A stretch of 64,000 nt of DNA. Source: Labyrinthula sp. Ha (Eukaryota > Sar > Bigyra > Labyrinthulida > Labyrinthulaceae). Made by a program: the position numbers and the translations under genes. Position 1 is the stretch's first letter, and the number at the start of each line of letters is the position of its first letter. Below the pieces are notes generated by a model. The model made no database searches. It was not told where the DNA came from and was given only the letters and a program-made list of their open reading frames with translations. The stretch is from the NCBI GenBank assembly GCA_015227615.1, contig JAALGZ010000014.1:1178001-1242000 (forward strand), written 5' to 3'. Positions 1 through 64,000 of this stretch are shown here, piece after piece.

Positions 1-482
1 GTTTTCAGCCTCTGGATACTGATTTACAATTCTATATTCACAAATCTGGTTGCAGTTTGAGGTGAGTTTTTCCTTGAGGCGTCGAGGGTCCTCAAACTTA
101 AGTTGGCTAAATGCAAATTTTGCGTGTCTTAAAGTTGCTCGGAACCCTTTTACGAAACTCAAAGATTTCTATTAGTTCATCAGTCAGTTTTTTAATTAAT
201 TTCCCGCTCATTATCACTCAGAAAAATAATAATTTAGAGATCTTCCACCAGTTTCTGTTTCTTCTCCCATTTTTCACTTTTTGTGGTCTGGAGACTCACT
301 CAGACCCACTCACTCACTCGAAAGCTCTTCAGGAGTCTGAATAATTTCTCCATGTGAGCTAGGGCTCTGGCTTGATTTATTATAGAAACTTAAATAAATT
401 TTGTGGTTTTAATCTTCCTGTTGATGATCATTAATATTAACAAACCAGTTTTGATCGAGTACTGATGGCTCATTGATAATCA
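1..482. other. Non-coding, no gene recognised
   Basis: I see no conserved protein on either strand. The only sizeable open frame (111-344, +) starts at an ATG but encodes a low-complexity, F/L/I-rich string with no family resemblance and is probably chance in AT-rich DNA. Confidence 0.5.
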
Positions 483-669
483 GGCTTGGAGTGTTTGGCC
501 CTGTGGAGTATTAGTGTTTCAAGTCTTTAGTGCCATGGAAAAGGAATATACGGAAGAGCTTGGTTTGTTGGATTCAAGTCCCAAACGATGAAAGATTGGG
601 CTTTGGGTTAGTTATGCCCTCCTTGTAAGAACGAAGGGTTTCCTACCTCCAAGCAAGCCCAGAAAAAAA
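483..669 (+). repeat. tRNA-derived SINE-like repeat, copy A
   Basis: This stretch aligns along its length with the minus strand of 29124-29313. Shared blocks include GTTATG.CCTCCTTG.AAGA, CGAAGGGT.TCC.ACCTCC and an upstream TTTGGC...GTGGAGTAT block, and both copies end in a short A-run followed by TGAT. In the second copy the matching segment carries a type II tRNA (Ser/Leu) A-box-like motif, TGGTCGAGTGG. Stems do not pair well enough for a working tRNA. A composite tRNA-derived short interspersed element is the best reading. Only two copies are visible here, so family status is inferred. Confidence 0.5.
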
Positions 670-903
670 GTGATAATCAGAACAAACTCAGATTCATTTG
701 ACAAAAAAGAAGATTCCAATTTTCTTATTAATAATCAGAATCAAATTAATTTTCAAATAATTATTGATAATTCTTATCAAATTCTATATCTACTCGTTAT
801 TTACGAGTGAAGTATTAGTTTCTGTTAAAAAGTTTCACAATCTCGACATAGCATTACTGTGAGATAAATTCTAGAAATCAGTGAAGGAAATTTAAAGATC
901 AAA

Positions 904-2262
904 ATGGGGGAACACAGAAGTGACCGACATAGCTCATCTAGAAGATATTCAAGCTCTCACAGGCATCGTGATAGTTCTGAGCATCGTCCAAGGAATTTAA
1001 AGCAACTACGAGAGCAACTTGAGCGAAAGAGGAAACGAAAAACCGCACCGAGAGAAACCACTGACTACAGCAAGAAATATGAAATATTGCAACAGGAGGG
1101 GAAGAACTCTTTGTTTGATGTTCGACCAGGAAAGCTTCCTTTAGCGGTAGTTCCTACCCCTGGACAAGATAGGCAACTCCAGGCTCAGGCCCAGATGGCT
1201 GGAATCGACACAAGAAACCGTTTAACTCCAAAGCTGGCTAAGTCAATTTACATAGCTGGCTTGGATACACAAGGTTTAAACGACAGAGATCTTTTTGAGT
1301 TTTTTAACAGTACTATTGATCTTGTTACTGGAAAAAAATTAAATGCTGTGGTTTCTATATATTTAAACAAGAAGAAGAAGTTTGCCTTCCTTGAAGTAAA
1401 TGATTATAACTTGGCAACTTCCATTATACAAAACCTGAATGGGGTAAAGTTTAAAGGTATGTCCCTTAACTTGCGAAGACCTGCAAATTATGTGTCTGAT
1501 AGTGCGCCACCACCTGGAGAGATACCCCCAATGGATGTTACCAAGGTGGGTATGCTTCGTGGAAAACCTTCCAGCTTTGTAGAAAACTCGCCAGAAAAAG
1601 TCTATGTTGCTGGTATTCCATATGATATATCGGAAGAACAGCTACAGGAGCTGCTTGAAAGCTATGGAAGATTAGCATCGCTTTGCATTATTAAAGATAA
1701 GGGGTATGCATTTTGCCAGTATAAGGATCCTAACGTAACGGATGAAGCTTGCAAAGGGTTAAATGGGATACCAGTTAGGGACAATATATTAACTGTAAAA
1801 CGAGCCGATGTTAATAAACCTTTAGCTCAAACTACGGATGGTCAAAAGGCGGACCCAAATCGAATGATTAATCAGCAGATTGCAAATCAGCATATTCAAG
1901 ATCAGGGCACCGTTAGGATGCTTGAAGTGCAAGGCGGTGGTGGTGGAAAAGCGATATCAAGTCGATTTATTATGTTAACAAATATGGTCACAGAGAATGA
2001 CTTTGCTTCGAAGGAAGCATACGACGACTTATATGCTGATGTGAAACAAGAATGTAGTCAGTATGGCCGTGTTATTAAACTTATAATACCACAACCGCAG
2101 CGTGGCTACAAAGTGAAAGGTGTAGGCAAAATATTTTTAGAGTTCTCAACAGAGCTTGAGGCTCTAGACGCTAGGGCTAAACTTGAAACGCGGCTGTTTG
2201 ACGGAAAAAAGTTAGAAGCTGTTTGTATTTCGGGCGAAGAGTTCCATAGTTACAATAACTAA
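904..2262 (+). CDS. U2AF2: U2AF large subunit (U2AF65), 452 aa
   Basis: Splicing factor that binds the polypyrimidine tract and helps fix the 3' splice site and U2 snRNP. Residues 1-50 form a short RS/basic region (RHSSSRRYSSSHRHRD, then KRKRKTAPRE). RRM1 is about 112-194 (SIYIAGLD), RRM2 about 230-302 (KVYVAGIPYD...KGYAFCQY), and the C-terminal U2AF-homology motif about 353-452, with an R-x-F-like RLF at the end of its last helix, as expected for binding SF1/SF3B1-type ligands. Length is close to the metazoan protein (about 475 aa). The U2AF35-binding ULM is expected before RRM1; the aligned stretch (LFDVRPGKLP, about 69-78) has Phe where the usual ligand Trp sits. Start is the first ATG of the open frame. 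No intron is needed. The gene converges on the channel gene with only 57 bp between stop codons. Confidence 0.93.
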   Translation: MGEHRSDRHSSSRRYSSSHRHRDSSEHRPRNLKQLREQLERKRKRKTAPRETTDYSKKYEILQQEGKNSLFDVRPGKLPLAVVPTPGQDRQLQAQAQMAGIDTRNRLTPKLAKSIYIAGLDTQGLNDRDLFEFFNSTIDLVTGKKLNAVVSIYLNKKKKFAFLEVNDYNLATSIIQNLNGVKFKGMSLNLRRPANYVSDSAPPPGEIPPMDVTKVGMLRGKPSSFVENSPEKVYVAGIPYDISEEQLQELLESYGRLASLCIIKDKGYAFCQYKDPNVTDEACKGLNGIPVRDNILTVKRADVNKPLAQTTDGQKADPNRMINQQIANQHIQDQGTVRMLEVQGGGGGKAISSRFIMLTNMVTENDFASKEAYDDLYADVKQECSQYGRVIKLIIPQPQRGYKVKGVGKIFLEFSTELEALDARAKLETRLFDGKKLEAVCISGEEFHSYNN

Positions 2263-2319
2263 ATTTAATCAGCTGCAGTGACAACTCAATCTAACTAAGT
2301 GAGATTTATTTCATCTAGG

Positions 2320-5300
2320 TCAGGTTGGAGTACTTGCCCTGGCACTTGATTTTAACATCTCAACCTCTTTATCTAACAAGGCTCTAGTGTTCAGAAAATT
2401 AAACGACTTTCCTGGATCTTCCAAGGTTTTTGACTCTAAGGTCTGTTTTTTTAATCTCCCACGCACGGTGAAAGCAGAGCTTGAATCTCGCGAGATCCTA
2501 TTTCGATTGGCTCGTGTTTTTGAGAGAATTTTGGCAGTTAGTTTATCTAATTGTGACAAAGAGGCTGTGTTTCCTGTTGTTACGCTCATATGTCGAAGCT
2601 TGCTTTTACTCTGAAACGGAGTAGGCCTCGAAGTTTCATAGAGTTGCCCAAAAATTCCAACAGTCTTGTGTTCGGGAAATTCTTCCAAGATCCGTTCAAA
2701 GTCATTTTTGTCAATGTAGTACAAGATTAGATCAGTGATGCAAAACACATCTTCCTTCCGCTCTCCAGAGGAGCTGTATAAAGTTTCCCCTCCAAAGTGC
2801 GCCCCCGCAGCAGCATGTATCTGCTTTCGGTCAACCACACTTAGTCCTTTTTCAACTTTTTGCTGACCACCTCGGCTTGAGTTTATATATTTAACTATTA
2901 GTACTTCACCCTCCAGAACAAAGTATATTTCGTGGCCAAATGTCCCTTGCTTGTAAACATAATCACCTGAGCTGCACACCTGACGCCGAAGCCAACGGGC
3001 GATATGCTTCTGAACAATTGTAGAGCAACTTCTAAATCCTTGAACCTTTTGAAGGACATGCTGATGTATTTCATACGAAAGTTCAAGCTGTAACGGCTTG
3101 GGTATTTCTGCATGCACTTCTTGTAGTTTTAGTCCTCGCTCGGCTTCCCAAATCGAGATAAGATGTTTGACAATTTGTACTTGAACTTTTTCTGGAATTT
3201 TACGGAATTTCATGTAGGCCTTATACTGTCGAAGCTGCGTCTTAAAACTCGTCATGCCTCTATTGTCTTCAAAGTAACACCACATTGCCACAATACCAAT
3301 AATCGCAGCAAACATACAGGCAGCAGTAAGAATAACTATGAGCTCAAAAGCAGTTTCCAAAACTGAATAAGGCCGAATATCACCATATCCTACCGAGCTC
3401 AGGGTAGTTATTGTAAAATAAAATGCTCTTATGTAACAGAATGCAGCACCTAGCGCCCTATCGTCAGTCATGGTAATAATGTCATGTTCACCTAGGGTGC
3501 TGTTAAAGGAAGATATCCCATCTACAATTGCCCACGTGTTATGATGATCATGCTCGAGATATCTATGAAGAAGAAACCAGATACAGGCAAAAAAATGGTT
3601 AGTCAAAGCATAAAGAATCAGAAATTTGATAATTTTGAGAATGGAAGAATCAAGCGACGGAAAGAATTCCTTGACCACATTCAGGAATTTGGACACATGA
3701 TCATTAAGATGACCAAGTCTTGCAAGTTTATTGAGACGAAGAGCATCCAAACTCCTAAAAGTGGAAGGAAATACACGTACCTCAAAGAGTAGCAGTACTT
3801 CAAACTAGAATTAAACTGAAAGAAAGTCATTACTGGAATAGTTGAGGTTATATCGATAACTAAGGAATGCTTCTTATATTCCAACCAGATATCCCTAAGT
3901 AAATAGCACAAAAAACTTATACCTTTTTCTAGTTCTGAGTTTTCCCAACCGAAAAAACGAAAAAATGCGGGCTCGTAGAACTATGTCTACAAGGAACAAT
4001 GCATCACAAACATAGTCAACTGCTATCCATAAATATATTGTGTTGGGGACTGTGTATTCTCCCTTGTCGTTAATTAACGGGGGTCTTTGCGGGACAAAAA
4101 AAGTGATTCTAATTGAGACTGTTATTGCAGTATATAATATTAAAAAGAACATCAATACTTCCCACCACACTTTGAACCTACTAGTCGGCAAGATAACCGC
4201 ACGTAACAGTGAAAACCAACCAGCAGCCTTTCGTTTCTTCAGCTTCTCTTGCTGATCTATATGAAGGTCATGTAATTTTCTTCGTAAAGAATACATACAA
4301 CTACTGGTATCTCTAGACTCTTTTTTTGTAAAACAAGAAGGATTCGTGGCTTCCTTAGTAAGAGATGACAATGTGTTACTTGGCACGATCCGATTAGTGG
4401 GTTTTCCTGTGAACAATTGAAACTTTTCAGAAATTGTAAGACTATCTTTGTTTCGTTTGGCAGAGGTGTCAGGCACCGGAGTGGGGATGCCTAGAGAAGA
4501 TGATTTCCGTCTCCTGACCAAGGTTTTTCGCCGAGCCCTATTAATTTCTTCATCCTCCTTGGCGACAATGCCAGCTGCCTCGGTGCTTGTTTGAAGTACC
4601 GAATTTCTAACGAACCTGTGAAGGGGGGTTCCCTCATTTGCGTGCTGCAACAAGTTCATACTGATAGAGGCCAATCTCTTTCTACTGTGAGATAAGTCTT
4701 TGACAACAACATCAGCGAGCAAATCAATTTGAGAGGGAAATCTGTCCAGAATCATATTCATGTTAGTTTTCGAGAGAATAAAAATTTCAGAAAACTCGCT
4801 AGCTATTACTGTAAAGTCAGATCTTTCACCCGCAAAGTAGGCGTTGTACCCAATGCATTCTCCAGGTAGTATCACTCGTATTTCACCAATTCTGACTCCT
4901 TGGCGCATAGACTCGCTCGAAGCCAGTAAACTACCAAGGTTTGTCGAGGATAAACGCCTTAAACGATCTTTTACAAGCTGTCTTGGCTGCGTCGGGGAAC
5001 CGTTCTCCTCCTGTCGAAGAACTTTGAGGACCTTCAGTTGACCAACTATAAGAAAGAAAATTTCATGTGCCATGTCACCTTCGCTACATAGAACATCGCC
5101 TGGGGAGAAAATGCAAGTACTTAAGGCACACGCCACTGCTTTTTGAAACGCCTGGTCACAACTATTAAAGCAGCTACTTAATTTCACGGCATGAAGGCGC
5201 AGGAATATTGCGGCCTCATTCCTAAGAGTCAGAGGCATATCACAAAATAACTCCTTCTCCACAAACCCTTTCTTTGAATAGTACACGAACTCGAAATAAG

Positions 5301-8300
5301 TGTGAAGTTTCAATTGTAGATTCGTACTTATATCGTTGGAATTTATGAACTCATCTATTCGCTCAATTTTCTCGCTAAACACTGCTGCAGACCCTTCGAG
5401 GTTCGCTACCAAGTTTGCAATGTTTCCAATAATGTTCGCATTAACGAGAACACCAAACAAAATTCCAATGAGAACGTAAAAGGTTCCTTGTATTGTAACA
5501 GGTGTAACATCTCCAATCACAACTACAACCAGGGTTGGAATTGCCCAGTTCAATGCCCTAAAGTATCTTTCAAAATCAGTACCAGAATCCACTGGAAGTA
5601 GCCCTGATTCTAGTTGTACCCCTATCCATGTATTGTTCCATGAACATAGGGCTTCTGGAGTTGCACCACACGTTAAATCTTCCAACAAAATACTTTCACT
5701 ACTACTATAATTATAATAAACTTCGGTGCCCGTTGAGCTGAGTAAATAAGAACCTGAGAAACTCTCGAGGTTTAACAGGGCATTACTGGGGCAAGAATTC
5801 TTATACGTAAGATCAACAACTAAATCAGGTCTGGAATAGTTGTTAAATTGACCCATACAATCTTCCACAGAGCTGAATAAACGCGAAACCAGGTAAAACC
5901 CACAGGCAGAGTAGTGAGAGACACAAAAGACTGAAACAGCCAACTTAAATAGCTTGTACGCTACTTCATTTACTACAAGGCCTCGACTGATCAACTGATC
6001 TACACTTTCCAAGTACTTCCCAATACGATGCATCAACAAAACTTTTGGAAGGCGACAAAAGGCGACATATTGAAAGTCGACCTCGCACGATAGCATAAAA
6101 CAGAAAAGTAAATAAATGAGTTCATAACTGGGTAGGATAAAAATATCCCAGTAGAGCTCACTTGAGTTTTTATATCGCTCAATTATACTGTTCTTGTTTG
6201 ATATGAGTTGACCTTCCCTGTAAAATGAAAAATATTGTCTTCGAAAAAAGCAATCTAGCAAAAGAAAAACATCCAAGATGAGATTAACTGCAACAACCAG
6301 AAGATCAAGGTGAAAAGAAGCGCTATAAGGGACTAGAATAAAGTTGTAAATGGCAGTAAAGAGAAGCCCTACAGCCCAAACTCGGTATTTCATGGAATTA
6401 GGGTGAGAAAATGACGCATAGTTTGCTTGAGAAGAAGAGAGATCATCAATTCTTGCTATTTGCGACAATTTAGGGTATTTCTTCAAATTTGAAGAGTTCC
6501 GCACGTTCATCAAGTTCTTCTTGTTCAACACCTGTTTGAGTCTTTTCTGAACAGCAAGCTTCTCAGCTGGGAATTTCTTACAAACTACTTCGAAATCTCT
6601 CTTGTTTATAACGAAACAATCACAATACACTATAGCTACTACATTTGCTGTTCGCTTTTCAGCTGCCAATAAGCAAGCTTCCCCAAAATAGTCACCTTTA
6701 GTAAGAACGGCATAAGTAAGCGTTAAATCGAAGGAGCAAATTCTTACTGCGCCCTTTTCGAGGAGGAACATATCTTCACCGAGCTAACACAATATAAGAA
6801 CAAAAATATTACCTCTCCAGCAACAATGAGAATGTCTCCAGGAACGTATACATTTGGTGAAAGAATAGCTAACAAGTTCTTGACAAACTCTGAACTCGAG
6901 ACTTGAAAAAACTCAATATCGCCTATTATTTTACCATTTACATATTCCTGTACTGCCATTCGCAGTGGCTTGGGCATGTCTTGCAAGATATTTGCCTCAT
7001 CAACACCTCGCTGCCTAGACCATAGGTACTCATAAAACTCAGAAATTTTGCTCTTTAATAGTAGGGGGAAATGAGAAAAGTCGAGATAATTGTAAATTTT
7101 CTGGGTTTTACTTGTAAAGGCTGATTTTGCAGAGTTTAAATTAGACAGTAAAGAAGCCATTGCACCAACGACGGCTGGATATAAGAACCCACCAACTAAC
7201 GTTGTCATTATAATAAACCAAGTTTCAGGTATATTTATAGGCACAATATCTCCATAGCCGACCTAAAATGAACATAGAAAGTGCAATTACTGTAGTCATG
7301 TCAACCAGAACGAAATAGAATGATCTGATATAAGTAACATAGGAGGTAGAGTGGCTGATCATGTCCCAACCCAAGTCATCAACTGATATCCAATCTGTTC
7401 TACACTCCAATGAAATACATGATGTTTCTCTCGTATAATAAGTATCCTTCGCTATATAAATCCAGAAACAACAAACCCAGTGAAGAAAACCAAAAAGACC
7501 AAAAAAGATCTTAATCAACCTGTGAATTGCATTAGACAGCGCAATTTTGCGTCGTTCAAAAATGTCTTTGATACAATTATAATAATGGGAGAATTTTATC
7601 ATCCTTAGGGACTTGAAAAGGCGAAGCCAGGGTAAGAACTTGAAGTATTCTGAGCCTAGCAAAGCGAAAAAATCTAGTGGCAAAACAATAACTAGATCAG
7701 TCAAACGAAAGTCATTTTCTATATAGTTTCTAAATATGAAAGAGCTATCAGCTATTAATACTCCTTCTCGATAGTAGGAAAAGTATCGAGAACGGAGAAT
7801 CACATCTACGAGAAAAGCCAGATCAAGGGCCCAATCAAGCCCATACATCAGGGTGAAAAGTAAGGGAAATTCTTCCTGCTCATAGAAAAAAGCAATTCGC
7901 AATGGGTTAATCATTGAGCTATGCCAGACACAAAGGAATTGAAAAGTGTTCCAAGAACTACGAAAGGTGGACGCTGGCTCGAATATTTTTTCCCATCCTG
8001 GTTCTAGAGGTTCATCGAGGTCTAACCCAAAGAATTTTTTTACCTTTGCAGTTCTTTTGGAGGCTTTTACAGCCTCATTTTCCAGATTTTTAATTTCCTC
8101 TTCTCGGAGGAATTTGGTTACCAACTCGCGAAAAGTTTCCTTCGGCAGATATAACCATTCGCAGTATGACCTTGCTCGGACTCCTTCGGGACAGGTTTCA
8201 GAGGAAAATAACGCATTCTCGCCCAACACAACATTACTAGAAGCTGAAAGAGCTTGCGTTATAGTTTTTCCATCTGCTTTTACTTTTTGCGCCTCTCCCC

Positions 8301-9555
8301 GGCTTAGGAAATATAATCCTTGAATTATTTGCTTCGGATAAATCAGGTACTCACCTGGTTGGATTATAATTTGTTCTAAGGAAAAACAAATTGCATTGAT
8401 AAGTGTATCTTTCATGCTCCTGAAAAATGAAATTTGCAGCACAAGATCTCTTGACCTAAGTCCTGCTAACTGAAGCTTTAATTGGCCTGGGAGTCCGCTC
8501 TGAAAACCTACTTCATCCACACCTTTCATACTCGACCACACATATAAATAATAAGCACGTATTCGCTTTCTTAACTTCCCTGAGAGTTTTCTATATTTCA
8601 TATACTTATCCAGTGTATCCATTTTTTGCTGAAACTCATACTCATTTGCATCTAAATTAGCAACCAAATTAGTGAGATTTCCAATGAACAGACAAGTTGA
8701 GATCATACCAAGGTACATCGTAATAATTGCAAATAAATTTTCCGAAATGACTGTTGCAGCTGGAACTATATCACCGAGTCCTACAGTTACCATGGTGATA
8801 GTTGCCCAATACAAACTTCTAACATAGGATGCTCTTGCCCCTATGATATTAACTAGAGTAGCATTTGTTACTGCATCTGAAGTAGAATATACCAAAGCAT
8901 CAGCAAGAACCCACGAATCCAAATTATTAGCAACGTTTGCATATCCAATCTGAAACCATACACAAGCTACCAAATGATTCAAAATTACAAAATAAAGTCC
9001 AAGAGAAAATAACCTATGAAACCCAGCATTAGTCACTATTCCATGAAAATCCAAGTAAAAAACCATTAAACTAAGATTCTCGGCTAACCTATGAGCTCTT
9101 AAGAATCTTAGGACTCTTAACCTTGAATCTCTGAAAACAAGTCCCCATGGTATAGAACCCATAAGATCAACACAAAAACCAAGAAATTTAGAGTATTTTT
9201 TTTGTCGCGAACCACCAAAGGAGTCTTCAATCGATCCATCATCCAGTGGTTGATACTCTTGTGCCTTGTTTCGTTTAGAGTGAATTATGGCGTCAGAACT
9301 AAGTTCTCGCAATTTAGATAGTGTTTTTGAAAAAAAAAGATATCGAAGTATTGAATCTAGTACGCTTAAACATGAAAAAACAACATCAAAAAGGATTTGA
9401 ACTTTTATTTCTTCGGTTCTTACAAACACATATTGATAAAGAATAAAAAATATGTTAGTGCACTGTATTCCAGTCTGTAATATCTCCCATATAAATCTTA
9501 ATGCAGATGAAGGGTTACGAAGGAATTCATTTATCCAGATTTCCAAAGAGAGCAT
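2320..9555 (-). CDS. Four-repeat cyclic-nucleotide-gated channel (CNGK-like), ~2374 aa, 5 exons
   Basis: Exons (minus): 9555-7291, 7262-6813, 6783-3923, 3894-3781, 3754-2320; coding length is a multiple of three. The protein holds four tandem units, each S1-S6, pore loop, C-linker and cyclic-nucleotide-binding domain, so one chain could form a whole pseudotetrameric channel. Filters: repeat 1 VGLGD (about residue 253), repeat 2 VGYGD (756-760), repeat 3 VVIGD (about 1327), repeat 4 VGYGD (about 2017). S4 arginines are clear in repeats 1, 2 and 4. The CNBD phosphate cassette is canonical only in repeat 2 (FGEACLL...RTA); repeat 4 has FGGETL, repeat 1 LGENALF, repeat 3 is divergent. This arrangement is known from sea urchin sperm CNGK, a K+-selective cGMP channel. 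Likely a plasma or ciliary membrane K+ channel. The ATG at 9555 is the first in frame; an upstream mini-exon cannot be excluded. Confidence 0.88.
3755..3780 (-). other. Intron 4 of channel gene (26 nt)
   Basis: Minus-strand sequence begins GTACGTG and ends CTTTTAG. Removing it joins ...YSLR to SLDALRLNKL, completing the S4 segment of repeat 4. It is the shortest intron seen in the window. Confidence 0.88.
3895..3922 (-). other. Intron 3 of channel gene (28 nt)
   Basis: Begins GTATAAG and ends TACTTAG on the minus strand. Removal joins GKLRTRKR to DIWLEYKKH in the S2-S3 loop of repeat 4 and restores the frame. Confidence 0.88.
6784..6812 (-). other. Intron 2 of channel gene (29 nt)
   Basis: Begins GTAATATT and ends TGTGTTAG. 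Removal joins GDILIVAGE to LGEDMFLLEKG, giving a continuous beta-roll of the repeat 2 cyclic-nucleotide-binding domain. Confidence 0.9.
7263..7290 (-). other. Intron 1 of channel gene (28 nt)
   Basis: Begins GTAATTGC and ends CATTTTAG. Removal joins VDMTT to VGYGDIVP, so the intron sits exactly inside the K+ selectivity filter coding sequence of repeat 2. Confidence 0.92.
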
Positions 9556-9999
9556 CAATCATCTCTAACGGTTCATTTCTTCATAAGATACTACGGTCAT
9601 AGAAAATATGTTTATAGTATTTGATATTTTGGGCAATCAACAGATAAACGAACATCAATAGATATTTTTAATTAATTTAAAACATCTCAACTAATTTCAA
9701 GAGTTGCATACAAATACTCTGGGGTTAAACTAAACGCAAAATGCATTACGTTCGAATACAACTCTAACTTTCTATTTAATCCTATGTTTAAGTGTTGTGC
9801 TTACAATACTTTTGTTAATATCATTTGTGTTGAGAAGTAATTTCGTGAGAACATCTAAGCTTCTTTTTTCTAGTATGACTCGATGTTAGGGATGGGCTTT
9901 GATAACTATTTTGATTCTATCTACCTATGAAATAATTGATATTTTGCTTTCTATCTAATTGTTCCGCTTATATTATGATTATCAATACAAGACTGAACC
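9556..9999. other. Intergenic, channel 5' side
   Basis: AT-rich stretch between the channel start and the copia target site. It should contain the channel promoter, but I see no distinctive element or ORF. Confidence 0.4.
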
Positions 10000-10004
10000 A
10001 TACC
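10000..10004. repeat. Target site duplication ATACC (left)
   Basis: ATACC immediately precedes the left LTR and recurs at 14871-14875 directly after the right LTR. A 5-bp duplication is typical of Ty1/copia integration. Confidence 0.85.
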
Positions 10005-10142
10005 AGTGAATATCTAGTATAAATGTGTAAAATGTAAGTATTTAAAAGTATTTCTTGTATTATGTATTGTGTCTTAGTAGTTAATTGATAATTACCCAAA
10101 ATATGTATCCAATTGTAACTTGTAAATCTGTAAATGCTAACT
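10005..10142 (-). repeat. 3' LTR of element 1 (138 bp)
   Basis: Matches 14733-14870 except for four substitutions. Adjacent internal sequence on the coding strand is GC-richer (GCGGGCACGG), a weak polypurine tract candidate. Confidence 0.9.
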
Positions 10143-10219
10143 CCGTGCCCGCAAAATGTAAACGGGGATTAGGTAAAAAAAGGTAAAACCATTAAAAAAA
10201 ACCTAATTTGTGTCGTAAG

Positions 10220-13200
10220 TTAGATTAAAGTATGTTTCCATTGAAATTTTGAAGTTGCAGCTTCCCAAAACTTATTAAATGTTTTAAATTCCAAAGGTTT
10301 AGTCAGAGCATCTGAAAAATTGAACTGTCTTGAGATGTAGGCAACAGTCAGGTTAGAATTTTTGAGATGAGATTTAATGAATGCTACCTGTACTGCTGCA
10401 AACTTGTACCTTAGTGTTAAAGGTCTTTGTAATGTCTTTACAGTTGATGCTGAATCAGTAAGAATGCCGAGCTTTGCGTTTGAATTTGTCATTTCAGTAA
10501 CTAAGCCTTGAATGTAAAGTAGATGTTTAGTTGCTCTGTAGACTTCGTAAAGCTCTGCATTAGGAGCAGAAGTAGCAATGATTGCCTGGTTTGAAGCATG
10601 TGCAGAAACTAAAGTGCTGTCAAGGTAGAGGTACCTACCTGAAGTTGATCTTCTAGAAATTGCGTTAGTTGCAAAAGAGGCGTCAACTACAGCAACAATT
10701 TGATGAAATTTAGTAATTGTTTCCATTCTGAAGGTTCTTTTGAAAGATTGATTCTGTTGTAAGTAGCCTAGTAGGCTTTGAAGTGCAATCCAGTGTTTAA
10801 CTGATGGTTCAGTAGATCCAGTTGCAATCTTACTTAGAGCTAACAAAATGTCCAACCTGGTGTGTCTCAAAAAGCCTAAGCTACCCAAACACTCTCGAAA
10901 AGGCACTTTGTCTTTAAGTTTTTCCACTGGTTGTGTGTCAAAATCAGATTGAATCGGAATGTTAGAGATTTTGATGAAAGTTTGAAATTTGTTTAAAGTC
11001 TTGCGCAAGTAGCTTTCTTGTTGAAGGTAGTAGTTTCCAAGCTCATCTCTCTCAATCACGCAACCAAGGAAGTCAACTGTTTGGTTAATTTCAGTAGTTT
11101 TTAACTTGAAATGTTTCTTGAGTGCTTGAGTGCAATGTTGAATTCTAGCGAGAGTACCCAGTAAAAGTAAATCGTCAACGTAAGAAAGAATGTAGATGTC
11201 TTTTCCAAAGAAAACACACTCATCGTACTGTGATTGGTTAAGTTTGAGTGATGTTTTCATGATGTTTGAAAAATGATTCCACCAAATTAGTGGTGCCTCA
11301 CGTAACCCGTAGAGGTTTCTTTTAATTAGTAAGACGTGATCTTTTCTAAGTGAGAAGTCAGGATGTCCTTCAGGAATTTCTGCAAAAAGTTTAACATCTT
11401 TTGGTAGAGGTGCGTAGAGAAAAGCAGCTTCTACATCTGCTGTTCTGAATGAAAATTGCTGTTGAGCAGCTAGAGTTAGAGCTGTTGCAAGGCTGTCTAG
11501 GTGTAGAGTAGGAGAAGAGTAGTCTGCTTGAAGTTTGTACTTTTGATGACGTCCGTTGAAGACAAGTCGAGCTTTTGCTAGACCATTTCTTTTTCTTGTC
11601 AAAACAAAAATCAATTTTCCAACCTCGTCCTTTGTGTTAATTTCTGAGCGCTTCACGATGCTAAGAACATTTCTAGCATGCATGTGCTGAAGCTCCTTCT
11701 GAATTGCCTTGTCGTACTCTTCTTTTTGCGGATGGTTGGTGAGGTCTTTGTACATTCTCGGGTGTTGCTTAAGTTTTGAGTCTAAAATCATTTCTTTTAG
11801 TTTTTCCTTTTGTCTGGGAGTTCGATTTTTAATCTTGTGTTTCGTTGACTCTGAAGTTTCGTAAACAAAGTAGTTTAAGGAATTTTCAAATCGTTTTGGA
11901 AGCTTAAGTGTTCTTCCTGTTCGAGAGTGTGATTGTTTGAAGATCGGGTGCTGTTGCGTACCTTCAGTGTCTAAGTTGCTAGATTCAACAGGTGCAGTTG
12001 GGGGTGTTTCTTCATCATCTTCTGGAGGATTGATTTCCTCTGGTGTAGTACTAGACTTGCTAGTTTCAAAGTTTAGAGAATGACTTGGTTCTGTGGTTGA
12101 ATCATCATCAGAGCCACTACTCTCTGTAGAGTCAGTTTCGTAAAGATTCATTGAATGTTTTGAAATTTTAATCAATGGTAACTTTTCTGCTCTTGAAATT
12201 GAATCATGAAATTTAGTTTCTACGAAATGAATGTCTTGTAATTGTGCATGTGAGATTCTTTTTGTTCTTTTGTTTAGTAAGGTACAAGTAAGGAAAGATC
12301 CAAGTGGATCGAAGCCAAGAAAAATCAATGGAATTGAAACATTATTGAACTTGTCTTTTCTTTGCTGAGAAGGAACAATTTTGTGTGCTAAACATCCAAG
12401 AACTTTTACATGTTGGAGCTTTGGCTTGTACCCATGAAAAACTTCAAAAGGGGTTAGTTTTTCCAAGGCGATGTGAGGTAATCTGTTTTTAATGAAGGAA
12501 GCGTAGTTGACAGCAAATTTCCACCAGTCAGTGGAGAGTTTTGCATGTTTAAGCGCAGATCTAGCAAGTGTTCTAAGTGAAAGAATTGAACGTTCTGCTA
12601 AACCATTTGTTTCTCCATGTCTTTCCGGAGTTGCAAGTTTAAAACGGATTTTGTTTTCATGAAGTGTGCTAAGGAATTCTGTAGTTAAAAATCCAGTTTG
12701 TCTGTCTAAAACAAGGAGATTGTAACTTGTTTTTGCCTGGCTAAGTAAATTGTAAAAGCTGTGTTTCAAGTCAGATGATTTGCTTGAGAGTGAAAACGAT
12801 GTCCAAATCCATCGAGTAAATTGATCAGCAACCACCAACATGCATCCTGTGTGGTGCCTGCTTGGTAGCAGCAGGTCCAAATGCCAAACCTGATTTTTCT
12901 TCCGTGCCTTAGTCTTAAGGAGCGAATCAGTTTTCAAAGGCATTCGTCTCATCTTGGTTAAGGCACATGTTTCACAGTCCGCGCTAGTAAATTTTTCATT
13001 TTCAAAAAGCCCAAGGTGAGAAAGTTTGTTTGTTGATGCATGCATGAACCTGTAGTGCCAGATCGAGTCTGTTGAATGATCCAGGGTTGTGTAGCAAGGA
13101 TCCGTGCTGTGTTCAATCCAAGCTTTACTGATCCCATTAATGTTCTGAAGCTTGCTGTGCTCTCCATTTGCAAACTTGATCGATCCATGTGAAGGATCGT

Positions 13201-14716
13201 AGTTGATGTTGCATCCCAACTGGTAGAGGAGCTTGTTTGAAAGTAAACATGTTTCTGCATCTTTGATGTAGTAAGCTGGAAGTGTTAGAGATCTTGTAGT
13301 GTCAGAAAATTTGATCTGAACTGTTCCAACACCAGTGATCATTACTTTGTTTTTCAAAAGTTGAATCGTGTTTTCGTTTTTGTAAAGGTTTAGATGAGTA
13401 AAGAAGCACGGGTCGTTAAAAACATTGCAACTAGAACCAGTGTCAATGACACACGAGACCAAATTCTGTCCTCCTGTTTGTGAGTTCTTGACATTTTCTT
13501 CAGCCAGGTAAGATTGGGAGGTAGATTTGTTTGTAAGGAAAATGACGAATGTTTCAGGAGCTACAAGTGGTTTGTCTTCTGTGATGTAAGTTGCTGCATT
13601 CGAGGACTGAGTTTGTTTGCCTGTGTTGTTGAATGTTTTCGGTGTTCTGTTTTTCCTGTTTTTAAGACTCTGTAGAAACCTTTTTTCACTGGCAAATCTG
13701 GTACACACGCTTTCCAAATGGTTTCTTCTTCCACATGAGCATGTGTTTCCTTTTGCTTTGCAGCTCCTGTAATGATTGTTGAATCCGCTGGAAAAGTTTT
13801 CACCGCACAAGACGCAGGTGTTTTGTGGAAGTCTAAAGTTGTTTGAGCTCTTCTGATTGTTAGTTTGGTAGTTTGTGAAGTTTACTGTAAGAGTTTCGTC
13901 ATGTGGTAAAATGCCTCTGGGATCGTGTGCGTAGACCTTAGAAGAGATTTGAGACTGAACGGTGTTAAGTTTTTCAGTGCTTGTTAAATCTAAATTTGTA
14001 AGTGTAGAAAGTAGAATGTTGTTGCTAGTTCGATTTTCCTTGATCTTTGAAACGTAAATCATTGCCCGGTCAAGCGTCTTCGTAAACATTCCATGTTGTG
14101 TACAGAAGGTTAGAGCTTTGTCGAATTTTTGATTGAAATCCATTAGACTTTCTTCGTTTTTCCATTTTAAGTTCATGAAAGTTGAAAAGATTGCAGAAAG
14201 TTGCGTGTCACGTGACAGGTAAAAGCTGTGACCTAGAGTTCGAATGATTTTGTTCAGTCTGTAAGGGTAGGTGAGACTTGTAAGGTAGTCAATTTGTTCG
14301 GGAAAGAATGTGATCAAATGATCAGAAATGAATTCGTCCGCATCTTCGGAAAGGACAAAGTAGTCTGTTTTCGTAGCATTTGAAAAGTCAGGAAGTTGCT
14401 CTGGGTTGATTGAGTCCACCAGTAAGTCCAAGTGTTTTCTTCCCTTTTCTCTGCAGACTTTGTTCAGTTGGACAGCTTCACCAGCTTTTTCTGTGTTTTC
14501 CACTACTGTTCCATCACTTGAGTAAGTAGACTCTACGCAGGTAAGATTCAGCTGCTTAATGTACAGCTCAATGAACCTCTTGAGTGTGATGAAGTTTTCT
14601 TGCGTTCTCAAATCCAAAACCTTATTTTTGAGTGCGTCAGAGAGAATTAACTTCGCAGCTTTCGTAGTTTGAGGGAGAATAGTATTGTCCTTAAATCTAA
14701 CAGTGTAGAGGACCAT
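10220..14716 (-). CDS. Ty1/copia gag-pol polyprotein, 1498 aa, intact
   Basis: Single polyprotein for retrotransposition. Order: gag about 1-290; cysteine/histidine knuckle region (CVLCGENF..., then CSCGRRNHLESVC, whose first Cys pair has one residue between rather than two); aspartic protease with DTGSS near residue 424; pre-integrase zinc motif (H...H...CETC); integrase core with the D, D, E set in WHLDLL, VLDRQTGF and GLAERS; reverse transcriptase with AFLYAPL and YVDD near 1178; RNase H with VVDASFA and LTDSAST. No frameshift separates gag and pol. The start used is the ATG at 14716, three bases beyond the primer-binding site; reading farther upstream would run into the 5' LTR and needs a non-ATG start. 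Confidence 0.92.
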   Translation of the reverse strand: MVLYTVRFKDNTILPQTTKAAKLILSDALKNKVLDLRTQENFITLKRFIELYIKQLNLTCVESTYSSDGTVVENTEKAGEAVQLNKVCREKGRKHLDLLVDSINPEQLPDFSNATKTDYFVLSEDADEFISDHLITFFPEQIDYLTSLTYPYRLNKIIRTLGHSFYLSRDTQLSAIFSTFMNLKWKNEESLMDFNQKFDKALTFCTQHGMFTKTLDRAMIYVSKIKENRTSNNILLSTLTNLDLTSTEKLNTVQSQISSKVYAHDPRGILPHDETLTVNFTNYQTNNQKSSNNFRLPQNTCVLCGENFSSGFNNHYRSCKAKGNTCSCGRRNHLESVCTRFASEKRFLQSLKNRKNRTPKTFNNTGKQTQSSNAATYITEDKPLVAPETFVIFLTNKSTSQSYLAEENVKNSQTGGQNLVSCVIDTGSSCNVFNDPCFFTHLNLYKNENTIQLLKNKVMITGVGTVQIKFSDTTRSLTLPAYYIKDAETCLLSNKLLYQLGCNINYDPSHGSIKFANGEHSKLQNINGISKAWIEHSTDPCYTTLDHSTDSIWHYRFMHASTNKLSHLGLFENEKFTSADCETCALTKMRRMPLKTDSLLKTKARKKNQVWHLDLLLPSRHHTGCMLVVADQFTRWIWTSFSLSSKSSDLKHSFYNLLSQAKTSYNLLVLDRQTGFLTTEFLSTLHENKIRFKLATPERHGETNGLAERSILSLRTLARSALKHAKLSTDWWKFAVNYASFIKNRLPHIALEKLTPFEVFHGYKPKLQHVKVLGCLAHKIVPSQQRKDKFNNVSIPLIFLGFDPLGSFLTCTLLNKRTKRISHAQLQDIHFVETKFHDSISRAEKLPLIKISKHSMNLYETDSTESSGSDDDSTTEPSHSLNFETSKSSTTPEEINPPEDDEETPPTAPVESSNLDTEGTQQHPIFKQSHSRTGRTLKLPKRFENSLNYFVYETSESTKHKIKNRTPRQKEKLKEMILDSKLKQHPRMYKDLTNHPQKEEYDKAIQKELQHMHARNVLSIVKRSEINTKDEVGKLIFVLTRKRNGLAKARLVFNGRHQKYKLQADYSSPTLHLDSLATALTLAAQQQFSFRTADVEAAFLYAPLPKDVKLFAEIPEGHPDFSLRKDHVLLIKRNLYGLREAPLIWWNHFSNIMKTSLKLNQSQYDECVFFGKDIYILSYVDDLLLLGTLARIQHCTQALKKHFKLKTTEINQTVDFLGCVIERDELGNYYLQQESYLRKTLNKFQTFIKISNIPIQSDFDTQPVEKLKDKVPFRECLGSLGFLRHTRLDILLALSKIATGSTEPSVKHWIALQSLLGYLQQNQSFKRTFRMETITKFHQIVAVVDASFATNAISRRSTSGRYLYLDSTLVSAHASNQAIIATSAPNAELYEVYRATKHLLYIQGLVTEMTNSNAKLGILTDSASTVKTLQRPLTLRYKFAAVQVAFIKSHLKNSNLTVAYISRQFNFSDALTKPLEFKTFNKFWEAATSKFQWKHTLI

Positions 14717-14719
14717 TTG

Positions 14720-14732
14720 CCAGTCGCAACCA
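14720..14732 (-). promoter_or_regulatory. Primer-binding site of element 1
   Basis: TGGTTGCGACTGG on the coding strand directly abuts the 5' LTR, begins with TGG (complement of a tRNA CCA end) and shares its first eight bases, TGGTTGCG, with element 2. The gag ATG begins three bases later. Confidence 0.7.
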
Positions 14733-14870
14733 AGTGAATATCTAGTATAAATGTGTAAAATGTAAGTATTTAAAAGTATTTCTTGTATTATGTATTGTGT
14801 CTTAGTAGTTAATTGATAATTACCCAAAATATATATTTAATTGTAACTTTTAAATCTGTAAATGCTAACT
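14733..14870 (-). repeat. 5' LTR of element 1 (138 bp)
   Basis: Coding-strand start AGTTAGCATTTACAG, end ATATTCACT. Short for a copia LTR. It should hold the promoter of the element. Confidence 0.9.
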
Positions 14871-14875
14871 ATACC
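14871..14875. repeat. Target site duplication ATACC (right)
   Basis: Second copy of ATACC next to the 5' LTR of element 1. Confidence 0.85.
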
Positions 14876-17800
14876 ACATTGGGCCAAACGAAACCAAAAG
14901 ATCTACTTTATTTATGCATCCTTTGAAAATCCATAAAATACCGCTATTTAACCCGGTGATTATTCAGTAATAGAATCCAGCAGGGCCATATGCCCTATAT
15001 TTTTAATATTTTTAGACGGAGGCAAAATGGAAAATAGTTTTTTTTTGACCGGTTAACTCAAGGCCGTGTGGCCAAACTTATTATTGATAATCCTTTGTAC
15101 ATTAGCAAATCAAAATGGATAGGGAATTATCAGAATCAATAAATAAGACAAATATGCATAAAATTTTAATGGATAAACTATCAATAAATCAAATCCGATC
15201 CCTACTCGGTGCCATGTTCCACAGAAGCTAGACAGAGAGAGAGAGAGCCAAAGTGTAGTGCACACTTACACCCACAACTACTGTTATCTTTATTCAGGTA
15301 CCATTCTTGTTCCATCTAGATGAGTAGTGGTATTGTGGAAGCTTGAACCAGATTCTAACTTTTACCCCAAACATTAATACATTTAAGGAAGAAATGATCA
15401 GATAAATAAGCAGAAAATGTGACCCAGCCTGTCACGTGTATTACCCAAGGATCTTAATTGATTTTATCAGAGAAATATAGAGCATACTTAATATTGATAA
15501 TTTTCAAAAACAAAACTAGCGCTGGTACTACAGTTGTTGAAATCAAAATGTTATGAACTTCATTCAAAAGCAAGCCGGGAAAATTGGACACCATAGTACT
15601 GTAAAATACTTAGTCTCTAGTTAAGCTAAACTTGGAATGGTTTTCTAGCTGTTTCGCTGGCTCAAAAGAATAATTTATTATTATCCTCATATGCAGTTGG
15701 GACTACCTTGAATTCTTGTTCGCTTTATCTAATATTATTATATTATATGAAACTCAGGTACTGCTTTACATTCATGTGGTCTTGGCGATTCATCCGTCAT
15801 TACCCTATTTTGATGTTATTAAGAAACGTAGTGGTCTTATTCTTTGGCTGAATCATAGTTTCGATACTTGAAATTTTCCAATAACAGTTATTCTTATTCC
15901 AGCAGTTCTGTATTCGCAGCAACTTATCCAGAAAACTTGAATGAGTGGTTACTCTAGCAAACTGTTTCTTGTGGTACTTAATATAAAATGCGTAAATAAT
16001 TTGTTGAGTATTAAGGTTGCCCACTATTATTGTGGTCAATAATCAGATTACTTATTTAAACATTCAGCAACAAGAACTTTACATAGCTAAAAACTAAAAA
16101 CTGCTTTGAATTCTTCACAGGAAAACCAAAATTAAGTTGAAACCTAGGCCAATTTGTGATAATCATATTATTGTTTATGAAATACTTAAGAGAATAACGG
16201 TTCATAGAAGGAGTAAAACATATTATCACTTTAAGCTAATGCAATAAAGTACAATAGTTATCTCACTAAAAGGTTTGTTTTTGGCTAGGTTATAAGCTAT
16301 GAAAAGCAATAATTAAAATAATGTGTTTTTGATACAAGATAGAGGCTTGTAAGCATCTCTCCCTTGATTAGTTCAGCTTTGATGTGCAAATCAGTATTTT
16401 TCAGATAAACAAGAGTTGATACTGGCAACAAATTTCTCTTTTTTGAAGTAAATTTATTGGGTAAAGTGTGTCGTAGATTTTTTCACCCGACAAAGACTTG
16501 TGTATAGTCTAGCCAAAGACAGTCAGTAAGGGTATATTGTTGTACCAATATAGATACCTTAAAGCAAGAGTCAAAGTACTTAAGAGGCATATGTGTAAGA
16601 AATTATTAGTAAGCAGAAAATCAAAAAAAAATACACTGGTTTTACTTCGCTTAAGGGAAAATTACTGCACTATAGGAAACATATCAAACCGACTTCTAAC
16701 CATCCAAGCTCTTCTAGAAAAGCCTGATGTCAAACACTACACCAAATCTTGAAGTAATCCAAAAGATGGAGACAGTTATAAGTAAGTCAGAACTGGGATG
16801 AAAATATCCCTTGGAAGCATGAGATAAGGCTTGAGGATGAGGTATGTATTCATGGAGTGATAGTTTTGCTAAAAGTGAAGAAAAGAGTGTCACGGATATA
16901 TGGGCTTGGAAATCCTTGGTACACGGATACATCACTTGCCTTATATTTACCCCGAAAGAAATGAGCTAAGGGCCCAATATAAACATGCTAATCTTAAGTC
17001 GGCAAAAACCTATCGTAAGAAGAAGTAAGTCTTATAAAGTTGAGTTAAGCCTATTAAATCCTTAGTTACTATTACCCGAGATGGAAGAAATCCTGTTGGT
17101 TGAAACATCTGGCACTATTTCATGGAAGCGCAAGTTTGCTCATCCAGTACTGATGAGCAAGATAAGCATATTCTCAGAGGATCAAAAAATTTTCTTGTTA
17201 AGAACTTATAACAATAGAAGTATCTAATGCATCTACTGTCCTGTTTGTACTCTAATTAGTAGTTTTAATGCTCAAGCTCTACCATCAATTGCCATGATCT
17301 ACCTAGCTACAAGAAGAACTTTGATAGTTTGCCCTTGTGTTAAATATTTTATTTTTGAAATAGCACTTAACACATTAAAATCTATTTACTAAAATGCAAG
17401 CAAAAGAAAATTAAGCACTTCAATAATATATAGAGTGAAGTAATTAGAGAAATTCTGATAACTGAATAATGCATCAATGCGAGTTTTTTACTCATAGTTT
17501 AATAAATCTAGATTTAAACTTTCCATATGAATCACTTAACCCTAAGTATTGTAGCTCCTTGAAAAGAATTTTAAAATATTTTCAGTTTTTCCTGAACACT
17601 AGTTAGTGTATATTGTATTCTTACCAAGTTTTCCATGTAATATGTTTGCTTTTGCAGGGGTAAACAGGGGGCGACTACAACCATAGAATGTGAAACATCA
17701 CTAAAAACAGTTGCTAAGATGAAGGAAGATTCATATCTTGAATAATATCCTGATATTTTGAGGCATAGTCATGCCTAGACCAAAGAGCATTAGTCTTCAG

Positions 17801-19378
17801 GAAAGCTTTTCAACCAAGCGTAGTACTCTCGGAAACCCAATATGACTTGATCGTACCCTACCACGAAAAATAATAAAAATATTTACCAGTGGTATATTTT
17901 GAGCTGGCCAATTGCTTCAGGTTTTTCCAACCTAGCCTGAGTATTATGTAACTATGGCTTTTTTAATTTCTTTTCCTTGCTAAAATAGAGCACCGTCTAC
18001 CAAACTAAGCTAACACCTTATTCCAAGTAAACACCAAGATTTTACTTCTTGTGTTAGTGCTACAAATTTTAATGCACTCTATACAAAAAACTTTGTGAGC
18101 TGCCATCTAGCTACTGAAGACTACAGCTACCTTTGTTAGTAAACCTCCTGCGAAACAAATAGAGTAGTGACCACACTTAGCCGTTAACAGCAGTTCTTTC
18201 CTAATACAATATCTAGTATAAGCTTAGACTACTTGTTTGAAGCTTTTTTTACATTTTGATTACTTTGATTTAGACCTTTGATCGGCTAACTATTGTTGCT
18301 TTGCATGGAACAAAAGCTTGTGAAACTTTTGTTAATTTCTTTTAAATCAATTAAGGTTTTACTTTCCTTGAGAAGACTCTCTTTATAGTTTTACAAATTT
18401 GTCAACCAGGATCTACGCGGTATTGGTGTTATACCTAGAAGGAACCCTGACTTTAAGCTTTGATTTCTATTTAGTGCTGTATGGATGACTTAACGCTTAC
18501 CTGAAATTTCCCAACATAATCAAAGGCACAGTGCCTACTTTATGTGCTCGAGAGATACCTTCGAGTAGTCAGAAAACCTTGATAAAAGGCTAGCGAACTA
18601 ATTCAAGCTTAAGATAAGTAAACTGAAGTAATTTGGCCGAAACCCTCATGAAACGAACGAAATCTACGTATCTTACTCAGAAGATGATTACGAAAGACTG
18701 AGGAGGTCAAAAGTAACTTCCTAAGTTTGTTTTTCACTTAGGTTCGAAGACGCTAAGATTTAGGTTTTCACTTGGAACTCGTTATCCACGGCAATTTACT
18801 CAGCTGAGACTTTTGCAATACTTTTTTGGTTTTTTATTATAAGGTTATCTGTCGATAGATAGTTCTATCTTAATTTAATAATAATATTATTTGACTTTTG
18901 ATACTGATAATCAATATCGATAATCGATAAATTTAATATGACTTAGTCAACAATATAATTTAATATATTAATTTAATATGCTCACAGTAATATATACACT
19001 ACTTATATTAACTATTAAAAATATTCATATTAAGTGTCACATACTAAAAGGATGCCCGATTATCCTCTCATACAGAGCAGAACCTCAAGATACCTGCAGT
19101 ATGACTTTGTAGAATAGTTTTTCTGATTCTGTGAAAAATCATTATCTAGATATATCACCGTTCGATATTTTCCCTAAGGTTTAGTAATAAAGTTTATCAT
19201 GACTTAAAAAAAACTTTGTTACATATTGTTATGGATTTAGGTGAGGAGTTATTTACTATTTGAAACATGGGCTTAAGTTCTATGAGTTCACTTCTACGTT
19301 CAACAAAATCGAAGGAGAAACGGGATCAAACCAATGGCCAGGGTAAAACTAAAGAAAAAAATTTTTTGAAGTTATGAG
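14876..19378. other. 4.5-kb stretch without a recognisable gene
   Basis: AT-rich, stops dense in all frames, longest open frames about 70-79 codons and without family resemblance. Contains a GA microsatellite at 15234-15247 and a very AT-rich block near 18880-19010 with ATCGATAATCGAT-type short palindromes. Small exons divided by about 29-nt introns could still be hidden here; I could not find any with conserved protein sequence. Confidence 0.45.
15234..15247. repeat. (AG)7 microsatellite
   Basis: Seven perfect AG dinucleotides. Confidence 0.85.
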
Positions 19379-19965
19379 TTATATCCTTCCTGAATTTACG
19401 ACAACTACTTTCTTCTTCGGTTTTCCGTTTGGGGTTCCAACTGATTCAATACTTCTAACAACGTCTAGACCTTCAACAACGTTACCAAATACTACATGCT
19501 TCCTGTCTAACCACTCTGTTTTTTTCGTACAAATAAAAAACTGACTTCCATTGGTATTTGGACCTCTATAAGATAAAGGATATTATCCATATACGAGTTT
19601 GCCATAGAAAGTACACCAGGTCCAGTATGTTTTAATTGAAAGTTCTCATCTTCAAACTTATTTCCATAGATACTCTTACCACCAGTTCCATCGCCATTTG
19701 TTATATCTCCACCTTGACTAAACATTAAACAATGGAATACATTAATACCACATAAAACCGGGAATTACTCGATGGAACGGAGAATTTTCAAAAGAAAAAC
19801 CAGCTTCACCTAAAGATAATAGTGGTTTACAAAGATACCAGTGCATATTTCCAAGAAATTTTTTGCTGTTTTAGGTACAACATCAGTTCTCAGTTGTATT
19901 ATAATTCTTCCGGCGTATTGTTTCCCAATCTCAATGTCCAAGAAGACTCTAGGTAGTTCATCCAT
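19379..19965 (-). CDS. Cyclophilin A-type peptidyl-prolyl isomerase, 165 aa, 4 exons
   Basis: Prolyl cis-trans isomerase, probably cytosolic since no signal peptide or extra domain is present. Exons (minus): 19965-19839, 19809-19749, 19717-19595, 19565-19379, total 498 nt. The joined 165 residues equal the length of human cyclophilin A. Starts [14 protein letters not shown]; contains [16 protein letters not shown] (catalytic Arg, Phe, Met and Gln), [42 protein letters not shown] (the cyclosporin-contact Trp) and KHVVFG. All active-site positions are kept. Read without introns it looks like a broken pseudogene; removing three 29-31-nt introns restores every motif, which argues strongly for a live gene. 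Confidence 0.93.
19566..19594 (-). other. Intron 3 of cyclophilin gene (29 nt)
   Basis: Begins GTATATGG, ends TCTTATAG. Removal joins SMANS to [10 protein letters not shown], the family consensus. Confidence 0.92.
19718..19748 (-). other. Intron 2 of cyclophilin gene (31 nt)
   Basis: Begins GTATTAATG, ends ATGTTTAG. Removal restores GFMCQGGD; the Cys codon is split by the intron. Confidence 0.93.
19810..19838 (-). other. Intron 1 of cyclophilin gene (29 nt)
   Basis: Begins GTATCTTTG, ends TATCTTTAG. Removal joins LEICTG to [14 protein letters not shown], the family consensus. Confidence 0.92.
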
Positions 19966-20471
19966 TGAATATTATGTATTGCTATTGTTGGCATGGTAAT
20001 GCTACACTGTGTTAGAGTGATATATGTTGCCAATAGTCAGAACACTTAAAGTTGGTTATATAGAATATGGAACAACCTGAAGAAATAACTGATGAAACTT
20101 GAAATGTATAATGAGATAGCTTAGCATTCCAGTTTTCTAGTAGTAATTCTTATATGTCTAATAATAAAAAGTAAGTTATACTCGGAAAGTTTCCTATTTA
20201 GTTTTGCAGATAGTGTACAAAAATGTATTATCTTTAAACCAGGTTGAATTCAACAATTTAGTTGAAGAGACCAACTTCAGGATGATATAAGCTCAAGGAT
20301 TATTTATTCTGGTTAGGAATCAAAATAATGAGTAGAAAAAAATAACTCTCTTGTGACAAGGATATGTTGTATAGATACGATAATCATTACCACGACTGAA
20401 ACAACTAATTCTACCCAGTAAACTGTTTACAAAATTTTAGGCCACAACAGTGGAGCCCAAGGCTAAAGGAG
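19966..20471. other. Intergenic between cyclophilin and HERP-like gene
   Basis: AT-rich, no ORF with family resemblance. Both neighbours are on the minus strand, so this holds the cyclophilin promoter side and the HERP-like 3' end. No specific element recognised. Confidence 0.4.
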
Positions 20472-21977
20472 CTATAACATATTCTGTCCTTCCACTACGA
20501 TGTGTTCCCTTCTGTCGATTTCTTCTTCCGGGACTTCTTCCCTTGCCTCTGTGCGTGTAGGATCTTCATTATTAAGCAAGCTCTCTGCTTCTTCCGAAAT
20601 CGAAACCTCAGGATCAACTATTCGATCTTCTTCCAGTGGGAGCACTTTGTAGAAAGGCAAGAAGGAGAGAAACAAAGTCTTCCAAAAAACCAGAACATCC
20701 GTAGAGAGTGTCCAAAGCGAGAAAGGAACATCTGCAGCCCCTTGAACTGGAACACGAAGAAAACGTGTATTTGGTGTCGTAACTTCTCCAACATTATGCA
20801 CACGCTGCGAAAAGAAGTTAGTATATATTCTATAACCAATGTCAGCAGCTAGTCCTGTCGCGTAAAGGTAGTACAAAATCATGAGGCTGAAGATAAAGAT
20901 GGTATCCTTATCAAAGATATCCACACCATATCCAAAAATTTCAAAGGTAAACTGTTCTGGTTCTCTACGTTGGGGCTGGTCTTCGTCTTCAAACGTTAGT
21001 TTAAAAATATTGTCTCCCCCAAGTATATAAAATAGGAATAACATTTTCAGGAGAAGACCCGCATTAAAAAACCTTCCTAGATTTATATTAAGAGCTAGGT
21101 GAAATACGCGCCCTCTAACATTTGGTTCTGCAATAGCCTCAGCTAGTTGGTCGTTGTTGATCAAGACTTCTTCAGGGTTTCTTGCATGGCCTTGTTGCTC
21201 GGGTTGATCTTCCAATACTCCTGGAATATTAACCCTGTTTCTTCTTCGAAGTCCATTTCTTTCAACATCAGCAGGTTGCTCGGCCGCAATATTTTGTGAT
21301 ACTGGTACAACTCTTATCCTCCTTGTTTCTTCAGTTAGAATATCTGAGAATTGTTGCTGCCGTGTCTGCCTTTGAACTCTTAGGAAATTATTAAGAAATT
21401 GACTTTGTGGATGTATATTTCCCATAGAAGGATAACTTCTCGCAACCATACCTAACTTAAAACCAAGATGAATGCTTTTAAACAGCTTATCTTGAGCTTC
21501 TTCGAATCGTTTATAGGCAGCTTCATAGGATTCAACACTTTCAATATTATATAAACTAGATCTCAATTCAGACAGCTCAGACTTGATTTTATTTAATGTT
21601 AGCTCCTTTCTGGAAATATTACTATCAGTTTCCACTTTTCTTAATGTGGAGCCAAGATCAGTATTAGGACTTATTTCTTGGGTAACCTTCTTAGAGAATG
21701 CAGACGGATAAACAAGATGAACAAAGGTAATAGAGTTCCTATTATTTGCCAAGTATTTGGAAAGTGGTTCCTCATTCTTTGGGATCTTGCCTGTTAAAAT
21801 AAGCCGAAGATCTTTCACTTCGGGTTTCGGCTCGGCAAAACCAGGGTAATCCTTTATCAGCTTTAATTTAACTTCTTCAAAATTAATATTTTTTGATAAG
21901 TTCATTATATAAGCTTCACTTTTTTTATATCGGAGAGGATCAATCACTTGAAGTGAAACATTTTCTTCCGAATTCAT
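20472..21977 (-). CDS. HERP-like ubiquitin-domain ER membrane protein, 501 aa
   Basis: Residues about 6-92 look like a ubiquitin-like fold (VSLQVIDP..., LRLILTGKIPKNEEPLSKYL, TFVHLVYP). The LILTGK...PLSKYL pattern matches the HERPUD1/2 style (L.Y.GKLL...L.D.L). A charged, partly helical stretch follows (about 124-165). Hydrophobic segments at about 305-321 (LLLKMLFLFYILGG), about 358-374 (IFIFSLMILYYLYATGL) and possibly about 424-442 suggest an ER hairpin. The C-terminus is acidic (EEAESLLNNED...EEVPEEEID). HERP proteins recruit the HRD1 complex for ER-associated degradation; that role here is inferred from architecture. The ATG at 21977 is chosen because the open frame upstream of it has no ATG. 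A more remote UBL-membrane protein is the alternative. Confidence 0.7.
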   Translation of the reverse strand: MNSEENVSLQVIDPLRYKKSEAYIMNLSKNINFEEVKLKLIKDYPGFAEPKPEVKDLRLILTGKIPKNEEPLSKYLANNRNSITFVHLVYPSAFSKKVTQEISPNTDLGSTLRKVETDSNISRKELTLNKIKSELSELRSSLYNIESVESYEAAYKRFEEAQDKLFKSIHLGFKLGMVARSYPSMGNIHPQSQFLNNFLRVQRQTRQQQFSDILTEETRRIRVVPVSQNIAAEQPADVERNGLRRRNRVNIPGVLEDQPEQQGHARNPEEVLINNDQLAEAIAEPNVRGRVFHLALNINLGRFFNAGLLLKMLFLFYILGGDNIFKLTFEDEDQPQRREPEQFTFEIFGYGVDIFDKDTIFIFSLMILYYLYATGLAADIGYRIYTNFFSQRVHNVGEVTTPNTRFLRVPVQGAADVPFSLWTLSTDVLVFWKTLFLSFLPFYKVLPLEEDRIVDPEVSISEEAESLLNNEDPTRTEAREEVPEEEIDRREHIVVEGQNML

Positions 21978-24660
21978 TTTCCTCCCTGTAATCTTGTATA
22001 CTTGTAAACACAAATCTACTGATATATGATTGCACAGAAAATATTTTTTAACCAATCATTTTGAGACAAATCTACGAAACTAATGATGTAATTGTCATAG
22101 TGCTTTAATTGTTACCGTTATATATATATATATCTACTAATAATACAACATTTAATATTGAATCAATAATATATAATAAAGAGTAGTATCCAAGGTTAAT
22201 ATGCAAATAAGTGTGTCAAGAATATTGTTGCTAACTAGAGAGTTATGATACTTTCCTTCGACTTGTATCCTCAGAAGATCATAAACTACATGCTCTAATC
22301 AAGGACTCTTACTGTGCTAGGGTGTGAGATCCTCTCCTAGTTTTTTGTTCTCACATGAACAATAAATAATTTATCATTATAGAACTATGTGCAATTACAG
22401 GATCGATGAATTTCATAATAACATTGGTTCCAGTCATGAATTTGATAGATAGTTAATAGCTAGGTGAACAAAGCAACTATAGGACTTCTTAACAACTGGA
22501 TCGGCTACTAGGTACTTTTTCAACGTTCTAGAATGAGCCCATATTTATGGAGGCAAACTTCCTGAAGCTAAGCAACAGAGCTTCAAATTAGGGATTATTT
22601 TAACTACGAAACATAAATATACCCAATAATTTAAGTACTTCTCTTTTTTTCTGGTACTGTATGTCAAATTTGTGATGCAGTCAATGCTCGTTTGAGGTTT
22701 ATATCTGCCGCAGAAGGATGATAGCTGAGTTTTTAAAGTCAGTTTGAGTTTCCAAGTATCTCAGCAATCCAATTCAAAGAATTAGGGTATGACCCGTCAT
22801 CAACTTGGTTAATCAGCTGGTTAGGATTTGGTCGCCAGTTTCCTACTTTCTTTTATTATTTTAAATTGGAAGGGGTTTGCAGGAATCTACACTTTTCTCT
22901 ATACTCAGGTTAGGTTATTTCAGCTAAGAAGTGAGATATGTCTCATTGTCAATATGGTTAGAGGCTATAATTTAAAGCTAATTGGTTTTAATAGTACAAG
23001 TAGGTAATAACCCATAGAATTCTCACTATTGGCTGTGCCAAACAATCTACTCTTCAAGAATTAGAATCCTGGCAATGAATGCTTCATTTATTGTAATTAA
23101 GGTTAAATTCCTGGAAAGTTGTCAGAAGAATGAATAAGTTCTGGTATAAAATATTCCAAAGTACTAAGTGATGATGCCAATTTTTTACTGGATACTGAAT
23201 CGTTAGGGGTAATTGGCAACGGAATGAAACTTCAGTTGGAGGTTATTTGGTGTAAGTTACAGAAAAGATATTTCTGAAAAAAGAAATTTTTGGAAGAGAC
23301 AATTTTCTCTCGTAGGATTTATTCGTGGTAATAGTAGTAAGTTTTCGGTTTGGAAACTATTCTAAAAGAAACATTTGTTAAATTTTGACAAGTAAATTCT
23401 TTGAATTCAAAAGAAGGATATGGGATTACGAAAGTCAGATACCACCTCTAACTCCAAATTCCATAAGCTAGGTGCTTGCATTCTACCCATAATATTGGTA
23501 AATTGGTTTAATTTAAGAAAGTGCTCTTAGAAGAATTTAATTCCCCCTAAGGCTACTCTAGTATAATATGGTACATGTCCTAAACGTTAATCAAAGTATT
23601 TTTTGAAATTAAACCAAGTTCAGTATTACTTAGAGATTCGCACTGATGACAGGACAGGTAAAGAAAGCAACTTTTTAGCAGTCTTATGGTCAGAAACCTA
23701 TTTCATGGGGTTTTATTTACTACCCCCGTTGCCATGTAACAAAAATAGTTCCCTAAACCATTCACTGTCACTCTCTCATTCATTCGAACTTCCTATAGTT
23801 CTACATTGTTACTTTGATACAGCTCCTTATTTATTATAAACTCTTTTATTTAGGCTTTATTATGCAGTTTTAATATTATAAAATATTGTAGAGCCTTCTT
23901 AGGTATTATAAGACTCTCAAAAATTTTCATGTCCGAGCAGTTGAATTAATTAAGGACACCATACAAGTAGTTGCTAGCGCTACTTTCCCAAAGACTTACA
24001 ATAAAAGTTACCCTTTTAAGATATTTGCTTAAGCTGACACGGGAAAGATTTTCAAAATAGCACTAAGTATCTCTCGACAATCGGAACCTGATAGTATGTT
24101 TATATAGGAACAGCTTACGTTACAAAATAATGAAGAGAAAGTAGGACTCAATTACATATTCTGTTATTTTATATTCCATAAGTTCAAAACCAAAAGCATT
24201 TTCATACAATCAGTGAAACCTGATTTATACAGGTTTTAGCTACATATTCCTAATTTATTTTTTCTAAACTATTGAGAAGACAGCTCTTGTCTAACCAAGG
24301 TACCCAGGTTTTAGGATGCATATCGTTAGAATAAGTAGTCACAAAAAACCAAGTTCTCTATATTTCGTCTTGTACTGGTTATTAGACAAAAAGAAAATTT
24401 CATTTTTTAATCTCAACTTAGAACATTCAAGAATTAACAATATTTCGGCTAAAATAGGTTTTTATAAGATTTATTAGTAAATGGAATCCTTTTGGTTCCT
24501 TAAGAATCAGAACGATTCCCCTCTATCTAAAAAGTGTGTATTTTATTTGGAATTCATAGAAAGGTTAATCATCCTCGAACTGAATGCTTTCAACTCAGTT
24601 TTAATATAAAGTATGCTGAAAAAGTACTACATTAAATGAAACTAAATTTTTTTAATTAAT
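21978..24660. other. 2.7-kb stretch without a recognisable gene
   Basis: AT-rich, no conserved protein seen. A (TA) microsatellite lies at 22119-22133 close upstream of the HERP-like gene. The open frame at 23603-23839 lacks family resemblance. Confidence 0.4.
22119..22133. repeat. (TA)7 microsatellite
   Basis: Perfect TA repeat about 140 bp upstream of the HERP-like start codon. Confidence 0.8.
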
Positions 24661-24661
24661 A

Positions 24662-25060
24662 CAATATATCGATCTCTATTCTATGACTCTTCTTCTAAAC
24701 TTGCATGTGAAAAATTTCATAATCGATTCTCCAAAGGAAAAGGAAGTATTGAAGATATTCATTCATATTATCTAGATGAAGATAAAAACTTTTTTATGGG
24801 ATGTGTTGATTATATGCTCAGGAACATTTTTAAAACTAACAAAAGCGTGTAGCAACTAAAGGATACAAGAAACGCTTTATATAGTGGTACAAATAGAAAA
24901 CAGCTGTGAAGGCTTGTAGATGAAACAAGAAAATTGTTTTTAGCCAGAAAATCTCCAATTTGTTTCTATTATGCGCAAGATATCTTAAAATTTCTATTGA
25001 ATGTAATTTAATGTGGTTACAGTGTTACTCGGTGTATCAGCAACGACTGTCCAGTGGTTA
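24662..25060 (+). pseudogene. Possible decayed coding relic, unidentified
   Basis: One frame stays open for about 65 codons with protein-like composition (CEKFHNRFSKGKGSIED, then YLDEDKNFFMGCVDYMLRN). It continues in the same frame through single TAG, TGA and TAA stops with still protein-like text (LVDETRKLFLARKSP...). That pattern suggests a former coding region with point nonsense mutations. I do not recognise the family. It could instead be an exon series with unusual introns, or chance. Confidence 0.3.
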
Positions 25061-25347
25061 GTTAATCATGAAAGCACTGTTACATTAGACGGACTACGCC
25101 CTATTCTTTTGAAATATATATCTGAATATATGTAAAGCTTTTTACTTTTGTTCAATGTCAATAATTTTTGATTGGGAGGTCTAAAACTTCTTATTAGGTC
25201 CATAGCAGTGAGTTCAGGATGCTGAATACTTCACGCTGTCTGGTACAACTAGGGCTTCCCTTTGATATCCTCATGATATAACATTTGAGTTTAGAGGATT
25301 TTGATTTTTTTTGAGTGAGTTTGAGTTTTTTGCCAACAACTTTGAGT

Positions 25348-25393
25348 GAGTTTTGAGCAACTCATGAATATCATTTGAGGAAACTCAAAACTC
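25348..25393. repeat. Inverted repeat GAGTTTTGAG / CTCAAAACTC
   Basis: Perfect 10-bp arms at 25348-25357 and 25384-25393 with a 26-bp loop, inside a 25280-25460 tract crowded with GAGTTT and CTCAAA words. It lies about 210 bp before the CPSF30 start codon. Function unknown. Confidence 0.6.
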
Positions 25394-25519
25394 CGAAAAA
25401 AGTATCAAAATTCCAAATTTTTGAGGAACTCATTTTAGTATCGAGTTTTTTTCCTCAAACGGCAGCGCTAACGGCAGCCCTTGGTACAACATCCAATAAA
25501 TTATTGTATCTCAATATGG

Positions 25520-25602
25520 CATTACCATAATCAAACACTCAAGAAAAATCCAGAAAATAGACCAAGTATCAAAGAGATTCTATATTTTCTCAGCATAGAA
25601 CA
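25520..25602 (+). pseudogene. Protein kinase C-terminal tail fragment
   Basis: The frame contains [17 protein letters not shown], which fits kinase subdomain XI (NP..RPS..EIL, the invariant Arg). Only about 45 codons are open upstream before a stop, and no subdomains I-X are found in the preceding kilobase. It is therefore a scrap of a kinase gene or the last exon of a decayed one. It runs up to the CPSF30 ATG in another frame. Confidence 0.4.
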
Positions 25603-27815
25603 ATGTACAACATTGGAAAGTTTAATGATATCACGTTTGACTTTGAGCAAGATCCTGAGTTTCAGAGACGAAGACGAGAAGAGCGTAAACAAGAAATTCA
25701 AAAGAATGACAGACGTTTCAAGACTATTGTTTGTCGGCACTGGGTCAAAGGTTTGTGTATGAAAATGGACAAATGTGAGTTCCTGCATGAAATTGATCTA
25801 GAAAGAATGCCGGAATGCCGTTGGGGAGAAAAATGTCAATCACCTGATTGCTTATACAAGCATACAAAGGAAGAAGATCGGTTAGAGTGCAGTTATTACA
25901 CACTTGGTTTTTGTGCTCATGGTTCAAGTTGTCGTTTCCGACATATAAGAAAAGAGAAAATAGAACTTCCTAAAGAAGCCAAATGGGACTTAGTATTCAG
26001 TCAAAACTATTCTATTGGAAACCAGCCGAAAAGTGAAGCAAAGGAAAACGTTTTTGGATTGACGGAGAAACAAAAGGAAAACTTCAAAGTTGCTCTATGT
26101 AAACATTTTGAAACTACAGGAAACTGCCCCTATGGAGAACGTTGTCATTTTGCTCATGGCGCAGCAGAACTTAGGGCACCAAACAGAAAAAGAAATCACG
26201 AGACTATGGAAGGCCCTTCTAGTGATTTTGTTCTTTTTTTTAACTTGTAGGCTCTGAACTCCTTCAAAAGCTTGTGCGCGAAATGCGAGAAGCAAATGAT
26301 GTTATACTCAACCCTTTTCAGGATCAAGGCAATGGTTTAAAAACACCAGATATTTTAGTACCAGGAGGAGAATACAAGTCAGTTAGATATGTTATTGTTC
26401 GGTCACAGTCTTTTCGTTCCTTAGCAGCTTCGTTTAAGCACTCAGTATGGGCAGTGAAGAAAACAACTGCAGAAGCTTTAAATGTTTTATTTAAAGAAAG
26501 AAGTAAAATATTATTATTTTTTGCAGTTGAAGAAACCAAACAATTCGGTGGTTGTGCAATTGTTAAATCTTTATTTAAAGTTTTGAAATCAGAAGTTGCA
26601 ACCAGTGAATCTGAGGAAATGTATATTGGAGACATATCTTGGCAGCACTTATGTTCTTTGTCGTTTACAAAGGTAGGCAAACTAAGTTGGTATTCTAATG
26701 ACTTAAAAACTGAGTTACCTGTTGGTTTGTGTGATGATGGTGCTTTATTGAAAGTTGATAAGGGAAGAGCACTTACAATTGCCTTATTTAGAGAGGATGC
26801 TGCAACAATAAATAAAAATACAATTGATCCTACACTAAAAATAAAATTATATGAACCACAGCAAGCACTTCAAGTGCACGAACTCGCAGCAAAACGACGT
26901 ACAGTTTTTCATTTTTATTACCTTTTAGATGAGTCTAGTGGACCAACCCAAATACAAGTTATAAAAATAAACAAACCTGGATATGTATTCATATGTCCAA
27001 CTGCGAATTATCTGGACGAAACACTTGGGAGATTACTTTTTGGAACCAATCCTAATGTGGTTCCTCCTACGTTGAGTATTCAAGAAGGAACCCCGTTATT
27101 CCTATTCTCAAAAGAGAACTTATTATTTTTTGGAGTTTTTGAAAGTTTAACTGCTTTGCAAATGAATATTGAACCAACTGCTTTTGATGGAACTCTTCCC
27201 TTACAAGTGAAAGTAAAAGTGCTGCATAAATATAACCCCTTGCATATATCTATTGTTACTCAATTAGGTAACGAAGTTATGAGATCTATTAATGAATATG
27301 AGATGATGCCAGTTGCTGAAATGAGACAACTTGTGCAATTGTTTGCTACCAATAATTCAACTAAACTTCCTGGACCAAGACAAGGTGCAGTATCTGAACC
27401 AAAGAATAATAGTGTTCGTAGACAACTTCCATTAAGGTTTATGCCACCTAAGCAAGGTGCTGCTGGAGAAATAATACAAGATATTCTCATTGAATTTGAG
27501 TTTCGTCCTAAGTTTAATCCTGTTGCTAGACTTGCAGGAAATGGAGGATATAAGCTAAGAAATATTACTCAAGCAACAAACGGTGAAGTACGAGTAGAAG
27601 CTCTAGGGCCTCCCATGAATCCACCACCAGTTGTAGTTACAGTTTTTGCTCGGAATGAGAGAGCACTTGAAAATGGAAAGGAGCTAATATTGACACGTAT
27701 TGATGAGCTACTTAGAAGTCACGAAGTGTATGTTCGAAGAGGAGAAGAGTTAAGGAGGCAGCGGTTGGAAAGAGAACGTGGTGTTCAGAGTTTTCAAGGA
27801 AACAGACAGTTTTAG
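25603..27815 (+). CDS. CPSF30 with YTH, DCD and KH-like domains, 727 aa, 2 exons
   Basis: Exons 25603-26221 and 26251-27815 (2184 nt). Exon 1 encodes four CCCH zinc fingers: CRHWVKGLC...[13 protein letters not shown]...[14 protein letters not shown]...CRFRH and [10 protein letters not shown]...CHFAH. The first three match the order in CPSF30/Yth1, the poly(A)-signal-binding subunit of the cleavage and polyadenylation factor. Exon 2 opens with a YTH domain (about 250-390; [34 protein letters not shown]). Trp273 and Trp337 occupy the m6A-cage positions, as in plant CPSF30-L. Next, about 449-574, is a DCD-like domain ([40 protein letters not shown]). The tail (about 617-699) is KH-like ([17 protein letters not shown]). 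Likely a nuclear m6A-reading 3'-end processing factor. The DCD addition is not an arrangement I know. Confidence 0.87.
26222..26250 (+). other. Intron of CPSF30-YTH gene (29 nt)
   Basis: Begins GTGATTTTG (the only GTG 5' splice site among the eight introns seen), has a run of eight T, and ends AACTTGTAG. Retention would end the protein shortly after the zinc fingers; removal joins them to YTH-DCD-KH. Confidence 0.87.
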
Positions 27816-29123
27816 TGTGCTAAATGTAATCACTGGACTATTTTGTTCCGCCTTAGTGTAGCTACTGTTGGCTACGTAAACTTTGCTTTCAACTTTTTTC
27901 ACATTAGAAATATTCGGTTTCCATTGAGAAAGAATGCTTGAATGATTGTTGTTTATGTATTTTTACCATGAAGTTGGTTTTATCGAGCTTTGGGTCTCTG
28001 TTACTCGTTTTAGGATTTCGTTTTGGGGGTATTTCAATTAATTTTTCGTAACACGCTCTTTCATCTTTTCTCCCATACGAACTCAGTTGTTCTCGATAGT
28101 TGTGTAGGGGAACCTACTTGAGTACCTTGAGAGAATGTAATCTTTAATATACAGAATATAGAAATTATGTTTAGTAGTTAAGTTGACCATATTACTTTTT
28201 TGCAGTTATTGTTCGTAGTAAATCCATTATCCAAAAATAAAAGTAAAACAAGATTGAAACACATAGTATAGCAAACTTAGAGTTTTCTACTAGAAAACAT
28301 CGGCCCAGTAGAGTCTTCAATAAGTTAATAAGTCGAATCCAAACTATTTGTAAGGGAATCAAAATCTAAATCATTTAATAACAAATTTTTATACTAGTTT
28401 CAACTCGCGAAGAGATATAGTTAGCCTACTTATGATAAATAGAAAAATACTTTTCAAGCTTAGAGGTTCTAACAAGGAAAGTGAACTAGTTTATATACAA
28501 GGTACCAGCTTGAATCTTGTTTCCTTTCAATGAATATACCTCTGTTTTTAAATCCATAGTCTTCAGTAGTTAGCCTGTAGCTGAGAAACTTGTTAATGCA
28601 ACGTAGTGTGGCATGTTAAGGGCACGATGCAAAGACTTACTCAGTTTTCCGAAGGAACAGACGGAAATGATTTCGAACAATACTTTGCTTTAGTTAGAGT
28701 ACAAGAATCACTAACCTTGGGTAAAAGCATTCGCTACGAGAGATGGCTGGTCTTTTTGGGTCAAGGCTGCAATCCAATCATGTCGAAGTAATCAGGTAAG
28801 CCTAATGGATGCAAGAACGAGGATATATTAGCACGACTAAAAAAACCTTGAATACACCCCTAGCATAATGGCTTATCACTTCAAACAATTCTATGGTCCT
28901 GTCATCCGCAGCTCAGTCTCTTTGCCTAATGCTTGCACATTCCACAAGTCTGCTAGAAAATGATATTGTTTAGTTGACTTTATGAAAAATAACGGTTGCT
29001 TAACAAGTGCGTAAGTTCTACTAGTTCAAAGCTATACCACTATTAACAATTCTTAAATACTATTGGCAATAAAAGGAATCTTTAAGACTTGAGTTTAAAA
29101 GAAATAAGCTCCGTTGCTGTATC
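27816..29123. other. Non-coding, no gene recognised
   Basis: Follows the CPSF30 stop. AATAAA-type words near 28236 could serve 3' end formation. The small open frame 28606-28791 (no ATG at its start) shows no family resemblance. Confidence 0.4.
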
Positions 29124-29313
29124 ATTTTTTTGGGGGGGCTACTGGGAGGTTGGATACCCTTCGGTCTTGCAAGGAGGACATAACTGACCCAAAACCCTTT
29201 CTAGCGTCGTGTGAGACTTTAATCCACTCGACCACCCCCCCGGCACGTTTTCTTACCATGACACTGAAAACTCGAATCATTCATACTCCACTGAGCCAAA
29301 TCATTCAAAGCTA
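29124..29313 (-). repeat. tRNA-derived SINE-like repeat, copy B
   Basis: On the minus strand this reads as a diverged copy of 483-669. Two A-box-like motifs are visible: TGGCTCAGTGG (29288-29298) and TGGTCGAGTGG (29224-29234). The second is preceded by seven G and the unit closes with seven C, like an acceptor stem. A B-box-like GGTATCCAACC follows the CGAAG block. D-stem pairing fails, so this is not a working tRNA gene. It ends in an A-run. The region is visibly GC-richer than its surroundings. Confidence 0.5.
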
Positions 29314-30763
29314 AATGCCTTACCCATAAGGCCTTGACGACTTGGGGAATCCATGGGGCATTAGCTGTAGCACTAGCGCGCTGCGGCTTTGCTGTATCAT
29401 GGCCTAAGCTTTCTAAAAATCCATTTGGCATGACAGAATACGTGTATCTTCCCAGTGTGCAACTTTCCCGCAATTTTACATTCTTAGGGTGTGGTCTTTT
29501 GTAAGAATATATTAGTTTCCGAGATATGTGGTTCTGAAGGATTTTAACATAGCAAGTTTGGTACAGGTAATCAACAACCAACTCCTACAGGGCTTTGCAA
29601 TTACTCGTGTATTCACGTAAGTTTTTCTTTTTGCTTTATATGCTCTCCTCTTGGGTCTCTTTCCTAATACTTATGGAATATAAATAGAAAAGTTTTTCTC
29701 CATCGCGTAATGAAGTAGTTTCCAGCTGACATGAAGCTGATGCAGTCTAAGTGACTTATAATATTTAGTTTAGGATATTATTCATCAATTACTTAAAGCT
29801 ATTTCTCTTCTGGAAGTCATTCAACTTTAGTACAGGCATAGACAAAGGCGGGTGTTGTTTTCAATGTGTTTTAAAACAGTGTTTTCCTCCTTAGAGATAG
29901 CACTTACTTGAATTAAATCTTTTGGTGATTGGATGCTCCTTGACAAAAGGAATTCTCATTCTGCTTAGACTTTTATGCTATGTAAGTTTCTATGGTTTCT
30001 CTCGAATGAGCTTTGAGTGGTGTCTGCATTCAGCTTCACTTGTGGATAGTTCTGCTTCAATGATATGTTCTCATGATATATTTTTCCCTTGCTCTACACC
30101 AAATGTAAGAAAGTTGGTCTCTTTGATTTTTGTTGTTGTGTTGTTAATAATTAGTTAAATAAAGCAATTGAAATAGGAAATTCCCAAACATGAGTCAAAT
30201 AATACCTAATTTGCCTAATGAACTTACTGACGTGTTTGTGCTAAGGTTTACCTAACCACTGTGTATATTTATCAATTTTTAATTTGCAGAACAGTATCAA
30301 ACCGTATAGTAATATTAGTGAACAAATATATTTTTGGAAATTAAAGCATAACCAATCTTGTGATAGAATCTTAAGTAAAACAATAAAAAAAAGCAAAGCT
30401 AACAGCAAGCTAGCCAATAACAACAGTAAGACTGTCCAAAGTAAAGGAGAGCTTTTTTAGTTTTTTACATAGCTTCAATGGAGTAAGTTTTCTTCAGATC
30501 AACTTATACGTCTCTAAAGATAGCCTGATTTTAATCACTTCAAAACCTGACATTTTAGTTAATATCTTCATCTCCTTTTCAAGTATCTGAATATTTGATA
30601 ATTTATTTTTAGCAAATATATCATATTGGTATTTATAAAAAATATTACAATATACAATATTAAATTTATATAAATTGTTTTACCCAAAATGTGATTAAAT
30701 TTTTCATTTCAGTTAATTTGAAACTGCAGTTCAAAGTATAAAAAAAAGGTAAAACACTTAACA
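29314..30763. other. Non-coding, lipase 5' side
   Basis: No convincing ORF. TATAAAAAAAGG at 30738-30749 lies about 15-25 bp before the lipase ATG; it may be a TATA-like element or simply AT-rich leader. Confidence 0.35.
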
Positions 30764-33154
30764 ATGAATAAATTAAAGAAACTAGGAGCAAAACATGGAA
30801 AAAAGGTTACAAAAGGTGTTAAAATTGCATCAAATGCAGTAGCAGCACAAGGTAAAACAGCTATTGGAAGTGCCTCTGGGCAGCTTCAAGTACAAGCAAA
30901 GAATGCTGTTCACGCAGCAAGAAATGTTAAAGTTGAAAAATCAACAACTGCAAATAAACATTTGCAAGTTCAACAGGTAGAAATATATGAAATATTACCC
31001 AGACAAGTTACCTTATATTGGTCTCCTCTGACGAATGTATCTGAGGAAGTTGTGTACAGAGTCAGGTTTTATAAAAGGTACGACACGAAACAAGGCTGGA
31101 CTCAGTCAGAAGATTTGAGTACTAATGGCTATACAATAACGGATCTTACACCAAATACTTCATATAAAATATCTGTTCAAGCCAGAGAGAGTTCAAAAGA
31201 TAAATATGGTCCAGATAGTGCTACTATATTATCAATAAAAACTGGGACAGTACTAGCAGAAGAAATCAGTCTTAATCGTTCAAGAGCGGAAACGTTTCTT
31301 TCAGCATATGAAAAATTTGAAGCTTATCCTGAACCACAGGTTAAACCAGATACGTATTTCAATAAAGCTAGTCGTACTGTTGATGGTGCGTTATATCTTG
31401 CCTCATTTACTGGGGTTTTTGGAGATGTTGCAAGAGTATTGACCCAAGCAAAAAAACTATCTGAAGTTGGTGCTGCTGGTTTGTTTCTTAATAATGAGTT
31501 AGCAGGTATTATTTCAATAGTAGCAGCACAATTGAAAGATATCGCTTTATCTATTGGTATTCAACCAAAACACTTACTCGTTGGTATTTATTATCAAATG
31601 TGGCAGCAAAAGAAAGTTAGAATAACAAATCCAGCAATAGAGTATCAAAATCATACAATAAAAGGACAAGAGGTTAAAAATACAGTTATTTCGGAAAGAG
31701 TACCACATGGAGTTCTTACAATATTGGAGAAAGATTTAGTCTTAGCACGACTTGCATATAGAAATGATCCAGCAACTATCCAGTGGGTATTGAACAGACT
31801 TTCCATTCCTAATAAAGATCTAGAACTTATATGCTTTAGAGGCAATTCAGGTCAGAAGAAACCTGCTTTTTGTGTATTCGCCTCTAGAAGTTCCAGAGAT
31901 GTTTATTTTAGTATAAGAGGTACTAAAGAAGTTGGTGACTTGAATACTAATCATTCTTTTACTGTTCAGAATGTGCTTTTAAATATTGGAGGAAAAGTTC
32001 AAACAACTCAACTTCATCATGGTTTTTGTGAAGCTGCCAATTGGTTATTGTGTGGAGGAGGAGATACAAAACCAAAAGAAATTGACAGGTTTGAGCCCTT
32101 TTCCTTAACTAAAGATAACGTAAATACTCAACCAGGAGCTGGTTTGTATAGAATATTAAAAGAGTTTTCAAACAAAGGATATAAGATAAATATTAATGGT
32201 CATTCTCTTGGAGCTGGAGTATCTGTAGTGTTTTCCTTACTACTTTTGAGTATAGATCAGGATATTATGCTAAGAGTTACTGGCTTTGCTACACCTTGTT
32301 GTGTAAATGAATATATTACTGAACAACTTATTCATCAGTTTTGTAAAAACTATAAACTTCCTAGTAGGTTAAAAAAAGTTACCAAAGAAGAACAAAGCTT
32401 TTTTGGAAGAATAAACTTGTTGAATTTTGTTTATAGAGATGATGTTGTTCCTAGATTCAGTGTTCATTGTTTGAAAACATTTGCACTTTCAATTAAAGAA
32501 ACTGAACATATTTGGACAGCTTATTTAAAAGCTGATACTCAAGCAGCAAAAGAAAGAGTTTTTAAGCTATGGGTACCAAACCAAAGAGCACAAAACCAAA
32601 ATAAGAATGTAGTATCATTGCCAGAAAGCAAAGCAGAAGTAGTCGAAGCAGTTAATAACTTAAGAACTGAGCTGCAGAAGGACAAGCATAAACGCCAATA
32701 TATTCCTGGAGCTATTTGTCATGCCTTTCATCATAATGGGCAACAAAAAGCTGCTATAGTAAGTGGGGCTTTTGGAAGTTTAAGTACTATTATGGCCTTT
32801 GAAAATTTGAAAGATGATCATTTAGGGGAGTCAATTTCCCGTTCTTTAAGAGCTATTAAACTTGCCTCCAATGCAGTAAAGGTACCACAAGATTGGCAAC
32901 CTGCTGAGTTCTCTCAAGATGGACAAGTGAATACAAAATGTGGAGTATGTAGATACCCAGTTGGGTGGAATACCGCAGTTGCAGCTGGAAGTGAAACAGC
33001 AGAAGTTAAAGCTTCCGTGCATTGTAATGGTTGTGGGAAAGTTTGTTGCCCATCCTGCTGTTCGAAGAAAGAGCCAATATTGAAATATGGAATTGTTAAA
33101 CCCTCTCCCGTTTGTGATGTGTGCTATCTTTCTCTAGAAATAGACACCATTTAG
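30764..33154 (+). CDS. FN3 - class 3 lipase - FYVE-like zinc finger protein, 796 aa
   Basis: Residues 1-65 are basic, Ala/Lys-rich and probably amphipathic helix. About 69-158 is a fibronectin type III domain (VTLYWSPL...VYRVRFY...LTPNTSYKISVQA). About 280-570 is a lipase_3 alpha/beta-hydrolase: VYFSIRGT (oxyanion-side strand), nucleophile elbow GHSLG with Ser481, FATPCC, and YRDDVVPRFSVH for the Asp/His part of the triad. About 726-787 is a FYVE-type finger (CGVC...VHCNGCGKVCC...CDVC), four Cys pairs, but without the full basic RRHHCR patch that binds PI3P. Likely an intracellular, membrane-associated triglyceride or phospholipid hydrolase, perhaps endosomal. No signal peptide. AATAAA at 33231 may be the polyadenylation signal. 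A class 3 lipase with FYVE is known in protists; the FN3 addition is less familiar to me. Confidence 0.85.
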   Translation: MNKLKKLGAKHGKKVTKGVKIASNAVAAQGKTAIGSASGQLQVQAKNAVHAARNVKVEKSTTANKHLQVQQVEIYEILPRQVTLYWSPLTNVSEEVVYRVRFYKRYDTKQGWTQSEDLSTNGYTITDLTPNTSYKISVQARESSKDKYGPDSATILSIKTGTVLAEEISLNRSRAETFLSAYEKFEAYPEPQVKPDTYFNKASRTVDGALYLASFTGVFGDVARVLTQAKKLSEVGAAGLFLNNELAGIISIVAAQLKDIALSIGIQPKHLLVGIYYQMWQQKKVRITNPAIEYQNHTIKGQEVKNTVISERVPHGVLTILEKDLVLARLAYRNDPATIQWVLNRLSIPNKDLELICFRGNSGQKKPAFCVFASRSSRDVYFSIRGTKEVGDLNTNHSFTVQNVLLNIGGKVQTTQLHHGFCEAANWLLCGGGDTKPKEIDRFEPFSLTKDNVNTQPGAGLYRILKEFSNKGYKININGHSLGAGVSVVFSLLLLSIDQDIMLRVTGFATPCCVNEYITEQLIHQFCKNYKLPSRLKKVTKEEQSFFGRINLLNFVYRDDVVPRFSVHCLKTFALSIKETEHIWTAYLKADTQAAKERVFKLWVPNQRAQNQNKNVVSLPESKAEVVEAVNNLRTELQKDKHKRQYIPGAICHAFHHNGQQKAAIVSGAFGSLSTIMAFENLKDDHLGESISRSLRAIKLASNAVKVPQDWQPAEFSQDGQVNTKCGVCRYPVGWNTAVAAGSETAEVKASVHCNGCGKVCCPSCCSKKEPILKYGIVKPSPVCDVCYLSLEIDTI

Positions 33155-33787
33155 CAGTAAAAGATTTGCCAACCCTTGTACTTATCAATGTTTTTTACTT
33201 GTGATTGCTGTTGAATGAAACCTTAAGGTAAATAAATTCTTCGTACATAAAACTCACTACTGAATTCCGACAACTAAATAACCAGTCAGTGTACTGTTGT
33301 CATTCGTTCCGTGGATTGCAGCAATTTATCATACGAGTCAAGAAGCAATTTTCGCAGCATGATTCCTAACCAGCCAAAGTTACAGATTGTCTGACAGAAA
33401 GAGTCATTGTAAAGCTAGGTAAGTTTGTTAGTTGTAGTCTAGCTGATGAAGACTAGGTTAACAACTTTTTTAAACCCCACTGTGGTACAAATAGAGAATT
33501 AGGTTTATTACACTACTTGGATAGTTTTCTCGTGTAATCAACTTCTGGACTTGTGTATAACGCCGTAAACTTGCTAAATATGGTGTAAAAGCTCTTTTGG
33601 TTTTTTAGAATTGTGCTAGGTCAGCTAACTTGTATTTTCTTAGTGTATTCGCTTAAGGAAAGTACTTAAATATAATTAATTTTCCTGTTTTATGATTTTA
33701 TTTTCCTTACGGTTATTTCATTTGTAATGTATTGATCTATTTATAAAACCAATATTTTTTTACTGGTTCTGTCAGTGTATTGTATAT
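33155..33787. other. Intergenic, lipase 3' side
   Basis: AT-rich, no ORF. Ends at the old solo LTR. Confidence 0.4.
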
Positions 33788-33833
33788 AATTAGACACTAA
33801 GAAGTCAAGTGTATGACTCTCTCCTTAATGACT
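33788..33833 (+). repeat. Old solo LTR, left piece (46 bp)
   Basis: Diverged copy of the first about 50 bp of the element 2 LTR (AGACACTAAG.AGTC.AGTGTA.GACTCTCTCC). It stops at TGACT, exactly where element 2 inserted. The remainder lies at 38902-39154. Confidence 0.8.
33829..33833. repeat. Target site duplication TGACT (left)
   Basis: TGACT precedes the left LTR and recurs at 38897-38901 after the right LTR. A one-base ambiguity exists: a 4-bp GACT duplication with a 301-bp LTR is also possible. Confidence 0.8.
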
Positions 33834-34133
33834 GAGTCAGACACTAAGCAGTCGAGTGTACGACTCTCTCCATACTGACTGTTTACACTTTACATAGTTA
33901 TAATACAATATTACATTACTGCACAATTGGTGCAACTTTACATAATACATTTTTACTAATACATAAGCACCGGAAACAACAGATCGTAAAACCTTAATAT
34001 CTCAACAACTACTGGGAGTTAGAAGACGTTACTTATATCATTTTAAAGCTGTTTTCAAGCTCTTTCAGTTAATTTAATTTAATATACTTATCCTCATACA
34101 CATACAGACGATACGGACAATTACTTGTCTAAC
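33834..34133 (+). repeat. 5' LTR of element 2 (300 bp)
   Basis: Starts GAGTCAGACACTAAG, ends ACTTGTCTAAC. No base differences from 38597-38896 were seen by eye. Lacks TG...CA ends. Confidence 0.92.
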
Positions 34134-34134
34134 T

Positions 34135-34142
34135 TGGTTGCG
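34135..34142 (+). promoter_or_regulatory. Primer-binding site of element 2
   Basis: TGGTTGCG lies one base after the 5' LTR and runs directly into the gag ATG at 34143. It matches element 1, so both probably use the same tRNA primer. Confidence 0.65.
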
Positions 34143-37100
34143 ATGGAAGTAAACGAAAATCAGAACGATCCCGTGGAAGAACGAACAGCACGGAGTGAAA
34201 ACTCCAATTTAACCCAAGGAGAAACTCATTTACAAAACTTTCCTGCTTCAACTAGAACACTTACAAAGCTAGAAATTACAAATGAAGCAATTAACGAAGA
34301 ATTCTACAAAAAAGGACGAAAAAGATTGGAAAACCTTTTACGATCAAAAACTGATCAAAATCAATTCGAACTTCTGAAACAAGGTGTTGAGATGTACCTG
34401 CTTGCCTTAAAATTGCAAATTAATGGAACATCTCTACGAAAATTCTTTAAATCTCATGACCGCAGCATCATTGATGAGCTGTTAGAATCTTACAATCCGC
34501 TTACTCAAAAATCTAACTACATTCTAGAGGAAGAAATTGATGATGAACTTTCAGATGACATCATTTCTCTTTGGAAAAAAGACGTTGTTTTCTTACGAAC
34601 AATCCGAACCCCACATCGTTTTTGCAAAATCCTGCGACGCATCGGGGCTGTTACATTCTTACCTACACAAACCAGAAAAAGAATTAACTTTGGAAACTTG
34701 ATTTACAGCTGTTGGGAGGAATCAGAACCCATTACAGACTTCGTTAAACGCTTTGATTCTTTGGTACAACAGGCTAATCAGATCAAGATGATGCAAAATG
34801 ACTCTGATTTACTTACACTTTTTCAAACTAAGATTCTCTTCAGAAGAAACAACAATCAGAAAATTTTTACAGTTGCCAACAATTTGGATTCAAAAGATCT
34901 ACCATTAAAGGATTACATGAGTGAAGTGACACAAGCCGTACTTCAGCATGACAATTCAGGTTTGATCCCTTTTGATGCTCCAAGTACATCAGTTGTTGCA
35001 TTTACAAAGAAAATTGTTTCTTCTAATTCAAAAGGTACATTGTGTTTCAATTGCGGTGAAGATTTTCCACACAAAGGCAAACAATGTGATGCTAAAGGTG
35101 CTACCTGTTCTTACTGTGGTAAACCTAATCATTTTGCAAAGGTGTGTTCAACCAACCCAGAACGTACATTACAACTTCCCAAGATGAAGAAAAACCCTAC
35201 AAAGAAAACAGTAGCAGTAACTTCTACAAAAGAAAATTTTAATCCTTTCAGTTTCGCTACTTCTCTTTGTACCACAGGTTCAAACTCTTTAGCTGGGCTA
35301 GATTCATGCAGCGATGTTTTCGTTTTCAGAAGCGCTGATTTTTTTACACACATGGATCAGAAGCCTGGTAAACTTACACTTACAGAAAATTCTTGTAGCT
35401 ACGAAAGCACTGGAACAGCCAGATTTGCATTCAAAGAATTTCCTTCTAAGTTTTTTACAGTACAGGCAATTTACATGCCAAGTGCAAATTTCAACATTTT
35501 GTGTACCTACGATCTAGAGCAACAGAATGTTAAAGTCAACCATCGCTCTAGAAATGTACAACTAGAAACAGGAAACAAATTAAAAATAATTTTACTTGGA
35601 AAGAAAAGCTTCATTGAAATCATTCCACTAGGGAAATCAGTCTTACAAACCTCTGATCCAAATCTAATGCATCGTAGATTGATGCACCTCTCAGAGGACA
35701 AACTTAAACATGCTGGTTTCATTAAGGGTTCTCAAAAACTGAACAGCTGCCAAGTCTGTCTTCAGACAAAAGCTAAACACAACCCAGTGAAGAATTTAAT
35801 TCACAAGATGAAACTCTCTCCTGATTCCAAAGGTCAAGCTTTTTCAATGGACTTACTCATTCCGCCAAAACACTCGATGAAACCAGTCAATGGTGTTGTG
35901 GCTGCATTGATTTTAGTTGACCTGAGAACAAAATTAATTAGAGTTGCTCCTTTAAGAACACTTCAATCGAAAGATTTACTTGCAGCTCTTTACTACCTTC
36001 TTTCTACACTCAAAACTTTACCAAAAACGATTGTTACAGACCGCCAATCTGGTTTTACGGCAGAACACTTTGTCAACTCAATTTCCGCAAAAGGCATTCA
36101 TTTACGTTTTGTCCCTAGAGATCGACATGACACTTTCAATGGAGTTGCTGAACGAACGATTGGCATCTTAAAGGTCATGGCTTCAGCCGTCCTACTACAG
36201 TCTAAACTTGATGACTCCTTTTGGATCTACGCGGTCAAATTTGCAAGTTACATCAAGAACAGAGTGCATCACAAAACACTTGGTGAATCACCTTACAAAC
36301 TAGAAACTGGGCAAGAACCAAACCTTTCTTCACTTAGAACCCTTGGTTGCTGTTGTTTTACGTTAAAACCTTCTGGAACGAAGACAAACAAATTTCAAGA
36401 AAGAACAGACACTGGTCTCTTTCTTGGACTACAGGAACATTCAAGTTTCAACACAGCAATCATCTACAAACTTAGTACTGGAAAAATCATTTACCCTCAA
36501 CTAACCGATGTTTGGTTCCAGGAATCAAGAACACATGATCAAATCGATCAAAATCCACCAACTTTCTCATTTGGTGACATCAAAATTGTTGACAAAACTG
36601 AAAATGACCCAATTTCTGAGGACGATTTTGAATCTGATGATGACGATGATTTCAGTCCAGATTTTGGTATACACTATGTACGTTATGGCCAGAAGTCAAA
36701 TCAACAAGAAAATCATGATTTTGAGCATGATGATAATTTCGATGAAAATCCCCCTTCAGCAGATGTTCAACTCGATCAGGATCAAGATGCACATGATCCA
36801 ACCCCATCTGCCGAAGTAACAAACCCTGAAACACCTCAAACGAGCGAAAACAGCAATGCTCGTCTACCAGTCACAACGCGATCTGGGAGAAATGCAACGA
36901 AATTCGACCTAAATCGGATGTCAGCTTTCACGTTGAACACAACTGAAGAAACAACACACATCATCAAGCCTAAAACAAAAGGTCAGAAAGAAAAGCTACG
37001 GAAGAAGATCATTCAGTCTAGAATTGATCAGAAACCTTCCATTTACCGTGACACAAGAGGTCACCCAGACGAAGCATCTTACAAGAAAGCGGTCGAAAAA

Positions 37101-38584
37101 GAGCTCAAAGCTTTGGAAGAACGAAAGGTTCTCAAAGTGATTAATCGCTCTGAACTTCCTGAAAATGCTTACGTTGGAAAATGCACGATGCTTGTGAAAC
37201 AAAAACGCAATGGTAGTTTCAAAGCAAGATGTGTTTACAATGGAAGATCTCAGAAATTCAAAATTACACCTTACCGCAGTTCTCCTACCTTAGACTACAA
37301 CAGTCTTGCAGTTGCACTAGCAGTTGCAGCTCGAAGACAGTTCCATTTTAACACTTTAGATGTTAGTACCGCATTCTTGTACGCGGATCTACCTGCTGGC
37401 ACTACACTCTACTGTGAAATCCCTGATGGACATGAACTGAAACATGACAAGACTAAAGTAATGAAGATTGAGAAAGCACTTTACGGTCTGAAGGAAAGTC
37501 CCAAGCTTTGGTTTGACAATGTTTCTGCTACAATTCAAAACTTGGACTCAAACAAGCAATCTTTGACGAGTGTGTCTTCTACAAGAAAGATTTAATTACT
37601 TTACTTTACGTAGATGATGTACTGATGCTCGGTACAAAACAAGAAATTACAAACTTCTCAAAACAGTTTGGGAAAACTTACAAAATTACACTAGGAACAC
37701 TAGATCAGAAAACAGACTTCTTAGGAGTTAACATTGAAAGAAAACCCAATGGAGACTACCAAATTGACCAGATCAAACACATTGAGAAAATTTTAGAAAA
37801 CTTCAAGGATTTCAAGACTAAAGACAAATTTACACCATTACCTTCTACTTTCGCTGAGGCTGTTAAGAACAATTCCAATGCTAAAAGCATTAAATTTCCC
37901 TACAGAGAATTGCTTGGATCTTTAATTTACTTACGACTTACAAGATTTGATTTACTCTACGCGTTACATGCGCTTAGTCAACTTTCTGAACACGTGACAA
38001 GTTTTGCAGTAAAATCAATTCTCAACACATTAGGCTACATTAGTAGAACGAAACATCAAAAACGAATTTTTTACTCAGATCAATCAAAAGGTGAAATTAC
38101 ACTTCTTGCCTTTTGTGATGCTGAATGGGCCTCTAACACACTTAACAGAAAAAGTGTTAGTGGTAACTTCATTTACTTTGGTCAATCGCTCATTACTGGC
38201 AGAAGTTCAAGACAAAAGACAGTTGCTACCTCTGCTGCCGGAGCTGAGCTGATTGAAATTTACAACGCAGCGAAACATTTGCAAGGAATCTACGGATTGT
38301 GCATGGATTTAGATTGCAAAGTCAAGCTACCTTCAGTGATTTTTACAGATTCACTTAGTTCAACTAAAACCTTAGAAAAGACAGTTTCTCCAGAGCAAAA
38401 ACACATGAGTGTTGCAATTCATTTCTTAAAAGGACTCATTCGTTCAGGAAAACTAAAGGTGATTTTCATCAAACGCGAATTCAACATTGCTGATCTTCAA
38501 ACGAAACAGAATCCAAGAGCTGAGTTTGAAAAACTTTGGAACATGACTCATTCAAGGATGAAGTGGCAGCATTTGAAGATCTAA
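34143..38584 (+). pseudogene. Ty1/copia gag-pol, frameshifted in RT
   Basis: The first frame (ATG 34143 to 37595, 1150 aa) covers gag, two zinc knuckles (CFNCGEDF..., CSYCGKPNHFAKVC, the second a perfect CX2CX4HX4C), protease, integrase (FSMDLLIPP, VTDRQSGF, GVAERTIG) and the first part of RT (VSTAFLYADL). At about 37561 one base appears missing relative to element 1, so the frame changes just before the YVDD catalytic box. The other frame then runs through RNase H to 38584 (ATG at 37625). The protease site reads LDSCSD where element 1 has IDTGSS, so the catalytic D-T/S-G is also damaged. No recoding heptamer is evident at the break, so I call it inactivated rather than programmed. Confidence 0.85.
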
Positions 38585-38596
38585 AAAGACCGCATG

Positions 38597-38896
38597 GAGT
38601 CAGACACTAAGCAGTCGAGTGTACGACTCTCTCCATACTGACTGTTTACACTTTACATAGTTATAATACAATATTACATTACTGCACAATTGGTGCAACT
38701 TTACATAATACATTTTTACTAATACATAAGCACCGGAAACAACAGATCGTAAAACCTTAATATCTCAACAACTACTGGGAGTTAGAAGACGTTACTTATA
38801 TCATTTTAAAGCTGTTTTCAAGCTCTTTCAGTTAATTTAATTTAATATACTTATCCTCATACACATACAGACGATACGGACAATTACTTGTCTAAC
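38597..38896 (+). repeat. 3' LTR of element 2 (300 bp)
   Basis: Copy of 33834-34133. It begins 12 bp after the RNase H stop, so almost no 3' untranslated internal region remains and any polypurine tract must overlap AAAAAGACCGCATG. Confidence 0.92.
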
Positions 38897-38901
38897 TGAC
38901 T
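38897..38901. repeat. Target site duplication TGACT (right)
   Basis: Second TGACT copy directly after the 3' LTR of element 2. Confidence 0.8.
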
Positions 38902-39154
38902 GTTTACACTCTACATAGTTATAATACAATATTACATTACCGTACAATTGGTGTAACTTTACAGAATACATGTTTACTGATACATAAGCACCGGAAACAA
39001 CCGATCGTAAAATCTCAATACCTCCACAAATACTGGGAGTGAGAAGACATTACTTATACCATTTTAAAGCTCTTTTCAAGATCTTTTAGTTTATTAATCT
39101 TAATACAAATATTTTCATATAAATATAGACTATACGGACAATTACTTCTCTAAC
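38902..39154 (+). repeat. Old solo LTR, right piece (253 bp)
   Basis: Diverged copy of the rest of the element 2 LTR, from GTTTACACTCTACATAG to CTTCTCTAAC. Together with 33788-33833 it makes one LTR of about 299 bp without internal sequence, a solo LTR predating element 2. Confidence 0.88.
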
Positions 39155-39610
39155 TCATATTTCATAGTTGCGCACCAAGCCATCTTGGTAGTATTCAGTA
39201 CGTATGTAAAAATTTTAAGTTAATGGTTTACTGAGATGCAAGGATACTTGCAAATATATCAGCAGAATAATCAGCTGAAAGCTCTATGGTGCTTAATGAC
39301 GCGGTAGTTTTTTCCTTCAATGTAGTTATTGTTATCCCTCATTATTTGAAAAAGTCCTCAAAATAGTCCAATAAATTATAGTTACTGTACAGAGTGTTCA
39401 TACTCTGTATGTTATGTGTCACATGTCAATAGGGTGCAGAAGTAGCCTCGCGTACACAAAAGAAATTAATCTAATCAAAATAACTCTCAGCTATTTTTCT
39501 ACTTATTTTTCTTATCCTTACGGAAGAGAAATTGATGTTAAGTCATGTAACCAAGTTAACTACTAAGAGTAGCTACATATGAAGCAGATGGTACAACACT
39601 TGAGAAATGA
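39155..39610. other. Junction between retroelements and satellite
   Basis: About 450 bp of unique-looking AT-rich DNA, no ORF. Similarity to the satellite fades in at about 39590-39640, so the array edge is diverged. Confidence 0.45.
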
Positions 39611-40260
39611 AACCAAATTTTCTGCTGGCATGTGCACAAATGTCATTCTATTGGGAAAAGGATCACTTTTATGCAGAAATTAGCTGTACAAGGGCACCAT
39701 ATGGAACTCTAAGTATGAAACTTGCTAAACATATGATATTTTATGGTAAAATGGCTATATGAAATGATTTTAGTCGAAAACAGGTATTAACGAAGAAATC
39801 TTTGCCTAATTTGTTACTAAAATTTTGAACTAGGTACTTTGTGCAACTGAAATAGCTGAATCGAACACGAATATTTTTTTGAAAAAAATATTTTATGCTG
39901 ATTCTATGGATACTAAAAGTAATTTGAGGTGGATTGGAAAAGAATTTGGCTAAGTTTTTATGGTGAAATCTAATTTTTTAGTGGCATCTGCACAAATGTC
40001 ATTCTATTGGGAAAAGGATCACTTTTATGCAGAAATTAGCTATACAAGGGCACCATATGGAAATCAAAGTATGAAACTTGCTAAACATATGATATTTTAT
40101 GGTAAAATGGCTATATGAAACGATTTTAGTCGAAAACAGGTATTAACGAATAAATCTTTGCCTAATTTGTTACTAAAATTTTGAACTAGGTACTTTGTGC
40201 AACTGAAATAGCTGAATCGAACACGAATATTTTTTTGAAAAAATATTTTATGCTGATTTT

Positions 40261-40473
40261 ATGGATACTAAAAGTAATTTTAGGTGGCTTGGAAAAGAAT
40301 TTGGTGAAGTTTTTATGGTGAAATCTAATTTTTTAGTGGCATCTGCACAAATGTCATTCTATTGGGAAAAGGATCACTTTTATGCAGAAATTAGCTATAC
40401 AAGGGCACCATATGGAAATCAAAGTATGAAACTTGCTAAACATATGATATTTTATGGTAAAATGACTATATGA
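40261..40473 (+). other. Satellite-borne 70-codon ORF (reference copy)
   Basis: ATG frame reading MDTKSNFRWLGKEFGEVF..., with a central SFYWEKDHFYAEIS and RAPYGNQSMKLA. No homology recognised. Variation between the ten intact copies is mostly amino-acid changing (VKS/VEA, Y/C, N/Y, KHMIFYG/TDMILYF) and most monomers have TAA or TGA inside it. Purifying selection on a protein is therefore not evident. Confidence 0.3.
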
Positions 40474-43400
40474 AATAATCTTTTCTTTAAATTAGGTATT
40501 AACGAATAAATCTTTGTCTAATTTGTTACTAAAATTTAAACTAGGTACTTTGTGCAACTGAAATACCTGAATCGAACACGAATATTTTTTTGAAAAAATA
40601 TTTTATGCTGATTTTATGGATACTAAAAGTAATTTTAGGTGGCTTGGAAAAGAATTTGGTGAAGTTTTTATAGTGGAAGCAAATTTTTTAGTGGCATCTG
40701 CACAAATGTCATTCTATTGGGAAAAGGATCACTTTTATGCAGAAATTAGCTGTACAAGGGCACCATATGGAAATCAAAGTATGAAACTTGCTAAACATAT
40801 GATATTTTATGGTAAAATGGCTATATGAAACGATTTTAGTCGAAAACAGGTATTAACGAATAAATCTTTGCCTAATTTGTTACTAAAATTTTGAACTAGG
40901 TACTTTGTGCAACTGAAATAGCTGAATCGAACATGAATATTTTTTTGAAAAAATATTTTATGCTGATTTTATGGATACTAAAAGTAATTTGAGGTGGCTT
41001 GGAAAAGAATTTGGCTAAGTTTTTATGGTGAAATCTAATTTTTTAGTGGCATCTGCACAAATGTCATTCTATTGGGAAAAGGATCACTTTTATGCAGAAA
41101 TTAGCTATACAAGGGCACCATATGGAAATCAAAGTATGAAACTTGCTAAACATATGATATTTTATGGTAAAATGACTATATGAAATAATCTTTTCTTTAA
41201 ATTAGGTATTAACGAATAAATCTTTGTCTAATTTGTTACTAAAATTTTGAACTAGGTACTTTGTGCAACTGAAATAGCTGAATCGAACACGAATATTTTT
41301 TTGAAAAAATATTTTATGCTGATTTTATGGATACTAAAAGTAATTTTAGGTGGCTTGGAAAAGAATTTGGTGAAGTTTTTATGGTGAAATCTAATTTTTT
41401 AGTGGCATCTGCACAAATGTCATTCTATTGGGAAAAGGATCACTTTTATGCAGAAATTAGCTATACAAGGGCACCATATGGAAATCAAAGTATGAAACTT
41501 GCTACAGATGTGATATTTTATTTTAATATGGTTATATGAAATAATCTTTTCTTTAAATTAGGTATTAACGAATAAATCTTTGTCTAATTTGTTACTAAAA
41601 TTTTGAACTAGGTACTTTGTGCAACTGAAATAGCTGAATCGAACACGAATATTTTTTTGAAAAAATATTTTATGCTGATTTTATGGATACTAAAAGTAAT
41701 TTGAGGTGGCTTGGAAAAGAATTTGGCTAAGTTTTTATGGTGAAATCTAATTTTTTAGTGGCATCTGCACAAATGTCATTCTATTGGGAAAAGGATCACT
41801 TTTATGCAGAAATTAGCTGTACAAGGGCACCATATGGAACTCTAAGTATGAAACTTGCTAAACATATGATATTTTATGGTAAAATGGCTATATGAAACCA
41901 TTTTAGTCGAAAACAGGTATTAACGAATAAATCTTTGTCTAATTTGTTACTAAAATTTTGAACTAGGTACTTTGTGCAACTGAAATAGCTGAATCGAACA
42001 CGAATATTTTTTTGAAAAAATATTTTATGCTGATTTTATGGATACTAAAAGTAATTTTAGGTGGCTTGGAAAAGAATTTGGTGAAGTTTTTATAGTGGAA
42101 GCAAATTTTTTAGTGGCATCTGCACAAATGTCATTCTATTGGGAAAAGGATCACTTTTATGCAGAAATTAGCTATACAAGGGCACCATATGGAAATCAAA
42201 GTATGAAACTTGCTAAACATATGATATTTTATGGTAAAATGACTATATGAAATAATCTTTTCTTTAAATTAGGTATTAACGAATAAATCTTTGTCTAATT
42301 TGTTACTAAAATTTTAAACTAGGTACTTTGTGCAACTGAAATAGCTGAATCGAACACGAATATTTTTTTGAAAAAGTATTTTATGTTAATTTTATGGATA
42401 CTAAAAGTAATTTAAAGTGAATTGGAAAAGAACTTGGCTAAGTTTTTACAGTGAAATCAAATTTTTTAGTGGCATCTGCACAAATGTCATTCTATTGGGA
42501 AAAGGATCACTTTTATGCAGAAATTAGCTATACAAGGGCACCATATGGAAATCAAAGTATGAAACTTGCTACAGATATGATACTTTATTTTAAAATGGCT
42601 ATATGAAATGATTTTTTCTTAAAAATAAGTATTAACGAATAAATATTTGTCTAATTTGTTACTAAAATTTTAAACTAGGTACTTTGTGCAACTGAAATAC
42701 CTGAATCGAACACGAATATTTTTTTGAAAAAATATTTTATGCTGATTTTATGTATACTAAAAGTAATTTTAGGTGGCTTGGAAAAGAATTTGGCTAAGTT
42801 TTTACAGTGAAATCAAATTTTTTAGTGGCATCTGCACAAATGTCATTCTATTGGGAAAAGGATCACTTTTATGCAGAAATTAGCTATACAAGGGCACCAT
42901 ATGGAAATCAAAGTATGAAACTTGCTAAACATATGATATTTTATGGTAAAATGACTATATGAAATAATCTTTTCTTTAAATTAGGTATTAACGAATAAAT
43001 CTTTGTCTAATTTGTTACTAAAATTTTAAACTAGGTACTTTGTGCAACTGAAATAGCTGAATCGAACACGAATATTTTTTTGAAAAAATATTTTATGCTG
43101 ATTTTATGGATACTAAAAGTAATTTGAGGTGGCTTGGAAAAGAATTTGGCTAAGTTTTTATGGTGAAATCTAATTTTTTAGTGGCATCTGCACAAATGTC
43201 ATTCTATTGGGAAAAGGATCACTTTTATGCAGAAATTAGCTATACAAGGGCACCATATGGAAATCAAAGTATGAAACTTGCTACAGATGTGATATTTTAT
43301 TTTAATATGGTTATATGAAATAATCTTTTCTTTAAATTAGGTATTAACGAATAAATCTTTGTCTAATTTGTTACTAAAATTTTGAACTAGGTACTTTGTG

Positions 43401-46400
43401 CAACTGAAATAGCTCAATCAAACACGAATATTTTATGAAAAAATATTTTATGCTGATTTTATGGATACTAAAAATAATTTAAAGTGAATTGGAAAAGAAT
43501 TTGGCTAAGTTTTTATGGTGAAATCTAATTTTTTAGTGGCATCTGCACAAATGTCATTCTATTGGGAAAAGGATCACTTTTATGCAGAAATTAGCTGTAC
43601 AAGGGCACCATAGGGAAATCAAAGTATGAAACTTGCTAAACATATGATATTTTATGGTAAAATGACTATATGAAACTATTTTAGTCGAAAACAGGTATTA
43701 ACGAATAAATCTTTGCCTAATTTGTTACTAAAATTTTGAACTAGGTACTTTGTGCAACTGAAATAGCTGAATCGAGCACGAATATTTTTTTGAAAAAATA
43801 TTTTATGTTAATTTTATGGATACTAAAAGTAATTTAAAGTGAATTGGAAAAGAACTTGGTGAAGTTTTTACAGTGAAATCAAATTTTTTAGTGGCATCTG
43901 CACAAGTTCATTCTATTGGGAAAAGGATCACTTTTATGCAGAAATTAGCTATACAAGGGCACCATATGGATATCAAAGTATGAAACTTGCTAAACATATG
44001 ATATTTTATGGTAAAATGACTATATGAAACTATTTTAGTCGAAAACAGGTATTAACGAATAAATCTTTGCCTAATTTGTTACTAAAATTTTGAACTAGGT
44101 ACTTTGTGCAACTGAAATAGCTGAATCGAACACGAATATTTTATGAAAAAATATTTTATGCTGATTTTATGGATACTAAAAGTAATTTAAAGTGAATTGG
44201 AAAAGAATTTGGCTAAGTTTTTATGGTGAAATATAATTTTTTAGTCGCATCTGCAAAAATATCATTCTATTGGGAAAAGGGTCACTTTTATGCAGAAGTT
44301 AGCTGGACAAGGGCACCATAGGGAAATCAAAGTATGAAACTTGCTACAGATATGATATTTTATTTTAAAATGGCTATATGAAATGATTTTTCTTAAAAAT
44401 AGGTATTAACGAATAAATCTTTGCCTAATTTGTTACTAAAATTTTAAACTACGTACTTTGTGCAACTGAAATAGCTCAATCGAACACGAATATTTTATGA
44501 AAAAATATTTTATGCTGATTTTATGGATACTAAAAGTAATTTAAAGTGAATTGGAAAAGAATTTGGTGAAGTTTTTATAGTGAAATCAAATTTTTTAGTG
44601 GCATCTGCACAAGTTCATTCTATTGGGAAAAGGATCACTTTTATGCAGAAATTAGCTATACAAGGGCACCATATGGATGAAACTTGCTACAGATATGATA
44701 CTTTATTTTAAAATGGCTATATGAAACGATTTTTTCTTAAAAATAAGTATTAACGAATAAATCTTTGCCTAATTTGTTACTAAAATTTTAAACTACGTAC
44801 TTTGTGCAACTGAAATAGCTCAATCGAACGCGAATATTTTATGAAAAAATATTTTATGTTAATTTTATGGATACTAAAAGTAATTTAAAGTGAATTGGAA
44901 AAGAACTTGGTGAAGTTTTTACAGTGAAATCAAATTTTTTAGTGGCATCTGCACAAGTTCATTCTATTGGGAAAAGGATCACTTTTATGCAGAAATTAGC
45001 TATACAAGGGCACCATATGGATATCAAAGTATGAAACTTGCTACAGATATGATACTTTATTTTAAAATGGCTATATGAAACGATTTTTTCTTAAAAATAA
45101 GTATTAACGAATAAATCTTTGCCTAATTTGTTACTAAAATTTTAAACTACGTACTTTGTGCAACTGAAATAGCTCAATCGAACACGAATATTTTATGAAA
45201 AAATATTTTATGCTGATTTTATGGATACTAAAAGTAATTTAAAGTGAATTGGAAAAGAATTTGGCTAAGTTTTTATGGTGAAATCTAATTTTTTAGTGGC
45301 ATCTGCACAAATGTCATTCTATTGGGAAAAGGATCACTTTTATGCAGAAATTAGCTGTACAAGGGCACCATATGGAACTCTAAGTATGAAACTTGCTAAA
45401 CATATGATATTTTATGGTAAAATAGCTATATGAAATGATTTTAGTCGAAAACAGGTATTAACGAATAAATCTTTGCCTAATTTGTTACTAAAATTTTAAA
45501 CTAGGTACTTTGTGCAACTGAAATACCTGAATCGAACACGAATATTTTTTTGAAAAAATATTTTATGCTGATTTTATGGATACTAAAAGTAATTTGAGGT
45601 GGCTTGGAAAAGAATTTGGCTAAGTTTTTATGGTGAAATCTAATTTTTTAGTGGCATCTGCACAAATGTCATTCTATTGGGAAAAGGATCACTTTTATGC
45701 AGAAATTAGCTGTACAAGGGCACCATATGGATATCAAAGTATGAAACTTGCTACAGATATGATACTTTATTTTAAAATGGCTATATGAAATGATTTTTTC
45801 TTAAAAATAAGTATTAACGAATAAATCTTTGCCTAATTTGTTACTAAAATTTTGAACTAGGTACTTTGTGCAACTGAAATAGCTGAATCGAACACGAATA
45901 TTTTTTTGAAAAAATATTTTATGTTAATTTTATGGATACTAAAAGTAATTTAAAGTGAATTAGAAAAGAATTTGGCTAAGTTTTTATGGTGAAATATAAT
46001 TTTTTAATGGCATCTGCACAAATGTCATTCTATTGGGAAAAGGATCACTTTTATGCAGAAATTAGCTGTACAAGGGCACCATAGGGAAATCAAAGTATGA
46101 AACTTGCTAAACATATGATATTTTATGGTAAAATGACTATATGAAACGATTTTAGTCGAAAACAGGTATTAACGAATAAATCTTTGCCTAATTTGTTACT
46201 AAAATTTTGAACTAGGTACTTTGTGCAACTGAAATAGCTGAATCGAACACGAATATTTTTTTGAAAAAATATTTTATGCTGATTTTATGGATATTAAAAG
46301 TAATTTTAGGTGGCTTGGAAAAGAATTTGGTGAAGTTTTTATAGTGGAAGCAAATTTTTTAGTGGCATCTGCACAAGTTCATTCTATTGGGAAAAGGATC

Positions 46401-49400
46401 ACTTTTATGCAGAAATTAGCTATACAAGGGCACCATATGGATATCAAAGTATGAAACTTGCTACAGATATGATACTTTATTTTAAAATGGCTATATGAAA
46501 CGATTTTTTCTTAAAAATAAGTATTAACGAATAAATCTTTGCCTAATTTGTTACTAAAATTTTAAACTACGTACTTTGTGCAACTGAAATAGCTCAATCG
46601 AACGCGAATATTTTATGAAAAAATATTTTATGTTAATTTTATGGATACTAAAAGTAATTTAAAGTGAATTGGAAAAGAACTTGGTGAAGTTTTTACAGTG
46701 AAATCAAATTTTTTAGTGGCATCTGCACAAGTTCATTCTATTGGGAAAAGGATCACTTTTATGCAGAAATTAGCTATACAAGGGCACCATATGGATATCA
46801 AAGTATGAAACTTGCTACAGATATGATACTTTATTTTAAAATGGCTATATGAAATGATTTTTTCTTAAAAATAAGTATTAACGAATAAATCTTTGCCTAA
46901 TTTGTTACTAAAATTTTAAACTACGTACTTTGTGCAACTGAAATAGCTCAATCGAACACGAATATTTTATGAAAAAATATTTTATGCTGATTTTATGGAT
47001 ACTAAAAGTAATTTAAAGTGAATTGGAAAAGAATTTGGCTAAGTTTTTATGGTGAAATCTAATTTTTTAGTGGCATCTGCACAAATGTCATTCTATTGGG
47101 AAAAGGATCACTTTTATGCAGAAATTAGCTGTACAAGGGCACCATATGGATATCAAAGTATGAAACTTGCTACAGATATGATACTTTATTTTAAAATGGC
47201 TATATGAAATGATTTTTTCTTAAAAATAAGTATTAACGAATAAATCTTTGCCTAATTTGTTACTAAAATTTTGAACTAGGTACTTTGTGCAACTGAAATA
47301 GCTGAATCGAACACGAATATTTTTTTGAAAAAATATTTTATGTTAATTTTATGGATACTAAAAGTAATTTAAAGTGAATTAGAAAAGAATTTGGCTAAGT
47401 TTTTATGGTGAAATATAATTTTTTAATGGCATCTGCACAAATGTCATTCTATTGGGAAAAGGATCACTTTTATGCAGAAATTAGCTGTACAAGGGCACCA
47501 TAGGGAAATCAAAGTATGAAACTTGCTAAACATATGATATTTTATGGTAAAATGACTATATGAAACGATTTTAGTCGAAAACAGGTATTAACGAATAAAT
47601 CTTTGCCTAATTTGTTACTAAAATTTTGAACTAGGTACTTTGTGCAACTGAAATAGCTGAATCGAACACGAATATTTTTTTGAAAAAATATTTTATGCTG
47701 ATTTTATGGATATTAAAAGTAATTTTAGGTGGCTTGGAAAAGAATTTGGTGAAGTTTTTATAGTGGAAGCAAATTTTTTAGTGGCATCTGCACAAATGTC
47801 ATTCTATTGGGAAAAGGATCACTTTTATGCAGAAATTAGCTGTACAAGGGCACCATATGGAAATCAAAGTATGAAACTTGCTACAGATGTGATACTTTAT
47901 GGTAAAATGGCTATATGAAACGATTTTTTCTTAAAAATAAGTATTAACGAATAAATCTTTGCCTAATTTGTTACTAAAATTTTAAACTACGTACTTTGTG
48001 CAACTGAAATAGCTCAATCAAACACGAATATTTTATGAAAAAATATTTTATGCTGATTTTATGGATACTAAAAATAATTTAAAGTGAATTAGAAAAGAAT
48101 TTGGCTAAGTTTTTATGGTGAAATATAATTTTTTAATGGCATCTGCACAAATGTCATTCTATTGGGAAAAGGATCACTTTTATGCAGAAATTAGCTGTAC
48201 AAGGGCACCATAGGGAAATCAAAGTATGAAACTTGCTAAACATATGATATTTTATGGTAAAATGACTATATGAAACGATTTTAGTCGAAAACAGGTATTA
48301 ACGAATAAATCTTTGCCTAATTTGTTACTAAAATTTTGAACTAGGTACTTTGTGCAACTGAAATAGCTGAATCGAACACGAATATTTTTTTGAAAAAATA
48401 TTTTATGCTGATTTTATGGATACTAAAAGTAATTTAAAGTGAATTGGACAAGAGCTTGGTGAAGTTTTTATAGTGGAAGCAAATTTTTTAGTGGCATCTG
48501 CACAAGTTCATTCTATTGGGAAAAGGATCACTTTTATGCAGAAATTAGCTATACAAGGGCACCATATGGATATCAAAGTATGAAACTTGCTACAGATATG
48601 ATACTTTATTTTAAAATGGCTATATGAAATGATTTTTTCTTAAAAATAAGTATTAACGAATAAATCTTTGCCTAATTTGTTACTAAAATTTTAAACTACG
48701 TACTTTGTGCAACTGAAATAGCTCAATCGAACACGAATATTTTATGAAAAAATATTTTATGCTGATTTTATGGATACTAAAAGTAATTTAAAGTGAATTG
48801 GAAAAGAATTTGGCTAAGTTTTTATGGTGAAATCTAATTTTTTAGTGGCATCTGCACAAATGTCATTCTATTGGGAAAAGGATCACTTTTATGCAGAAAT
48901 TAGCTGTACAAGGGCACCATATGGAACTCTAAGTATGAAACTTGCTAAACATATGATATTTTATGGTAAAATGGCTATATGAAACCATTTTAGTCGAAAA
49001 CAGGTATTAACGAATAAATCTTTGTCTAATTTGTTACTAAAATTTTGAACTAGGTACTTTGTGCAACTGAAATAGCTGAATCGAACACGAATATTTTTTT
49101 GAAAAAATATTTTATGCTGATTTTATGGATACTAAAAGTAATTTTAGGTGGCTTGGAAAAGAATTTGGTGAAGTTTTTATAGTGGAAGCAAATTTTTTAG
49201 TGGCATCTGCACAAATGTCATTCTATTGGGAAAAGGATCACTTTTATGCAGAAATTAGCTATACAAGGGCACCATATGGAAATCAAAGTATGAAACTTGC
49301 TAAACATATGATATTTTATGGTAAAATGGCTATATGAAACCATTTTAGTCGAAAACAGGTATTAACGAATAAATCTTTGTCTAATTTGTTACTAAAATTT

Positions 49401-52400
49401 TGAACTAGGTACTTTGTGCAACTGAAATAGCTGAATCGAACACGAATATTTTTTTGAAAAAATATTTTATGCTGATTTTATGGATACTAAAAGTAATTTG
49501 AGGTGGCTTGGAAAAGAATTTGGCTAAGTTTTTATGGTGAAATCTAATTTTTTAGTGGCATCTGCACAAATGTCATTCTATTGGGAAAAGGATCACTTTT
49601 ATGCAGAAATTAGCTGTACAAGGGCACCATATGGAAATCAAAGTATGAAACTTGCTACAGATGTGATACTTTATGGTAAAATGGCTATATGAAACGATTT
49701 TTTCTTAAAAATAAGTATTAACGAATAAATCTTTGCCTAATTTGTTACTAAAATTTTAAACTAGGTACTTTGTGCAACTGAAATAGCTGAATCGAACACG
49801 AATATTTTTTTGAAAAAATATTTTATGTTAATTTTATGGATACTAAAAGTAATTTAAAGTGAATTAGAAAAGAATTTGGCTAAGTTTTTATGGTGAAATA
49901 TAATTTTTTAATGGCATCTGCACAAATGTCATTCTATTGGGAAAAGGATCACTTTTATGCAGAAATTAGCTGTACAAGGGCACCATATGGATATCAAAGT
50001 ATGAAACTTGCTAAACATATGATATTTTATGGTAAAATGACTATATGAAATGATTTTTGTCGAAAACAGGTATTAACGAATAAATCTTTGCCTAATTTGT
50101 TACTAAAATTTTAAACTAGGTACTTTGTGCAAGTGAAATAGCTGAATCGAACACGAATATTTTTTGAAAAAATATTTTATGCTGATTTTATGGATACTAA
50201 AAGTAATTTGAGGTGGCTTGGAAAAGAATTTGGCTAAGTTTTTACAGTGAAATCAAATTTTTTAGTGGCATCTGCACAAATGTCATTCTATTGGGAAAAG
50301 GATCACTTTTATGCAGAAATTAGCTGTATAAGGGCACCATATGGATACCAAAGTATGAAACTTGCTAAACATATGATATTTTATGGTAAAATGGCTATAT
50401 GAAACGATTTTAGTCGAAAACAGGTATTAACGAATAAATCTTTGCCTAATTTGTTACTAAAATTTTAAACTACGTACTTTGTGCAACTGAAATAGCTCAA
50501 TCGAACGCGAATATTTTATGAAAAAATATTTTATGCTGATTTTATGGATACTAAAAGTAATTTAAAGTGAATTGGAAAAGAATTTGGCTAAGTTTTTACA
50601 GTGAAATCAAATTTTTTAGTGGCATCTGTACAAGTTCATTCTATTGGGAAAAGGATCACTTTTATGCAGAAATTAGCTGTACAAGGGCACCATATGGATA
50701 TCAAAGTATGAAACTTGCTACAAATATGATACTTTATTTTAAAATGGCTATATGAAATGATTTTTTCTTAAAAATAAGTATTAACGAATAAATCTTTGCC
50801 TAATTTGTTACTAAAATTTTAAACTACGTACTTTGTGCAACTGAAATAGCTCAATCGAACACGAATATTTTATGAAAAAATATTTTATGCTGATTTTATG
50901 GATACTAAAAGTAATTTGAGGTGGCTTGGAAAAGAATTTGGCTAAGTTTTTATGGTGAAATCTAATTTTTTAGTGGCATCTGCACAAATGTCATTCTATT
51001 GGGAAAAGGATCACTTTTATGCAGAAATTAGCTGTACAAGGGCACCATATGGATATCAAAGTATGAAACTTGCTAAACATATGATATTTTATGGTAAAAT
51101 GACTATATGAAACGATTTTAGTCGAAAACAGGTATTAACGAATAAATCTTTGCCTAATTTGTTACTAAAATTTTAAACTAGGTACTTTGTGCAAGTGAAA
51201 TAGCTGAATCGAACACGAATATTTTTTGAAAAAATATTTTATGCTGATTTTATGGATACTAAAAGTAATTTTAGGTGGCTTGGAAAGGAATTTGGTGAAG
51301 TTTTTATAGTGGAAGCAAATTTTTTGGTGGCATCTGCACAAATGTCATTCTATTGGGAAAAGGATCACTTTTATGCAGAAATTAGCTGTACAAGGGCACC
51401 ATATGGATATCAAAGTATGAAACTTGCTACAGATATGATACTTTATTTTAAAATGGCTATATGAAATGATTTTTTCTTAAAAATAAGTATTAACGAATAA
51501 ATCTTTGCCTAATTTGTTACTAAAATTTTGAACTAGGTACTTTGTGCAACTGAAATAGCTGAATCGAACACGAATATTTTTTTGAAAAAATATTTTATGC
51601 TGATTTTATGGATATTAAAAGTAATTTTAGGTGGCTTGGAAAAGAATTTGGTGAAGTTTTTATAGTGGAAGCAAATTTTTTAGTGGCATCTGCACAAATG
51701 TCATTCTATTGGGAAAAGGATCACTTTTATGCAGAAATTAGCTGTACAAGGGCACCATATGGAAATCAAAGTATGAAACTTGCTACAGATGTGATACTTT
51801 ATGGTAAAATGGCTATATGAAACGATTTTTTCTTAAAAATAAGTATTAACGAATAAATCTTTGCCTAATTTGTTACTAAAATTTTAAACTACGTACTTTG
51901 TGCAACTGAAATAGCTCAATCGAACGCGAATATTTTATGAAAAAATATTTTATGCTGATTTTATGGATACTAAAAGTAATTTAAAGTGAATTGGAAAAGA
52001 ATTTGGCTAAGTTTTTACAGTGAAATCAAATTTTTTAGTGGCATCTGTACAAGTTCATTCTATTGGGAAAAGGATCACTTTTATGCAGAAATTAGCTGTA
52101 CAAGGGCACCATATGGATATCAAAGTATGAAACTTGCTACAAATATGATACTTTATTTTAAAATGGCTATATGAAATGATTTTTTCTTAAAAATAAGTAT
52201 TAACGAATAAATCTTTGCCTAATTTGTTACTAAAATTTTAAACTACGTACTTTGTGCAACTGAAATAGCTCAATCGAACACGAATATTTTATGAAAAAAT
52301 ATTTTATGCTGATTTTATGGATACTAAAAGTAATTTAAAGTGAATTGGAAAAGAACTTGGTGAAGTTTTTACAGTGAAATCAAATTTTTTAGTGGCATCT

Positions 52401-55400
52401 GCACAAATGTCATTCTATTGGGAAAAGGATCACTTTTATGCAGAAATTAGCTGTACAAGGGCACCATATGGATATCAAAGTATGAAACTTGCTACAGATA
52501 TGATATTTTATTTTAATATGGCTATATGAAATAATCTTTTCTTTAAATTAGGTATTAACGAATAAATCTCTGTCTAATTTGTTACTAAAATTTTAAACTA
52601 CGTACTTTGTGCAACTGAAATAGCTCAATCGAACACGAATATTTTATGAAAAAATATTTTATGCTGATTTTATGGATACTAAAAGTAATTTAAAGTGAAT
52701 TGGAAAAGAAATTGGCTAAGTTTTTATGGTGAAATCTAATTTTTTAGTGGCATCTGCACAAATGTCATTCTATTGGGAAAAGGATCACTTTTATGCAGAA
52801 ATTAGCTGTACAAGGGCACCATAGGGAAATCAAAGTATGAAACTTGCTAAACATATGATATTTTATGGTAAAATGACTATATGAAACTATTTTAGTCGAA
52901 AACAGGTATTAACGAATAAATCTTTGCCTAATTTGTTACTAAAATTTTGAACTAGGTACTTTGTGCAACTGAAATAGCTGAATCGAACACGAATATTTTT
53001 TTGAAAAAATATTTTATGTTAATTTTATGGATACTAAAAGTAATTTAAAGTGAATTGGAAAAGAACTTGGTGAAGTTTTTATAGTTAAATCAAATTTTTT
53101 GGTGGCATCTGCACAAATGTCATTCTATTGGGAAAAGGATCACTTTTATGCAGAAATTAGCTGTACAAGGGCACCATATGGATATCAAAGTATGAAACTT
53201 GCTACAGATATGATACTTTATTTTAAAATGGCTATATGAAATGATTTTTTCTTAAAAATAAGTATTAACGAATAAATCTTTGCCTAATTTGTTACTAAAA
53301 TTTTAAACTACGTACTTTGTGCAACTGAAATAGCTCAATCGAACACGAATATTTTATGAAAAAATATTTTATGCTGATTTTATGGATACTAAAAGTAATT
53401 TAAAGTGAATTGGAAAAGAATTTGGCTAAGTTTTTATGGTGAAATCTAATTTTTTAGTGGCATCTGCACAAATGTCATTCTATTGGGAAAAGGATCACTT
53501 TTATGCAGAAATTAGCTGTACAAGGGCACCATATGGAAATCAAAGTATGAAACTTGCTACAGATGTGATACTTTATGGTAAAATGGCTATATGAAACGAT
53601 TTTTTCTTAAAAATAAGTATTAACGAATAAATCTTTGCCTAATTTGTTACTAAAATTTTGAACTACGTACTTTGTGCAACTGAAATAGCTGAATCGAACA
53701 CGAATATTTTTTTGAAAAAATATTTTATGTTAATTTTATGGATACTAAAAGTAATTTAAAGTGAATTGGAAAAGAACTTGGTGAAGTTTTTATAGTGAAA
53801 TCAAATTTTTTGGTGGCATCTGCACAAATGTCATTCTATTGGGAAAAGGATCACTATTATGCAGAAATTAGCTGTACAAGGGCACCATATGGAAATCAAA
53901 GTATGAAACTTTCTACAGATGTGATACTTTATTTTAAAATGGCTATATGAAACGATTTTTTCTTAAAAATAAGTATTAACGAATAAATCTTTGCCTAATT
54001 TGTTACTAAAATTTTGAACTACGTACTTTGTGCAACTGAAATAGCTGAATCGAACACGAATATTTTTTTGAAAAAATATTTTATGTTAATTTTATGGATA
54101 CTAAAAGTAATTTAAAGTGAATTGGAAAAGAATTTGGCTAAGTTTTTACAGTGAAATCAAATTTTTTAGTGGCATCTGCACAAATGTCATTCTATTGGGA
54201 AAAGGATCACTTTTATGCAGAAATTAGCTGTACAAGGGCACCATATGGATATCAAAGTATGAAACTTGCTACAGATATGATACTTTATTTTAAAATGGCT
54301 ATATGAAATGATTTTTTCTTAAAAATAAGTATTAACGAATAAATCTTTGCCTAATTTGTTACTAAAATTTTAAACTAGGTACTTTGTGCAACTGAAATAG
54401 CTGAATCGAACACCAATATTTTATGAAAAAATATTTTATGCTGATTTTATGGATACTAAAAGTAATTTGAGGTGGCTTGGAAAAGAATTTGGCTAAGTTT
54501 TTACAGCGAAATTAAATTTTTTAGTGGCATCTGCACAAGTTCATTCTATTGGGAAAAGGATCACTTTTATGCAGAAATTAGCTGTACAAGGGCACCATAT
54601 GGAAATCAAAGTATGAAACTTGCTACAGATGTGATACTTTATGGTAAAATGGCTATATGAAACGATTTTTTCTTAAAAATAAGTATTAACGAATAAATCT
54701 TTGCCTAATTTGTTACTAAAATTTTAAACTAGGTACTTTGTGCAACTGAAATAGCTGAATCGAACACGAATATTTTTTGAAAAAATATTTTATGCTGATT
54801 TTATGGATACTAAAAGTAATTTTAGGTGGCTTGGAAAGGAATTTGGTGAAGTTTTTATAGTGGAAGCAAATTTTTTGGTGGCATCTGCACAAATGTCATT
54901 CTATTGGGAAAAGGATCACTTTTATGCAGAAATTAGCTATACAAGGGCACCTTATGGAAATCAAAGTATGAAACTTGCTACAGATGTGATATTTTATGGT
55001 AAAATGGCTATATGAAATGATTTTTGTCGAAAACAGGTATTGACGAATAAATCTTTGCCTAATTTGTTACTAAAATTTTAAACTAGGTACTTTGTGCAAC
55101 TGAAATAGCTGAATCGAACACGAATATTTTTTGAAAAAATATTTTATGCTGATTTTATGGATACTAAAAGTAATTTTAGGTGGCTTGGAAAAGAATTTGG
55201 TGAAGTTTTTATAGTGGAAGCAAATTTTTTGGTGGCATCTGCACAAATGTCATTCTATTGGGAAAAGGATCACTTTTATGCAGAAATTAGCTGTACAAGG
55301 GCACCATATGGAAATCAAAGTATGAAACTTGCTAAACATATGATATTTTATGGTAAAATGACTATATGAAATGATTTTTGTCGAAAACAGGTATTAACGA

Positions 55401-58400
55401 ATAAATCTTTGCCTAATTTGTTACTAAAATTTTAAACTAGGTACTTTGTGCAACTGAAATAGCTGAATCGAACACGAATATTTTTTTGAAAAAATATTTT
55501 ATGTTAATTTTATGGATACTAAAAGTAATTTAAAGTGAATTGGAAAAGAACTTGGTGAAGTTTTTATAGTGAAATCAAATTTTTTGGTGGCATCTGCACA
55601 AATGTCATTCTATTGGGAAAAGGATCACTTTTATGCAGAAATTAGCTGTACAAGGGCACCATATGGAAATCAAAGTATGAAACTTGCTACAGATGTGATA
55701 CTTTATGGTAAAATGGCTATATGAAACGATTTTTTCTTAAAAATAATTATTAACGAATAAATCTTTGCCTAATTTGTTACTAAAATTTTGAACTACGTAC
55801 TTTGTGCAACTGAAATAGCTGAATCGAACACGAATATTTTTTTGAAAAAGTATTTTATGTTAATTTTATGGATACTAAAAGTAATTTAAAGTGAATTGGA
55901 AAAGAACTTGGCTAAGTTTTTACAGTGAAATCAAATTTTTTAGTGGCATCTGCACAAATGTCATTCTATTGGGAAAAGGATCACTTTTATGCAGAAATTA
56001 GCTATACAAGGGCACCATATGGAAATCAAAGTATGAAACTTGCTACAGATATGATACTTTATTTTAAAATGGCTATATGAAATGATTTTTTCTTAAAAAT
56101 AAGTATTAACGAATAAATCTTTGTCTAATTTGTTACTAAAATTTTAAACTAGGTACTTTGTGCAACTGAAATACCTGAATCGAACACGAATATTTTTTTG
56201 AAAAAATATTTTATGCTGATTTTATGGATACTAAAAGTAATTTGAGGTGGCTTGGAAAAGAATTTGGCTAAGTTTTTACAGTGAAATCAAATTTTTTAGT
56301 GGCATCTGCACAAATGTCATTCTATTGGGAAAAGGATCACTTTTATGCAGAAATTAGCTGTACAAGGGCACCATATGGATATCAAAGTATGAAACTTGCT
56401 ACAGATATGATACTTTATTTTAAAATGGCTATATGAAATGATTTTTTCTTAAAAATAAGTATTAACGAATAAATATTTGTCTAATTTGTTACTAAAATTT
56501 TAAACTAGGTACTTTGTGCAACTGAAATAGCTGAATCGAACACCAATATTTTATGAAAAAATATTTTATGCTGATTTTATGGATACTAAAAGTAATTTGA
56601 GGTGGCTTGGAAAAGAATTTGGCTAAGTTTTTACAGCGAAATTAAATTTTTTAGTGGCATCTGCACAAGTTCATTCTATTGGGAAAAGGATCACTTTTAT
56701 GCAGAAATTAGCTGTACAAGGGCACCATATGGATATCAAAGTATGAAACTTGCTACAGATATGATACTTTATTTTAAAATGGCTATATGAAATGATTTTT
56801 TCTTAAAAATAAGTATTAACAAATAAATCATTGCCTAATTTGTTACTAAAATTTTAAACTAGGTACTTTGTGCAACTGAAATAGCTGAATCGAACACGAA
56901 TATTTTATGAAAAAATATTTTATGTTAATTTTATGGATACTAAAAGTAATTTAAAGTGAATTGGAAAAGAATTTGGCTAAGTTTTTACAGTGAAATCAAA
57001 TTTTTTAGTGGCATCTGCACAAATGTCATTCTATTGGGAAAAGGATCACTTTTATGCAGAAATTAGCTGTACAAGGGCACCATATGGATACCAAAGTATG
57101 AAACTTGCTAAACATATGATATTTTATGGTAAAATGACTATATGAAACGATTTTAGTCGAAAACAGGTATTAACGAATAAATCTTTGCCTAATTTGTTAC
57201 TAAAATTTTAAACTAGGTACTTTGTGCAACTGAAATACCTGAATCGAACACGAATATTTTTTTGAAAAAATATTTTATGCTGATTTTATGGATACTAAAA
57301 GTAATTTGAGGTGGCTTGGAAAAGAATTTGGCTAAGTTTTTACAGTGAAATCAAATTTTTTAGTGGCATCTGCACAAATGTCATTCTATTGGGAAAAGGA
57401 TCACTTTTATGCAGAAATTAGCTGTACAAGGGCACCATATGGAAATCAAAGTATGAAACTTGCTAAACATATGATATTATATGGTAAAATAGCTATATGA
57501 AATGATTTTAGTCGAAAACAGGTATTAACGAATAAATCTTTGCCTAATTTGTTACTAAAATTTTAAACTAGGTACTTTGTGCAACTGAAATACCTGAATC
57601 GAACACGAATATTTTTTTGAAAAAATATTTTATGCTGATTTTATGGATACTAAAAGTAATTTGAGGTGGCTTGGAAAAGAATTTGGCTAAGTTTTTACAG
57701 TGAAATCAAATTTTTTAGTGGCATCTGCACAAATGTCATTCTATTGGGAAAAGGATCACTTTTATGCAGAAATTAGCTATACAAGGGCACCATATGGAAA
57801 TCAAAGTATGAAACTTGCTACAGATATGATACTTTATTTTAAAATGGCTATATGAAATGATTTTTTCTTAAAAATAAGTATTAACGAATAAATCTTTGTC
57901 TAATTTGTTACTAAAATTTTAAACTAGGTACTTTGTGCAACTGAAATACCTGAATCGAACACGAATATTTTTTTGAAAAAATATTTTATGCTGATTTTAT
58001 GGATACTAAAAGTAATTTAAAGTGAATTGGAAAAGAATTTGGCTAAGTTTTTATGGTGAAATCTAATTTTTTAGTGGCATCTGCACAAATGTCATTCTAT
58101 TGGGAAAAGGATCACTTTTATGCAGAAATTAGCTGTACAAGGGCACCATAGGGAAATCAAAGTATGAAACTTGCTACAGATGTGATATTTTATTTTAATA
58201 TGGTTATATGAAATAATCTTTTCTTTAAATTAGGTATTAACGAATAAATCTTTGTCTAATTTGTTACTAAAATTTTAAACTACGTACTTTGTGCAACTGA
58301 AATAGCTGAATCGAACACCAATATTTTATGAAAAAATATTTTATGCTGATTTTATAGTCACTAAAAGTAATTTAAAGTGAATTGGAAAAGAACTTGGCTA

Positions 58401-61400
58401 AGTTTTTACAGTGAAATCAAATTTTTTAGTGGCATCTGCACAAATGTCATTCTATTGGGAAAAGGATCACTTTTATGCAGAAATTAGCTATACAAGGGCA
58501 CCATATGGAAATCAAAGTATGAAACTTGCTACAGATATGATACTTTATTTTAAAATGGCTATATGAAATGATTTTTTCTTAAAAATAATTATTAACGAAT
58601 AAATCTTTGCCTAATTTGTTACTAAAATTTTGAACTACGTACTTTGTGCAACTGAAATAGCTGAATCGAACACGAATATTTTTTTGAAAAAGTATTTTAT
58701 GTTAATTTTATGGATACTAAAAGTAATTTAAAGTGAATTGGAAAAGAACTTGGCTAAGTTTTTACAGTGAAATCAAATTTTTTAGTGGCATCTGAACAAA
58801 TGTCATTCTATTGGGAAAAGGATCACTTTTATGCAGAAATTAGCTATACAAGGGCACCATATGGAAATCAAAGTATGAAACTTGCTACAGATATGATACT
58901 TTATTTTAAAATGGCTATATGAAATGATTTTTTCTTAAAAATAAGTATTAACGAATAAATCTTTGCCTAATTTGTTACTAAAATTTTAAACTAGGTACTT
59001 TGTGCAACTGAAATAGCTGAATCGAACACGAATATTTTATGAAAAAATATTTTATGTTAATTTTATGGATACTAAAAGTAATTTGAGGTGGCTTGGAAAA
59101 GAATTTGGCTAAGTTTTTACAGTGAAATCAAATTTTTTAGTGGCATCTGCACAAATGTCATTCTATTGGGAAAAGGATCACTTTTATGCAGAAATTAGCT
59201 GTACAAGGGCACCATATGGAAATCAAAGTATGAAACTTGCTAAACATATGATATTATATGGTAAAATAGCTATATGAAATGATTTTAGTCGAAAACAGGT
59301 ATTAACGAATAAATCTTTGCCTAATTTGTTACTAAAATTTTAAACTAGGTACTTTGTGCAACTGAAATACCTGAATCGAACACGAATATTTTTTTGAAAA
59401 AATATTTTATGCTGATTTTATGGATACTAAAAGTAATTTGAGGTGGCTTGGAAAAGAATTTGGCTAAGTTTTTACAGTGAAATCAAATTTTTTAGTGGCA
59501 TCTGCACAAATGTCATTCTATTGGGAAAAGGATCACTTTTATGCAGAAATTAGCTATACAAGGGCACCATATGGAAATCAAAGTATGAAACTTGCTACAG
59601 ATATGATACTTTATTTTAAAATGGCTATATGAAATGATTTTTTCTTAAAAATAAGTATTAACGAATAAATCTTTGTCTAATTTGTTACTAAAATTTTAAA
59701 CTAGGTACTTTGTGCAACTGAAATACCTGAATCGAACACGAATATTTTTTTGAAAAAATATTTTATGCTGATTTTATGGATACTAAAAGTAATTTGAGGT
59801 GGCTTGGAAAAGAATTTGGCTAAGTTTTTACAGTGAAATCAAATTTTTTAGTGGCATCTGCACAAGTTCATTCTATTGGGAAAAGGATCACTTTTATGCA
59901 GAAATTAGCTATACAAGGGCACCATATGGAAATCAAAGTATGAAACTTGCTAAACATATGATATTTTATGGTAAAATGACTATATGAAATAATCTTTTCT
60001 TTAAATTAGGTATTAACGAATAAATCTTTGTCTAATTTGTTACTAAAATTTTAAACTAGGTACTTTGTGCAACTGAAATAGCTGAATCGAACACGAATAT
60101 TTTTTTGAAAAAATATTTTATGTTAATTTTATGGATACTAAAAGTAATTTAAAGTGAATTGGAAAAGAACTTGGTGAAGTTTTTATAGTGAAATCAAATT
60201 TTTTGGTGGCATCTGCACAAATGTCATTCTATTGGGAAAAGGATCACTTTTATGCAGAAATTAGCTATACAAGGGCACCATATGGAAATCAAAGTATGAA
60301 ACTTGCTACAGATATGATACTTTATTTTAAAATGGCTATATGAAATGATTTTTTCTTAAAAATAAGTATTAACGAATAAATCTTTGTCTAATTTGTTACT
60401 AAAATTTTAAACTAGGTACTTTGTGCAACTGAAATACCTGAATCGAACACGAATATTTTTTTGAAAAAATATTTTATGCTGATTTTATGGATACTAAAAG
60501 TAATTTGAGGTGGCTTGGAAAAGAATTTGGCTAAGTTTTTACAGTGAAATCAAATTTTTTAGTGGCATCTGCACAAATGTCATTCTATTGGGAAAAGGAT
60601 CACTTTTATGCAGAAATTAGCTGTACAAGGGCACCATATGGATATCAAAGTATGAAACTTGCTACAGATATGATACTTTATTTTAAAATGGCTATATGAA
60701 ATGATTTTTTCTTAAAAATAAGTATTAACAAATAAATCATTGCCTAATTTGTTACTAAAATTTTAAACTACGTACTTTGTGCAACTGAAATAGCTCAATC
60801 GAACACGAATATTTTATGAAAAAATATTTTATGCTGATTTTATGGATACTAAAAGTAATTTAAAGTGAATTGGAAAAGAATTTGGCTAAGTTTTTATGGT
60901 GAAATCTAATTTTTTAGTGGCATCTGCACAAATGTCATTCTATTGGGAAAAGGATCACTTTTATGCAGAAATTAGCTGTACAAGGGCACCATAGGGAAAT
61001 CAAAGTATGAAACTTGCTAAACATATGATATTTTATGGTAAAATGACTATATGAAACGATTTTAGTCGAAAACAGGTATTAACGAATAAATCTTTGCCTA
61101 ATTTGTTACTAAAATTTTAAACTAGGTACTTTGTGCAACTGAAATACCTGAATCGAACACGAATATTTTTTTGAAAAAATATTTTATGTTAATTTTATGG
61201 ATACTAAAAGTAATTTAAAGTGAATTGGAAAAGAATTTGGCTAAGTTTTTACAGTGAAATCAAATTTTTTAGTGGCATCTGCACAAATGTCATTCTATTG
61301 GGAAAAGGATCACTTTTATGCAGAAATTAGCTGTACAAGGGCACCATATGGATATCAAAGTATGAAACTTGCTACAGATATGATACTTTATTTTAAAATG

Positions 61401-62040
61401 GCTATATGAAATGATTTTTCCTTAAAAATAAGTATTAACGAATAAATCTTTGCCTAATTTGTTACTAAAATTTTAAACTAGGTACTTTGTGCAACTGAAA
61501 TAGCTGAATCGAACACCAATATTTTATGAAAAAATATTTTATGCTGATTTTATGGATACTAAAAGTAATTTGAGGTGGCTTGGAAAAGAATTTGGCTAAG
61601 TTTTTACAGCGAAATTAAATTTTTTAGTGGCATCTGCACAAGTTCATTCTATTGGGAAAAGGATCACTTTTATGCAGAAATTAGCTGTACAAGGGCACCA
61701 TATGGATATCAAAGTATGAAACTTGCTACAGATATGATACTTTATTTTAAAATGGCTATATGAAATGATTTTTTCTTAAAAATAAGTATTAACAAATAAA
61801 TCATTGCCTAATTTGTTACTAAAATTTTAAACTACGTACTTTGTGCAACTGAAATAGCTGAATCGAACACCAATATTTTATGAAAAAATATTTTATGCTG
61901 ATTTTATAGTCACTAAAAGTAATTTAAAGTGAATTGGAAAAGAACTTGGCTAAGTTTTTACAGTGAAATCAAATTTTTTAGTGGCATCTGCACAAATGTC
62001 ATTCTATTGGGAAAAGGATCACTTTTATGCAGAAATTAGC

Positions 62041-62400
62041 TATATAAGGCACCAGAGGGAAATCAAAGTATGAAACTTGCCAAATATATGATTGAGAGGT
62101 AAAAATAGGGCTATATGAAATGATTTTTTCTTAAAATAAGTATTAACAAATAAATCATTGCCTAATTTGTTACTAAAATTTTAAACTACGTACTTTGTGC
62201 AACTGGAAATAGCTCACCGAACACGAATATTTGGCGAAAAATATTTTATGCTGATTTTATGGATATTAAAAGTAATTTAAAGTGAATTGAAAAAGAATTT
62301 ACAAGTTTTTATGGTGAAATCTAATTTTAGCGGCATCTGCACAAAGATACTATTAGAGTAGACGAAATATGATGGATAGGCGAATGACGAGCTGGCCAAA
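62041..62400 (+). repeat. Aberrant satellite monomer
   Basis: Unlike its neighbours, this unit has many small indels and substitutions clustered together (TATATAAGGCACCAGAGGG, TGATTGAGAGGTAAAAATAG, AACTGGAAATAGCTCACCG). Its second half ends in about 50 bp of unrelated sequence (from about 62346, ATACTATTAGAGTAGACG...) before normal repeat resumes at 62399. Confidence 0.8.
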
Positions 62401-64000
62401 ATTTTAAACTAGGTACTTTGTGCAACTGAAATACCTGAATCGAACACGAATATTTTTTTGAAAAAATATTTTATGTTAATTTTATGGATACTAAAAGTAA
62501 TTTAAAGTGAATTGGAAAAGAATTTGGCTAAGTTTTTACAGTGAAATCAAATTTTTTAGTGGCATCTGCACAAATGTCATTCTATTGGGAAAAGGATCAC
62601 TTTTATGCAGAAATTAGCTGTACAAGGGCACCATATGGATATCAAAGTATGAAACTTGCTACAGATATGATACTTTATTTTAAAATGGCTATATGAAATG
62701 ATTTTTCCTTAAAAATAAGTATTAACGAATAAATCTTTGCCTAATTTGTTACTAAAATTTTAAACTAGGTACTTTGTGCAACTGAAATAGCTGAATCGAA
62801 CACCAATATTTTATGAAAAAATATTTTATGCTGATTTTATGGATACTAAAAGTAATTTGAGGTGGCTTGGAAAAGAATTTGGCTAAGTTTTTACAGCGAA
62901 ATTAAATTTTTTAGTGGCATCTGCACAAGTTCATTCTATTGGGAAAAGGATCACTTTTATGCAGAAATTAGCTGTACAAGGGCACCATATGGATATCAAA
63001 GTATGAAACTTGCTACAGATATGATACTTTATTTTAAAATGGCTATATGAAATGATTTTTTCTTAAAAATAAGTATTAACAAATAAATCATTGCCTAATT
63101 TGTTACTAAAATTTTAAACTACGTACTTTGTGCAACTGAAATAGCTGAATCGAACACCAATATTTTATGAAAAAATATTTTATGCTGATTTTATAGTCAC
63201 TAAAAGTAATTTAAAGTGAATTGGAAAAGAACTTGGCTAAGTTTTTACAGTGAAATCAAATTTTTTAGTGGCATCTGCACAAATGTCATTCTATTGGGAA
63301 AAGGATCACTTTTATGCAGAAATTAGCTATACAAGGGCACCATATGGAAATCAAAGTATGAAACTTGCTAAACATATGATATTATATGGTAAAATAGCTA
63401 TATGAAATGATTTTAGTCGAAAACAGGTATTAACGAATAAATCTTTGCCTAATTTGTTACTAAAATTTTAAACTAGGTACTTTGTGCAACTGAAATACCT
63501 GAATCGAACACGAATATTTTTTTGAAAAAATATTTTATGCTGATTTTATGGATACTAAAAGTAATTTGAGGTGGCTTGGAAAAGAATTTGGCTAAGTTTT
63601 TACAGTGAAATCAAATTTTTTAGTGGCATCTGCACAAATGTCATTCTATTGGGAAAAGGATCACTTTTATGCAGAAATTAGCTATACAAGGGCACCATAT
63701 GGAAATCAAAGTATGAAACTTGCTACAGATATGATACTTTATTTTAAAATGGCTATATGAAATGATTTTTTCTTAAAAATAAGTATTAACGAATAAATCT
63801 TTGTCTAATTTGTTACTAAAATTTTAAACTAGGTACTTTGTGCAACTGAAATACCTGAATCGAACACGAATATTTTTTTGAAAAAATATTTTATGCTGAT
63901 TTTATGGATACTAAAAGTAATTTGAGGTGGCTTGGAAAAGAATTTGGCTAAGTTTTTATAGTGAAATCAAATTTTTTAGTGGCATCTGCACAAGTTCGTT

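Follow-up and report, generated by a model that had tools for sequence, protein, structure and literature searches.

The CPSF30 orthologue of Labyrinthula sp. Ha, its YTH-DCD-KH extension and its altered m6A pocket

CPSF30 belongs to the core cleavage and polyadenylation complex, in which its CCCH fingers recognize the poly(A) signal and hold FIP1, and its versions with a YTH domain are usually held to be m6A readers. Two of these are natural points of comparison for the protein of Labyrinthula sp. Ha considered here, namely Arabidopsis CPSF30-L, which likewise has CCCH fingers followed by a YTH domain, and Toxoplasma CPSF4, which is also a CCCH-YTH CPSF30 of a protist of the SAR group. Presumably, neither of them has a DCD or a KH domain. 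Conversely, the plant DCD/NRP proteins have the PF10539 DCD domain in common with the Labyrinthula protein and, we assume, lack the CPSF30 fingers and the YTH domain. With respect to the m6A pocket, the relevant portion of PMC6545605 gives the cage of plant CPSF30-L as W258, W309 and Y318, of which the Labyrinthula protein keeps the counterpart of W258 only. In Toxoplasma CPSF4, of which residues 519-526 correspond to YTHDC1 428-439 in the pertinent part of PMC8313237, the second cage tryptophan and the N and R positions of the pocket are present, whereas they are altered in Labyrinthula.

The closest described architecture is that of the heterokont CPSF30 orthologues of Bell, Wolf and Koonin (2020; PMC7641849), which are reported there as Znf-YTH-DCD-KH proteins, for example in Saprolegnia diclina, and share both domain order and group (the stramenopiles) with the Labyrinthula protein. 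The same authors also report haptophytes with DCD beyond the stramenopiles and predict that the DCD domain is a binder of modified bases, with m5C as the proposed ligand. The parts of PMC7641849 on these orthologues treat the YTH domain as m6A-binding and make no mention of a 'cage'; in contrast, the Labyrinthula protein combines four CCCH fingers with an altered pocket.

Gene structure and domain architecture

The window, i.e., the whole stretch of 64,000 nucleotides of Labyrinthula DNA that was analysed, codes for the protein on its forward strand, with the following features:

25603..27815, + strand: CPSF30-YTH-DCD-KH gene, ATG to stop, three exons; 717 aa once two introns are removed, translation identical to EukProt P0002
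25732..25788, + strand: CCCH finger 1, C44-C52-C58-H62; the 25 rows of alignment A1 agree at all four ligands
25816..25863, + strand: CCCH finger 2, C72-C78-C83-H87; ligands likewise unchanged throughout A1
25888..25944, + strand: CCCH finger 3, C96-C104-C110-H114; ligands likewise unchanged throughout A1
26098..26157, + strand: CCCH finger 4, after a linker, CX8CX5CX3H, C166-C175-C181-H185; all four ligands again unchanged throughout A1
26222..26250, + strand: intron 1, 29 nt, GT...AG
26373..26789, + strand: YTH domain, residues 248-386; Pfam E 2e-18
26899..26928, + strand: intron 2, 30 nt, in frame, GT...AG
26967..27347, + strand: DCD domain, residues about 436-562; PF10539 E 3.3e-14
27465..27731, + strand: type I KH domain at about residues 602-690, with its GNGG loop at 626-629; below the Pfam cut-off in this protein

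Both spliceosomal introns are very short (29 and 30 nt), and their removal yields a 717-aa protein that matches, letter for letter, the separately made MAKER model P0002 in EukProt. That model (AED 0.01, three exons) removes the intron at 26222-26250, and we take its quality string to mean transcript support at all splice sites. Thus, the view of the preliminary description that 25603-27815 is one gene with the above domain order was right, as was its first intron; it overlooked the second intron, and hence gave a form of 727 aa instead of 717 aa. The two long open reading frames overlap each other and are in different frames, as might be seen if a false intron had been used to join two adjacent genes. 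However, the independently made P0002 has the identical join, and of the other 38 matches, 34 carry the same domain order on one polypeptide, so that this artefact is in practice refuted.

The tandem CCCH fingers are of the CPSF30 type by both Pfam (E 3.7e-14 in the spliced 727-aa protein) and alignment. Presumably, finger 1 corresponds to ZF2 of human CPSF30, and finger 4 has no counterpart in the short CPSF30 of plants. The gene is the sole CPSF30-like gene found in the genome (50.8 Mb, 153 contigs), where the search returned four matches in total, with 486.3 bits for the gene itself and 37.8 bits for the next-best match, which extends over one finger (residues 156-196). The single YTH match and the single DCD match in these 50.8 Mb both fall in this gene. 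The same kind of search finds CPSF_A-family matches at three places, indicating that related core genes are detectable by it. By sequence, its host is a labyrinthulomycete-like stramenopile, with this protein as its one CPSF30 (CPSF4) orthologue.

In the YTH region, the Pfam match at residues 252-382 reaches 66.9 bits against a cut-off of 22.1. The YTH fold is confirmed, with the m6A-binding AtCPSF30 (5zuu) as the closest solved relative among the matches listed; in the structure searches the top 50 of 906 and the top 50 of 862 matches are all YTH entries, so that these listings speak to the fold of YTH and not to that of KH or to an EVE/PUA-like fold of DCD. The suspected DCD domain is borne out by a significant PF10539 match at 450-571 of the 727-aa form (53.2 bits versus a cut-off of 27.8), equivalent to residues 440-561 of the 717-aa protein. 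The KH domain, also suspected at the outset, fares differently at two levels. In the single protein the matches lie below the curated Pfam cut-offs, both at 626-687 (E 0.011, 16 bits versus 30) and, for a second KH-like match, at 632-687 of the 727-aa form (E 0.053, 13.7 bits versus 21.5). At the level of the family, it is recovered by PF22675 in 20/25 aligned members and by KH_1 in 10/25 (E 0.001), and the predicted region has a strand-helix-helix-strand-strand-helix order with GNGG at 626-629 as its GXXG motif. The model of the whole protein has a pTM of 0.41 and does not give the mutual arrangement of the domains.

Distribution, conservation and affinities

Precomputed Pfam assignments place CCCH, YTH and DCD domains together in 35 of 39 matches, including the Labyrinthula gene model itself. 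The named carriers are oomycetes and labyrinthulomycetes, among them Phytophthora, Pythium, Aphanomyces, Plasmopara and Hondaea. By profile, at least 34 proteins were recovered, 29 of them with YTH and DCD and mostly the same as the 39, while residues 205-727 as a single-sequence query matched nothing but the model of this same gene among 7992 candidates scored. Plant and alveolate CPSF30-YTH proteins were not among the matches listed, in which two plant CCCH proteins without YTH appeared; hence, these searches are uninformative as to the reach of the DCD fusion beyond the stramenopiles. A search for the same order elsewhere, as had been suggested, therefore succeeds, and a fusion unique to this species is rejected by both the 35/39 matches and the heterokont cases of PMC7641849. 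The latter, published in 2020, also run counter to two earlier statements, that no CPSF30 with DCD had been described and that DCD is plant-specific. Accordingly, the CPSF30-YTH-DCD-KH architecture is not new. In our reading, YTH-DCD-KH is an old stramenopile extension.

Alignment A1 comprises 25 of the 39 proteins, and in its rows YTH is matched in 25/25, DCD in 23/25 and KH in 20/25. The tree and the pocket alignment were made from 37 of the 39 proteins, leaving out P0039 and P0040, which are without YTH; P0041 and P0042, which came from the profile search, enter none of these sets. The proteins P0012 and P0023, which have no DCD match, end early and are probably truncated models. In the tree, the Labyrinthula protein groups with that of Aplanochytrium sp. 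PBS07, its nearest named relative, and two other proteins with support of 100/95; this group adjoins thraustochytrid-type sequences such as that of Hondaea, with the oomycetes apart. The protein is a long branch (1.57) of unusual composition, and its position in the tree is accordingly not firm. An algal or plant affinity is not favoured, the closest named relative being Aplanochytrium sp. PBS07.

Compared with its three nearest relatives, the protein is 81% identical over fingers 1-3, as against 32% in YTH, 33% in DCD and 25% in KH. Together with the long branch, these values could be taken to mean that the three C-terminal domains are relics of little function in a plain CPSF30 that acts via its fingers. 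However, the domain order is held across oomycete- and labyrinthulomycete-type sequences at the above frequencies, and the gene model is full-length and has reported transcript support, as we read its quality string. We consider such decay quite improbable, and the lower conservation of YTH, DCD and KH would also fit changing targets.

The m6A pocket and the search for writers

The 37 rows of the pocket alignment, one of which is the Labyrinthula protein, were compared with YTHDC1, YTHDF2, AtCPSF30 and Toxoplasma CPSF4 as references. The first cage tryptophan is present as W273 in Labyrinthula and is kept in 34/37 rows, with F in the other three. The second, which precedes the core tryptophan by 13 to 19 residues (-13 to -19) in 4/4 references, has no counterpart: none of the 37 rows, Labyrinthula included, has a tryptophan from -9 to -21. 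In eight of the 37 no aromatic residue at all is found from -21 to -9, and Labyrinthula is one of these, its loop being free of aromatics between -21 and -7. At the second-cage position, the alignment reads V or I for this protein and for the three relatives nearest to it. The other tryptophans of its YTH domain, W337 (the core tryptophan) and W353, align to no cage position, so that of the two cage tryptophans previously believed to be visible only the first is there. The third cage position is occupied by E, with Y330 two residues further on. F or Y is found two residues from the third position in all 13 members of the clade, and this aromatic may partly replace the third cage residue. By alignment, then, just the first of the three AtCPSF30 residues, W258, W309 and Y318, is represented.

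A comparable picture emerges at positions K361, N/D367 and R475 (YTHDC1 numbering), which we take to have roles in RNA contact, and at which Labyrinthula has R, S and D, respectively. Position 361 is K in 4/4 references and in 0/37 rows, and 475 is R in 4/4 references and again in 0/37 rows. Position 367 is N or D in 4/4 references and in 22/37 rows, all of the oomycete type, and in 0/13 of the clade of Labyrinthula. In the 22 oomycete-type rows, N367 and the third-position W are both retained, and in 17 of them an F or Y lies between -13 and -19; the thraustochytrid type includes seven rows in which the residue at -18 is F or Y. Owing to these aromatics near the second cage position, a modified cage may work in such thraustochytrid- and oomycete-type proteins. 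The cage loop of Labyrinthula (321-326) is modelled with a pLDDT below 50, and the pocket argument hence stays a sequence argument.

Writers of m6A were sought in a six-frame reading of the genome that ignored introns, with the best 150 of 351 candidates scored for METTL3 and the best 150 of 194 for METTL14. The 150 matches scored with the human METTL3 core are MT-A70 matches, the best of which, on C91, has 44% identity and 130.5 bits. In a back-comparison with solved structures this gene is of the AMT1 type, scoring 249.6 bits to ciliate MTA1 versus 126.8 to METTL3. The second-best match, C2, is a retroelement copy with 133.6 bits to ciliate MTA1 versus 103 to METTL3. The back-comparison covers these two, the other 148 matches scoring lower; the METTL3 search also returned a 40%-identical piece at C82:36258-36578. 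Among the 150 scored METTL14 candidates, the best reaches 56.6 bits and lies on the same C91 gene. For WTAP, one match of 24.7 bits (cut-off 35) was obtained, and as a haloarchaeal control also matched, it was not counted as present. Nothing was found in the genome for VIRMA or PCIF1, both weak negatives given that neither matched in any control genome. YTH, DCD, MT-A70 and CPSF_A are likewise without matches in the controls, which thus carry little information for eukaryotic families. In sum, no orthologue of METTL3, METTL14, WTAP, VIRMA or PCIF1 was found in the genome, the last two with weak negatives. The pertinent part of PMC11449341 reports that oomycetes lack METTL3 and METTL14 and yet have m6A, which is attributed there to enzymes resembling METTL4 and METTL16.

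In light of the changed pocket and of the METTL3/METTL14 pathway not found in the genome, we favour the view that the YTH fold has been kept while its m6A pocket has eroded, and that the protein of this species has probably lost canonical m6A reading or retains it only weakly (a probability of roughly 0.6). In the main rival view, a working reader akin to plant CPSF30-L or Toxoplasma CPSF4 would instead use a remodelled cage of W273 and Y330, completed by some other residue at the second position, to couple m6A to poly(A) site choice. The YTH fold with the m6A binder AtCPSF30 as closest solved relative, the retained first cage tryptophan, the aromatic at -6 in 13/13 of the clade and the reported occurrence of m6A in an oomycete that lacks METTL3/METTL14 (PMC11449341) are consistent with this. 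However, the loop without an aromatic from -21 to -7, the loss of N/D at 367 and R at 475, and the five writer orthologues not found (for VIRMA and PCIF1 with controls that had no matches either) argue against it, and we regard it as unlikely. Of the polyadenylation and m6A hub postulated in the preliminary description, the polyadenylation factor stands and the m6A hub is unsupported, because the pocket is changed and a canonical mRNA m6A writer was not found in the genome.

Predicted function and genomic surroundings

As in the rest of the family, the fingers would be part of the cleavage and polyadenylation core, where they are expected to bind the poly(A) signal and FIP1. The C-terminal half with YTH, DCD and KH would tether the complex to further features of the pre-mRNA near the poly(A) site. 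If canonical m6A reading is indeed weak or lost, such recognition would rest on KH for sequence, on DCD for a possibly modified base and on a repurposed YTH surface. We infer every binding activity of the protein from its domains, including the additional RNA contacts ascribed to DCD and KH; the modified-base role of DCD is the one predicted in PMC7641849. More speculatively, after METTL3/METTL14 had been lost in stramenopile lineages, the YTH domain of their sole CPSF30 might have been freed from m6A reading and its pocket rebuilt, with the adjacent DCD domain taking over the reading of a modified base for the polyadenylation machinery, a scenario that we hold to be doubtful. If true, a universal 3'-end factor would have swapped one RNA mark for another.

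The main interest of the protein lies in this mismatch, in that CPSF30-YTH is usually held to be an m6A reader and yet 37/37 stramenopile-type rows are changed at several positions that in known readers contact m6A or the RNA backbone. METTL3 and METTL14 were not found in this genome and, in the relevant part of PMC11449341, oomycetes are reported without them. This raises the question of the role of CPSF30-YTH without m6A and of the ligand of the DCD domain, which is testable in culturable protists.

Turning to the surroundings of the gene, it is flanked in the window by Copia-type retroelements at 10220-14836 (- strand) and 34083-38584 (+ strand). Both have RVT_2 and an integrase profile below the cut-off, and the latter is split over two overlapping frames. 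At 2320-9558 (- strand) lie three adjacent frames with Ion_trans and cNMP_binding, the domains of cyclic-nucleotide-gated ion channels, and at 30722-33154 (+ strand) a class 3 lipase is fused to fn3 and an FYVE-like finger (below the cut-off). From 39608 to 63993, at the window end, extends a satellite array with a 355-bp unit, in rows of 64.1 and 4.5 copies with a 93% match.

Elsewhere in the genome, a search for MT-A70 gave 354 candidates, of which 150 were scored; each of these exceeds the cut-off, and many lie in frames of 1000-2660 aa. Two such frames that were read whole, L026 1480-8316 (- strand) and L027 1013-6406 (+ strand), are LTR-type retroelement frames ending in an MT-A70 adenine methyltransferase, with RVT_1 and RNase H over the cut-off and integrase and chromo profiles below it. 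A keyword search of the literature for an MT-A70 methyltransferase in a Gypsy retrotransposon returned no related paper. Compared with solved structures, the retroelement MT-A70 copy is nearest to ciliate MTA1/AMT1. The AMT1-type gene on C91 is a stand-alone gene (L010 1027-2010; C91:220758-221276), and its likeness to the ciliate enzyme suggests genomic 6mA in this protist.
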